Positions 1 through 64,000 of a DNA stretch of 64,000 nt are shown one piece after another (positions within the stretch are counted from its first letter, which is position 1; each line of letters begins with the position of its first letter). The position numbers and the translations under genes are program-made. Below the pieces are notes generated by a model. The model did not search any database. It saw only the letters and a program-made list of their open reading frames with translations, and was not told the DNA's origin. Source of the DNA: Haliotis asinina (Eukaryota; Mollusca; Gastropoda; Lepetellida; Haliotidae); contig NC_090285.1 of the NCBI RefSeq assembly GCF_037392515.1, positions 2,855,501-2,919,500 of the forward strand, given 5' to 3'.

Positions 1-3000
1 ATGTGTCCCAAGTGGACCTATGTGGACAGTCTGTGTCAGTGTCCATGATGTGTCCCAGGTAGACTATGTGAACAGTCTGTGTCAGTGTCCATGATGTGTC
101 CCAGGTAGACCTATGTGGACAGTCTGTGTCAGTGTCCATGATGTGTCCCAGGTGAACCTATGTGGACAGTCTGTGTCAGTGTCCATGATGTGTCCTAGGT
201 AGACCTATGTGGACAATCTGTGTCAGTGTCCATGATGTGTCCCAGGTGAACCTATGTGGACAGTCTGTGTCAGTGTCCATGATGTGTCCCAGGTAAACCT
301 ATGTGGACAGTCTGTGTCAGTGTCCATGATGTGTCCCAGGTAGACCTATGTGGACAGTCTGTGTCAGTGTCCATGATGTGTCCCAGGTAGACCTATGTGG
401 ACAGTCTGTGTCAGTGTCCATGATGTGTCTCTTTTGGACCTATGTGGACAGTCTGTGTCAGTGTCCATGATGTGTCTCAGGTAGACTATGTGGACAGTCT
501 GTGTCAGTGTCCATGATGTGTCTCAGGTAGACTATGTGGACAGTCTGTGTCAGTGTCCATGATGTGTCCCAGGTAGACTATGTGGACAGTCTGTGTCAGT
601 GTCCATGATATGTCTCTTTTGGACCTATGTGGACAGTCTGTGTCAGTGTCCATGACGTGTCCCAGGTAGACTATGTGGACAGTCTTTGTCAGTGTCCATG
701 ATGTGTCCCAGGTAGACCTATGTGGACAGTCTGTGTCAGTGTCCATGATGTGTCCCAGGTGAACCTATGTGGACAGTCTGTGTCAGTGTCCATGATGTGT
801 CCTAGGTAGACCTATGTGGACAGTCTGTGTCAGTGTCCATGATGTGTCCCAGGAAGACCTATGTGGACAGTCTGTGTCAGTGTCCATGATGTGTCCCAGG
901 TGAACCTATGTGGACAGTCTGTGTCAGTGTCCATGATGTGTCCCAGGTAGACCTATGTGGACAGTCTGTGTCAGTGTCCATGATGTGTCCCAGGTAGACT
1001 ATGTGGACAGTCTGTGTCAGTGTCCATGATGTGTCCCAGGTAGACCTATGTGGACAGTCTGTCAGTGTCCATGATGTGTCTCAGGTAGACTATGTGGACA
1101 GTCTTTGTCAGTGTCCATGATGTGTCCCAGGTAGACCTATGTGGACAGTCTGTGTCAGTGTCCATGATGTGTCCCAGGTGAACCTATGTGGACAGTCTGT
1201 GTCAGTGTCCATGATGTGTCCTAGGTAGACCTATGTGGACAGTCTGTGTCAGTGTCCATGATGTGTCCCAGGAAGACCTATGTGGACAGTCTGTGTCAGT
1301 GTCCATGATGTGTCCCAGGTGAACCTATGTGGACAGTCTGTGTCAGTGTCCATGATGTGTCCCAGGTAGACCTATGTGGACAGTCTGTGTCAGTGTCCAT
1401 GATGTGTCCCAGGTAGACTATGTGGACAGTCTGTGTCAGTGTCCATGATGTGTCCCAGGTAGACCTATGTGGACAGTCTGTGTCAGTGTCCATGATGTGT
1501 CCAGGGAAGACCTATGTGGACAGTCTGTGTCAGTGTCCATGATGTGTCCCAGGTGAACCTATGTGGACAGTCTGTGTCAGTGTCCATGATGTGTCCCAGG
1601 TAGACCTATGTGGACAGTCTGTGTCAGTGTCCATGATGTGTCCCAGGTAGACTATGTGGACAGTCTGTGTCAGTGTCCATGATGTGTCCCAGGTAGACCT
1701 ATGTGGACAGTCTGTGAGTGTCCATGATGTGTCCCAGGTAGACCTATGTGGACAGTCTGTGTCAGTGTCCATGATGTGTCCCAGGTAGACCTATGTGGAC
1801 AGTCTGTGTCAGTGTCCATGATGTGTCCCAGGTAGACCTATGTGGACAGTCTGTGTCAGTGTCCATGATGTGTCCCAGGAAGACCTATGTGGACAGTCTG
1901 TGTCAGTGTCCATGATGTGTCCCAGGTGAACCTATGTGGACAGTCTGTGTCAGTGTCCATGATGTGTCCCAGGTAGACCTATGTGGACAGTCTGTGTCAG
2001 TGTCCATGATGTGTCCCAGGTAGACTATGTGGACAGTCTGTGTCAGTGTCCATGATGTGTCCCAGGTAGACCTATGTGGACAGTCTGTCAGTGTCCATGA
2101 TGTGTCCCAGGTAGACCTATGTGGACAGTCTGTGTCAGTGTCCATGATGTGTCCCAGGTAGACCTATGTGGACAGTCTGTGTCAGTGTCCATGATGTGTC
2201 CCAGGTAGACCTATGTGGACAGTCTGTGTCAGTGTCCATGACGTGTCCCAGGTGGACCTATGTGGACAGTCTGTGTCAGTGTCCATGATGTGTCCCAGGT
2301 AGACCTATGTGGACAGTCTGTGTCAGTGTCCATGATGTGTCCCAGGTAGACCTATGTGGACAGTCTGTGTCAGTGTCCATGATGTGTCCCAGGTGGACGT
2401 ATGTGGACAGTCTGTGTCAGTGTCCATGATGTGTCTCAGGTAGACTATGTGGACAGTCTGTGTCAGTGTCCATGATGTGTCCTAGGTAGACCTATGTGGA
2501 CAGTCTGTGTCAGTGTCCATGATGTGTCTCAGGTGAACCTATGTGGACAGTCTTTGTCAGTGTCCATGATGTGTCCCAGGTAGACTGGTGGACAGTCTGT
2601 GTCAGTGTCCATGATGTGTCTCTTTTGGACCTATGTGGACAGTCTTTGTCAGTGTCCATGATGTGTCCCAGGTGAACCTATGTGGACAGTCTTTGTCAGT
2701 GTCCATGATGTGTCCCAGGTGAACCTATGTGGACAGTCTTTGTCAGTGTCCATGATGTGTCTCAGGTGGACCTATCTGGACAGTCTGTGTCGGTGTCCAT
2801 GATGTGTCTCAGGTGGACCTATGTGGACAGTCTGTGTCAGTGTCCATGATGTGTCCCAGGTAGACTATGTGGACAGTCTGTGTCAGTGTCCATGATGTGT
2901 CCCAGGTGAACCTATGTGGACAGTCTGTGTCAGTGTCCATGATGTGTCTCAGGTGGACCTATGTGGACAGTCTGTGTCAGTGTCCATGATGTGTCCCAGG

Positions 3001-3571
3001 TAGACCTATGTGGACAGTCTGTGTCAGTGTCCATGATGTGTCCCAGGTAGACTATGTGGACAGTCTGTGTCAGTGTCCATGATGTGTCCCAGGTAGACCT
3101 ATGTGGACAGTCTGTGTCAGTGTCCATGATGTGTCTCAGGTGGACCTATGTGGACAGTCTGTGTCAGTGTCCATGATGTGTCCCAGGTAGACCTATGTGG
3201 ACAGTCTGTGTCAGTGTCCATGATGTGTCCCAGGTAGACCTATGTGGACAGTCTGTGTCAGTGTCCATGATGTGTCCCAGGTAGACTATGTGGACAGTCT
3301 GCGTCAGTGTCCATGATGTGTCCCAGGTAGACTGGTGGACAGTCTGTGTCAGTGTCCATGATGTGTCTCTTTTGGACCTATGTGGACAGTCTTTGTCAGT
3401 GTCCATGATGTGTCTCAGGTGGACCTATGTGGACAGTCTGTGTCGGTGTCCATGATGTGTCTCAGGTGGACCTATGTGGACAGTCTGTGTCAGTGTCCAT
3501 GATGTGTCCCAGGTAGACTGGTGGACAGTCTGTGTCAGTGTCCATGATGTGTCCCAGGTGAACCTATGTGA
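1..3571. repeat. 46/47-bp minisatellite array, about 76 copies
   Basis: The first 3.57 kb is one uninterrupted tandem array, and the left edge lies outside the window. The monomer is about 47 bp and is built around 'ctatgtggacagtctgtgtc' and 'agtgtccatgatgtgtccc'. A 46-bp variant lacks one c before 'tatgtgg'; other variants have 'ctcttttgga' or 'caggtgaacc'. Blocks recur in larger order: the segments near 1530-1772 and 1903-2145 are almost the same and are 373 bp apart, which is eight monomers. Short open frames in it are products of periodicity; I see no gene. Confidence 0.97.
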
Positions 3572-5199
3572 ACAGATTATCACGGTATTTGGGATACAAC
3601 GCTATCTGTAGCATTGATCCATGCGATTCTCATTGCTTGAAGTCAGTTTACCATGCAGGTACTCAAGGGTAAAGACAAAACAAGGATATTTTACTCCCGC
3701 TTTGATGAATATTAGTTAGCGTTAGAAAGAATGGATCCATGTTGTATTCCATTGGGAATGTTGACGAGAACCTAAACGTCATATTGACGAGAACCTGATC
3801 GTCAACTTTGACCGTGTCTATTCTTCTATGCATTTTCACTCATACTGAGCGTTTTTACAACATGAAAACTAAGCAAACTGTGCGGTCTACTCCCCAACAA
3901 CTACATAGAAATATATTAGTTATGCGTGGTAAGATTAAGGCTCAAACAATGTCAGTGCGGCCTCCTTCTTTCTTTACTTTAACAGACTATAGCAAGTAAG
4001 AAGAGTAGTTAGCTTACTGCTACATAGAGCCAGAGGCAGGTTCTTCGCTTAGTTTTGCTTTTGAATCTTAACGTTGCGTGTTGAGTTCTGATTTCAATGT
4101 TCAATGCAAATATAACTTACTTAACCTCCATAAAATAATCTGCCACAGTACATGAATCTCATTAACAAATACGTGAACAATGCATCATTTCAATAGCAGT
4201 AATCAATGACATCACGGCTGTTGCTTCACGCCGGTCCTTAAAAACGTTTTACTTATATGATTCGCTAATCCATTATCCTGTGTAGAACTTAAACTTTTGC
4301 ATTCATTGGTGAGTGGGTTTAGTTTTTATATTATCAGTCCAGTAATATCAAGGCCTTGGACACCAGAAATGGACACATTTGCGGGGAATCGACGCCTGGA
4401 CGAACGAACGCTACCTTGCAGTCCCTTTAGAATTTGCCAGATCCAGTATCACAAGGGCTCGAATCTCTGTTTTGGCAATAATTTTAGAAAATACAAATGT
4501 ACACTTTTGCAATTGTTTTTATATCTTATGAATAACATATATTTCAAATGTGAACAAAATCGGTGAGGAAATCAATATTTCAGCACAGCACAGTTTATGC
4601 AAATGTTCAGTGAAACCGTCATTTGTGACAGCTACAACAGACAGCGGTAATCTGTCAGCACGATTACAATTCGCCGATTCAGATTACTGCTCGTCTACAT
4701 CACACAACAATAACCTGGGCTATGTACCTGTAATGAGGGCGTGGACTGGAGGTGGGGGTGGGGACCAGTTAAAGACTCATCCCTCGGAAAGTCGATGTTT
4801 GAGTGACTGAGTTCAGTTTTACGCCGCGTTTAGCAATATTCCAGCAATATCAAGTGCGGGGGATACCAGAAATGGGCTGACTGTATGAAGACATCTGTTT
4901 TCACAGATTTCTGAATAAACACAATAAAAAAGTAATACTTATGTGTTGTCACAAGTAGTTTGAACCTGATATTGAGTTAAATGTAGTGAGCAGAACCAAG
5001 TCCTAATTCGTTTGACGTAAATGTGCATATTTATGTAACAGAACTGCCAGAACGGATTCTTCACTTTTCCATCAGGAGAGACAGGCCCAAAGGCGAGACA
5101 TGTTGACCACTGTCGGCGATCGTACAAACCAAGAGAGATAACTCGCCTGGTCTTAGCCCGTCAGCATCTACAACCATCACGACCAAAAGTGTGGTAGGC
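3572..5199. other. Spacer without a gene; SINE fragments
   Basis: AT-rich spacer between two arrays. I see no coding exon. Two diverged minus-strand fragments of the tRNA-headed SINE (family A here) lie at about 4300-4430 and 4803-4900, recognised by 'cagcaatat' and 'accagaaatg' motifs. A small duplication of 'ttgacgagaacct' sits near 3760-3800. Confidence 0.6.
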
Positions 5200-6510
5200 T
5201 TTGACATTACAAGTAGCGTAAGCAATGACATAGGATCTATGGTGAGCTGTGACATCACAGGTAGAGTAGACAATGGCACTTGATTTATGGTGAGTTGTTA
5301 CGTTACAGGTAGAGTAGGCAATGACATTAGATTTATGGTGAGCTGTGACATTACAGGTAGAGTAAACAATGACATTAAATATATGGTGAGCTGTGACATT
5401 ACAAGTAGATTAAGCAATGACATTAAATATATAGTGAGCTGTGACATTACAGGTAGAGTGAACAATGACATTAAATATATAGTGAGCTGTGACATTACAA
5501 GTAGATTAAGCAATGACATTAGATTTATGGTGAGCTGTGACATTACAGGTAGAGTAAACAATGACATTAAATATATAGTGAGCTGTGACATTACAAGTAG
5601 ATTAAGCAATGACATTAGATTTATGGTGAGCTGTGACATTACAAGTAGATTAAGCAATGACATTAAATATATAGTGAGCTGTGACATTACAAGTAGATTA
5701 AGCAATGACATTAGATTTATGGTGAGCTGTGACATTACAGGTAGAGTAAACAATGACATTAAATATATGGTGAGCTGTGACATTACAGGTAGAGTAAACA
5801 ATGACATTAGATTTATGGTGAGCTGTGACATTACAGGTAGAGTAAACAACGACATTAAATATATAGTGAGCTGTGACATTACAAGTAGATTAAGCAATGA
5901 CATTAGATTTATGGTGAGCTGTGACATTACAGGTAGAGTGAACAATGACATTAGATTTATGGTGAGCTGTGACATTACAGGTAGAGTAAACAATGACATT
6001 AAATATATGGTGAGCTGTGACATTACAAGTAGATTAAGCAATGACATTAGATTTATGGTGAGCTGTGACATTACAGGTAGAGTAAACAATGACATTAAAT
6101 ATATAGTGAGCTGTGACATTACAAGTAGATTAAGCAATGACATTAGATTTATGGTGAGCTGTGACATTACAGGTAGAGTGAACAATGACATTAAATATAT
6201 AGTGAGCTGTGACATTACAAGTAGATTAAGCAATGACATTAGATTTATGGTGAGCTGTGACATTACAGGTAGAGTGAACAATGACATTAAATTTATGGTG
6301 AGCTGTGACATTACAGGTAGAGTAAACAATGACATTAAATATATAGTGAGCTGTGACATTACAAGTAGATTAAGCAATGACATTAGATTTATGGTGAGCT
6401 GTGACATTACAGGTAGAGTAAACAATGACATTAAATATATAGTGAGCTGTGACATTACAAGTAGATTAAGCAATGACATTAGATTTATGGTGAGCTGTGA
6501 CATTACATGT
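5200..6510. repeat. 48-bp minisatellite array, about 27 copies, open in frame on both strands
   Basis: Tandem array with a 48-bp unit, a multiple of three, so one plus-strand frame stays open for about 409 codons and one minus-strand frame for about 401. The plus-strand unit would encode MVSCDITGRVNNDIKY or the variant with SRLSNDIRF. The two unit types alternate over much of the array, giving a 96-bp higher-order period. Each unit contains 'atggtgagc' and 'attacaggtagag', which look like a splice donor and an AG/GT junction. There is no signal peptide and no recognisable domain, and both strands are equally open, so I treat it as a non-coding array. Confidence 0.95.
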
Positions 6511-9215
6511 GCGTAAAACTACGATGTTACACTCCTGCACGCGTAACTGTTCATTTTATTTTTGTGAACACCTTATCAATATCAGATACTATTTCTGGTT
6601 AAGCGACGATCCTGGTGGTACATGCCACTAGACACCAGCAACATCCTATCTATGACGTCATATGTGATTGTCTCAGGTTGATAGTCCAAGACTTGATCAG
6701 TTGAAGGTGACAGTTCTGTCTCCAGTAAACATGACAGTCTGTCAGCTCGTTGGTCATTGATATCGTATATAGTTCACTATCAAGTCATAACAGCTATTCA
6801 AGACCTATTGTTATCAGTCTTTATGTTTGTCTGTGATCATGAGTGTCTCTCTGCGTGGTACTGGGTGTACATGTGTGTTTGCCGGAGAAATCGAAATGAA
6901 GACAAGATTTTGTGCACGATGGTGTAGATGTCCAATATGCATGGGGCAACGTTTTTAACCCTTATTTATGCTACAATCACCGACTATGGAAAATCTGAAT
7001 TAGAACCATACAGATTCTCAAAACCTTAAAAGAATTTACTCGAATATTTGCAGTCTCAGAATCGAACAAAATTCAAGAACTTAATGCCTTGATCCATAAA
7101 CTGTTACTTAACTTGTTGGCCGTATATATGGTTATATAGCTGTCTTCACAGGTGAAGGGCAGTTTGTCAGAAATAAAAGTGATATCATCTGAAGTTCACT
7201 GAGAAAACAATGTGTGAAAGCCTTGCTTGCCTCACTAATAGCATTGTGTGGCCAACTTGGGATCACACATGCAGGCAGGATGGGCTCCAGTTGTCACACA
7301 TCAATCGGCAGTTCTACTTAGATTGACAAATTCAATAAAGAAAAGATTGTTTCATACAAAGTTAAACTTAAGCTTCAGGAATATCTTCTTTAAATTGTTT
7401 TGATACTAGTATTTTACACATAAATGCCCTTACTTTCCTATGAGTATTTAAGTGTGACAACACATAGAATATTCACCATCACATTTCAGTATTCTCCAGC
7501 ACGAAACTGATGGTATGACAACTACACTTACCTTTCCTAACCTGTGTTCTGGCAATTCCGCAATACAATTATTGCATTATTCTGATAATTCCTTGGTTAA
7601 GTTATTAAAGTGACCATACCTCCTACAGATGATTGGTGTACCCTGACAACAAATCAGTAAAATAAGTAACATGTTTGATACATGGCATTCTGTAATACCT
7701 CTGACCACACAACAAGGTCTTTATATCTAGAAATCGTTGTAACCGGTAACGGGTTATGCTTGAAATAGATACTACAATTCAAATAATAACGAATATCATT
7801 TCTTTAGTGTTAGGAGTCTCATAGTGCGTTTAGTATCAGGAACATGTAATATAAATCATTGTCTAATTGCAATGATACCAGGTGTTTGCAAAAGACATGT
7901 TTTACTTGTCTCATGGGTATTACATGTCAGAAACACATGCAAAGGCGAGTCAATCGTCCATCTGACAAAGACCCGAAACATTTGGAACTAGACATTTATA
8001 CAGATATGTAAATTGCAACTTTACACCTGTCAACTGTTTCTGTAGCACGGGGATTATCAAGTTACGCCTCACTGAATGTTAAGATATAACTACAACAACA
8101 GAACTATCGGGAAAAGGCACATTTACGTCCCCATTGTTCGTACGTTGCCTCGAATACCATGCTCAGGTTTGAGTTTATTATCAACCATTTCAGCTTCTAA
8201 ATCATATAGTGAATAGTGACAAATGACGTTCTTGTTTTCACCACATCTACTTGTGGGTGGGTGGGCGAGGTTACGTTTATCTATAAAACGTAGTAAAGGT
8301 TGTCTGAAAACAGAAAGAATATTCAGTTAAGTCAGTTGTCAATGTTCAGTGAATATTCAAATGTATACTATTGCGGCCATAGAATATTCGAGTCCTGGGA
8401 TTCGAACCACGACCCTTCTAAATGCCACATGACCCAGGAGGTTAACCCCGTCAGCAAGCTGTCTGTTTGATGACCCCACGTTCTGCTACAATAGATTGGC
8501 CTCTGCAGAACAATCTTCCTTTAGAACTCACTAACGATCGAAATTTTCAAGCATATAAATTATTTTGTCTAAAGAAAATGCATTGTGAGATTGTGTCAAC
8601 GTGTAGAACTAGTGATCAACATTCACTTACGTCATAGCCCTATAGGTGGACGAAAGTGGAGTACCATTTCCTTACAAAGAATGTTGTAATTCCATACCTC
8701 TGTGAAAAAATAGATTACTAGTTTACATTACACATAGGGGATCTTTCATATAATGCTTTTAAAATCGACCGCAGAATGTGTGAAAATTGGAGCTGTTGAA
8801 CCGAAATTCCTGTATTCAATTGTTTGATATCATTCAATCCCGAGGGAAACCAATGCTCCTATATTTACACACCTGAACAATAACAGGAAGGTCAAAGAAG
8901 ACACCTCCCGTCATGTAGATCTGTAAAGATGCAGCGTGCCAGTATCTACTAGGCTGTATGTACAGTTCCAATAGTCAATTGTCCCTCGGGGCGACAATAT
9001 ACTCCAGCAGCACCAACCTGTTGCGTCATAACCTTTTGGGGCCCTCTCACATATCTTTCTTCTAGGATTTCAAATAGTGTCATACGACTCACACGCTTGT
9101 AAATAAAGACGCAATCAGCCTTCTCCTGGTCATAACCACGTTATAAAAACTAAGGCGTTACGTTTATCGATAGGGGTAAACAATGTACTACCAGTAGTCA
9201 CATTTCCATTTCGCG
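6511..9215. other. Spacer without a gene
   Basis: About 2.7 kb of AT-rich sequence with stops in all frames. The only recognisable feature is a tRNA-like SINE head fragment on the minus strand near 8390-8455, with a B-box-like 'ggattcgaacc'. No exon, RNA gene or array was recognised. Confidence 0.5.
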
Positions 9216-9218
9216 GAA

Positions 9219-9350
9219 GCTAAGGTGGCTTAGTGGGTTAGATCACAGACTGTGCTGGTGATTGGGTGGGTGAATCTGTATGTGTGGTTTCGAAAGATTC
9301 ATGGATTCTACCCGAAAAGTACCGGAATTTGTACTTTACTTAGATAGTAC
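9219..9350 (+). repeat. tRNA-headed SINE, family C, diverged copy
   Basis: An A-box-like 'ggtggcttagtgggtta' is followed by a B-box-like 'ggtttcgaaagattc' and by 'ccgaaaagtac..gaatttgtact'. The same body follows the heads of the two better copies at 32.5-33.0 kb. This copy is much more diverged and therefore older. Confidence 0.65.
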
Positions 9351-9639
9351 ATGTGCTACATAAATGTCATTTTCATAATTATATTATTCGTATCTATTTA
9401 TCCGACTTTACCGCCAGTCCTGTTGTGTGCCATGAATGTTAAAATGAATTGCCAACACTTGTATTTGAGTCCAGAATTTATCTAAAATCTTTTCATTTCT
9501 CAATATCTGTTATTTGATTGTCATTATCTTGTGGACTGAATTCAGATGATTTGGTCTTGTCGCTTCTTATCTGACTACCAGCCCATGGTATCATCAAATC
9601 TGTGGTTATTTAAATGGTTTCGTCCGGATATTTTTAGTT

Positions 9640-9770
9640 TGCTTGTGTTTTGTTTTTGTTTTTTGTTGTTTTTTTGTTTTGTTTTGGGTTTTTTTGTTTT
9701 TGTTTGTTGTTGTTGTTTGTTTTGTTTTTGTGTTTTTGTTTGGTTTTGGTTTTGGTTTTGTTTCGTGTAC
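9640..9770. repeat. G/T-rich low-complexity tract (T-rich on plus strand)
   Basis: About 130 bp made almost only of T and G in runs such as 'gttttttgttt'. Open frames in it, rich in Phe/Cys on plus and in Lys/Asn/Gln on minus, are composition artefacts. Confidence 0.9.
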
Positions 9771-10700
9771 ACAAGGTGCTAAAAGGTTTCAACACAGCAC
9801 ACGCGGTGGGTGGCGTAATGATTAAGCTGTTCACGCCCAGGGCTGTCACATGGCACAGGACGGGAAGATCACTGAGTGTGTCATCAGCAGCACGTCTTTA
9901 ATCATTGCTAAGGCCGCTGTAAACTCCAACTCACTAAATGTACAAAACAAATAATTTATGCATCATCATGTTCCATTTTCATAAATGTGTCACGGATTAA
10001 ATTGGCAAACACGTCGCTCACGTGAACGAGTCCTGAATAGTAATATGACATCACCACAGATGTGGAGACATTAAAGAGTAGGTAATGCAATCATTCCATT
10101 AGGCATAACGGCATGAATGGTAATTGTGAATCGCAACTGTAAGGCTCAGGACATTCACGTGACAGAGCAATTTGGTATGTTTGATATGCATTTGATATGT
10201 AATATCGCAAACACTAATAGTTGCTCAATCCCACCTCTCCCCACAGACTAACGCTCAAAGACACGTGTACACTTCATCGAAATTACGTGCGCACGTACAC
10301 TTACGTCAACACAGACACGCGCACACACACACACTCATTACGATTAAACACTGACTTGCCATTCCGGTAGAAATAATCCCACAACAGTAAGACATGGGAA
10401 CAACTCACGCAGTCATCCATACACCCGCACTATAACAGCACAACGGCACATATTTATTGCGAGTTCGCGAGCACAATGTATGTCTGTCTCAAAGTAGGGA
10501 TAGTTTACAGCATAGGTCCTAACCAGACACAAACTGGGAAAATGCATAACATGTAAAATGCTACGTGGTGTAAACGTCTCCCTCACGCCAGTGTTGTCTT
10601 GATGTCAAGATGACACAACACCGTCGTGTTCTATTCACTGTGCAAGGTGCACCTTGACTTGTTACAGCCATTGGTTCCCGTCAGCAAGTCGTCATCTAGG
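9771..10700. other. Upstream spacer of ferritin 1
   Basis: No exon seen. A tRNA-like SINE head fragment lies near 9805-9860. A short CA-rich stretch is at about 10315-10335. Confidence 0.5.
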
Positions 10701-10711
10701 CCCGGGAACAC

Positions 10712-10748
10712 CACGTGATCAGAGATAGCTTCAGGATGGGTATATAAA
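10712..10748 (+). promoter_or_regulatory. Ferritin 1 core promoter: E-box and TATA box
   Basis: A CACGTG E-box (10712-10717, read on the minus strand as TCACGTGG) lies just upstream of TATATAAA (10741-10748). Transcription would then start roughly at 10770, which places the IRE about 10-20 nt from the cap, where IREs act in ferritin mRNAs. The start site is inferred from TATA spacing. Confidence 0.7.
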
Positions 10749-10780
10749 CTGCAGGCGAGCACAGTGGCCCCAGTCTATTC

Positions 10781-10814
10781 TTTGCTTAGCTGCGTCAGTG
10801 TGCGTACGGGCAGG
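10781..10814 (+). promoter_or_regulatory. Iron-responsive element in the ferritin 1 5' leader
   Basis: The hexaloop CAGTGT (10796-10801) is closed by a five-pair upper stem (10791-10795 with 10802-10806, including G-U pairs). The bulged C at 10790 is in the canonical place. The lower stem pairs TTTGCTT and G with C-GGGCAGG when A10788 is left unpaired. This matches the IRP-binding IRE of animal ferritin mRNAs, which blocks translation when iron is low. The extra unpaired A may weaken it relative to the ferritin 2 copy. Confidence 0.88.
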
Positions 10815-10874
10815 AAGACGGGACGTCAAATCTTCATCTACATTCAGATATCAGAAGAGAACTAATTTGACACC

Positions 10875-10976
10875 ATGCAGAGTCAAGTACGTCAGAACTT
10901 CCACGTCAACAGCGAGGCAGGCGTCAACAAACAAATCAACGTGTTGCTCAACTGTAGCTATGTCTACCAATCCATG
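10875..10976 (+). CDS. Ferritin 1 exon 1 (coding part)
   Basis: Encodes residues 1-34, ending ...CSYVYQSM directly before donor GTGAGT at 10977. The donor falls at the same codon position as in ferritin 2. The last 16 bases of this exon belong to the 36-bp tandem repeat that continues into the intron. Confidence 0.93.
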
Positions 10977-11341
10977 GTGAGTGTCATGTCTATATCTGTC
11001 TACCGATCGATGGTGAGTGTCATGTCTATCTCTGTCTACCGATCGATGGTGAGTGTCATGTCTATCTCTGTCTACCGATCGATGGTGAGTGTCACGACTA
11101 TATTGTTTCTACCATGTTATGGAGAAAGTCAAGCCTGTATGTACCGCCTATAGCTGTGGTGTCACGCCTATAGCTATGTCTACCATTCTGGGTGTCACGC
11201 CTATAAGCTATGTCTGCCATGTCTGGATGTCACGTCTATGACTATGTCTACCCTTCTGGGTGTCACACCTGTTGCTATGGCTACTATTCCATGGTGAGTG
11301 TCATAGTTTCCCATCATGATATTGCTCCCACCCCATCTCAT

Positions 11342-11394
<53 letters not shown>

Positions 11395-13613
11395 AACACA
11401 AACACAAACACAAACACAAACACAAACACACACACAAACACACACACAAACACAAACACAAACACACACCTTGGCCAGACCCCACCCGGCAGAAACGCTC
11501 CTTTCCTTGAGCTTCGTAGTCACAGTGCACGCGTCCCGACGTGGGCTGGGGTGAGGTGACCCGCAATGCATCGTCAACAGTTTGCTGGGTAATATGTAAC
11601 CTACCAGCCAATACAACATAGCTACCCTCACAGAGTTCAGACAAACAGCCCTTCAACCTTCAACCTCAGTATTTGTTAGATACAAGTATGACTGTAACAC
11701 TGGCTGTCTGTCAACTACGTGTCTGTCTCAGCGTGTGATATTACTCCACTATACACATGAAGATAAACTGAAAACTCAAAATGTTTAAATTATATAGAAA
11801 TATATTATATAGAATACATTTAAAATGTATATGATTCAGATCAGAAATGCAGATCCTGAGACGTTAAGGTTTGATTTATGTAGAGCGTTTGTATTACAGA
11901 AAGGGGTGGGTTGAAGGGGAAGTAATGTGGTTCAAGAGGACTATGATGGTGATTTACGATATTCTACTTAATGTTCACATTGTCTTGCAATTGACTTCTC
12001 TGTCATAAACAGCAAAGTACAACTTGACGTCATATTAATCAGACTGGAGGTTCTGCATATTGTTCGATTTATCCGCTTATCCTGGGTATCATCTTCTGTC
12101 TGCAGGCCTGGTACTTTCACCGGGATGACGTGGCCCTGAAGGGATTCTTCGAGTTCCTCAAGGATGCCTCTTGCAAGAAGCGGGAGTTCGCCAACAAGCT
12201 GATGGAGTACCAGAACAAGAGAGGTGGCCGCATCGTGTTGCAGGACATCCAGGTAAGCCTCGGTATTGGGTTACAGAGTATCACTTTTAAGACTGAGGTT
12301 TTGCTCTAACCCGTCAGTTAACGTCCATTCAATTAACCACATGGTGAGGCTACCATGAGTCCTATCACCACTGAGGTCTGACATCCACGTCGCCATTAAC
12401 ACGGGTCTATACAACATCTCGTTTACTTGAAGGGGGGGGGAAGAGATAATGAATGTCATTTGTGATCTTGGTCACAGATATCTGAGTTAACCACTAGGCT
12501 ACAGAAAACATCGTTGGTGCAAAGGTTACTGTGAATGATAACATGTGACCTAGTTTCACAGCCAAGTGCAACAGAGACGCATGCCATTATACACAACTAC
12601 CTTCACTCTCCTATATTGACATTCCTGTCGAAGTGCTGCCAACATTAGCAGGAAACAGATTCATACGTGGCCACGTGTACTATTTCTGGAAACTTCGTAA
12701 ACATCAAAGCAATATCATTTCACACCTAGTGATGTTTTCTTGCCAATTCACCATTTGATAAGTTCAGAAAATTAAAACCTCTTGATATCTCAACATATCT
12801 GAGCAGACTTCAGACAATGTAGCCAGACTGAATCGTTTTACCATTATGCGATGTCGATGTAGTCACATACATGGGAACCTGTTGCTACAGAAGCCGCGCC
12901 AGGATGAGTGGGGGACGGGCCTGGATGTGATGCAATCTGCCCTGGCCCTGGAGAAGAGCGTCAACCAGGAGTTCCTGGACCTGCACAAGATCGCCGACTC
13001 CAATACTGACCCACAGGTGCGTACTGTCACAGGCAGGGACCGGGGAACGCGTGGGGAGGAGATGACGTTGAAATGTCAACTTCAGTACAGTAAGAAAAAG
13101 AAATCCCGTAAAGGTTGGAGGAGATAACGGTGAAGGGTCAGGTCAAATACCGTAAAGGGTGGAGGAGATGACGGTGAAGGGTCAGGTCAAATCCCGTAAA
13201 GGGTGGAGGAGATGACGGTGAAGTGTCAGGTCAAATATCCGTAAAGGGTGGAGGGGATAACGATTAAATATCAGGCAAAAACATCGTAAAGGTAGAGGGG
13301 GAAGTCGATATGGTCAAGATACATAAGAATGCGTTTTAAGTCAGATCCCAAACTGTCGGTTAGTGTGTGTCGACCATGATGGACTCAGATCGATACAAGA
13401 TCAAATCTCCATCCCATGAATGATTTTTCTCCTTTTCCACAAATCAACAAAGTCTCTGTCCTCTTACTGCCACAGATGATGGACTTCCTGGAAAGTGAGT
13501 TCCTGGAAGAAGAGGTGGAGATGATCAAGAAGCTCTCCGATCACGTGACCAACCTGAAGCGGGTTGGACCAGGTCTCGGAGAGTACCAGTTTGACCACGA
13601 GACCCTCAGTTAA
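10875..13613 (+). CDS. Ferritin 1: soma-type ferritin with degenerate ferroxidase centre (L-like), four exons
   Basis: Joined exons 10875-10976, 12106-12252, 12891-13016 and 13476-13613 give 170 aa, a normal ferritin length, with phase-0 GT/AG introns. The protein begins [16 protein letters not shown] and ends FDHETLS. Ferritin hallmarks include [17 protein letters not shown] and [10 protein letters not shown]. In human H-chain numbering, Glu27 is Leu, Glu61 and Glu62 are Lys, His65 is Phe and Gln141 is Glu; only Tyr34 and Glu107 of the centre remain. Lys62 facing Glu107, and Glu141, are also found in vertebrate L chains. The threefold-channel acids Asp131 and Glu134 are kept. It should therefore form or join a 24-mer shell but not oxidise Fe(II) by itself. 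TATA box, IRE, reading frame and poly(A) signal are intact, which argues for a working gene. No signal peptide is seen, so it is probably cytosolic. The start is the first ATG after the IRE and aligns with ferritin 2. Confidence 0.93.
10961..11104 (+). repeat. 36-bp tandem repeat of the exon 1 end and its splice donor (4 units)
   Basis: Unit 1 (10961-10996) spans the true exon-intron junction; units 2-4 start at 10997, 11033 and 11069. Each contains an ATG followed by GTGAGT, so donors lie at 10977, 11013, 11049 and 11085. Because 36 is divisible by three and no stop intervenes, each further donor would add the same 12 residues, [12 protein letters not shown]. The frame closes at 11151-11153. 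More decayed copies of the unit run on to about 11310, including a fifth ATG-GTGAGT with the donor at 11294, which is out of frame. Confidence 0.93.
11105..11312 (+). repeat. Decayed continuation of the exon 1 donor repeat
   Basis: Blocks such as 'ctatagctatgtctacc' followed by 'gggtgtcacgcctat' recur at about 11150-11280. They match the unit above with deletions, and the stretch ends with a good ATG-GTGAGT copy at 11291-11299. Confidence 0.75.
11345..11468. repeat. (CA)n and (CAAACA)n microsatellite in ferritin 1 intron 1
   Basis: A run of 'ac' dinucleotides grades into 'aaacac' hexamers. Long Thr/His or Cys/Val frames through it are artefacts. Confidence 0.97.
12106..12252 (+). CDS. Ferritin 1 exon 2
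   Basis: Acceptor ...TCTGCAG, donor GTAAGC. Encodes 49 residues starting [15 protein letters not shown] and ending GRIVLQDIQ. The segment [10 protein letters not shown] replaces the usual EEREHAEKL, which removes the Glu61/Glu62/His65 iron ligands. Length and phase equal those of exon 2 of ferritin 2. Confidence 0.94.
12270..12510 (-). repeat. Possible SINE family A fragment in ferritin 1 intron 2
   Basis: On the minus strand 'gtagcctagtggttaa' (around 12485-12500) matches the tRNA-like head of the SINE at 47.6 kb. The rest is too diverged for a firm border. Confidence 0.35.
12891..13016 (+). CDS. Ferritin 1 exon 3
   Basis: Acceptor GCTACAG, donor GTGCGT. Encodes 42 residues, [10 protein letters not shown]... 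to ...DSNTDPQ, and includes LEKSVNQ with the Glu107 equivalent. Confidence 0.94.
13048..13312. repeat. About 44-bp minisatellite in ferritin 1 intron 3
   Basis: Five to six imperfect copies of a unit containing 'ggaggagatgacggtgaag' and 'gtcaggtcaaat'. Outer copies are more diverged than central ones. Unlike the intron 1 array, the unit is purely intronic. Confidence 0.88.
13476..13613 (+). CDS. Ferritin 1 exon 4
   Basis: Acceptor TGCCACAG. Encodes the last 45 residues, [19 protein letters not shown] to ETLS, then TAA at 13611. The Gln141 equivalent is Glu (FLEEEV where ferritin 2 has YLEEQV); the channel residues Asp131 and Glu134 are present. Confidence 0.94.
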
Positions 13614-13862
13614 ACTGGTTCCCGGCCTCCCGGTCACCATGGTAACAGATGCTAACGACCGACAACGCCAACCGCTTATATCCAGTACTTTCTTGTAAGA
13701 ACCCAAATCTTGTAACAGGCACCCTTCATCCAGGGACAACTGACATGAATTCCAAAATGAGATGAAACATTTAACTTTTATACGTGTCTTATTTTTTATA
13801 TATTTTATTTGTTGAATTTTGTTAATGTTCCTTATAAACAACTCCTGGAAAAGAACATCTGC

Positions 13863-13868
13863 AATAAA
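13863..13868 (+). terminator. Ferritin 1 poly(A) signal
   Basis: AATAAA lies 250 bp after the stop codon, after an AT-rich 3' UTR, with a GT-rich stretch downstream. It is the first canonical signal after the coding end. Confidence 0.75.
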
Positions 13869-13997
13869 CCCAAGCATGTGAATGGACGTGTTCATCTTCT
13901 GTATACATCCTCAGTGATGTACCATGAGTAAGCATGGAATCACATCGTACGTGGTGGTCTCCCTGGACCTCCTACAGAAGGACTCGTCAGAAAGGAA

Positions 13998-14155
13998 TGG
14001 GTGAGTTTAGTTTTGCTAATAGCAATATTCCAGCAATATCCAGGCGTTGGGACACAACAAAATGGTTTCAGACACTGTATGTATATTGGGAATCGAACCC
14101 GGATCTTCGTCGTGACGAGCTAATACTTTAAACACCAGACAACCCTAAGGCCTCA
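13998..14155 (-). repeat. SINE family A, diverged copy
   Basis: Contains 'cagcaatattccagcaatat' and then 'gggaatcgaacccgg', the complement of a tRNA B box, in the same order as the fuller copy at 47.6 kb. Confidence 0.75.
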
Positions 14156-14171
14156 CAGTGGAAAATACCAG

Positions 14172-14300
14172 GTTGACTTTAGTTTTCGCCTCATTCAGCA
14201 ATATTCTAGCCATATTGCGGCGGTATGTATATAATCAAGTCTGGATCACAGAATTCATTGATAAACAGCATGAGCATCGATCTACGATGTTCGCAGAGGA
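14172..14300 (-). repeat. SINE family B, partial copy
   Basis: Shows 'tcagcaatattctagccat', 'gcggcggtatgtatataat' and 'aacagcatgagcatcgatct', matching the fuller copy at 44.4 kb. Orientation is given relative to the shared actcactc tail. Confidence 0.75.
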
Positions 14301-16910
14301 CGTCTGCCGCACCTCAGCACCGTACATTCAACGCTCTACATTACACTCTCTGCTTTCTGAGTTTCTGTATTCTGTTGTAAACATTCGGGTTACTACGATT
14401 GTGGTGAAACTCTTAATTTGTATATGTGTGACGAGTGTGTGGATTCTGTAAAGCTGATATGACGATTGAATAAGTGGACTCAAATAATTAACTAAAAGCG
14501 TAGCGCAGCGAAAGAGACACCTAAGCATCCTGTTGGACTGTTTCTGACAAATTATCAGCAGTTTTCCATTACGGTTCTAACAAACAGAACAGACACGTGG
14601 CTGTACCCGAAGGTCAAGGGTCATAACCCTCAGGAAACCATTACATCCGGTAATAGGTTTCTCAAGCTGACGTCATCATCAGCGGTATGGTCAGCAGAGT
14701 ACAGAGAGATGTTCACTCTGTTTTTGCTCCAGGAGCTAATGGTCATTTCAGAGGACATCACTGACAAATGCGCGGCGATATCCCTGGCATATGTGCACCT
14801 TTGTTCTGTCAACTGTCTGCATTCTACATTTTGCATTCGGCGTTCAGCTCTCTTCGCCTTACACTCTATGCTCACATTTCAAGCTTCACTGTGAAGGTTC
14901 TCTATTCAGATTGAAATATAGATTACAAATGTAAGATTATTACAACTAGGTATGACATCGTTATATACATATCAGGGAGCTGAACAATAAAGCAGCTTTC
15001 AAGTGTAATGTAACGCTGCTTCTATGCGCCTCTATATTTTGGACTGTATATTTTAAGTGGCATTTTAATATCATATCGGTTATTATCAGTTATCTTTTTT
15101 ACCACTTAATCCTAGTGGTCTGTGGTAAAACAGATTACACTATGATTATGAATAACCCCGAAACACCAACACCTTCCTGTATGTATTGACGCTAACGAAT
15201 ACAGGACACGTGACGGCATCCGCAGCCATGCATGCAATTACCTCGCTGTGAAGTTGCCCTTTCTGCCGCTAATGGTGTTGGTGTATGGAGTTGTAGTTAG
15301 CCAGTATCGAAGATATTAGTTATATTATCTATCTGCATCGTGGTGAGACTTGTAACACTAATTTTTAACGGTTTAAGGGAGACCTTTCTTCGGCTATCCC
15401 ACTAAATCCTTGCCCCCCTCCCCCTGACTTTGACCTCAAGATCAGAAAGAAGAGTTGTCTTCCATAGCAAACGGTGGCAAGATTGGTCAGCACCATCTTA
15501 CTATTACATCACTTTCAGGTGGAGGAAGGTCGTTAGAAAAAATCGTCCACGTAGGGTCGCATGTTACTACGTCGACGCTCCTTTGGTGCTCTAGTACCTT
15601 CATGTTGTCACTAAAACTTTTGTGAAATCATCACAATCGTCTCGTGGGCGGCCCTGTCCATCTACTCCATGTCCAAATCAGTGTCGCCTGATTACACATA
15701 ACTTTGTGTGATGATACATAATTGTCTAGCGTTATCAATACGTCCATTGAAACTCCGGGGGATTTGACCTCATAAAGATGTAGTACAGTACATTAAATCA
15801 ACATTTATATCACTAGATATGAATCCTATTTTCATACGCCACAAATGACGTATTATGTAAAGACTCACTGTGAGCACATTTGCAATTCCGTGTGAATAAT
15901 ACACCTAACACAACTTCCTCCTGTGACCTCGCTCATCGCCTTTGTCACACACTGGTTTCACCTCTTTCATAATATCATACTAGAGATTAATCATACTTTA
16001 CAATAAGCTGATACAGTCGTAAGAAGACTAAATGTATGGAGCGCTCGGTGTCGGGGACATGTATGCGGATTATCTTAACCCGACATGGTGTACGTGGCTC
16101 ATGATATTGATCATGATCAATCTTATTTACATAACGCTCCCGAATAACTGGAATCTTGAGTGCTGTTATATTATAAAGGCTCAAATGAAAAGTTCTGCGA
16201 GTTCCAGTTGCCAAGCCATCTGCATGATAACATGTGTTAGTTTCCCAGGTGAACACCTAGGCCACTTTAGGTGCACTATGGCAGATATGTGTGGGCACCT
16301 GCACGTCCACGTCTTGTGTGTGTGTGTACATGTGCTGGTGAGGACCGTGCACGTCAATGTGTGACGAGTATGCACGTCTTGGTGTGTGTCGATGTCTTGA
16401 CGTGTGTGACGTCTACGCCATGGTTGTGGATGTACATGTGCCTGTCATACACTTGATGACTTGGCACATTATATTTTTATTATATGTATGCATTAACGAC
16501 TGATGTACCTGACGACCACAGAACAACAATACAACAAGTGACAGTGTGTGAAAATGTGCAAACATCTTCCAGAATACATAAGGATCAGTTCAACACGGAG
16601 TCCTGACAATGTCCCTGTGTTGTCAATAAACTCCGCAGCTCCATAGTCGTCATAGCAGAGAGACAGGTTGACAAGTGGCCAGGGGGACAATATTTCATAA
16701 CGAAACACATTTACAGCATACAGATAGTGACTGGGAGACATTGACGCCTGGACTCGATGTGTGTATACATTCCATATACAGTATACAGATATGATAAGTG
16801 TCCATTTATTGCACCAATCACCTAGACGCCGGCTAGAACTGTACCACTTGTTGATATTATAATTTGGGGTGTCAGCTCACCAGATCATTTTTGCCGATGA
16901 GGATAACGCC
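14301..16910. other. Spacer without a gene
   Basis: AT-rich, with short open frames only and none recognisable. A GT-rich region at about 16300-16420 is simple-sequence-like. Confidence 0.5.
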
Positions 16911-16914
16911 TGTT

Positions 16915-17405
16915 TGGTGTGGTGGCCTAAGCACCTGAGGACGGACAGTCGGCGGTCGATCCCAGACTGAGACATACTAGAATGGGTTGAAAGGGGGGAG
17001 AGACACAGAGAGAGGGAGAGAGAGACAGAGACACACACAGAGAGGGGAGAGAGACAGACACAGAGAGACAGGGGAGAGAGAGAGAGACGGGGAGAGAGAC
17101 AGAGAGAGGGGGAGAGAGACACAGAGAGTGAGGGGGAGAGAGACAGAGACACAGAGAGAGACAGACACAGAGAGAGAGGGGAGAGAGACACAGAGAGAGA
17201 GGGGGAGAGATACAGACAGAGAGAGGGGAGACAAAGACACAGAGAGAGGGGAGAGAGACAGAGACACAGAGAGAGGGGAGAGAGAGAGACAGAGAGAGAG
17301 GGGAGAGAGACAGACACAGAGAGAGAGGAGAGAGAGACAGAGAGAGGGGAGAGACAGAGACACAGAGAGATAGGGGAGAGAGACAGGGACACAGAGAGAG
17401 ACAGA
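16915..17405. repeat. tRNA-like SINE head followed by a (GA)n/(CAGAGA)n tract
   Basis: A tRNA-like head with 'ggcctaagcacctgagg' and B-box-like 'ggtcgatcccag' (16925-16975) runs directly into about 420 bp of GAGAGA/CAGAGACA purine repeat. Long frames rich in Ser/Leu on minus or Arg/Glu on plus come from that tract. Confidence 0.85.
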
Positions 17406-19170
17406 GTTTCATCTTAGCTTCCTCCACATAATACAACTCGGCTGTAATGATCTAAATGCCCATATATTTGGCATACTTCTGTAGTTTGCTGCTACTAAAC
17501 CACGGTAAAATTTAATATGGATATTTAGTTGACCGAGAATGCCTCTCGACCCATATTTTTCAACCCGGACTACTCCTGTGGCCATTAATATGAAGATTGC
17601 TTTCATTTTTCTTATTTGTCCAAATCTTACTTAAATCTACAAAACCGTGTTCTTACTATTACAGTTTCACCTTAGATTCTGTTTTTTCTGACGACAAATA
17701 TGTCACAAGGAACACAAAGGTAGACATTCAGAATCTACATTATGTCCACTGCTTCGTGTCAGATTCTATATATTGTGATGAGGGAAATAAAAACTACACA
17801 CAACACGTGTCAGCTGTAGCTATTTTTATGTATTCCTGATTCGATATGCAGCTGGAAACTGCTATGTATACATGTGTATGTGTAGCAGTCCGTATTATGT
17901 TTCCTCATTAGCTGTAACATCTTCTTCACCAATCCTTATTCACGCAATGAAGATGCATTATCTACTGGACAGTGTAAACGGGAAATTAAGCTTGACAAAG
18001 ATTATACGGAACAATGCACACAGAGTGTTACCTTGAAGTGGTTTCACTTCATAAGATTGGATATGTAGACTCTTCATTGTGTGCATTCTGGATTGTTTGA
18101 ATTATAATTTCGTTAACTGAACCATCTGAAGTGTCAATCCATAAACTACCAACACTGCCGCTACTTTTAACTGTATTTTATTGACGGTCATACGGGGGTT
18201 TTATTACCCACGTGGTACTTCGTAAAGGTGTTTCATAACATATGTGTCATAACACCTTCGAGAGATTTGATTGGTTAATACGTGAACTTTGACGTTACTG
18301 GTACTACTTTCGTCACTCATTCATTCATGCTTTTCATTCACGTTTTCACACCTGAGAGCATGTAAAACGAAAACACTTCTATGGAATTAGATAAAATTTA
18401 TTTCATTTATTGTGGTTACTGGCATTATTTTCAATTCTATGCTAACTCAAGTTTCTGTAATAAAAACGAAAATAAACAATCTATAAACATACGTAAACAA
18501 ATACGTCTAGCAGGCCTCTCATGAGTGTAAACAAATATGGCGTCGCCCGTAAAAGATTGATTTCGTCAAAATTGACGGACAGTTGGTTGGAAGAGTTGTA
18601 AATGCTGTCAAGAGATTGAATACCTTCTGCGTGTATGTTGTCGGGACTGCACAGTAACACACAACATCAAAAGACGAGCGGCGCTCTTGTATCTCTATCA
18701 CTGCCACTGTCAGCCGCATCCATTCGCGTCCTTCCGCACAAACATATTGTCACTGCCATGCCTCCCGTGGTTTCTTATGTAGGGGTTCAAAACCACTTCC
18801 CAGAATCTGAACACAATAGGCTTGAAATCGTCTTCGTTCGAGGTTGTAGGCTGTGTTTTCAGACCCAATTTTCGGTGGAGTCTTCAACATAAACATCGAA
18901 TCTCGACAAGTGGGAATTCCAAGCCGAGATGAGCGTCGGCAAATTATTTACAGTAACTCGTCCTCCGATGAAGAACATTAAGTTCAACTATTTGAGACAT
19001 ACAGTTCCCTGTTATTCACGTTCATCTTTGCTGTTGAGTTTGCCGCTCCAAATTAAATGTCCCTCGTGAAATAATTTTGATTTGTCACTCACTAAAGCTC
19101 GTGACAAGTATTTCACGAGGGACATAAACTTGATATGAAAGGGGAAGCTCGTTTAATATCCTATAAATTA
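17406..19170. other. Spacer without a gene; two hairpins
   Basis: No exon recognised. A short inverted repeat (aaggtgtt / aacacctt) lies at about 18224-18258 and a longer one at 19057-19128. The 18.5-18.95 kb stretch is less AT-rich and could be an old mobile element; I cannot name it. Confidence 0.45.
19057..19128. repeat. Inverted repeat (hairpin) with arms of about 30 bp
   Basis: The left arm contains 'atgtccctcgtgaaata' and the right arm 'tatttcacgagggacat'. Pairing extends imperfectly to 'gtcac/gtgac' next to a loop of about 12 nt. It may be the end of a foldback element or MITE. Confidence 0.8.
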
Positions 19171-19174
19171 ATAA

Positions 19175-20300
19175 CCCTGTCCAAAACTATGGTCACACAG
19201 ACAATGTCTGTGGTCAGACGTATACAAAGTTCTCAAAAACATTCACTGTTCAATCCTAAGTCAACTGTAATGTGCATCACTGGAATCCTCTGCCATTCCT
19301 CATGAAGAACCTGTGCTAATCCCTGTAGATTTTGAACAAGTGGATCCTTTACTTGAACTTGACGCCCCAGATGGTCCCATAAATGCTCAGTTGGGTTGAG
19401 GTCAGGGCTTCTCGCAGGCCACGGTAATCTGTCAACTGCGTTGTTCTGCAAGTATGCGATAACAGCTCTGGAACGATGGGGCCAAGCATTATTGTCCATA
19501 AATACTGGCCGATTGGCGAGGGGTGGTTATCAAAATGCGGGACAACAGCAGCTTCCAGTACTTCCTGTTGGTATCTCTGACCATTGAGTGTCCCTTGAAT
19601 ATTGATAAGATTCAGCTTACAGTCATAGGAGATACACCCCCACACCATTACAGGACCACCACCAAAGGGTTCAGCTGCATGGATCATCCGCTGTTGATTA
19701 ACCTCATTACTCCTTCTCCAAACTTGTCAACGGCCATCAGTAACGCAAAGAAGAAAACGGCTTTCACAGGACCAATGGATCCTGCACCATGTCCTCAGAT
19801 TGTGGTTTTGCCGTTGATTACACCACGCCAAACGTTGAGCCTTGTGTCTATCAGTGAGTGTCTATCAGTGCTGCGACAGGACAAACCAGCTTCATGCATA
19901 CCAATAATCTGCCATCTGGTACTTTCAGAAAGCCTACGCCTCGGCATGTTACAAAAAGTCCAGTTTCAGCACTGTTCGCTTATTGATGCGTCAGTAAGAA
20001 AGCAATGAGGATACTTCATTTCACCTTTTATACCCCTCAGTCGCTTGTACCATGACGGAACTTTAGCATGAAAAGCATGTATTTGAGTCAGCACTTGAAT
20101 TTCATGCTAACTGCATGTGTATTTAGATATAACTGGCTGACGTCTCTGTTTTGATCATTTTTTGTTACAATCGACAATTGTTTTTGGTGGTGCTTAAGTA
20201 ACGCTTATGTGTATATTTCATCAGTATGTCAATGAATAACTTGATAATTAGTCATAATTTCAAACTTTACATATATCCCTAACTATTTTTGTCCAGTGTA
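19175..20300 (-). mobile_element. Tc1/mariner-like DNA transposon remnant
   Basis: On the minus strand the transposase starts near 19947 (MPRRRLSESTRWQIIGMHEAG, a Tc1-type helix-turn-helix start). Then come GGGPVMVWGCISYD at about 19640-19680, DNNAWPHRSRAVI and WPARSPDLNPTEHLWDHLG at 19380-19500, the DDE-domain block. About 715 bp remain of the usual near 1,020 bp. The middle is missing, and there are frame breaks and at least one stop, so it is dead. An AT-rich end at about 20258-20300 (complement 'ctggacaaaaatagttaggg') may be the right inverted terminal repeat; the left end near 19175 matches it only weakly. Confidence 0.88.
19233..19947 (-). pseudogene. Tc1-like transposase pseudogene
   Basis: Broken coding part of the element above. 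The N-terminal DNA-binding segment and C-terminal catalytic segment are recognisable, but they are in different frames and are separated by a deletion of roughly 100 codons. The D of the second catalytic block is seen as MDNNAW; the third position is in TEHLWDHLG. Confidence 0.88.
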
Positions 20301-22700
20301 TATATTTAGATATAGAAAAATACATATAAGTTCATAACTGTGACCAGTAGCTGATGGCGTTCCCTCGTCATTACAACACAATGCATAGATAAGCATAAAA
20401 TGTGAACTGGGTTCACACTGTGTCTGTTTACTATGGGTTGACGCACGCACACATTGGACAACAATGGTAGAATGTAACAAAAGCAAGCGGGTTGATCACG
20501 AGCCCACGAACGGCTAACGGGTAAGGGAAGCTTCACAGTGCTGATAATCCACTGACTCCGTGATTGGTGTCTGTGTTTGATTCGAGTGAGGTTGTCTATG
20601 TCACCAACTGAACACAAGAACACTGGACATGTTGACATCGATACTTTGTGCCCGATTATAAATATAGTTATAAGTGTCACTGATTTGTCCTTGTAACACA
20701 ACAGGGTGCTGCTTGACCCAGTTGCAGTGGTCCAAGATCACATATACTTGACTGTGTCAGATCTGGTGAAGGTTATCAATTATACAGACCAAAGTCATCT
20801 GCAGACAACATGCCACGTGTACGAACACGTTACCTCTGTATCTCTAATTGAGGCCAAGGTCTGTGTTTGAACATGTCTGAAATATCTGCGAAACATGATT
20901 AAAAAATAAATTTCAAACTTCAGTGCACTTAAAGTTTGTTTGGAGGTTGATGTATAGGTAAACTGACCGTGTGGTGACCATACATCCCAACAGAACTCAC
21001 CCCGAAAAACTTGCACAAGAACCGAACTCACCCTAACAAGGATACAACAACTGTTACCTCACCACAGGAACCCACCCAACCACGAGTCACACTGGAAATG
21101 GTACATCTGAACAGTGCTCGTTCTTGCAACGATACATCAGACCGATGTTCATGCTGATGATGACTGAATTTTCTACTCCTGACTCGATTATCTCCAAACC
21201 GCTGCCATATATAGCTGGACTGAGTGAGGAGTTAAACAACAAACAAACAACAATGCATCAGAACACAGCATTATGAGAATGGATACTCATATAGTGTTAG
21301 TAATATGAACTTACAGTTTCGACAGCATGTATCCAGCGGTGTCTCAGATGTTCACCTATACAGAATTAAGCTGCAATTTGAGAGATTTTACCACAATGGT
21401 CAAACGGAAATGGTCTTATAAAGGGGGAACTTTAATTTATAACGGAATTCGGAATAGTATCGTCCATGTTGGTCTCCATGGCTAACTAAACATAAACCAT
21501 ATTTCTGCACATGCTTAACAAATTTGGCTATGAGAATAGTTTTGAGTGTGGTCAACATTTAAAGAACTTGACACATATATACCGTGTTTAATTTCATTTC
21601 CGGAGAATTTCTAGTGACTGAAAACTTAAAACAACGCGACACATATAGACCATGTTTTACTTAATTTTCATTGAAAGTCCACAAAACATTTAATTCATAT
21701 CATCCAACCCCCAGCAGACTGTCCACCTCTCTGACATGTTGATTTCTACACATGTTCACGTCGTACGCACGCTAATAATGAGTAGATACATCAGTGATGC
21801 CACGGTCTGTTGTGGTCTTCATATCTAAGGTCACCGATTAAACATGGGTATCAACACTTGATACATCAGCTTCCCACGGGGAGAAGGCCCAGGTGATATT
21901 AAAAGCATAAGTCACACCTGTGATGAAAGACACCATTGTTCGGATAAGATAACGGTCACTTAGCTGTCCTCTTTCGTTGCTGAAAAGTCCGCTACTTGTA
22001 TAAGAAGTTATATAAGTGCCCGAGGTGAGTTTTTTTCATTTGAAATAAATAAACTAAGAATACCGCGACCTTTTAAATTGGTAACAGTTATATTAAATTC
22101 TGCTAAATGTACCCTAAATAACTGGTACAAATGCATCATCACGTCATGTTTTCGCACCAACTTTCCAACGTCTCACCCTTTCATTTAACGAACAAGATTT
22201 GAAAACCGTTTCTAGGCAAGACAATAAGACTGATTCTTGACTCCGTGTACTGGTGGAGCTACCACAAGGGAAATGTCTCATCAGCCTCAGCGTCTCCGGT
22301 GACATGCACTTACTCTGCAAGTGTCTAATTATATGTTTATCATATGCTGAGTGCGTTGTTCATTGTTAGTTGCAGACCATGTTGTAAATCTGTATGTTTG
22401 TATTCAAATCATTGTAAATCATGGTAGCTGACAACCAGAAGGTTGTACGCATATCGCTTGAAATGTCATTAAAAATGTCATTAGCAAACCTTCACTTTGA
22501 GAGCGTAACTTCGTTGTATGCAAAAGCAGGGTCTGTCTTCACCTCCATGCAGCAATGCATCTGTGACATCATGATCATGTGCCGCTCCAAGTCTCACCTG
22601 TCTGTGGTGGATGACGTCATCTGGGTGATAACGTCTCCTCACAAAAACTGTACAAGAACTGTAATACCAAGGAATGTGTGAGACATACCCAGGCGACTGT
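20301..22700. other. Spacer without a gene
   Basis: No exon recognised. A diverged plus-strand SINE family B fragment lies at about 21135-21240 ('gactcgattatctccaaaccg', 'gccatatatagctgga'). Confidence 0.5.
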
Positions 22701-22704
22701 CGGT

Positions 22705-22910
22705 CGTGAGTGAGTGAGTGACTTTAGTTCTCATCGTTATTCCAACCGTATGGCGGCGGTCCATAAGTGATCATGGTCTGGACCAGACAAACCAGTGATT
22801 AACAGCATGAACATCGATCTGTGCAATTGGGAACCGATGACAACCAAGTCGGTGAGCCTGACCACCCTATCCCTTCAGTCGCCTCTAAGGACAAGTATGG
22901 GTTACTGAAT
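22705..22910 (-). repeat. SINE family B copy
   Basis: Starts with 'gtgagtgagtgagtgacttt', then 'tggcggcggtcc', 'ctggaccagacaaacc', 'aacatcgatctgtgcaattg' and 'gtcggtgagcctgacca'. Its 5' portion has expanded into the tandem array that follows. Confidence 0.88.
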
Positions 22911-23210
22911 ATCACCCGATCCCTTCAGTCGCCTCTAAGGACAAGCATGGGTTACTGAATATCACCCGATCCCTTCAGTCGCCTCTAAGGACAAGCATGG
23001 GTTACTGAATATCACCCGATCCCTTCAGTCGCCTCTAAGGACAAGCATGGGTTACTGAATATCACCCGATCCCTTCAGTCGCCTCTAAGGACAAGCATGG
23101 GTTACTGAATATCACCCGATCCCTTCAGTCGCCTCTAAGGACAAGCATGGGTTACTGAATATCACCCGATCCCTTCAGTCGCCTCTAAGGACAAGCATGG
23201 GTTACTGAAT
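22871..23210. repeat. 50-bp tandem array, 7 copies, derived from SINE family B
   Basis: Units start at 22871, 22921, 22971, 23021, 23071, 23121 and 23171 and are nearly identical. Each contains 'cagtcgcctctaaggacaag' and 'catgggttactgaatatcac'. The same words occur once in ordinary SINE-B copies ('agtcgcctcttacgacaag'), so the array grew inside the SINE. Confidence 0.95.
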
Positions 23211-23414
23211 ATTAGGTCTAACTAGAATCGTTACAGGTGAGGCCGCATGATAAGCAATGGATGAATAGTATTTACTGACATTCGAAACCAAATCTGAAAA
23301 ATAAATAGATAATACTACTTTAAAAAATTTGTATGTACCCTCATAGAAACTGCAAATGTTAATCACGCAATCAATTTTGAAATTCATTCCTGACAAAAAT
23401 GTCTCATTAGCGAG

Positions 23415-23485
23415 TGCATGAGTGTATGCGTGTGCGTGCGTGTGCGTGCGTACGTGCGTGCGTGCGTACGTGTGTGCGTGCGTGC

Positions 23486-23524
<39 letters not shown>
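23415..23524. repeat. (GTGC)n / (GT)n microsatellite
   Basis: About 65 bp of 'gtgcgtgcgtac' type followed by about 20 GT repeats. The His/Thr and Cys/Val frames are artefacts. Confidence 0.95.
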
Positions 23525-23525
<1 letters not shown>

Positions 23526-24720
23526 CCTATTCATCATACCCGACACACCTTGATTATATCCTTTGGTGTTATTTGGTTTTTTACATCTACCTTGCCTTCA
23601 CTATTTTTCGTTTCTGATTTAATGTGTGCATACTAGAGCGTTATCGATGTACGTACTTATCAAGTTCGAGTATATATTATGGAAATAAAAATGTTTAAAA
23701 CAGAGAATATCTCCATCTATGTCTGTAAGTGTCATAAGAACAGCACGATCTATACATACATCCGGGAGATAATATATAAAACAAAGTGTTGAATGTAACA
23801 GCCAACGTTAAGGGAGGAAATGCTGATACTGTTCATCCCACTCCCATAGATAACTACATGCATTGTACGTAAACCCATTTGCATTACGCAAAACCACGTG
23901 CATTCTACAGACACCTGTGTCCACCATACAGACAGCAATATGCATTACACACACACGTGTCGTCAGTATACCTTTCGCCTCTGTGTTGTTATCGGGTACG
24001 TCCGGGGTAGAATATTGGAGTTCTGTAACCCATGTTTGTAGGAGACGACTCACGGGAGAGGGGGCCAGGATCGCTGACCTCCTGGAATAAATTCACTCAC
24101 TCACTACATGTATTGCCCTGTGATAGTGAAAATATTACATCTGTGTTAAGCGTACTGCGTCTAATACAGACACATGTCTGTGTTGTCAGTACTGCATGGA
24201 AAACTGACAGAATTAGATTGCTATTTATTGTGTGGACACTTCTAATTTTAAACATGCGAAATAAGATTAACTGCTAACTGATATATTCATGTAAGTAATA
24301 TAATTTGCTATATTAATAGCATTTGAATAACAGATAATAAAAGTGTGTTGTGAAAGAATTCATGAGATTTATTGACCCAAGCCTTTTCTCGTGACAGTTC
24401 GCTGGGTCGGTTTGTTGAGCGGTATCAGGTCTACCCTTATCCTTTATCCTTACACCCGTCTAAAGCATGAAGGCTCGGCAACAGTAGGAGATCACTACTG
24501 ACAGGTTCCTGCTTCATCATGTCAGTAAACTGTTCACCGATAATCGGTAGTTCAAAATGATCAAGTTCAGAGTGTCAGCAAATAACGGCCACCCGATATC
24601 AAGGAGAGATTAATGCTTTTACATGATGTGGTATCCGTGGACATGGATTCCTGATTATTACCTATGAGGGGGAACATATCGGGCTTAATATTTTCCATAC
24701 GATGCCCTAGGCCAAAATAT
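23525..24720. other. Spacer without a gene
   Basis: No exon or array recognised. 'actcactcactac' at about 24095 may be a SINE tail remnant. Confidence 0.45.
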
Positions 24721-24727
24721 CCCTAGG

Positions 24728-24967
24728 TCATAGTAACGTGACGTCATGAATAATGCCATGACGTCACATTTCTTCTGTTCTCATGTTTGAAAGTAGATTT
24801 GGGTTTATTTCCTTAACTTTCCTCAGCGACTTCGGTAATACACATTCGTGCCTAAATGCCGTTTTCGCTTTCGCTCGGGACACACCAACATTTAGGTAGT
24901 AAACTCACAATGAGATGACTTACAATCCTGTGACGTCAAAAAGCTTATGGCGTCACAATGCTATGAT
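24728..24967. mobile_element. MITE-like foldback element
   Basis: About 240 bp bounded by imperfect inverted repeats of about 38-40 bp. The left arm, 24728-24768, reads 'tcatagtaacgtgacgtcat' and ends 'tgacgtcaca'. The right arm, 24930-24967, starts 'tgtgacgtcaaaaagc' and ends 'acaatgctatga'. An inner pair 'cctaaatg'/'catttagg' adds a second stem. There is no coding capacity, which fits a non-autonomous DNA element. Target-site duplication not resolved. Confidence 0.6.
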
Positions 24968-26115
24968 ATAACTGCTTTGAAAGTCTAATGGTAATGCCGT
25001 GTTCAGAAATGAACATTTCTCATTGAATAATAATGAAGAGTGATTTTTTATGATAAGTAAAATCTCACCCTCGTGTCTGCTGATGCCAAATATAGCAGCT
25101 CTCCTTGATTAAAGTAAAAATATCCTCCGCAAGTCTCGGATATTTGTAAAGCTATAAATTCGTTGTGATATATTTGAGACTGAGATTCTCTATAAATTAT
25201 GTACTCGATCCATTAACTCTGTTTGCAGAAGACAAATCTGCCCTCGTTTTGTTTGAAATGTTGAAGGGGCTGTACATGCAGTTGTTGACCCCTGTCTGTG
25301 ACCACACCCAAATATATCACCGTCAACTCTTAACATACTGAGGGAAGTAAATAAGTGAACACCATTTTGGGGCAGTACTGATTCTTTTATTCTCGGATTC
25401 CCCACACAGTACTATTCAAAGCGGGTGATGAAAACTGGAAAATATCAAAGGAACACTTGATCTTTCCTGTGTTGCTTTATTTGTTTCTCTCAGTATATCT
25501 TCAATTCTCTTCACCTTCTTCATATAAGCTGAGGCTTAGACAGGTTTGCTACTTTTCACAACAACAAACGATGTTAGAGCTCTGTGAGTCTGACTCAGCA
25601 CTCACACCCAAATGACTGTATATTATTGGTGATCGTTTCATCTTCTGCAAGCGAATAACGTTAACTGCAAAGGTGGACGTCGGGCGTGGACCTGCATCAC
25701 GATCGGCTAAATTTGGGGATTCTGACACAAGCATAGGTGTTCCCAGAGGTGACAAGACAGAAAACCTTGGCCTCAGTCATTTGATGTGATAACACGATAA
25801 CCTCTCATATAATCACCTGGCTTTATCAGTGAACGTCTCTATGTCATCTATAAGCACAGACTATACAGCATCTCACCACATGATGCCCGATCTCATCTCT
25901 AATCTCCCAATCTCAGTCGGTCATTCACCATCCACATAATAATTAGCCACGAAAACAGGCACTGGTGGGAGGACAATTGTTTCTGCCAATTCGTTATTAC
26001 TCACAGAGCTCTAGATAATAAGAGTTTGTTGCTGCTTATCTGTAAAATATGCATGAATTCCACAATTTCTGCAGTAAAACAACATTCCGTGTACTCATCC
26101 AATCGCTAAAAGACT
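24968..26115. other. Spacer without a gene
   Basis: AT-rich, with short frames only; nothing recognised. Confidence 0.45.
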
Positions 26116-26119
26116 GAAC

Positions 26120-26815
26120 CCACGGGGTAAAGACCATATTGAATACCCAGTCAACTGGAGATGTGGGTGTGAAGAACATGCTGACTACCCATTAAACTTG
26201 ATACAAGTGAGTGAGTGAGTGAGTGAGTTGGTTTACGCTGCACTCAGCAATATTCCAGCTATATGACGACAGTCTATAAATAATCGAATCTGGACCAGAC
26301 AATCCAGTGATCAAGAGCATGAGCATCAGTCAGCACAACTGTCAACCAAGTCAGCGAACCTGACAATAGGTTGCTGTAATAATCACTTCTGATGAGAAGC
26401 ATGGGTTAATGAAGGCCAATATTTTAACCCGTACCTTTACGGGTCACAAGGGTGTAAAGAACATGTTGAATACCCATTAAACTGAAGACAAGGGTGTAAA
26501 GAACATTTATGAATACCCATTACACTGTAGACTTGGGTGTAAAGAACATATTGAAAACCCTTCCACCTGAAGCCAAGGGTGTAAAGAACAGATTAAATAC
26601 CCATTAAACTGGAGAGAGGGGTGTAAAGGACATATTGAATACACATTGAACTGAAGACGAGGGTGTAATGAACAGGTTGAATACACACTGAACTGGAGAC
26701 AAGGGTGTTAAAAAAGATTGAATGCCCTCTAAACTGGGAACAGGAGAGTAATGAACAGAGTGAATACACATTAAAGTGGAGACATGGGTGTAAAGAACAG
26801 ATTGAATACCTCGAG
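26120..26815. repeat. Degenerate 40-44-bp minisatellite interrupted by a SINE
   Basis: About ten diverged units containing 'gggtgtaaagaacatattga' and 'tacccattaaactg'. The array is split by the SINE at 26208-26445; sequence on both sides is the same repeat. Confidence 0.9.
26208..26445 (-). repeat. SINE family B inserted in the 26.1-26.8 kb array
   Basis: Begins 'tgagtgagtgagtgagtgag', passes through 'tcagcaatattccagctat' and 'gtctggaccagacaatcc' variants and ends 'cctttacgggtc'. It is flanked by acaag on both sides (26203-26207, 26446-26450), a possible short target-site duplication. Confidence 0.88.
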
Positions 26816-28175
26816 GTATCGACAAAGGATAAGAGTAAAAACTCTGCTGATAAGAAAACATATATCCGGGGCTTATCACGCAAGAAGTCTCACGATAAGG
26901 AAGTTGCAGCCAACAATAGGAGCATGTCACGTGACACACCATGTGAGTGTGATGGATGGATGGGTAATAAGGACATTATTTCCACAACTGCATTGTCATG
27001 TTCCCTGTATGCGATGTAACTGGAAATGCGTCAGTAATCTGATTACAGTAATTTGTAAGAAGACGGTAGCTTATCATGATTCAGTTACATTAAATATTTC
27101 ATTCCACAGTTCAGTGTGAACATGATTTAGTTGTTGCAGACTGTCAACCATGTTTAACTGCTCATTATGTCTGTTGTGAGATCAAGCACTGGCCCTTCAT
27201 AGTCACTGTAGACAACCCGCAGGACTCAGTCTATGAGTGAGTAACACACCCAGCTATTCCCCACAACGTGTCTGTCATGCAAACCCGGAAACAAATCCAT
27301 CCAAGAAAGCCCGTGCAAGTCCAGAAAATGTGGTAAGCCAGGATTTCACACAGAATATCAAGCTCATAATCATTACATTATATTTTTGTAATGTATAATG
27401 AAACCATCATTTCGAGTGAGCGACACGGTGTCCAGAACCTGCTACAGTTCTGCAATATCAGACGTCACTAACTGACATTTAGTACGCTTTATTTCTCAAG
27501 AGCACATGTCCACTTTAAAGTCCAGAATGACCCCAGACCATTTCGTACTTTCAGCTCAAAGCTGAGGCCATAAAGACCTTGCTCAGTCATCCTAGCCGCG
27601 AGTCTACTTTCACCTTCCTCGTACGACTGTTATAGACACGTTCCCGAAACCAGACATATCATTTTGTATTACTCACCAACTCTGTGATGAAGGGGATAAG
27701 TTACCACCGAACTGCTGTCGCCATCGTTATTAAAACAGGCCAAATGAGGCTCAACCATAAATTAGTATTGCAATCAACGTCGGTTCTATAAGAGCTGGAA
27801 TGTAATAACGACCTTATCATTCAGCTGTATCAATTCAGTTACCGTTAAAACCATATAGCATACCGTGGAAAGGTAAAACATGAAGCTACTGAACGACGGA
27901 GACTGCAGATTAACACAAAACAGGTGTCTGCATATATATCACTGCATCGGGTGGCTCTGTTTGTCTGCAGGTTCAATATGGTGGTCAGTGATGGTGCTTT
28001 AAAGATATACATATATTGGACAGCAAAAGAAAAGCAACCCTGGCTTTTGTCAAGTTTTTAAATCTAATAAATAAATAAGACATATACGTGAACCTTCAGT
28101 GTAATGAGATTTTTTCTGGACTGTGACGTTTCTTTTGCTGTTCAGTATAGATATGGTGGTCGGTTTCCGTAATTA
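26816..28175. other. Spacer without a gene; one dispersed-repeat copy
   Basis: No exon recognised. Around 27285-27345, 'gaaagcccgtgcaagtccag' plus 'aaaatgtggtaag' matches repeats at 55.5 and 62.3 kb (see findings). Confidence 0.5.
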
Positions 28176-28177
28176 TT

Positions 28178-28290
28178 TGGGTCAGTGTGGTAGTTCAGAG
28201 GTTAAACCTCTTGCTCGTCACGCCGAAGGTCTGGGTTCGATTAACCATTGTGTGAATCCCATTCCTGGCGTCCCCAGCCTTTATATTGAT
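28178..28290 (+). repeat. SINE family A head
   Basis: The A-box-like 'tgtggtagttcagaggttaa' is followed by 'gctcgtcacgccgaaggtct' and the B-box-like 'gggttcgatt'. The 3' half is missing after 'ttcctggcgtcccc'. Confidence 0.75.
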
Positions 28291-29349
28291 TTAAAGTGTA
28301 AACGTGAGATGTAAGGTAAGTATTTGTATTGTCTCTCAGATCTGCTCTCATATAACGGTGTGTCCTCGTCCTGCCGACATCTTCCGCTGCGAAATTAAGG
28401 TGGCATTTTGAGGTCGACGTACCCTGCTCATTAATTCTGCCTGATCTCATGAGAAAAGGATTACACGCTATACTTTTACACATGACATAAAGATTACACG
28501 ATATCCTTTTACGTAGCTTAGTGGGTCCATTGTTACAGCATTACCTATATACTCAACGTCACGCGGACGTGCAATGTCGTGATATTCATCACAGGACGCA
28601 TGTTTTGCAACATGGCTGACTTAACCCGCATTTAACACCAAAGCGCTTGTACAAAGCACACCTAAATCCAACAAATTTAACACGGGCTGGCCATATTCAA
28701 CTCAAGGCAGGCAGTGGACACAACGACGCTCCATCGTCCTCCCTTTGGCAAGACACTGACTGGGCAACGACTGGGCAGAGGTTAGAATCGACTTACATAT
28801 AGTTGGTACTAACATCTAGATCTAATCCTTAAATATAAAATCATACAACTGTGACGCTGTAATTGAGTCTTGCAGTTCTAGGGGTTCCGGGTCCTTACTT
28901 ATCTAACACGTAAAACTGCAAATATAATGTGTTCCTTGTCCTTATCTATCAGGATATTATCATAGGAGGCATTAATAGCCATGACACCGGTATAGTGTTA
29001 CTGGGACTTTCTACGCACTTGGCGGAGTGACGGTGCAGATTTGGGGTACTCGTCATTATGCCTTGCCTCGTATTGTATCAAAGGTCGTTTTTCTATAAAG
29101 CAGTGTGTATAATTACAGTGCCCACTGTGTGACCTCTGTGAAGGACATACAGACATTGTGACAGTCCGTTATCTCGGTTAGGAACCATTCAAGGTCACGT
29201 TGCCCCACACAGTTACAGCCACATAGTGCCAATAAAAATTCAGGGCAATAAATACATAACGACATGAACGGACGACGACAGGCTATTGAATCAACTGATA
29301 TGCGGTTAACTGGCATGTTACAGAAGCAACTCCGGGGGATTTTAGCTAC
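28291..29349. other. Spacer without a gene
   Basis: Nothing recognised beyond short open frames. Confidence 0.45.
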
Positions 29350-29531
29350 CCCGCTGTAACCCTTCACATGTGGGGTGGGTTCTAGTTAACCCCTGTATCC
29401 CGTCACATGTGGGGTGGGTTCTAGTTAACCCCCTGTATCCCGTCACATGTGGGGTGGGTTCTAGTTAACCCCCTGTATCCCGTCACATGTGGGGTGGGTT
29501 CTAGTTAACCCCCTGTATCCCGTCACATGTG
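29350..29531. repeat. 41-bp tandem repeat, about 4.5 copies
   Basis: The unit contains 'cccgtcacatgtggggtggg' and 'ttctagttaacc'; the inner copies are identical apart from one c. Confidence 0.95.
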
Positions 29532-30990
29532 CTTTAAGTTGCATACCGATCCATCCTACTGATCTCCGCTATTAATTACTTATCAAAATGATGATGATAT
29601 CAAAAGACGCAAGGGGTGTGGAATGGTTTGACTCTTTATTTTTGTACTTCTGTAACTGAAATTGATGCATTAAATAAAATTTATTCATACGGAATACACA
29701 TATACAAGGATACTATATCTATATCTGCATTCAATGCAGTGGCGCATTACTTCATTAGCACATATTCAGTTTGTGGGAGTGTAAAACACAATCACCATAC
29801 TCTGAGCAATTGTCTAGCACAATCAATGTAGCCCATTCATACGATGTCGCCTAATCTCTCCTTCTCCCGGCCTGTACCGTTGTATTGTCCCTTACACCTT
29901 AAGAGCAATTATAGTCGATAAAGTCAATTTATAGTCGATAAAGTTCCAGGATAGTTGTTACTGACAAGAAATGGTATTGGTATATTTTTTTGTTTCTCAG
30001 TATTTGTCTGCTAACCTAATATGAGGCGTATGGAAACTGCAGACACGTACAATAATAAATAATATTTCTTAAGCAGCGCATCAACGAGCAGCTTCTGAAA
30101 ACCTTTGACAAAATATATGTAATTAAATGCGTGACGTCAGTGACTAATAGTCTTAAATGGGTGACACCAGGTAGGCCCTGGGTTTACCGTCGCTGTGACA
30201 ATATAAAAATGTCCACTCACGTTTCATCACGTGAGATCTGTGATGCCATAATGGTTAATGAGCCTATTCAGCTGAAATCATGCCCCTGCATCAAAGTTTG
30301 AAAATAACGTACGCTTTGGCATGTCCCTCCATTTTTATATAATTTTATATTTTGCGACACCAGTATCGTATAGAATAATGTGTTTGTGGGGAGGAACAGT
30401 GTTTACCGTCGCCTTTATGTTTTTTGCTTATGTAACTCATATTGCGATATGAGTAGGTGCTGATGGGTGTCCACCCGTCCAGACTAATACCCGTTTCAAA
30501 GAGCTACGGCATTAATCGAAATGCCTCGGTTAAACGGGAGACTATAGCCGCCTCAGAGTCCTTATTTTGCCTCCTCATGGGCAGGGTAACAGGACGTGCC
30601 AGTATAACGTCATTTACGTATGACGTGGCCCTAGATCGAAACACCGACCTTCCTCACTCAGGGCTGGCGCTCTGTCCACTGCATCACCGAGGCGGTAGGT
30701 GTTCTAACAACATTAGATGTCAGTTCCTCCTCTGGTTCAACGAAAAGGGAAATATTTTGTCATATCTCGTCATTTCTGCTGAAATTAGGTTATGTGGTTA
30801 TACATTCATCCATTTCAATTACCTGTTCGTGTTGATCTACCCTACAAACCCGGAATAGTCCCAAGTAGCGGTGTTCACCATGTATATATAATATCCTTGA
30901 CCTTATAGTAACCTTTTTAGGGTTTATATGTGGCCTAGGATAATTATAATACCTAGGATTGTTGTCGGGGAATTAGCTTGGGACCGCACA
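29532..30990. other. Spacer without a gene
   Basis: No exon recognised. A minus-strand tRNA-like fragment ('agatcgaaac', 'ctctgtccactgcatcaccg') lies at about 30630-30695, and a small direct repeat 'tatagtcgataaagt' at 29910-29945. Confidence 0.45.
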
Positions 30991-30992
30991 CC

Positions 30993-31054
30993 TTCAAAAT
31001 AACCAAGAGAAGCATCAATTAGTGGCCAGTCTTTATTCGGTGCATTTCATGAGT
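30993..31054. repeat. 62-bp direct repeat, left copy
   Basis: Identical, as read by eye, to 31957-32018. It contains 'accaagagaagcatcaatta' and 'gtggccagtctttattcgg'. The pair brackets about 900 bp of AT-rich sequence with no reading frame of note. Confidence 0.9.
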
Positions 31055-31956
31055 CATCACATAATAAACATTAGCAAAACTTGTACAAATAATACATATG
31101 AAAGCCATGTGAATTAACAATTACACAAACCTTACTGACAAAATACCTTACAATAAACAATTGCAAGGATTACACGGAGGTGAAAACAGCGCAGCTGACA
31201 AATAAGCATAGAGACTGATGAGGTAACGTTTTAGTAAGATAAGTAATACATGTGTTATCAATAACTAAAATAATTTTCTGTTTGTGGAGGTCGTAAATGA
31301 CAGGGAACACAACTTAAAGGGCGCAATATAAATACACAAATAATATACATGTCAGTGTGCTAGTTGAATCATATGACCACATTTGTACATCCAGATTATC
31401 GTGGAATACAAAAGATCATATGTCGAACATCATGCTATTGAAAGTGTTCAACGTATATATAATTAGAGCTTAACAATACTGAAAACGTAGCAATATTGAG
31501 CAGCAGAATGCAACAACAAGGCTTAAGCGCGCTCCCTAGTTTTGCGTGTACAGTATAGTTATCTCATGTAATACATTTGAATTAAAGGCACACAATAATC
31601 ATTTAGAAACACATTCACTGGTATACATTTGATTGTAAACACGCAATAAAATATACAAGACGTGCACAATGATTTCTCTGCTTCCATGCCCGATTATATG
31701 TAAATGTGATTTATTAAAGTTAGATTATGCCTGACGCTACTAAATTATACTATAAGCTATTTTGACGTAGACTACATATTTAGGGTGGTGCTACATGGTC
31801 ATACCTAACTAAAATATTCCCTGGTGTAGTTAGCCTATACTGCATAGTTTAAGTGAGAGTATATCGTATAAACTAACAGTACGGAAACGCAATAGAAAAC
31901 AGAAAACATGAACATAATTTAGGAACATACATTGAATGAAATGAACATGGCTTACT

Positions 31957-32018
31957 TTCAAAATAACCAAGAGAAGCATCAATTAGTGGCCAGTCTTTAT
32001 TCGGTGCATTTCATGAGT
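31957..32018. repeat. 62-bp direct repeat, right copy
   Basis: Second copy of the repeat above, offset by 964 bp. On the minus strand it carries AATAAAG. The pair could be ends of an old insertion or a segmental duplication. I see no coding parts between them. Confidence 0.9.
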
Positions 32019-32532
32019 GAAGTACCCCGAATAAAGGCCGTTATATATACCACCGATGCTCTCAGAGTTCGTGATATGGACGCAAGTTCAACTGAGTAAT
32101 CCTTAAACAATACTTACAAATGTTACTAATCTACACTGCGGCCTATCTGAATTTGGAGATTACCAGCGTAGCTTCAAAGACTTGAGAATGCAGAAATGAC
32201 TAAAATTATCTATCTGTTTTCTCGGCGAGAGTGTTATCTTAGCGTAATCTTTACCTTTCTCTCTGGACATGTGTTCTTAACGATTAGTACATAACGCTTA
32301 TCAAGTAACTTAGTAATTAAGACGAGCGCATATCTCACTGGCGGATTAATATACTTGGAACGGACCATGCCTGTAATCTTAAAGCTTAACACACAATGCT
32401 AATTATCGTATAACCTGGAAAATGAAGATCACCAATAACAGATACAGCGTTCGGTATTCTCGTTTTCTGAGAGAAATATACAAACTGTGTTGTTTAGTTC
32501 TATTCTATAAACTCAGAAATATTTATGTAAGA

Positions 32533-32682
32533 CCGCGGGCTAGGCGGCTGACTTTGTGTGCTGGCGATTAGGTGCCTGACTCTGAGGGTGCGAGTTCGAA
32601 TCCCGGATGGGACTCAACCGAAAAAAAGTACTAGAATTTGTACTCTACTAAGAAAGTGAAATCCCAAATATGACATATGTTG
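32533..32682 (+). repeat. tRNA-headed SINE family C, copy 1
   Basis: The B-box 'gcgagttcgaatcccgg' is at about 32590-32606, with body 'ccgaaaaaaagtactagaat'. The first part of the head is altered ('gaccgcgggctaggcgg'). Bases 32546-32682 are identical to 32839-32975. Confidence 0.88.
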
Positions 32683-32812
32683 CATTTGACCACTTTCTAA
32701 ATGGCATCGTGTAATCATAGCTTTCGGCCGTGGGAACCGTGCCAATTTACACTCATCAGAGGGGTACACAAAGTACGCAGTCTAGACTACCAGTTGTCCG
32801 ACTTTCATTGGA

Positions 32813-32975
32813 AGTCGCGGTGGCTGAGCGGGCTAGTCGGCTGACTTTGTGTGCTGGCGATTAGGTGCCTGACTCTGAGGGTGCGAGTTCGAATCCCGGA
32901 TGGGACTCAACCGAAAAAAAGTACTAGAATTTGTACTCTACTAAGAAAGTGAAATCCCAAATATGACATATGTTG
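32813..32975 (+). repeat. tRNA-headed SINE family C, copy 2
   Basis: The A-box-like 'gcggtggctgagcgggctag' and B-box 'gagttcgaatcccgg' give a head resembling a Leu/Ser-type tRNA with a long variable arm. It lies 293 bp after copy 1. Confidence 0.88.
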
Positions 32976-35130
32976 TATGATATATACAAGCATTTCATTC
33001 CACCATCAGCTGCCTGCTGTAGGTTTATCAGAAAGCCCCATTAACCACATCCAATGTTGCGTAAACATTACTAGTTATAGCATGCGTGTACATGTATGTT
33101 TCAGTTATATAGCCAGGTTTGGATAATGAGGGGCTGTTCATGCCACAATACACACCCGGTGAATATCCAGTGATAACCCGGTAATCAGAGCGGGACCGAT
33201 TTCTTTTCATAATGGTCCGAATACACAATCAAATGTTGTTGATAATGTCCTATACTCTAGTTATAGCCCTGTCGGTTTCCAGTGCTTCAGTCAACAATAT
33301 GCCAGTTATTGGAAGGATGCCAGACACGAATATAGTCAGTTACCCAACCCACTATTCGCCGTTTACGATCAACATTGTACACGTGGAGCAAGATTGTTGA
33401 AGTACAGTGAGGAGCAAATGAAATACAACATCGCAGTTGATTGTATGTTCTGTTTGCACTTACAATCTGTTCGGTTAGCGATACTATATCCAGTATGATA
33501 GATGTCCACAGTAGTTTGCGAAATAGTATCCCACTGTTGTTATCCAGTCTGACTAGCCATGCTTGAAAAATACTAGCCCTCAAAATAAATCACTATACCG
33601 AAATTTTGATGTAGAAACTGAGCAAAAGATTACAAAAATGGATGAGAATAAGATATTGTCGGCACGACATGGGTTTAATCATTAAGTAGCTGATACGACG
33701 AACATTTTTAACAAGTCGGTGTGAGTGATATATTTACAAAATGACTCCATCAAAGTATACTAGCTAGCCAGACCGGTGACTGTGGAGATTTACTTGCAGC
33801 TAATTCGCACGCTGGTCCACGGCATTGTCAATGAGATTGGGCTAGGTACCTGTGCTCCATCTCTGATTCAACGTCCTGTAACACTGATATTAATATGTTT
33901 ACTGTGGTCTCCCATGCGGTTATTTACCAGTTGACTGATACCAACTCACACGTGGAGCATCCCGTGAGAAGGCAGATAATGCAGATTGATACAGTCATTG
34001 TGTCGTGTAGCTCACGATACAGCATGACATATACACGTCACAGCATGACAATAACTAGTCTCCGACCACACACCAGAAACATGGACCATGGCTGTGACCT
34101 CGAGGTTCATAGTGCACGTATGAATATGTAAACACATACGTGTACCTACATAACTTCAAGAACTTCGAGTTGAAAAACACTGCAGAAAAAGCACGGACCC
34201 AAAAACTAATTCAATCATCATCCACTGTTTTGGTGTAAGGTTTTGTTAATTTTCACTGCTTTATATCGTTTACTGAAATCAGGACAATATTATTTTCAAT
34301 TTGTTTTACATAAGATTAGTGCATGTGTAACCAACATCTTTTCAGAGTATAGAATATTTTGCAACATAGTTACATTTAGCTTAGAACAATCGCTTGGAGT
34401 AAAGAGCTATATTCACATTAGTGATACTAAACTTTAGATGGAAAGTACATGTCAGATATTCTATGATTTGGGTTGATTGCCCATCAGTTTTTGAAAAGTA
34501 TCATGAGATAGCAACCGATCTCTTGCTGGGATCCAATTAATTCCACAGGACCAAATGTATCAGTAAGACCAGATCGAAAAATTACACAACTTTAAGAATT
34601 AAACTAGTAAATTGCAAAAGAGGTCGCTCTTGACTTCATACATATATCTTTCTTTATGCTGCATTGTCATCTAGAAATCTGCATGACGAAATGTCTACTG
34701 TGATGCCAGTAGGTGTACCGTAAACCGACTACTTAATGAAATATTTATTGAGTTGAGAGGGAGCGAGAGAGAGACGTATTGTTGGAACTGTGCACTGGGT
34801 GTCAGAGGACCCTGCAACGGATTCCTATAAGTAGTATATTAACATTTTTTACCACTGTCTCGGTATATATGTGATACAGAATGTTGTCAAATGAGGTCAC
34901 ATTTGGTTCTCTAAGTTTTGCCTCTAAGCCTTAAGCATTAGTTTATTCAGTTTGGAATCCATGTTGCTATGGCAATGCTTTGTACCTATCACGACACATT
35001 TCGGTGAGTTTGTGTCTGTGCTTTTGTGGTGCGTGTGTCTGAAAAAAAGAGGGATGGAGATAGAGAGAGAGGGGGTGGGGGTGGGAGGAGCTAATTAGCG
35101 AAACTGAAATTCATGCCTTTGAAGGGCCCA
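32976..35130. other. Spacer upstream of ferritin 2, no gene
   Basis: AT-rich, no exon recognised. A purine-rich stretch ('gagagagagggggtggggg') lies at about 35045-35085. Confidence 0.5.
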
Positions 35131-35131
35131 G

Positions 35132-35234
35132 CACGTGACATTGAGATAACGCCACATCCTCAAAGGGGCCTCAAGTGACCCGGATGTTCTATGACGTCAC
35201 CGTATTGCTGTGACCCAGCGCTCGACTATAAAAG
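35132..35234 (+). promoter_or_regulatory. Ferritin 2 promoter: E-box, CRE and TATA box
   Basis: CACGTG at 35132-35137 (minus strand GTCACGTG), a palindromic CRE TGACGTCA at 35192-35199 and TATAAAAG at 35227-35234. The TATA box puts the transcription start near 35257, just before the IRE. An E-box next to TATA is shared with ferritin 1. Factor binding is inferred. Confidence 0.7.
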
Positions 35235-35262
35235 CTGGGTCGCGCAGCGTGTTTAGCAGATG

Positions 35263-35296
35263 TTTGTCTTGCTGCGTCAGTGAACGTACGGGCAAA
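35263..35296 (+). promoter_or_regulatory. Iron-responsive element in the ferritin 2 5' leader
   Basis: Loop CAGTGA (35278-35283) on a five-pair upper stem TGCGT/ACGTA, with the bulged C at 35272. The lower stem is CTTG/CGGG, one bulged T, then TTTG/CAAA. It is a textbook IRE close to the cap, predicted to bind IRP and repress translation in low iron. Confidence 0.93.
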
Positions 35297-35376
35297 GTCG
35301 ACGCTATCAAAAGCACTTCTACAAATCCCATTTTTATCTCATTTGTTCCCAGTTGTTAGTCCGAGAATCTAGCAAG

Positions 35377-35481
35377 ATGGCCCAAACTCAACCCCGCCAG
35401 AACTTCCATGTGGAGAGTGAAGCCGGCATCAACCGCCAGATCAATATGGAGCTGTACGCCAGCTATACCTACCAGTCAATT
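35377..35481 (+). CDS. FTH1: Ferritin 2 exon 1 (coding part)
   Basis: Encodes residues 1-35, ending TYQSI, then donor GTAAGT. In contrast to ferritin 1 the donor is single, with no tandem copies behind it. Confidence 0.95.
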
Positions 35482-38400
35482 GTAAGTATATACCGCGCAG
35501 TAATGACAGCCTGTTACCGATGTAATCCAGGGGCTGCCCGTCAACGCCCATATATTTTCTAAAAGCTTTACTGCGAACTTATATGTAATACGTATAATAG
35601 ATGACATTTATACCCCAGACGTGATATAACTGTCGCTTATATTCAATAACTAGCGATGCTTGTACAATTACAAAGCTGTAATGGACAGCGGTCGCATTCG
35701 GTATTGCGTCGGCGATTTTACATGAGGTGATTGTAGGTAGTTGACTGACTGTCATGGAGGAAGAAGGTGTTGGGACGAGGATGTGTGGTTCTCATTGGCG
35801 GTGTGTCAATCTATCAGGGGCATTTTCAACATGACGGCATTTCGACAGTTACACGCACACGTATACTGACCAATTGTGACACATCCGGCATATTTCTACT
35901 CAAGTCCTATTATATAAATATCGAAACTGAACCCCATGATGAGAGGCGCTATATTTACAACCTCTAGAGAAGCGGGGAAGGTCGCGTATCACGTGATCGA
36001 CCCTGTTTCAACTCACGGGGCATAACACGTGACTTCCCATGAGTGAAAATATTACGGCGTTGTGCTTTAACATGATATTTACTCTTTGTATACATGAACA
36101 CGATTTTGACGGGACAGTGATCAGAGCTGTGTCAAAATAGCATGTACGTATATGGCTCGTGACTTATGAATACGTCATTCTTAACGTATCCTATTACTGA
36201 ATAGGTGAATTGAAAAATGTCCCAGGTGAAAATGGCCAGCCTGTTATCGTTAGAGGAAGAATGAATCACCACTGCGCGTCCAATGTCGTGTTGCACTTTC
36301 ATAAAAACAAAGTTTGACTAGGTCTCTGATGATTCATCGCGGAGAGAGCTCTAAGACGAAGCATCACACATCACGAATTGTGTCACCCATTATCTCAAAT
36401 ATGACACATTATCTCGCACATCACACTCCATGTCACTCTTGCTTACATGCTGTCATACACATCCTATGATCACAAATCGCAAATACAGCACACATCGCCT
36501 CACCACACACTGGTTCATATACCACATCACCAGTAGTCTTACATAACACTCACATGACACATTGTCATCACTCATGTTTCCAACTGTCACACATTTTCAC
36601 ACTTCATCACACATCTCGTTCGAATCATATGCATGATATCATACATTGTCGCACCTACAATACACATACTCACATGTGTGAAGATCCGGATTAGAATAGG
36701 TCTTCACCAATCCATGCTTGCCACAAAAGGCGACAATGCTTGTCGTAAGAGGCACTAACATCATCGGCTGGTCAGGCTCGTTGACTTCATTGTGACGTCT
36801 TCGGTTTTCATTTGCATAGATCAATGCAGGTACTGGATTGCCTGGTCCAGGCTTGATTATTTACAGACCGCCGCCATATTGCTGTAATACTGTTTAGTGC
36901 GGCGTAAAACTAAACTCACTCGCTCACCCATTCATCACCCATTTTCTCAATTGTCACACATCCCATTCGATATTATACAAATGCCACACATGATATCACA
37001 CATTCTCGCACATACTGTACTCTCACTATATCAGTTATTACCAACCTCACACATTGTCAGACATAACACCTCACAAACTATCTGGCATATCACACACCCT
37101 TGCCTCACTTCGTTTTAGACGCCATTGTATTGGTCTGTACGATATTACAACTGTGTTGCCACATGTCCTCTAGCTGGCCATACCAGCACACACTAACATC
37201 TAAACTAGTGTATGACCACTGCGTGCTGACGGGTCAGGATAAACAGGGACAACACCATGACCAGTAAGACCATGCACAATCACTGAGCCACGGTCACACG
37301 TTCAGTCGACAGGTTACACACACGGTGTACTTAATCTGGCAAGGTCCATAGACAGCATCTCTCCTGTTACCGAAACCCTATTTATCGACTAAGTGTCATG
37401 GTGGATACACAATCATGTATTTTCGAAAAAGATCAATACGTTAACGGTAATAAATGTGGTTAAAATATAGACCTTCAGTATCTAATCAATAGACCCTCTC
37501 CCGACGTCTGTGCGTCACACCAGAAGGAAAGAAGCTGTCTGTCCCCGAGGAAACAGCGTACACAAGATTCTTTCATATCCCCGTTTACCATGGGCACAAA
37601 CAGCCTATTCACAAATCGGTAACCGTCCGACCATCAAACGGCCCAAGAGTCTTGTGTATGTTTACCCATGTAAGGTATTGCCCTCTCTTGAAACATTAAT
37701 CATTTTTGCTTGGTCGAGTCTGCCAAGACTTTCGTGTTCGCAACGTAAATACTGATCAATAATAAATAGCCTTCCTGAGGGAGGATTATGTGTATGTAAT
37801 TAAACATAGAAGACGTTTCCTGTCTCCAATTTGGAAATCATTTAGCTGCCGATTCCGTATTGTTAATGTTACAAATACTAAAATGAATGAGTTTGTAACC
37901 AGTTGCTGCACCCCTTTTGCCCATCCCACATTACCACGCATGTTTCCTGAACGTCAGATAATACAACAGAATCTCGAACTCTCTAATCAAGCTAATAGTT
38001 ATTAACGTTAACATCGCTTTTCCGACCCGGTCGTCATCTTATGAAGGGCTTTTGTAAATAGGCCTGAAAGTTGTGACAAGTGGACATCTCTGTAATAAAT
38101 GCTTGTCATGTCCCGTACTCGTGACATGACTCACAGCCTCGTTCTGATCAGATCTGCTATGTAGCCGCCGCCATTGTTGTAATCGTTAAAATATATATGT
38201 ACGGGTGTGGTTCTCCATGTCGGTTTAACGTCAGTTGCTGTTGTACCTAAGACTAGGAATATATATCAATACGTGACTTTAGGGCTTACACAGACAAATA
38301 TCATGGGCGTGTTCTTGGTCACAATTCACTGAATGTAAGTCCCTTAAAGATGATAAGACATCTATTTAACACCCTTCAGCTCAGTTAGGCAGGCAGCACC

Positions 38401-40008
38401 TTTTTGTTGTGTGGACAACTGCACAGGATTGTGCAAGTAGGTAGAGGAGGATTTAAGTCCCCACCTGGAAAGGGTGTACCCTGATTAAACGTGTGACTGT
38501 AGACTGGGTACGATACCACTAACAGGAGACCTTTGCATCTTCTAATCGTTAAACATTCTGATGTTACCATGGAAACACCCGGGAAGAACATATACACTGC
38601 TCTGTGCCTAAGACACGGTTTTACATTCACTGACAGCGTGCTATGTCCCACAGATGCTGAGTCCCAACACCTGTTGCTGATAATTCCATCTTTGTATATT
38701 CCCAAGGCGTCCCTGTAAACCATAGACATATATTCCCAGGACTTGACTACATTCAGTGGTCATATTCTAGATTTTGCAGTGCATGTATTTGGTAGGCACA
38801 TGTCAGTAGCAAAAGTTTGCTGTGCCTGAAGTCATCTGGCGTGCTTCGAAATCAGTCTAGTTCACTCTTAACACAGGAACCATGTGTGATGGTTGTGGTT
38901 TGTTTTGCAGGGGTTTTACTTCGACCGCGATGATGTTGCCCTGCCTGGCTTCAGCAAGTACTTCAAGAAGGCCGCCGAGGAGGAGAGAGAGCACGCTGAG
39001 AAGCTGATGAAGTACCAGAACACCAGAGGAGGTCGCATTGTCTTGCAAGACATCAAGGTCAGTTGACCACGAGATGTGACGCTGGGCGTAACGACATGGG
39101 ACTGATTGTTTAGGTGGTATTCACTGTCTGGGGATACAATAACGTTCGACTGTTGAGAGTGTACAGCGGATAAAATAACAAGATGGCAGAGGGTCAGTAG
39201 GTGGGAAAATGTTCTGTATTGTGTTAGATGTTTTGGGGTATTTCCGGCATTGGCTACTGAGTATAGAAGAGTATTCTGGAGCAGAATCTTACAGTTTTCG
39301 TGTTTTGCAGAAGCCTGACAGGGACGAGTGGGGCTCCCCTCTGGAATCCATGCAAGTGGCCCTTGCCCTGGAGAAGAACGTTAACCAGGCCCTGCTGGAC
39401 CTCCATGCCGTCGCCAACAAACACAACGACGCGCAGGTGAGAAGACAGTCGCACCTGTACTTCAGTCAAATCATCCTCTGTATTACGTTACGCCATAGAG
39501 AAGAACATGTCAGCTATTTGAATGTTTGATAACTATATAGAGCTAACCCATCAGTGTTTAAATTGTTTGGCTTTGAAGAGTTATGAACTGTTTTTGTTAA
39601 ATTTGTCAGAAACTTTAATTTACGAACAAAGAATTGCAGAAATCTGCGTTTGTTAATATTTGTATAAAAGCGTTATTAAAGCAACCCGCATCTTGGACAG
39701 TTAACACTGGTCGTAAGTCTCCTTGGCAAACAACTACAACCACTCAGTCTCCATCACCCACCATTAGCGTCTCTCCAGCTGATCCACTCAGTCTCTATCA
39801 CCCACCATTAGCGTCTCACCCCCGTAAGTGTCTCCCAACCATGACTGACATGTCCCTCCTTCCTCCACAGATGTGCGACTTCTTGGAGAGCGAGTACCTG
39901 GAGGAGCAGGTGAAGGCCATCAAGGAGATCTCGGACCACATCACCAACCTGAAGCGGGTCGGGACTGGTCTGGGTGAATACATGTACGACAAGGAGTCCA
40001 TGGAGTAA
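35377..40008 (+). CDS. FTH1: Ferritin 2: H-type soma ferritin, four exons
   Basis: Joined exons 35377-35481, 38911-39057, 39311-39436 and 39871-40008 give 171 aa, [17 protein letters not shown] to DKESME. All introns are phase 0 with GT/AG ends and sit at the same places as in ferritin 1. The ferroxidase centre is complete in human H numbering: Glu27 (NMELYASY), Tyr34 (YTYQS), Glu61/Glu62/His65 (EEREHAEKL), Glu107 (LEKNVNQ) and Gln141 (LEEQVKAI). The threefold-channel Asp and Glu are present (CDFLES). It should oxidise Fe(II) and store ferric iron in a 24-mer in the cytosol; there is no signal peptide, unlike yolk or secreted ferritins. The ATG after the IRE that aligns with other ferritins is used; an in-frame ATG 24 bp upstream at 35353 is possible but would add an atypical MLVRESSK. 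Its tandem partner is ferritin 1. Confidence 0.96.
36355..37110. repeat. Degenerate 'cacacattgtcac' repeat tract in ferritin 2 intron 1, split by a SINE
   Basis: Loosely periodic tract of words such as 'tcacacattgtca', 'cacatcac' and 'catgatatcaca' before 36650 and again after 36930. The same composition on both sides indicates one tract interrupted by the SINE. Confidence 0.6.
36650..36930 (+). repeat. SINE family B in ferritin 2 intron 1
   Basis: Runs from 'tgtgaagatccggattagaa' through 'gcttgtcgtaagaggc' and 'ttgattatttacagaccgcc' to the tail 'gcggcgtaaaactaaactca' plus 'ctcgctcac'. It is one of the more complete copies, in the sense direction of the gene. Confidence 0.88.
38911..39057 (+). 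CDS. FTH1: Ferritin 2 exon 2
   Basis: Acceptor TTTTGCAG, donor GTCAGT. Encodes 49 residues, [15 protein letters not shown] to GRIVLQDIK, with the EEREH iron-ligand block. Confidence 0.96.
39311..39436 (+). CDS. FTH1: Ferritin 2 exon 3
   Basis: Acceptor TTTTGCAG, donor GTGAGA. Encodes 42 residues, [10 protein letters not shown] to HNDAQ, with Glu107 in LEKNVNQ. Confidence 0.96.
39871..40008 (+). CDS. FTH1: Ferritin 2 exon 4
   Basis: Acceptor CCTCCACAG. Encodes 45 residues, [19 protein letters not shown] to KESME, stop TAA at 40006. The upstream intron holds two imperfect copies of 'atcacccaccattagcgtct'. Confidence 0.96.
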
Positions 40009-40204
40009 TACCCAATCGTCACGTGGACATAGCCGCTTGTCACAGCACCCAGTCAGCCCTCTAAAGCAGTCACCATCTCTGCCTGTAATTCTGGGGCCGT
40101 GAGGCCGTCCTTTTAATTTCGTTCATATTCTCGTTGATCAATGTTTTGTTTCTGTTGAACAATTTTATATGTTTTGTTAGGGCTGACATAACTTGAAAAA
40201 AGAG

Positions 40205-40210
40205 AATAAA
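40205..40210 (+). terminator. FTH1: Ferritin 2 poly(A) signal
   Basis: AATAAA about 200 bp after the stop, followed by a GT-rich region near 40240. Confidence 0.8.
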
Positions 40211-40244
40211 AGGGTCAAGTGCATCGAAGTCTACTTCCTGTTGT

Positions 40245-42750
40245 CATTCGCAGGTTTTCTAGGTGTGGCGTTACAGGTGTCAGTACCCATGACCTACTGT
40301 AGGTGTTCTAGGTGTGGTGTTACTGGTGTAAGTATCCATGATCTACTGTAATTCAAGTTGTATGATCAGCACGCTAGAAACACTTTCAGCTGTGTAAGAA
40401 CGCACACTAAAATTGTCGCTCTCTACAACAAAGAAGAAGTTGCCTATGACGTCACATTCTTTATACTTGCATCAAGGAGGAATTCCATGGATCAGATTCT
40501 AGATTTTAAATGAAATATTTTAGTTATTTCACTGACCCAGGATTGTGTTTGCTGCTTGGACTTGAGAACCCCCGCTATAGTAGTAGTCACGCAGCAGCTG
40601 TAGTAGTCACGCAGCAGCTGTAGAAGCCCCTAACTCGGGCTGCACCTAGCAGCCGCAGGCAAATATGTCGCCATCAATGCGGACTTTTGTTTCTGGCTAG
40701 TAATATCAGATATCCATATTCGTCTCACAAACAAGTAGCAATTCACTTCTACATTTGGGAAAAAAATCCATAAAAACATCAACGGCCATGACCTCAAAGT
40801 GAATCTTAGATCAAACAAAACACATGACGATTATAAACAATTCAGAAAATAGAAAATCAACAAAGCATCTGCCTCAGCTCACTCAAATGTCTGTCTGCTG
40901 CTGCCTCTCAGTCAATGACACAGCAGCGCAGGTTTGGCCAGATTGAAGTTAATGAACTTTTCTTAAACCTACACCAGAGAGGTTAGATGGGGTCCCTCCT
41001 AATCACTTGGCACCAAGGATATCTGTGGTAATACAAAACAGACTTTTTAGCACAACACCATCATCAGACAACGTGTCCACCAGGTAGATTTGGGGAAGTA
41101 AGTGTATGGCACCGCCTTATGTCACGCCCACCGGTGGGTGAAGAACTTGCACGTTGACCCTCTGGGCGTTCACTACAGGATTCTTCATAAGGGTGACATT
41201 TTATACTTGTGGATCCACTTTTCGTCAAAATGTTCATCATAGAATACTTACCTCCGTTACGATTTAAATCTGACAATGAAACTCTTGCAGGCCTCCTTTC
41301 TGTTTCCAAATTTATTACATGTCGCCGCTACGAATCGGCATCAGGCCGTGAATTTTGTGTAACTATTTGAAATAACGGAATACTTGCATTGTTTTCACTT
41401 ACAAATTAGTTACAATTCTGCATTCCGACTCGGTCGGATATGGTATGTGCAGGACCACCGATGACGTGATCACAAAGGGTGTAATAGTGTAAGGGAGATA
41501 ATCCTTACTGGACATTCTCATGTACCACTTTTGAAATATAGTGTACACAGCACACCAGTCGCCTCAGCACCGTCATGGTAATCGTTATGAAATCATATTC
41601 TGAAAAAGGAACTAAGACGATGTACAAATGTAGGCACAAGTCACTGTGCCATTGCAAACTATCACAATGCCAAGCTGGACGAAGTTCTGTCGTTGCTATT
41701 ACCAGGCAGATTGCATGGTCGATCAGATAATGCATATTTGCAATAATTAGCCCAGCTAGCTGAAACTGATCCAACTCTGTAGTGAAAACAACAGCTGTCA
41801 CTGTGACTAAATCATTGTTGTGACCTCGTGACCTTGCTGTGGACTGTATAACGTCGGCCCTGGTTGCGTGTAGTCCAATGATCATAGCTGCAGAACAGTC
41901 CGCTTGTATCAGAAACGGGCCGATCAATTGCACATTTTATCATTGTACAAAATTGCCACATAAATATAAATAGTACACAGGTTTATCATTTACTAATACC
42001 CAACAGCTTTCTTATATTTGAACATTTTCCGGATTCCACCAAAAAAGTTGTTTAATCATCTTTGAAAACGCAAACGTTGTTGTCTGTGGCAGTGGTGGAA
42101 CTGATAGGTCCTCTGACACCCAGTTGGCAGTTCTGGATCTTCATGAAAGATGAAGAAAAATTATTTCATTGCCTGAAAACATAAAACAGGCGCGTACATT
42201 ATAAATACAAGGTCGCCTTATATTCTCTGTAGAACATTGACGAACGTGTAAGACCAAATATACGCAGAACAAGTGATCATCATTAATACCCGAATTTGAA
42301 ATCAGGAAAATATTCGGCTCAACTGGTGGTATGTCCTTCATTACATCGGTTACTACGCAACACATCGCGCTTTCCACCTTGTTCTTGCGCTCGCGTGGTC
42401 ACCGGAAGTCTTCAAAGTAGAAATAACATGTGGCAAGCGCCGGAACCACTCACTTAAAGAGCGTTATAACATCGACGCTCTGGGATTTTAACACTGAGAA
42501 ATAATATGTGTGGATGTTTCCAGAACCTATGGTGAAATGAGCTGTTTTCCCAAATCCAATCCAGTTATTTTTAGTTTATTCTGATTAACAATGTCATATG
42601 CGACACAGGGGCGTGTAACGCTAAAAGCTGCCATCAAGGAATATACATGTACTGTCACTAACGGGGTCCAGTGTTTAGCGTCGCAAGCCACTGTGATATG
42701 CAATGCCATCAGTGAGAAGCAAACGTATAATCCCTAAACTAAGCCAGATA
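40245..42750. other. Spacer without a gene; small tandem duplications
   Basis: Two copies of a 50-bp unit ('ttctaggtgtggcgttac') lie at about 40255-40350 and two of a 20-bp unit ('tagtagtcacgcagcagctg') at about 40578-40622. No exon recognised. Confidence 0.5.
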
Positions 42751-42754
42751 CAAG

Positions 42755-43002
42755 GTGCAAACGATGACAATACCAGACCACATCGAACTCGAATGATTAG
42801 GGACTTCTTGCAACAATATAATGTGCATGTGAGGCAGTGGCCAGACTATTCACCGGATCTACCTCCAGATGAATATCTATGGGACATTCTTGGACGATAT
42901 ATTAAGTACAATCATGGAATGGCACCGACTCTTCGGGTTCTTGTACAGTGTCTTCAGACGGAAGAGCTGTTGATTCCACAAGTTACCCCCGCGCCCTTGT
43001 AA
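42755..43002 (+). pseudogene. Tc1-like transposase C-terminal fragment
   Basis: Plus-strand reading ANDDNTRPHRTRMIRDFLQQ, then WPDYSPDLPPDEYLWDILGR, then a Tc1-type tail. This is the second and third block of a DDE transposase (DN.RPH and the usual SPDLNPIEH.WD, here with DEY). N-terminal and middle parts are absent, and I saw no terminal repeats. It belongs to a different Tc1 lineage from the copies at 19 and 62 kb. Confidence 0.88.
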
Positions 43003-43569
43003 GGCCCATGAGGCGCAGATGTACAGGATCCATCAATCAGCGTGGAGAACACACTAACTATTGATTCTGCGACTTTCATCCTTTTCCGCTGCTAGTACTG
43101 GAATAGCATTCTGTGATATTTGCCCATAAATCCATTACATGTCTTAAGAAAACATGTGGTATTTACCCTTGTAATAAACCGACCCTGTCACTTAAAGTTC
43201 GCTTTGTTATACTCTGAGATTTGGGTGTTCCAATACTTATTGTTGGTAGTATATTATCAATACACTTTATGGATGCCTCCGAGTTAACGACTTTACCAAT
43301 GTGTGTAAACTAGTTAACACATATTAATGCATAAATTATGGCACAAGCCGATCACAAATAATAGAAAAAAAATCCATAAATAAGATTTAGACTCTTTACT
43401 GAGCTAGTGCTAAAAGAAGGTACACAGTGCGTTTTATCGAACTTGAAAACAAAAGTATAGACAACTTTTTAATGTCTACTTTTCAGTATCAGTCATTCAG
43501 TGGTTATATCAACAAATTAATCGTTGTTATAATAACATACGGATACGCATACTGTTCATACGTATGTGC

Positions 43570-43755
43570 TCGTGAAGATCAGGGTTAGAACTGATCTTCA
43601 GTAACCCATGAACTGAACAGGATCGGGTGATGAGGCTCGCTGACTTGGTTGACACGTCATCGCATCCAAATTACGAGATAGATGTTCATGCCGTTGATCC
43701 AGACTCAACTATTTAGAGATTAACACCACATAGACGGAGACTGTTGATTGCGGCA
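43570..43755 (+). repeat. SINE family B, diverged copy
   Basis: 'gtgaagatcagggttagaac', 'aggctcgctgacttggttga' and 'atgttcatgccgttgatcc' occur in family order; the tail is 'gcggcattgagcaac'. Confidence 0.7.
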
Positions 43756-44395
43756 TTGAGCAACAAGCAAACACCACAGGCGTGTGAGCCAACATCTGGA
43801 GGATTCATGAACATTGGGTACACAAGTGTGCAGCATGGCCTCGATGCTCGATTCATCTCACCCGTCGTTTTCTCTTTCTCACTTCATAATCTGAGAATCA
43901 ACAAATAACGTCTAAATTGTGATACAAAATTCATAACAAACGTGACTGTATGTATAATCTATTTTTAACTGCGTAACATTTGAAAGCTTGGACAAATACA
44001 GTGTGTTATGTTGTGTGTCAGATTCTTAGACAAGCATGAGCCTTTAGTGCCACGGCCTGCCAGTCGTGTTGCCAGGAGTGACGGGAGTCCTTGGTATTAT
44101 GCCTTTGCAGGAGGGATTTTGTGCGACAATCATTCTGTTTACACAAACCTTCGTAAATCCTTGCAATAGTCTTGTCGTTGAAATCTTGATCCAAGGGAGG
44201 TCATTCTAGATAACGTCGTTGAGAGGCATTTAGAAGTTGGGGCAGTAAGGAAGAATGGCAATATGTGGATGAACAATTTTATTGCTATGAGAGAGACGTT
44301 TCGATGTAGGTTCTAAGACCGTTATCAAGCAAGTGATGAACAGCATAAGAACATAGGAGTTAGGAAGACTTTGTACAGTGAAGCCTGAGGTATAC
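43756..44395. other. Spacer without a gene
   Basis: Nothing recognised. Confidence 0.45.
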
Positions 44396-46245
44396 ATAGA
44401 CGGGGGATATCAGTGATGAGGATGTAGACATAGACGGGGAATAGTGAGTGAGTGAGTTTAGTTTTACGCCGCACTCAGCAATATTACAGCTATATGGCGG
44501 CGGTCTGTAAATAATCGAGTCTGGACCAGACAATCCAGTGATCAACAACATGAGCATCGATCTGCGCAATTGGGAACCGATGACATGTGTCAACCAAGTC
44601 AGTGAGCCTGACCAACCGATCCCATTAGTCGCCTCTTACGACAAGCTGAGTCGCCTTTTATGGCAAGCATGGGTTGCTGAAGGCCTATTCTACCCCGGGA
44701 CCTTCACGGGTTTAGACGGGGAATATCAATGATGAATATGTAGACATAGACGGGGGATATCAATGATGAGGATGTAGACATAAGCGGGGGATATCAGTGA
44801 TGAGGATTTAGACATAAGTGGGGGATATCAATGGTGAGGATTTAGACATATGCGGGGAATGTCAGTGATGAGGATTTAGACATAGACGGGGGATATCAAT
44901 GATGAGGATCTAGACATAGACGGGGGATATCAATGATGAGGATGTAGACATAGACGGGGGATATCAATGGTGAGGATTGAGACATAAGTGGGGGATATCA
45001 ATGGTGAGGATTTAGACATAGACGAAGGATATCAATGATGAGGATGTAGACATAGACGGGGGATATCAATGATGAGGATGTAGACATAGACGGGGGATAT
45101 CAGTGATGCGGATGTAGACATAGACGGGAGATATCAGTGATGAGGATGTAGACATAAGCGGGGGATATCAGTGATGAGGATGTAGACGTAAGCGGGAGAT
45201 ATCAGTGATGAGGATGTAGACGTAAGCGGGAGATATCAGTGATGAGGATGTAGACGTAAGCGGGAGATATCAGTGATGAGGATGTAGGCATAAGTGGGGG
45301 ATATCAATGATGAGGATGTAGACATAGACGGGGGATATCAGTGATGAGGATGTAGACATGAGCGGGAGATATCATTGATGAGGATGTAGACATAAGCGGG
45401 AGATATCAATGATGAGGATGTAGACGTAAGCGGGAGATATCAGTGATGAGGATGTAGACATGAGCGGGAGATATCAGTGATGAGGATGTAGACGTAAGCG
45501 GGAGATATCAGTGATGAGGATGTAGACATGAGCGGGAGATATCAATGATGAGGATGTAGACATAAGCGGGAGATATCAGTGATGAGGATGTAGACGTAAG
45601 CGGGAGATATCAGTGATGAGGATGTAGGCATAAGTGGGGGATATCAATGATGAGGATGTAGGCATAAGTGGGGGATATCAATGATGAGGATGTAGACATA
45701 GACGGGGGATATCAGTGATGAGGATGTAGACATGAGCGGGAGATATCATTGATGAGGATGTAGACATAAGCGGGAGATATCAATGATGAGGATGTAGACA
45801 TAAGCGGGAGATATCAGTGATGAGGATGTAGACATAAGCGGGAGATATCAGTGATGAGGATGTAGACATAAGCGGGAGATATCAGTGATGAGGATGTAGA
45901 CATGAGCGGGAGATATCAGTGATGAGGATGTAGACATAAGCGGGAGATATCAGTGATGAGGATGTAGACATAAGCGGGAGATATCAGTGATGAGGATGTA
46001 GACGTAAGCGGGGGATATCAGTGATGAGGATGTAGACGTAAGCGGGAGATATCAGTGATGAGGATGTAGACATAAGCGGGAGATATCAGTGATGAGGATG
46101 TAGACATAAGCGGGAGATATCAGTGATGAGGATGTAGACATAAGCGGGAGATATCAGTGATGAGGATGTAGACATGAGCGGGAGATATCAGTGATGAGGA
46201 TGTAGACATAAGCGGGAGATATCAGTGATGAGGATGTAGACATAG
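44396..46245. repeat. 34-bp minisatellite array, about 46 copies, interrupted by a SINE
   Basis: The unit contains 'gatgaggatgtagacataag' and 'cgggagatatcagt'. Early units read 'tagacgggggatatcaatg' and later ones 'taagcgggagatatcagtg', so variants are clustered along the array. A SINE sits at 44444-44712 near the left edge. The 34-bp period is not a multiple of three, and no long frame exists. Confidence 0.97.
44444..44712 (-). repeat. SINE family B, near-complete copy within the 34-bp array
   Basis: On plus it begins 'gtgagtgagtgagtttagtt', continues 'ttacgccgcactcagcaata' and ends 'ccccgggaccttcacgggtt'. A 13-bp target-site duplication, tagacggggaata, flanks it at 44431-44443 and 44713-44725. 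I use this copy as the reference for family B. I see no clear tRNA head. Confidence 0.92.
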
Positions 46246-46384
46246 GCATGAGTTGGTAGTAAGCTGGAGATATGTAATAACCTTGGTGGCGGTTGATCTA
46301 TTGCTGAAGTCTTCTCAATACTGTGGTCGTGGTTGTCTTTGATGTGATCTGATAGGGCTGATTTTGAGTCAAGTTTACTGAGGT

Positions 46385-46490
46385 CTGATGCCAAAATGAA
46401 CTAGATGTCAAAGTGAACTAGATGTCAAAGTGAACTAGATGTCAAAGCGAACTAGATGTCAAAGTGAAGTAGATGTCAGAGTGAACTTGC
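46385..46490. repeat. 17-bp tandem repeat, about 5.5 copies
   Basis: Unit 'gaactagatgtcaaagt' with single-base variants. Confidence 0.93.
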
Positions 46491-47595
46491 CGCTGACAGT
46501 AGCTAGTTTGCATATGACACGACATGAGTGTTCCCCCTGACGGTAATTGTGTAATCATAGCAGCATGTGCTGTCCACATGTGTTTTTGCATAATAATGAG
46601 ATATGCTCTTTCGTCTCCGACAGCGCGAGGTATGGCATTGTTCCCAAGCTTCCACATCCAAGCAACCGTATCGATGGCCATTCTAATGTATCCCATCCCT
46701 GCACAGGTAATCTTGCAAGCATTGGAAATACAGGACAATACATACACACAAATAACAAATATTTTCACTGAGGGGTGACCATTTCCTAACATGTTTATTT
46801 CCATGTGTAATAATTTTTAAACAAAATTACAGAGATGACGATACAGCAATTTATTGAACAGAATGTTGTGAGATGTAAGATGCAGGTTGTAACATTACTA
46901 ATATTTTGGTAAACATTTTCTTTGAGACCAGAAATTGAATTAATCTGCACAAGTAGCCAGCTTCGCAGGTCTGTCGTCTTCGCGAGTTTTGTGTTTCTAT
47001 AGGCATAACATCACATTTTGTGGTACATTGTACATTTTTGCCATAGTATATCACGTCTTGATCTTAAAATTGTTCACATACATTCTTTTTTTCATTTTTT
47101 TGTTGCTGCGTTGAAATCCATATGCTTGTGTCTAAACACGATGTACTGTGAGGAGGTTAAACAAGGTCACATGTACTTCAATGTCTCTACTATTTCAAGC
47201 AACAGTGATACATCTTGCATTACACAAGTTTAATGTTCTCACACATATTCTCGATAAATGTCACTTAATTTATAGTTATATTTCTATTTACATTCAACAA
47301 CATAACGTGAGAGAAAGACAAAGTTTTTCATGGATGACATTGCGATGCGACGATTTCGGAACAACTTCCTACACGGTTGTGAGGCAACCACACCACAGAA
47401 CAGACTTAATTGTCCATCTATCATAGGGATTAACAAAAACAACATCGCGGAATCCACGAAAAGGACAAGCAACAACAACAGTGGGTATTGATAATCCATA
47501 TAGCGGCAACTGTTCTTCTGTTCACCATGTTGCTGGTATCGCCAACCCAGCATTAAGTGTAGCACCGATTGGTCTGTTAGTGGCGTGGGAAATCA
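46491..47595. other. Spacer without a gene
   Basis: AT-rich; no exon or element recognised. Confidence 0.45.
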
Positions 47596-47598
47596 ACA

Positions 47599-47761
47599 AA
47601 TGAGCGAGTTCAGTTTTACGCCGCTTTTTGTCGCAATGTTCCAGCAATATCACATCGGGGTACACCAGAAATGGGCTTCACTCATCCCACCCATGTGGGG
47701 ATCGAACCCGTGTCTTCGGCGTGTCGATCGAACGCTTTAACCGCTAGGCTACCCCACCGTC
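47599..47761 (-). repeat. SINE family A, near-complete copy
   Basis: Read on minus: 'ggtggggtagcctagcggtt' (A box), then the complement of 'gggatcgaacccgtgtcttc' (B box region), 'cccatttctggtgtacccc', 'gatattgctggaacattg' and a 'gcggcgtaaaactgaactc' tail. It is a tRNA-derived SINE. Confidence 0.9.
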
Positions 47762-49007
47762 CTTATATGTGGCGAATCAAATTGGCTGATAACAGCCAAG
47801 ACATCGAGTTGACATTGCGCAAACCTCGGCAGTGGATTCAAGAGTCAGGTCAACATGCGATTGTGTCGCATGAAATGTGGCGACTTTTTTATATCCAGTG
47901 ATAAATAGTTTCTGTAAGATCTAGGTTATCAAGTCAGGGCATACGAAAAAGAACACACATGTTGAACCGAAATATCAGAAACTTCCACGCCTGACAGAAG
48001 CTGTTCGCACCCACGTACGATAAAAATGTATATGTGTCGTCAAAATGGCTTTCATAATATTTAACATTCTTTTGCAGCTGTGACTGGTTCTTTCATACTC
48101 GTAATGTCATTTAGAATCAAATTGTCAAAAACTTTCTGACCTTGTGCTTGAATTCTGTTTCCTCGCACTGGTTACATGAAGGGTTATTGAATAGGGAACA
48201 CAAACACAAATCACAAATCAGTTGGCTCTTCAACTTCCGGTTTCATACCTCGCAACGGTATCATAAGCCTCGACTGTCCGACGTCAAGCACGCTTCCAGT
48301 GTTTCACAAATTGGTATCTTGGACCAATTCGGCATTTCAGAAGTCACCAACCTTACCTCTCCATCATTAAGCAAACAATTTCTCTTGTTTACTAGAGTGG
48401 GAGAGTTTAGTTTCAAGCCTCATTAGGAGAACCATATCGTGTATTTGGGATACACACTCTGAAAGGTACTCACTCAATGAAGATACGTGTGTCACCCGCA
48501 ATGGGGCCAGTTTTATTAGTTACGAGATTGCATTCTCTTCATTGTTTCCCTACATTTATAACGTTGACAGGTAGGTAGGTAACGTAGGTATTCACGGTTT
48601 ATCAAACCATTTCCCATATTGATCTGTTGACATATCTGCTGACACTAGCTGTAGGTCTATAGTGACCGCAGTCCTAATGACACTTGGATCAAATACATGT
48701 ATGTATGGTCAAACGACACAGAAAATAAATTTATTTCACACTTTGAGCATCTGTCATTAGTTATTCCTGTACCCGTCAAGTCTGTGTTTTGAGCCCACTT
48801 ATCTTTATTACTTTCAAAAATAAGTACTGCAGTCTTATGGAGCTGAAAACAGGTCAACTCTTGACTCTCACCTCACTTACACGAAGGCCAGTGTTGAAGG
48901 CGATTGTTCTCTCCTTGCACACCCAGCCTAGTTTGGATGCCTTGCCATAATCGCCACTTTCGTATCATACTACCTTTAAATTTGTAATGCTACACTATTT
49001 TGTTCTA

Positions 49008-49185
49008 GCGTTATGGTTAAAAGAGTTCGTTTGTCACGCCGAAGACTCGGGTTCGATTCCCCACATGCGTACAACGTGTTAAGCCCATTGCTGGTGTTCC
49101 CCGCAGTGATATTGCTGGTGTTCCCCGCCGTCATATTGCTGGAATATTGCTAAAAGCGACGTAAAACCAAACTCACTCACTGACT
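49008..49185 (+). repeat. SINE family A with internal duplication
   Basis: 'gtcacgccgaagactcgggt' and 'tcgattccccacatgcgtac', then a duplicated 'gatattgctggtgttccccg', then 'gaatattgctaaaagcgacg' and the 'actcactcactgac' tail. Confidence 0.9.
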
Positions 49186-49506
49186 ATTTTCTGCTACTTG
49201 TAAAGTGAGTTGTATTAATCTACAAACTTAGTTACTTTGCAATACAGCATCTCAACTCGTGATGATAGTTGGTTTTACTAGTTCTCTTACTGAGGGATTC
49301 CCGATTAGACGGAATTAGCGGAGCAGGGCACCCCGATGTCAAAGGTGATCATTGCTCTAAACTGATCGCAATTATCATAAACTCCAGAGTGCAACAGTTT
49401 ACAGGAACTAGATCCAGATTAAATTTGTACAGCTCATTTATAGTTGTTCCAGGCACCTATATGCACGAAATAAACTTGCAAAGAAAGGTTCACCGGCAGA
49501 TATATA

Positions 49507-49512
49507 TTTATT
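49507..49512 (-). terminator. BHMT: Probable poly(A) signal of the methyltransferase gene
   Basis: TTTATT on plus is AATAAA on minus, about 275 bp after the stop codon. It is the first canonical signal found downstream. Confidence 0.5.
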
Positions 49513-49783
49513 ACGTTCCCAACCGAATCCCCTGGGTCTGGCCCTAGTTTCCGAAGCTGGCTTTGCGCCAAGATAGTCGTAAGTCTATGAATGTATGGCA
49601 TGTACGCCTGTCGTAGCGCTAAGAGAGCTTCGAAAATCTAGACCCTTGTCGTTGTGCGTGATATCAACACATTGTCTTCCAGACGACGGGCTCGCATGTT
49701 GACTCTCGTCTGGTTTTAAAGATTTGCACCTCCTAGAATTTACACTCTGTGTCCAGATACAAGTGTAGAAAACTGTGTGTGTT

Positions 49784-50073
49784 TCAAAACTTTATGTCTC
49801 CAACCATGAATGCTCTGAGCTTACTGATTCTGTCACCTCGTGAGAACGCATTGATGTCCCCTACAAGTAGGCTCTTCTGAAGATCGGGCTCGAATTTGGC
49901 GGCTGGAGGGTTGCGTCCGTAGGCAATGGCGACTTCCCTCAGATAGTAGGAAGCGCTGCCACAACACAGACCGATGTACTGTATGCCTAACTCCCGCGCT
50001 TCTGCAGCAAACTGGCGGATCTCAGCTCGGGAACACTGCAGGGGAGATAACTCTGCAGGGTACGCCTTGCTTC
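49784..50073 (-). CDS. BHMT: BHMT-like exon 7 (last)
   Basis: Acceptor TATCTAG. Starts inside a Gly codon, with [17 protein letters not shown] following, contains the zinc-binding GLCCG and ends FMVGDIKF then TGA (49786-49784). Confidence 0.92.
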
Positions 50074-53000
50074 CTAGATAGAAGAATGATATATCCTGAT
50101 CATATCCATGATACACTTATTGTTATAGAAATTAATATTTATAAAAGTTTACATCTTGCCCACAAGATTATAATGAAGCAATGGAGACACATTTCACCTG
50201 GTCATTGGAATTAAGGTAAAGACTGCAGCAAGAACGCTTGATTACCTGTGACCGGGTCTGTAAGACACTGGAAGCACTTCTGCTGAGGCGTGGTGCGGAA
50301 GGTGACAGGAAGTGCGGCAATAGGGCCCTGGGTAAAGAAAATAGTACAGCATTTAATATATGATGGCAAGCTTATTCAAATCTAAGATGTTATAGTTTAG
50401 GTAAAGTTCTGAATTTAAACCGTTAAATGTACAAAGAGACACTACACTGTCATCAACCAGGACTCGCCTTTCCTGAATTCGATCGTGAGCAAACAGACTC
50501 CATACTTTTGCACTAAGCAGTTAGAGGTATGTTTACAGACCCACCAGACGGTGCATTCACCTTACAAGCCTGTCGGATCTGCTGACCCACAAGAGAGTGT
50601 ACTCATCTTACAAGCCTGTCGGATCTGTGGACCCACATGAGAGCGTACTCACCTTACAAGCCTGTCGGATCTGTGGATCCACAAGAAAGTGTACTCACCT
50701 TACAAGCCTGTCGGATCTGCTGACTCACAAGGGAGGGTACTCACCTTACAAGTCTGTCGGATCTGCTGACCCACAAGAGGGTGTACTCACCTTACAGACC
50801 TGTCAGATCTGGTGAACCACCAAAGAGCGTACTCACCTTACAGACCTGTCAGATCAGGTGACCTACCTGAGAGCGTACTCACCTTACAGGCCTGTCGAAT
50901 CTGTAGATCCACAAGAGAGCGTACTCACCTTGCACACCTGTCCGATCAAGTGACCTATCTGAGAGCGTACCCACCTTACAAGTCTGTCGGATCTGCTGAC
51001 CCACAAGAGGGTGTACTCACCTTACAGACCTGTCAGATCTGGTGAACCACCAAAGAGCGTACTCACCTTACAGACCTGTCAGATCAGGTGACCTACCTGA
51101 GAGCGTACTCACCTTACAGGCCTGTCGAATCTGTAGATCCACAAGAGAGCGTACTCACCTTGCACACCTGTCCGATCAAGTGACCTATCTGAGAGCGTAC
51201 CCACCTTACAAGTCTGTCGGATCTGCTGACCCACAAGAAAGCGTACTCACCTTACAAGCCTGTCGGATCTGTGGACCCACAAGAGAGAACACTCACCTTA
51301 CAAGCCTGTTGAATCTGCTGACCCACAAGAGAGAGCACTCACCTTACAAGCCTGTCGGATCTGTGGACCCACATGAGAGCGTACCCACCTTACAAGCATG
51401 TCGGATCTGCTCACCCACATGAGAGCGTACTCACCTTACAAGCCTGTCAGATCTGTGGATCCACAAGAGAGTGTACTCACCTTACAAGCCTGTCGGATCT
51501 GCTGACCCACAAGAGAGTGTACTCATCTTACAAGCCTGTCGGATCTGTGGACCCACATGAGAGCGTACTCACCCTACAAGCCTGTCGGATCTGTGGATCC
51601 ACAAGAAAGTGTACTCACCTTACAAGCCTGTCGGATCTGCTGACTCACAAGAGAGGGTACTCACCTTACAAATCTGTCGGATCTGCTGACCCACAAGAGA
51701 GCATACTCACCTTACAAGTCTGTCGGATCTGCTGACCCACAAGAGGGCGTACTCACCTTACAGACCTGTCAGATCTGGTGAACCACCAAAGAGCGTACTC
51801 ACCTTACAGACCTGTCAGATCAGGTGACCTACCTGAGAGCGTACTCACCTTACAGGCCTGTCGAATCTGTAGATCCACAAGAGAGCGTACTCACCTTGCA
51901 CACCTGTCCGATCAAGTGACCTATCTGAGAGCGTACCCACCTTACAAGCCTGTTGAATCTGCTGACCCACAAGAGAGAGCACTCACCTTACAAGCCTGTC
52001 GGATCTGTGGACCCACATGAGAGCGTACCCACCTTACAAGCATGTCAGATCTGCTCACCCACATGAGAGCGTACTCACCTTACAAGCCTGTCAGATCTGT
52101 GGATCCACAAGAGAGTGTACTCACCTTACAAGGCTGTCGGATCTGCTGACTCACAAGAGAGCATACTCACCTTACAAGTCTGTCGGATCTGCTGACCCAC
52201 AAGAGGGCGTACTCACCTTACAGACCTGTCAGATCTGGTGAACCACCAGAGAGCGTACTCACCTTACAGACCTGTCGAATCTGTAGATCCACAAGAGAGC
52301 GTACTCACCTTACAAGTCTGTCGGATCTGCTGACCCACAAGAGGGCGTACTCACCTTACAGACCTGTCAGATCTGGTGAACCACCAGAGAGCGTACTCAC
52401 CTTACAGACCTGTCAGATCAGGTGACCTACCTGAGAGCGTACTCACCTTACATGCTTGTCGAATCTGTAGATCCACAAGAGAGCGTACTCACCTTGCACA
52501 CCTGTCCGATCAAGTGACCTATCTGAGAGCGTACTCACCTTACAAGCCTGTCGGATCTGTGGACCCACAAGAGAGAGCACTCACCTTACAAGCCTGTCGA
52601 ATCTGCTGACCCACAAGAGAGAGCACTCACCTTACAAGCCTGTCGGATCTGCCTCAGAAGTGGCAACATCGTGGCCGGCCCCCGGGCACAGTTCAGCCCC
52701 ACGACCGCCGCTCCCTCCTCTTCCAGCCTCCTCATGGCCTGGGGGAAGGGGACGTCGTCTGTGGTTCTGTCTGGGACATACGCCGCCATCGTGATCACAG
52801 CTGGAAGACCTGGGTGATAAGGGGAGACAACAGATATTGCTATTAAGTGCCTGTGGGTCAGGTTTTAAGTGGAAAAGCTATAATTGATGTCCGACAGAGG
52901 CATTGAAACTATCATGATTGTTTAAGTACTAGTTGATAGTATGTGCCAGTTGTCTTCTACATAAAAGATTGGCACATTTACCTTTTCCATACTTCCGGAT

Positions 53001-56000
53001 GGCCTCCAGAGCGAGGCTGGCCTCACTGCACGAATCGAATGTCTCCGCAATAAAGTAGTCCGCCTTGCCTTTAACAGCCCACTCTACTTGTTCCTGGGGT
53101 AAGTATATTTTTCAAATAAAAATGGTTGGTGATCCACTCTCAATTACCAGGAGTCACAGGATGTTAATGCATTAAAGATTATCAAACTCAAACACTAAAA
53201 AATTATATTTAGCAATAGGCCTCGGTACGCGTTCCCCAAAGTGACCAGTGTAATTGGTAATTCAACATTCGCTATTTCAGTCGTTAGTTGATATCAGACT
53301 ACATACCTTGAATATAAACTTAACCTCTTCCACAGACTCAGTATTATCAGGGTCATATATTGTTGTGTTACAAAGGTTTCCGGCCATTAACTTTCCCGTT
53401 CTGTCTGCAACATCTCGCGCGATCTCCAGAGCAGCGAGATTTAAGACCTCGAGATCATCTTCCCTTCCAACCATTCGTAGCTTTGCCCGGTGGCCGTAAT
53501 ACTGAAGACAAGGAATATATCAGCATCATCGTAGGTTCGGTGACCTTAATTCTAACGTGGATATCAAACTGCATGAACCTGAAGTTTGTTTCTCACTATA
53601 TAGTCGGTCATCTCTCGTTTTCACAGAATAACCGCATTCGAGGTTTTTGTTTTGTAGGGACAGGTTTTACTATTTTGCTAGAAAGTTTTACTTTTCGTTA
53701 GTAAGACCTCTTCCCAGGTTTTACGTTCTGTAGTCATCTTTTCCTAGCTGAACATCTACATTCAAATTATACATCAGTGTTTGAAATCCACTGAAAAATA
53801 TCGTTCAGGATTAAGGTCAAAGTGCAAATGATTTCCTAAGCAAAAATGGAACTGCATCTCTCCTATTTGTAGGTAAGCGCTCTACCGCAAAGCCACCGGA
53901 CCGACGAAGAAAATGGGGCTGAATTATCTATTCACAGTTACTGTCACTAAATCGATTTTATGTGAGGTTCAGTTATTGTTTATGTAATTTCAATAAATGA
54001 TCATCTACATTGTAATTATCCATCACTGACGGTATATATGTTAGAGACACTTCTCGGGATTTTCTCCCCGTCGGGTTTTATATTGTCTAACAAAACCTCG
54101 GAGGCATATTTTGTCCTGTACTACACAAACCTTCCAACCTGAGCAAGGTTACAGAGACCTAAAAGCCAGAGTACCTCATCAGTCTGCATTCACGTACAGT
54201 TAAGTGACATCAAGTGCTATGTATGATGAGCTGGGAAATAAGCATTGGCAGCCCTGGCAATGGATAAAAGAGATTCACCAGAACATGTCTCCATCTGCAG
54301 AACGGATTACACAATGGACAATAACAGACACTAATAATTGACTTAACGAGCAATATATACCGTAAAGGCCTCCACAACGTCACTCCCGGCATGGACAAAT
54401 TCTTCATGGAGATTTCGAACTCTCTCCGGATGGTCTATCACCACTTCAGGTGTAAATGCCCCGGATTTGAGAAAACCTCTTCTCTCCAGCTCCCACATGT
54501 ATCCCTCCGCGCAGATGACGTTCTCCCCATTTCGTAGTCTTTCCACCAAACCTTTCACTTGAAATATAATTGTTTTGGGAATCAGAACAGACGACGCAGA
54601 GGATAACGATTGATCGAAGAAGCCTTTGTTGTAATGGAGCAACACAATCGGCGATGATATTCAGCCAGGGTCTGTACAGAGCTCGACTGCTGTATACGTG
54701 CAGTTACTTATACTTACCTCAACATATTTCTTCTAAACACCAATGTGGGAAAGACACCTGGTTATATGGTAAGTTGAGTCAGTTAGGTTCTGTCAAGCAA
54801 ACGTGTCCTCTCCCCAACTTCTCTGAGTGACATTTTATAAGTTTGGAAGTACTTTAAGGATGGCAATTTCCTCTTCTGTACTCACGAGATAAAAGAAGGG
54901 GCTATCTAGACAGTCTGTTCTATATTGTTCTCCTTGTACAATAACATGCAGCACAAGGATCGACGTTAGTCATGTCAGTCACCGGATTGTCTCGTCTAGA
55001 CAAATTATGTAACGTCTTGATTACTTGACCTGTGACCTTTCAAAACATCTATCAAACGATCTCACCATGGTTGGAAATATTGAATGGAAGAAATGTGTCA
55101 ATAATACCTATAATATTTGTCAAGGAGACTTTATATGACTCCCCGACAGAGCCGATCGTACAAAACTTGCTGCACTCCTGTTCTGTGGAGCTGCATAATG
55201 TACCAGCTGATTGTATTGTCAGGATTTCAGATTTTGGAGGGCCTATGTAGACTGCATAAAACAAAACGCCTGCCAATCGTAACTGCTCGTCTCTTTGCGT
55301 AACCTAATCGCGCGTAGCAAAAAGCATTTCAAAACTTGAAATTGGCGGAACCGCTGAACTTTGAAACTTCGCTCAACTATACCAAGCACAATTTACACAT
55401 GAACTTTGAACTATATGATGAACAGCTTTCGCCACTGAAACATATTTGCAAAGGGTATGACCGCATTGCTGTTTTGCCCATGGTCACATGTCCCCCAAAA
55501 CATCAAGTACATATTCAGCTAGTTTGCCATACAGACCTTGGAACAAACATATCGACGAAAACCCATGCAAGTCAAGATTATGTGGCAGGTCTAGATTTAC
55601 ACAGCTTCAGGGCTCGTTTTCATTATATCACATTTTCGAGGGGTTTTTTTTGTTTGTTTTTCGGGGGCTTTTTTGTTTTTTGTATTTGTGTGTATGTGTG
55701 TGTTTTGTTTTGGTTTTTTTAGATTATTTGTTATAAACTGTTTTTCAATGAAATATGTTCATTTTAGAGTGGGAAGTAGAGTAGCTTTGTGGTTAAGCGT
55801 TCTATTTAGTGCAGGCTCTATTTAGTGCTCGACAGGTCAAGGCCAAGGTCGTCAGTGGCGAACGGGAACGACGTACTTCTGTTTGCGATGAATATATGTA
55901 CGATGACTATATGTACATCAACTCATTATGACAGTGAGGTGTGAGTGTCTCCGAAAGAAAGGCGATTAGCGCGTTGGCAGGTGTCATCAGTTCAACATGT

Positions 56001-58222
56001 TTTTGTGCACGCCGTTTGTGTATACTGCGAAATGAACAAGAAAACAGGTGCGTTACCAGTGCTAATTCTGAGCAGGGAATGGAGAAATCACGATTTTTCG
56101 AGCTTCCATTGAGGCTTGCTCCCAAAGTACTGCTTCGAATTTTGTGCTGTATGTCTCACATCGTAGTTATCTGTTGGCTTGAAATGTGTGCATAGTTTTC
56201 ATAGGATACATACATTGATCATTGCTGAATTATTCCCCCTGAAACAAACTTGGGGTGTTGGCCCACATCCCTTTCCTTTTATACAGCGCTTAGACGCCGT
56301 TAGTGAAATTACATACCTTGATGGCAGTTTTTAACGTTGCAAGTCCCTGTGTACTGAACCACTCTTTCAGGTATCACAATGGGGACATAACTTAGCGTCC
56401 ATGTAAGCTGCCAGTTATCTGGATTAGCCCCAGGTATCCTTGACATATAGTCAACCAGTTCTCGCTGATTCCAGGTGACCCAGATTCTGTACTGAGTGCG
56501 GCAATTACCGTAAAGTCAGTAAACACTGTGCCAGCATTGTGTGTCATTGTCCGTTCATACGTATGCAGCAATTCCAAAGTGGATTTTTTGCACTGGAGAG
56601 GTTCCAGTGACGTATATTTGTATTTTTCAATTATCCAACATATTAAGTTTGGCAAATATGCAGTAAATATACATGAGTGCAACACATGTCGATTGTGGGA
56701 GAAGTATTTATGCGTTACACCTGTTACTGTTTCCCACCAGCACTGGGCAAGGTGTTCAGCAACTGTATATTTGGATCAGCCTTAGACAACCTGACACCTT
56801 AATGTCAAACAACCTGTACCAGTATACATAGTTCAGTTGGAATCCAGGGATAAATTTGAACTCATCCATGTTGTAGGTATTTCAACAATGTACATGTTTA
56901 TAGAGTCGGAGTATTCGCTAACCAAAACACACCACATGTATCAGATCTTCGAGTCAACTCTCCGAAGTGTGTATGTCCATAGCTGATATGAGGATTCTAG
57001 CCTGACATGTGTAGAACGTAACGCAGTCTTTCAGTTAGGTGGCGCTGTTCTGTAAAGTACCCGCCTATCTCGGGCGAGCACAAAAAAACCAAGGAGACTC
57101 CTCAGTTCAGGAAGTGGCGATGTCATAACATTGTCTGTGTGTTGGAGGACAGGAATGAGGTGGGAATATGCTTTTTGGGTGTGCATTTATTGAGGAAGTG
57201 GCGATGTCATAACATTGTCTGTGTGTTGGAGGACAGGAATGAGGTGGGAATGTGCTTTTTGAGTGTGCATTTATTGAGGAAGTGGCGATGTCATAACATT
57301 GTCTGTGTGTTGGAGGACAGGAATGAGGTGGGAATATGCTTTTTGAGTGTGCATTTATTGAGGAGAAATATGTGCATCATTTGCGTAGTGAGAGAATATC
57401 TTCAGAAGACAATATCGCAGTCTTGGCAAATCAGTAACAAATGTAACAGACATCAGAAGTGGGACAAGAATAAATGCACTTACGTGGTGTCTTCTCTCAA
57501 TACCAGAGAACATGTGTACGACAAAAAAAAACGACATAACTCGATACACCCTTAACTGACGGTGCCCGGAAGTGAAATAGATTAATTATTGCCTGCTTGC
57601 ATTCGTTATATAAATTGTTTTGCATTATTCTGCTTTGATTGCGTGTGACGTAACATATGTGCCCCGTATAAACACATAAACATATAAACAAAGACATTTT
57701 GCGCTGAAGATTGTTGCTAAAACACAAGACATCACAAGACAACATAAAAGTATGGGAGACCGAGGTTCGGCCAACCGATTTATGTGAGAAGACCGTATGT
57801 GTCAGCAGACTGCCTGCCGTTATCTACCACAACTCGGCCACGTGTCGCCACATCATATTGTATATATTGTACTTTTCTAAATTTCGGGGAAACAGAGTAC
57901 CAGAGGGTGAATTTGTTTGCTTGACCCTTCCCTCGCCAGCGCATTTGTCTAAATGTCAGAAACAAACAGTATGTATTCGTGAGTTAGCGCAAAACTGAGA
58001 TCAAATTGAATAAATATGTACATTTACGCAAAATAACGGTTTACTATCAGTGTTGTTGTCGGGTTACATCAGAAATACGTTAAGTACATATACGTATCGT
58101 GTTGTGTGCTGCAATGATAACGTCAGCAACATGAGACCCGGGATGACTAGCAGTTTATGAAAGTCCTACAGGTGTTAACCTAATGGACTGTGTTAGTGAC
58201 CAAACTTACCTGTCGATGCCAT
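49784..58222 (-). CDS. BHMT: Betaine-homocysteine S-methyltransferase 1-like, seven exons
   Basis: Joined minus-strand exons 58222-58210, 54557-54361, 53501-53307, 53093-52982, 52809-52631, 50327-50246 and 50073-49784 total 1,068 nt and encode 355 aa with no internal stop; every later junction keeps frame with GT/AG ends. The protein starts [18 protein letters not shown] and is a homocysteine S-methyltransferase-domain barrel. The zinc ligands are all present: Cys in [10 protein letters not shown] (exon 5) and the CC pair in YIGLCCGSA (exon 7). The homocysteine-side Glu in YFIAETF is kept. Differences from human BHMT: the Asp-Gly-Gly turn reads CAEGY, Trp44 is Phe (SGAFTPE), Tyr160 is Thr, and the C-terminal arm is much shorter (355 against about 406 aa). 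Methyl transfer from a betaine-like donor to homocysteine in the cytosol is inferred from family membership; donor specificity is uncertain. Exon 1 has only 13 coding bases and is the least certain part. Confidence 0.9.
50246..50327 (-). CDS. BHMT: BHMT-like exon 6
   Basis: Acceptor TTTACCCAG, donor GTAATC. Encodes [17 protein letters not shown] and [10 protein letters not shown] plus the first base of the next codon. Confidence 0.92.
50552..52651 (-). repeat. 46-bp array of the exon 5 end plus its splice donor, 45 intronic copies
   Basis: Read on minus, the true exon 5 ends CAGATCCGACAGGCTTGTAAG then GTGAGT. The same sequence, with about 25 bases of intron (ctctctcttgtgggtc...), is repeated through intron 5. 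The boundary word is at 52631 in the exon and last at 50561, exactly 45 x 46 bp apart, so there is no net indel. Most copies keep AAG-GTGAGT; a few have GTGGGT, at least two have lost the GT, and the last is GTGAAT. A higher-order block of five units (230 bp) recurs, for example from 50786 and from 51016. Plus-strand frames rich in LQACRIC are shadows of the array. Confidence 0.97.
52631..52809 (-). CDS. BHMT: BHMT-like exon 5
   Basis: Acceptor ATCACCCAG, donor GTGAGT. Completes a Gly codon, then [18 protein letters not shown], through the zinc Cys in GLNCARGP to RQIRQACK. The last 21 bases are the start of the 46-bp repeat. Reading on past the true donor meets a stop after 14 codons. Confidence 0.94.
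52982..53093 (-). CDS. BHMT: BHMT-like exon 4
   Basis: Acceptor TTACCCCAG, donor GTAAAT. Encodes [19 protein letters not shown] and [15 protein letters not shown], then one base. The conserved Glu of IAETF corresponds to human Glu159. Confidence 0.92.
53307..53501 (-). CDS. BHMT: BHMT-like exon 3
   Basis: Acceptor GTCTTCAG, donor GTATGT. Encodes 65 residues beginning [18 protein letters not shown] and ending EEVKFIFK; the first Tyr-Tyr corresponds to the Phe-Tyr of the human betaine pocket. Confidence 0.93.
53870..53915 (-). repeat. tRNA-like SINE head fragment in the BHMT-like intron 2
   Basis: On minus: 'ccggtggctttgcggtagag' followed by 'cgcttacc', an A-box-like head; the rest is not recognised. 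Confidence 0.4.
54361..54557 (-). CDS. BHMT: BHMT-like exon 2
   Basis: Acceptor ATTTCAAG, donor GTATAT. Completes Val5, then [19 protein letters not shown] through [16 protein letters not shown] to GSDVVEAFT. The frame is also open upstream to an ATG at 54645, but that stretch lacks similarity, so I prefer splicing to exon 1. Confidence 0.92.
55525..55766 (+). repeat. Dispersed repeat with a Cys-containing coding relic
   Basis: 'aaacccatgcaagtcaag' followed by 'attatgtggcaggtctag', 'cagggctcgttttcattata' and, after an inserted G/T tract, 'gaaatatgttcatttt'. It matches 62310-62480 throughout and 27285-27345 in part. Confidence 0.65.
57110..57365. repeat. 84-bp tandem repeat, 3 copies
   Basis: Units contain 'aggaagtggcgatgtcataa' and 'cattgtctgtgtgttggagg'; copies differ at a few bases. 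The period is divisible by three, which leaves a plus-strand frame open. Confidence 0.95.
58210..58222 (-). CDS. BHMT: BHMT-like exon 1 (13 coding bases)
   Basis: Minus strand ATGGCATCGACAG followed by GTAAGT. Encodes MAST and the first base of Val5, which joins exon 2 in frame. The strong donor and the plausible N terminus support it; the short length means it could be a different upstream exon. Confidence 0.65.
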
Positions 58223-59090
58223 GTTGTGTCTGTCTCCACCAGACGCTACAGACCTTCTGGTTTTGTGTGCCCACCACTGTGTGATAATGGTAGGTCCCAA
58301 GTCACGTGTTAGTCTATTGTTTCCGGGTAACAAAACGATCGCTATTTACACAAATGTCAACAGAATATGTTTTATGAAACCAAACAAATGATTGAAATGA
58401 AACTCCTCTGTAATAATGGACCATCTACTCATGTGCACAGCTCTAATATGCATATACAATATAATGATGAGATCTGTTTACCATGAATTATCTGTTCATC
58501 TGTTTGCATATCGTTAAATATGAGTGGAAAGTGCAGTTATAGCTACTATGGCACACTAAAAGAATGAGCAACAGTAACCTACCTGTTTATTATATGTCAC
58601 CAGCATTGGACACAATGTTGGGCATTATATTTTTAGGAATGTCTGAATTGCAACTAGTACGAAAATTCCGAAGAAACACTAAAATTGTTGTCGTGCTAAT
58701 TTAGTAAATATCCAAAGACGATACACTGACTGTGTACTTGTTGGCAATTGTGCACGTGTGAGAGGGGAACGATTTCATCACTAGGCTAGTCCCAAAACAC
58801 CTGCGTCGGGACTACCCTCGATCACCCAGTTTATTGTCTTTATCTATTAGGCCACATTGTCCAAGGTCTAGACAAGAATTTTAATCGATAGTGTGGTCAC
58901 ATTTTCCCTTCACATACTCAAGTCCCTTCGATGGTCGCGGGAAAGACAATCAAGACAGTTACACTCAGCGTTCCAAACATTAACCTGGATCGTGGCATGA
59001 CTGAGCTTATTTTTTGCCGCTCTCCCGAAATAGGCCATCTGAAGTGAGGAGACTAGATCTACACTATACGACCATTGTCTTCGTCCTAGT
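58223..59090. other. Presumed 5' flank of the BHMT-like gene
   Basis: No clear TATA box found on minus. A tRNA-like fragment is near 58770-58860. Nothing else recognised. Confidence 0.4.
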
Positions 59091-59100
59091 CTTCTGAAGG

Positions 59101-60558
59101 AAATCTCACTTCAAACTGTAATCTAGCCGCAGACTGGTCGATAGCTACCACATAACAACTAAATCTCACTTCAAACTGTAATCTAGCCGCAGACTGGTCG
59201 ATAGCTACCACATAACAACTAAATCTCACTTCAAACTGTAATCTAGCCGCAGACTGGTCGATAGCTACCACATAACAACTAAATCTCACTTCAAACTGTA
59301 ATCTAGCCGCAGACTGGTCGATAGCTACCACATAACAACTAAATCTCACTTCAAACTGTAATCTAGCCGCAGACTGGTCGATAGCTACCACATAACAACT
59401 AAATCTCACTTCAAACTGTAATCTAGCCGCAGACTGGTCGATAGCTACCACATAACAACTAAATCTCACTTCAAACTGTAATCTAGCCGCAGACTGGTCG
59501 ATAGCTACCACATAACAACTAAATCTCATTTCAAACTGTAATCTAGCCGCAGACTGGTCGATAGCTACCACATAACAACTAAATCTCACTTCAAACTGTT
59601 ATCTAGCCGCAGACTGGTCGATAGCTACCACATAACAACTAAATCTCACTTCAAACTGTAATCTAGCCGCAGACTGGTCGATAGCTACCACATAACAACT
59701 AAATCTCACTTCAAACTGTAATCTAGCCGCAGACTGGTCGATAGCTACCACATAACAACTAAATCTCACTTCAAACTGTAATCTAGCCGCAGACTGGTCG
59801 ATAGCTACCACATAACAACTAAATCTCACTTCAAACTGTAATCTAGCCGCAGACTGGTCGATAGCTACCACATAACAACTAAATCTCACTTCAAACTGTA
59901 ATCTAGCCGCAGACTGGTCGATAGCTACCACATAACAACTAAATCTCACTTCAAACTGTAATCTAGCCGCAAACTGGTCGATAGCTACCACATAACAACT
60001 AAATCTCACTTCAAACTGTAATCTAGCCGCAGACTGGTCGATAGCTACCACATAACAACTAAATCTCACTTCAAACTGTAATCTAGCCGCAGACTGGTCG
60101 ATAGCTACCACATAACAACTAAATCTCACTTCAAACTGTAATCTAGCCGCAGACTGGTCGATAGCTACCACATAACAACTAAATCTCACTTCAAACTGTA
60201 ATCTAGCCGCAGACTGGTCGATAGCTACCACATAACAACTAAATCTCACTTCAAACTGTAATCTAGCCGCAGACTGGTCGATAGCTACCACATAACAACT
60301 AAATCTCATTTCAAACTGTAATCTAGCCGCAGACTGGTCGATAGCTACCACATAACAACTAAATCTCACTTCAAACTGTAATCTAGCCGCAGACTGGTCG
60401 ATAGCTACCACATAACAACTAAATCTCACTTCAAACTGTAATCTAGCCGCAGACTGGTCGATAGCTACCACATAACAACTAAATCTCACTTCAAACTGTA
60501 ATCTAGCCGCAGACTGGTCGATAGCTACCACATAACAACTAAATCTCATTTCAAACTG
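59101..60558. repeat. Nearly perfect 60-bp tandem array, 24.3 copies
   Basis: Units start every 60 bp from 59101 to 60481, with 18 bp more at 60541. The unit contains 'aaatctcacttcaaactgta', 'atctagccgcagactggtcg' and 'atagctaccacataacaact'. I count only five substitutions in the whole array (units at 59521, 59581, 59941, 60301 and 60541). Minus-strand frames of 167 and 316 codons exist only because 60 is divisible by three and the unit lacks a stop. It lies about 880 bp upstream of the BHMT-like start codon. Confidence 0.98.
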
Positions 60559-61365
60559 ACCTCGTTTTGTCTATGCAATATGTCATACACCAGGACATAT
60601 CGCTACATGTGCAGAATACACCAACACCATAACATGTGTTTTTTATCCTTCTCCATCATTGAGATCCGGTATCTGTAGGGTCTGGATTTTTCAGCCAGTT
60701 ATTTTATTTAACCAACTATGCGAAGAACCCTCACCTGCTCCATCCCCACAATGTACGCCAAATGTCTTCCACAAACCTTTGGAAAATTCTGCTATGGCCT
60801 TCAATTTTTGTAACCCCCTATCCTTTGGACTTCCTGGTGTAGGTGCAAACCCCACCCACACCCCCACACACACCCAAACCCGCACCCTGCCATAGAATGT
60901 TTAATAGCATGCATGTGAACAACAATTCCAGATTTGCGACGATAATGATGTCAGTTGCGGAAATTCAGTTCTTGTCACGAACGGCCGGTGTGATTAATGT
61001 TACATAATGATGCATACATAGTCGCTCATGGTATACACGGGATGGTGCAAATGTTTGTAACTAATGTTTCTTATGAATCTGGAAGTGGTTTTGTCGCTTT
61101 TCCAACAAACTGCTTGAAGGGTAGCCATGTATGTATTTTATTTGTGTGAACATTCCGATGTAGGTCATCTAGGTGTCCTCATTGAAAGAGAATCGTGTTG
61201 AGCAATAAATGAGATGTACTTTTCTAACGGATGATAACAGATTAATGTAATCATCATACTGGGTCATGAACAAGATATCAAACATCAACACCAAGATACT
61301 ACTCGATTGTAAACTCGGGAAGAGGCAAAGAGCTTCAAAGGAAAAGCGCTACTCTACGAGTAGCA
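60559..61365. other. Spacer without a gene
   Basis: A short C/A-rich stretch ('cacccacacccccacacaca') is near 60855-60885. Nothing else recognised. Confidence 0.45.
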
Positions 61366-61370
61366 CGATG

Positions 61371-61507
61371 CTTGTCGAAGATTCGACTGTCATGACAAGG
61401 TGGTCAGGCTCGCTGGATGACCAGTTATATACATGTGATAGTATTCCATCTGCGTCACATAGTGCTCCTGGTATCGGTCACCAGATTGTCCGGACCAAAC
61501 TCACTTA
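61371..61507 (+). repeat. SINE family B, diverged fragment
   Basis: 'gatgcttgtcgaagattcga', 'ggtggtcaggctcgctg' and 'ccagattgtccggaccaaac' preserve the family order loosely. Confidence 0.5.
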
Positions 61508-61829
61508 ACAATTCGATGACGTAATATATAAGTGAGAGGTTGCTGAAAGCATTGTTAACCCCATAAAAGAACAACCATGACATTCAGCTATACAATGGTC
61601 ATAGCTACTTGAATATGGTTGTAGATTTGTGACTGAATGAAAATCATGCCAAACCGTTTACTCGCTTTCCTCCTACTTCGCCTATTTTTTATCCTTTCGG
61701 GTTCGGAAAATGAATAAGGTGATGAGGGTATGTCATGCCTGGTTGATTACTCAGGATAAGGTGGGTATGGAAGAGTCCATATATTGTGATCAGAGGGGGT
61801 TAGCAACCATTGGGGGAAAAAGGAATGAC

Positions 61830-61970
61830 TGAGAGAGTGAGTTTAGTTTTACACCCCATTCGGCACTATTCCAGCTATATGGTGGCGGTCTGTAAATAAT
61901 CGAATTGGGAACAGACAATCCAGTGAGCAAAGGAATGAGCATCGATCTGCACAAATGGGAACCGGGAGCT
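61830..61970 (-). repeat. SINE family B, partial copy
   Basis: 'gagtgagtttagttttacac', 'ggcactattccagctatatg', 'gtggcggtctgtaaataatc' and 'aatgagcatcgatctgcac'. Confidence 0.85.
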
Positions 61971-62309
61971 GGCATGGGTAATGGAGACGGTCTGATATAC
62001 CACGAGTGGCGGTTAAAATGTTGAATAATACACATTTCACGTGAGTAATTATTAAACATGGGATTGGAAATCCGAGTGCACAACCAAGAGAGGAAATGGG
62101 AGCATACCTTCGATGATGGCGATATTGTATTGTGATATAAAAAAATATTTTTCGAACCGAAGCGAGGGAAGCACGTTGCCAACCTTTGCTCGCTTCGCTC
62201 GTATATATGAAGACTGGTTATATTCTCTACGCTGCGCAACCCCATTTGCGCTACGGTTTGCATGTGTGAACATGTGGGGACATGTCAACCTGCTCGATTG
62301 CTTTTTCCT

Positions 62310-62480
62310 AGTCATTCGTACAGACCGAGGCAAATATATCCAAGAATGCCCATGCAAGTCTAGAAAATGTGGCAAGTCTATATTCCCTTAGCTTTTGAAA
62401 ATGAAGAAAGTCTCAGGGCTCCATTTCATTATATTATCATTGTTTTAAGTATGAACGTTTTACAGTAACATATGTTCATT
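62310..62480 (+). repeat. Dispersed repeat, second copy
   Basis: 'atgcccatgcaagtctag' plus 'aaaatgtggcaag', then 'cagggctccatttcattata' and 'agtaacatatgttcatttc'; the same order as at 55525-55766. Confidence 0.65.
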
Positions 62481-62494
62481 TCCCAAAGAACCAG

Positions 62495-62835
62495 GGTCCC
62501 GAACATACTACCTCATAAACGGTAACTCAGTCATGATTTGGGGTGGGCAGGCCATATGTGCTACATGGATGACATTCTGACAGTGTACGCGAGACCATTT
62601 GCTGGTGAATGGAGTCGGACTAAATTTCATCATGTACAATAACTCGCAACCCCACCGTGATAATTGGCGCAGATGACCCTTATCTTCATGGCATGGCCAG
62701 TTCCTAGTCGAGACCCCAGCCCTATTGAACGTGTGGAAGGAGTTACAGATCGCCCACTCACGTCGGTACGTTGTTTCGGCAACTGTGCGGGAACTCATCA
62801 GTGCTCTTTCTGAAGAGCGAACAATCTTTCCTTGG
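62495..62835 (+). pseudogene. Tc1-like transposase remnant
   Basis: Fragments in different plus frames read NSVMIWGGQA (62524-62553), then TVYARPFAGEW at about 62580, NNSQPHRDNW at about 62640, and the spacing and wording of the SPDLNPIEHVWD block (here with a PIERVWKELQ-like stretch) at about 62710-62750. The frame is lost several times and in-frame stops occur, so it is a dead copy. No terminal repeats identified. Confidence 0.7.
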
Positions 62836-63229
62836 CAACCGACGAGACATGTATGTTCCTAGAAGACCTTGTCAGACTGTGATTTATTCATAAAATCTGT
62901 CGACAGGCAAGGTTGCCTTTTGCCATACAACAGAGGCAGACAATTAATTAACTTGTATTGCAGTGACGCTTAGTAAATTTTGAGTAGTATATGTTAACAA
63001 AGGCTCCAACAAGCAACGCAACCCCACAATGTTGTAAGGTCTATTTGCTTTGTAAGGGACCTGCCTGCCACCACTATCACTGTATTCTGGAGTGATCCTG
63101 ATGTGACCCATATGCCTGCACCCAGTGCGGCCGCCAGAACCGCAAGTCACGATGAGTCAGCATATACAACTGACTGACGAACTGTTATTCTGTCTTCTCT
63201 AGCTTACCGTATTCTTCCATCATGGGACC

Positions 63230-63345
63230 TTTGAAGATCCGAGTTAGAATTGATCTTCAATTACCCATGCTTGTTGTGAAAGGGGACTTACGGGATATGC
63301 TGGCCAAACTCGCTGACTTGGTTGACACATGTCACCGTATCCATA
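63230..63345 (+). repeat. SINE family B, 5' part only
   Basis: 'tgaagatccgagttagaatt', 'acccatgcttgttgtg', 'aactcgctgacttggttgac' and 'acatgtcaccgtatcc'. It ends abruptly before the body seen in other copies. Confidence 0.8.
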
Positions 63346-63800
63346 AAAAAGTGTAAAGTGAAGTAAAAGTGATTGGCGCGATGTAATTCTCTAACCCCTA
63401 TCTTACCGTGTCCTTCCACCATGACTGATGAAGCAATTGTGGAATAAATATTCACGTTGCATTGTGTGACATATTTTAAGCATAGATTTGAGGATGACAG
63501 AAAGGTTGTGGTTACCATGGCATCTGTTGCTCGTCCACTACTATTCCCTCATGTTGTACATACATCTCAATATGTTTGCATTCCTTCGGAACTACAGATT
63601 ATTGCGTCCATGTTTCACTGTGTCTAAATGTCACGTGTCTACAGTAAGAGGAGCCGTGTGACACCATGGCTACATTTCATCAGTACCTTATGGCTTTTGA
63701 GAAATTCAAAGTCTGAAATTGTAGTCGGCAGTCAAGTGATTTTCCTCATATTGTGATCAATAGAGTAATGTACGTTCCTCACACTGAGTCGGTATTTCTT

Positions 63801-64000
63801 CTTGACTGCGTTCCAATTAATGTACTTACTTGGCTGTATACTTACTTACCGACTACAGGGTCAACATACTAATGTGTCAACATACCAATGTCCTAACATA
63901 CTAATGTGACAACATACTAATGCACTAGCATACTAATGTCCCAACATACCAATCTCCCCAATCTCCCAATCTCTTGACTGCGTACCAATTAATGTACTTA
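63801..64000. repeat. 17-bp repeats within a larger duplicated unit, running off the window
   Basis: Eight imperfect copies of a 'caacatactaatgtg' type word at 63860-63955. 'cttgactgcgttccaattaa' (from about 63801) recurs at the very end as 'cttgactgcgtaccaattaa', so a unit of about 170 bp appears to begin again there. Confidence 0.85.

Follow-up and report, generated by a model that had tools for sequence, protein, structure and literature searches.

The question of how the splicing machinery can pass over many decoy donors that match the real one in quality is posed by a gene of the abalone Haliotis asinina in which the end of one exon, together with its 5′ splice site, is repeated many times over in the following intron. 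The window that we analysed is a stretch of 64,000 nucleotides (C6:2855501-2919500), and positions below are those of the window unless another locus is named. The gene lies on the minus strand, and six coding exons, numbered 2-7, were read from about 54541 to 49784. Exon 1 was not found and the exon numbers are therefore provisional. On the matches of the joined protein to Pfam PF02574 (E 1.3e-36) and to BHMT1 structures (E ~1e-50), the gene is a BHMT-like homocysteine S-methyltransferase. Rfam and tRNA scans of the window gave no matches. The features of the gene and of its array are as follows, a slash marking the boundary within a splice-site word or residue pair.

54361..54541, minus strand: exon 2 (start approximate)
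53307..53501, minus strand: exon 3
52982..53093, minus strand: exon 4
52631..52809, minus strand: exon 5, 179 nt, the last 22 nt of which are the exonic part of unit 0
52625..52633, minus strand: real 5′ splice site AAG/GTGAGT, +1 G at 52630
52586..52588, minus strand: in-frame TAA, codon 15 past the end of exon 5, met with any later donor
50537..52652, minus strand: 46-bp minisatellite (a mirage, a term taken up below), 46 units, from k=0 (real exon 5 end and donor) to k=45
50767..51226, minus strand: units 31-35 and 36-40, two identical 230-bp blocks (coordinates derived from unit numbers)
50328..52630, minus strand: intron 5, 2,303 nt, of which the array makes up 2,079 nt
50246..50327, minus strand: exon 6, 82 nt, continuing the frame of exon 5 (K/G)
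49784..50073, minus strand: exon 7, the last coding exon, including the stop codon

Introns 2, 3, 4 and 6 are 859, 213, 172 and 172 nt long; intron 5 minus its array comes to about 224 nt, similar to most of its neighbours. Each unit of the array extends from exon base -22 to intron base +24 and so consists of 22 exonic and 24 intronic bases. The +1 G of the 46 donors is found at 52630 - 46k on the minus strand for k=0-45, free of indels, the last being at 50560, and Tandem Repeats Finder reports a period of 46 with 45.6 copies, 82% match and 0% indels (50557-52652). The first-pass annotation had described a 46-bp repeat of the gene's own exon end and donor in 45 extra copies at exact spacing, and we confirm all of this, except that the exonic part of the unit had been put at 21 bases instead of 22. 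Its statement that nearly all copies keep AAG-GTGAGT holds for the GT, which 43 of the 45 extra copies retain, and is a little too strong for the full word, which is exact in 36 of 45. The donor words across all 46 sites are AAGGTGAGT (37 sites), AAGGTGGGT (5), AAGATGAGT (2), AGGGTGAGT (1) and AAGGTGAAT (1).

Donor strength was expressed as the pairing energy with the 5′ end of U1. The real donor pairs at -11.8 kcal/mol and the median of all 46 sites is -12.1, while the gene's four other donors read range from -4.6 to -8.4. A value of -10 kcal/mol or better is reached by 43 of the 46 array sites, as against 0 of 162 GT sites elsewhere in the gene stretch, which excludes a chance origin of the donor array. 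Tandem arrays are a common source of assembly error, and the length or the very existence of this one might be wrong. The exactly spaced units are, however, diverse (31 distinct among the 46), and related arrays with unit types of their own are present at other loci; an assembly artefact is in our estimation extremely improbable.

The order of the units records how the array grew. Units 31-35 and 36-40 are identical over 230/230 bp, and this pair is the clearest recent growth step. A four-unit block recurs as units 3-6, 16-19, 32-35 and 37-40, and 12 of the 46 units, namely units 0, 1, 2 and 45 and eight inner ones, belong to no near-identical run of at least three units. The identical blocks and the recurring four-unit block bear out the repeated rounds of growth that had been proposed; the five-unit (230-bp) higher-order pattern is real but local only.

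An alternative end for exon 5, such that the repeated word would not be the boundary, was checked through homologues. With the joined protein as query, a single scan of bacterial and archaeal genomes gave 46 loci, 42 of which span the exon 5/6 junction with about 25 residues on each side. All 42 are gapless at K/G, gaps being found further along in three of them, which places the in-frame junction between the first donor and the exon 6 acceptor. No other exon end is indicated, and the repeated word is the true end of exon 5. The intact frame across exons 5 and 6 suggests, as far as protein homology can tell, that splicing is normal despite the repeats. The stop at codon 15 past the true donor had been placed correctly, and use of a later donor leads to a premature stop. 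After the first extra donor this stop lies 83 nt before the exon 6/7 junction, by arithmetic from the 82-nt exon 6. By the usual rule, a stop that far before the last junction is expected to trigger nonsense-mediated decay.

We think it likely that the array is a mirage-type minisatellite of which the first donor is used while the remainder leaves as intron, and that its turnover is tolerated. A 46-bp segment across the exon 5/intron 5 boundary would have been tandemly duplicated and then expanded in several rounds. The spliceosome would use the exon-proximal (first) donor, probably because it is the earliest to be transcribed and no other donor borders a complete exon that has an acceptor. 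All that follows this donor, including the 45 mostly equal donors, would be removed as intron, so that growth of the array would be close to neutral. If a later donor were used now and then, the mRNA would contain the codon-15 stop and would be expected to undergo nonsense-mediated decay. A protein that is intact only with the first donor fits exon definition or first-come recognition, we infer. Simple tolerance of the donor sequence, which the first-pass annotation had offered as a fallback, is thus the best-supported reading, the use of the first donor in the mRNA being deduced from protein homology; the evidence for a benefit from the array is thin. RNA structure that hides the decoys was rejected as a discriminator: over six folding settings, from 1 to 23 of the 45 copies were more open than the real donor, and one single setting taken alone would have favoured structural hiding.

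Minisatellite-like tandem duplications of exon-intron boundaries have been named mirages in amphioxus, where they are found in Adh3, globin, troponin C and PGBD5 genes (PMC3087553, PMC3902484). The accessible text of these reports describes concerted evolution, length instability and undisturbed splicing, with units of 150-160 and 157 bp in globins, 10-72 bp in Adh3 and 60 and 108 bp in PGBD5; one globin has 6 and 3 units (PMC3087553, PMC3902484). As in amphioxus, the unit of the BHMT-like array straddles an exon-intron boundary, the splice signal survives in many copies, evolution is concerted and copy number is unstable. A further mirage trait, boundary units that escape homogenisation, has an ambiguous parallel, as units 0, 1, 2 and 45 lie outside the near-identical runs but eight inner units do too. 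Unlike the amphioxus examples, the array has 46 units of 46 bp, and its host is a mollusc, not a cephalochordate. The BHMT-like array is a mirage, and the class is already known. The novelty of the idea is therefore less than had been implied, judging by the accessible parts of the published amphioxus work (PMC3087553, PMC3902484). No mirage outside amphioxus was met in the literature examined, which leaves out most subscription journals. An abalone intronic minisatellite with differing repeat numbers has been reported, and in the accessible text it is not stated to span a splice site (PMC6905558).

A second mirage is present in the window, at the first exon of a ferritin-like gene.

10875..10976, plus strand: coding part of exon 1 of the ferritin-like gene, ending in ATG/GTGAGT between 10976 and 10977
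10961..11103, plus strand: second mirage, comprising the exon 1 end, its donor and 3 more copies; 36-bp unit, in frame (12 residues per unit)
11158..11304, plus strand: older, decayed copies of the ferritin exon-end word, with local alignment scores of 48, 39 and 27

The scores of the decayed copies compare with a maximum of 26 in 500 shuffles, and the last of these copies retains ATG/GTGAGT. Over 10961-11304 on the plus strand, three intact in-frame copies are followed by decayed ones, so that young and old stages stand side by side. The joined ferritin-like protein, including the exon 1/2 junction, is gapless against PDB chain 9x0l. The read-through insert of this mirage would be in frame and stop-free, and decay therefore cannot be the safeguard in every case. 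Another ferritin-like gene lacks an array of this kind at the donor of its exon 1. The best PDB matches of the two ferritins are TsFerA and TsFerB entries, and ferritin was the only Pfam family found when two plus-strand frames of 11000-25998 were scanned.

The 17 tandem arrays listed for this window make up 19% of it (12,395/64,000 bases), among them arrays of 47 bp x 77, 34 bp x 45 and 60 bp x 24. Fifteen of the 17 overlap no exon identified here. The other two span one of the 22 identified junctions, where 0.23 would be expected (Poisson p 0.022, a post hoc value, one array having been given beforehand). The 60-bp array (59101-60558), whose 24 copies are 99% alike, is open in one minus-strand frame but for one break; its unit is a multiple of three, and the openness may be due to chance.

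The word AAG/GTGAGT could also act as acceptor and donor at once, so that the intron would be taken out in multiples of 46 nt, invisibly as far as the mRNA is concerned. AG/GT is present in most units, the gene's real exon 4 acceptor is as pyrimidine-poor (0.44) as the array sites, and tandem dual-specific sites exist in human UBC, according to the accessible text of that report (PMC10809524). The pyrimidine fraction of the array sites, however, has a mean of 0.44 and a maximum of 0.50, while the four remaining acceptors read have 0.69, 0.81, 0.75 and 0.75, and the ferritin-like mirage has ATG/GT, so that the feature is not general. Removal by such recursive steps seems to us very unlikely. 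The UBC array resembles the present one in being a tandem repeat with AG/GT at the unit boundaries; as described in the part of the source available, its units are coding and its sites are shown to be used (PMC10809524), whereas the BHMT-like copies are intronic, their unit is not a multiple of three and their acceptor context is weak. Splice-like words are likewise copied by tandem duplication in intron gain through tandem genomic duplication of AGGT segments, as far as the accessible text goes (PMC3443670), whereas in the BHMT-like case an existing intron has been enlarged. Microexons built from pseudo-acceptors within the array were rejected because these are too few, 2 of 200 AG sites reaching a pyrimidine fraction of 0.75.

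Searching the 1.14-Gb assembly with the exon 5 peptide identified 16 places. Four copies on C6, that of the window included, are identical in 60/60 exon 5 residues, differ pairwise at 2-7 of 179 nt, and have the same exon 5/6 junction. At the exon 5 donor they carry 46, 24, 5 and 2 units, copy number thus being unstable among copies, with a spacing that is mostly 46 bp, in some cases 45 and in one 53. The two-unit paralogue has a second unit that can be followed no further than its donor; this one decoy (-10.7) is stronger than the real donor, GTGAGC (-9.6). Over the four arrays the extra units keep GT in 69 of 73 cases and a perfect donor in 59 of 73. The nearest neighbours of 68 of these 73 units all lie within the same array, as expected if each array turned over separately, and unit types are array-specific; this is concerted evolution. 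The 46-bp array is absent at the donor in all 11 diverged paralogues read, two of which have a short repeat (3-bp or 11-bp period) near the donor; the count leaves out a twelfth diverged place, L073, which is a partial match with two internal stops.

Such a series invites the reading that the array is a dosage rheostat, in which its donors compete for U1 and the exon 6 acceptor, a wrong choice leads to an early stop and decay, and copy number sets enzyme output. Unit numbers of 2, 5, 24 and 46 among four near-identical paralogues would suit this, as would the read-through stops in all four (codon 15 in three, codon 30 in the fourth) and the strength of most array donors, which equals or slightly exceeds that of the real one (-12.1 against -11.8 kcal/mol). 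In paralogue L056, however, the first extra donor is at a spacing of 45 and would give an in-frame insert, as would the ferritin-like mirage, and decay is therefore not a shared feature. We hold a rheostat to be improbable.

Tolerated turnover has to accommodate an observation that counts against it. Within the window array, variation is lower in the donor columns than elsewhere in the unit, with 5 parsimony steps in 9 columns compared to 66 in 37 (permutation p 0.02; 0.012 on distinct units). Pure neutrality does not require this difference, and upkeep of the donor by selection is suggested for this array. Across nine arrays the conservation of the donor window is inconsistent, with ranks of 2/46, 9/46, 1/40, 22/40, 29/49, 14/53, 36/51, 12/45 and 32/35 in a test biased towards conservation, its consensus having been built from units with perfect donors. 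The test took 20 of the 24 units of L055, and no exon is seen at two of the nine arrays (L110 and L117). Donor selection as a general rule was rejected on this inconsistency, despite the hint in the window array.

The same data bear on the proposal that the array serves as a U1 reservoir, binding many U1 particles and thereby guarding the transcript against premature cleavage (telescripting) or tethering it to the splicing machinery. The 43 of 46 sites whose pairing energy with the U1 5′ end reaches -10 kcal/mol would allow such binding, and the less variable donor columns of the window array are in keeping with it. Against it stand the paralogue with just 2 donors and the lack of consistent donor conservation across the nine arrays. 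Protection from premature cleavage, which had been put forward earlier, is unsupported, as the 4,765 nt of the gene span contain a single ATTAAA, outside the array, and AATAAA nowhere; a literature search on telescripting found nothing relevant. A reservoir is, in our judgement, highly improbable, and tolerated turnover remains the preferred reading.

Arrays of donor words are not confined to this gene family. For each of several donor words we counted triplets at 25-55 bp gaps genome-wide, with overlapping matches and the reversed word as control. Triple-array matches numbered 303 against 98 for AAGGTGAGT, 281 against 65 for CAGGTAAGT and 657 against 83 for CAGGTGAGT, while single occurrences of word and reversed word were 11,002 and 11,610, 12,478 and 10,565, and 12,862 and 6,369, respectively. 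Relative to how often the words occur, triple tandem arrays are thus about 3 to 4 times more frequent for donor words than for reversed controls, an excess that is tempered because a few long arrays supply most of the matches. It could reflect preferential growth or retention at donors and to that extent also counts against plain tolerance. Among the AAGGTGAGT matches listed (100 of 303, from C1 to the start of C5) there are 14 distinct arrays, compared to 8 for the control in the same interval. Exon adjacency was read for these 14, leaving out the reversed-word controls and the CAGGTAAGT and CAGGTGAGT arrays, so that the share of mirages lacks a matched control. Three of the 14 adjoin exons with direct homology support and one more lies in a ZNRF3-like gene; others were read by eye.

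L112: nicalin exon (2.5e-21; match reaches the last exon residue)
L116: lysosomal alpha-mannosidase exon (4.7e-5; match to residue 36 of 37)
L109, C2:15533200-15539600, minus strand: M1 peptidase exon (7.5e-7; match to the last residue before the donor)
L105, C1:64196900-64205100, plus strand: ZNRF3-like gene, identified via an upstream exon (7.4e-6)
L104: signal-peptide-like first exon (by eye only)
L111 and L115: short exon-like stretches (by eye only)

The array in the ZNRF3-like gene has a 40-bp unit x 53 with a perfect donor in 51/53, hence more decoys than the window array, and adjoins a membrane-span-like exon. The 53-bp unit at the M1 peptidase exon (5.3 copies by Tandem Repeats Finder, six perfect donors) contains both an acceptor-like and a donor word and could make tiny exons. 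At L108 an exon read by eye is presumably DDX31-like; it has no PDB match. On the minus strand of L106 (C1:74716000-74722300) an acceptor-side mirage was seen by eye, with several tandem copies of a pyrimidine-rich AG boundary; the exon that follows, on the strand opposite to the donor word, we take to be SLC22-like. No exon was seen at the array at L107, L110, L113, L114 and L117, and Pfam scans of sequence upstream of six of the 14 arrays, in three frames each, gave matches for two only.

A broader proposition would be that boundary-spanning minisatellites are recurrent in this genome and are seeded or kept preferentially at strong donors, that the number of decoys tunes output via decay, and that the BHMT-like copies form a natural dose series (2, 5, 24, 46). 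Taken as a whole, we regard it as unlikely.

New from the genome are the paralogues with 24, 5 and 2 units, the ferritin-like mirage and the donor-word arrays in unrelated genes. With these, mirages, which the literature examined, in its accessible parts, has from amphioxus, would be extended to an animal lineage far removed from it. Within a single gene family, nearly the same exon 5 comes with 2, 5, 24 and 46 near-equal donors, and other genes repeat the experiment. If the first donor always wins, this would be direct evidence for an exon-proximal or first-transcribed rule that beats dozens of equals.
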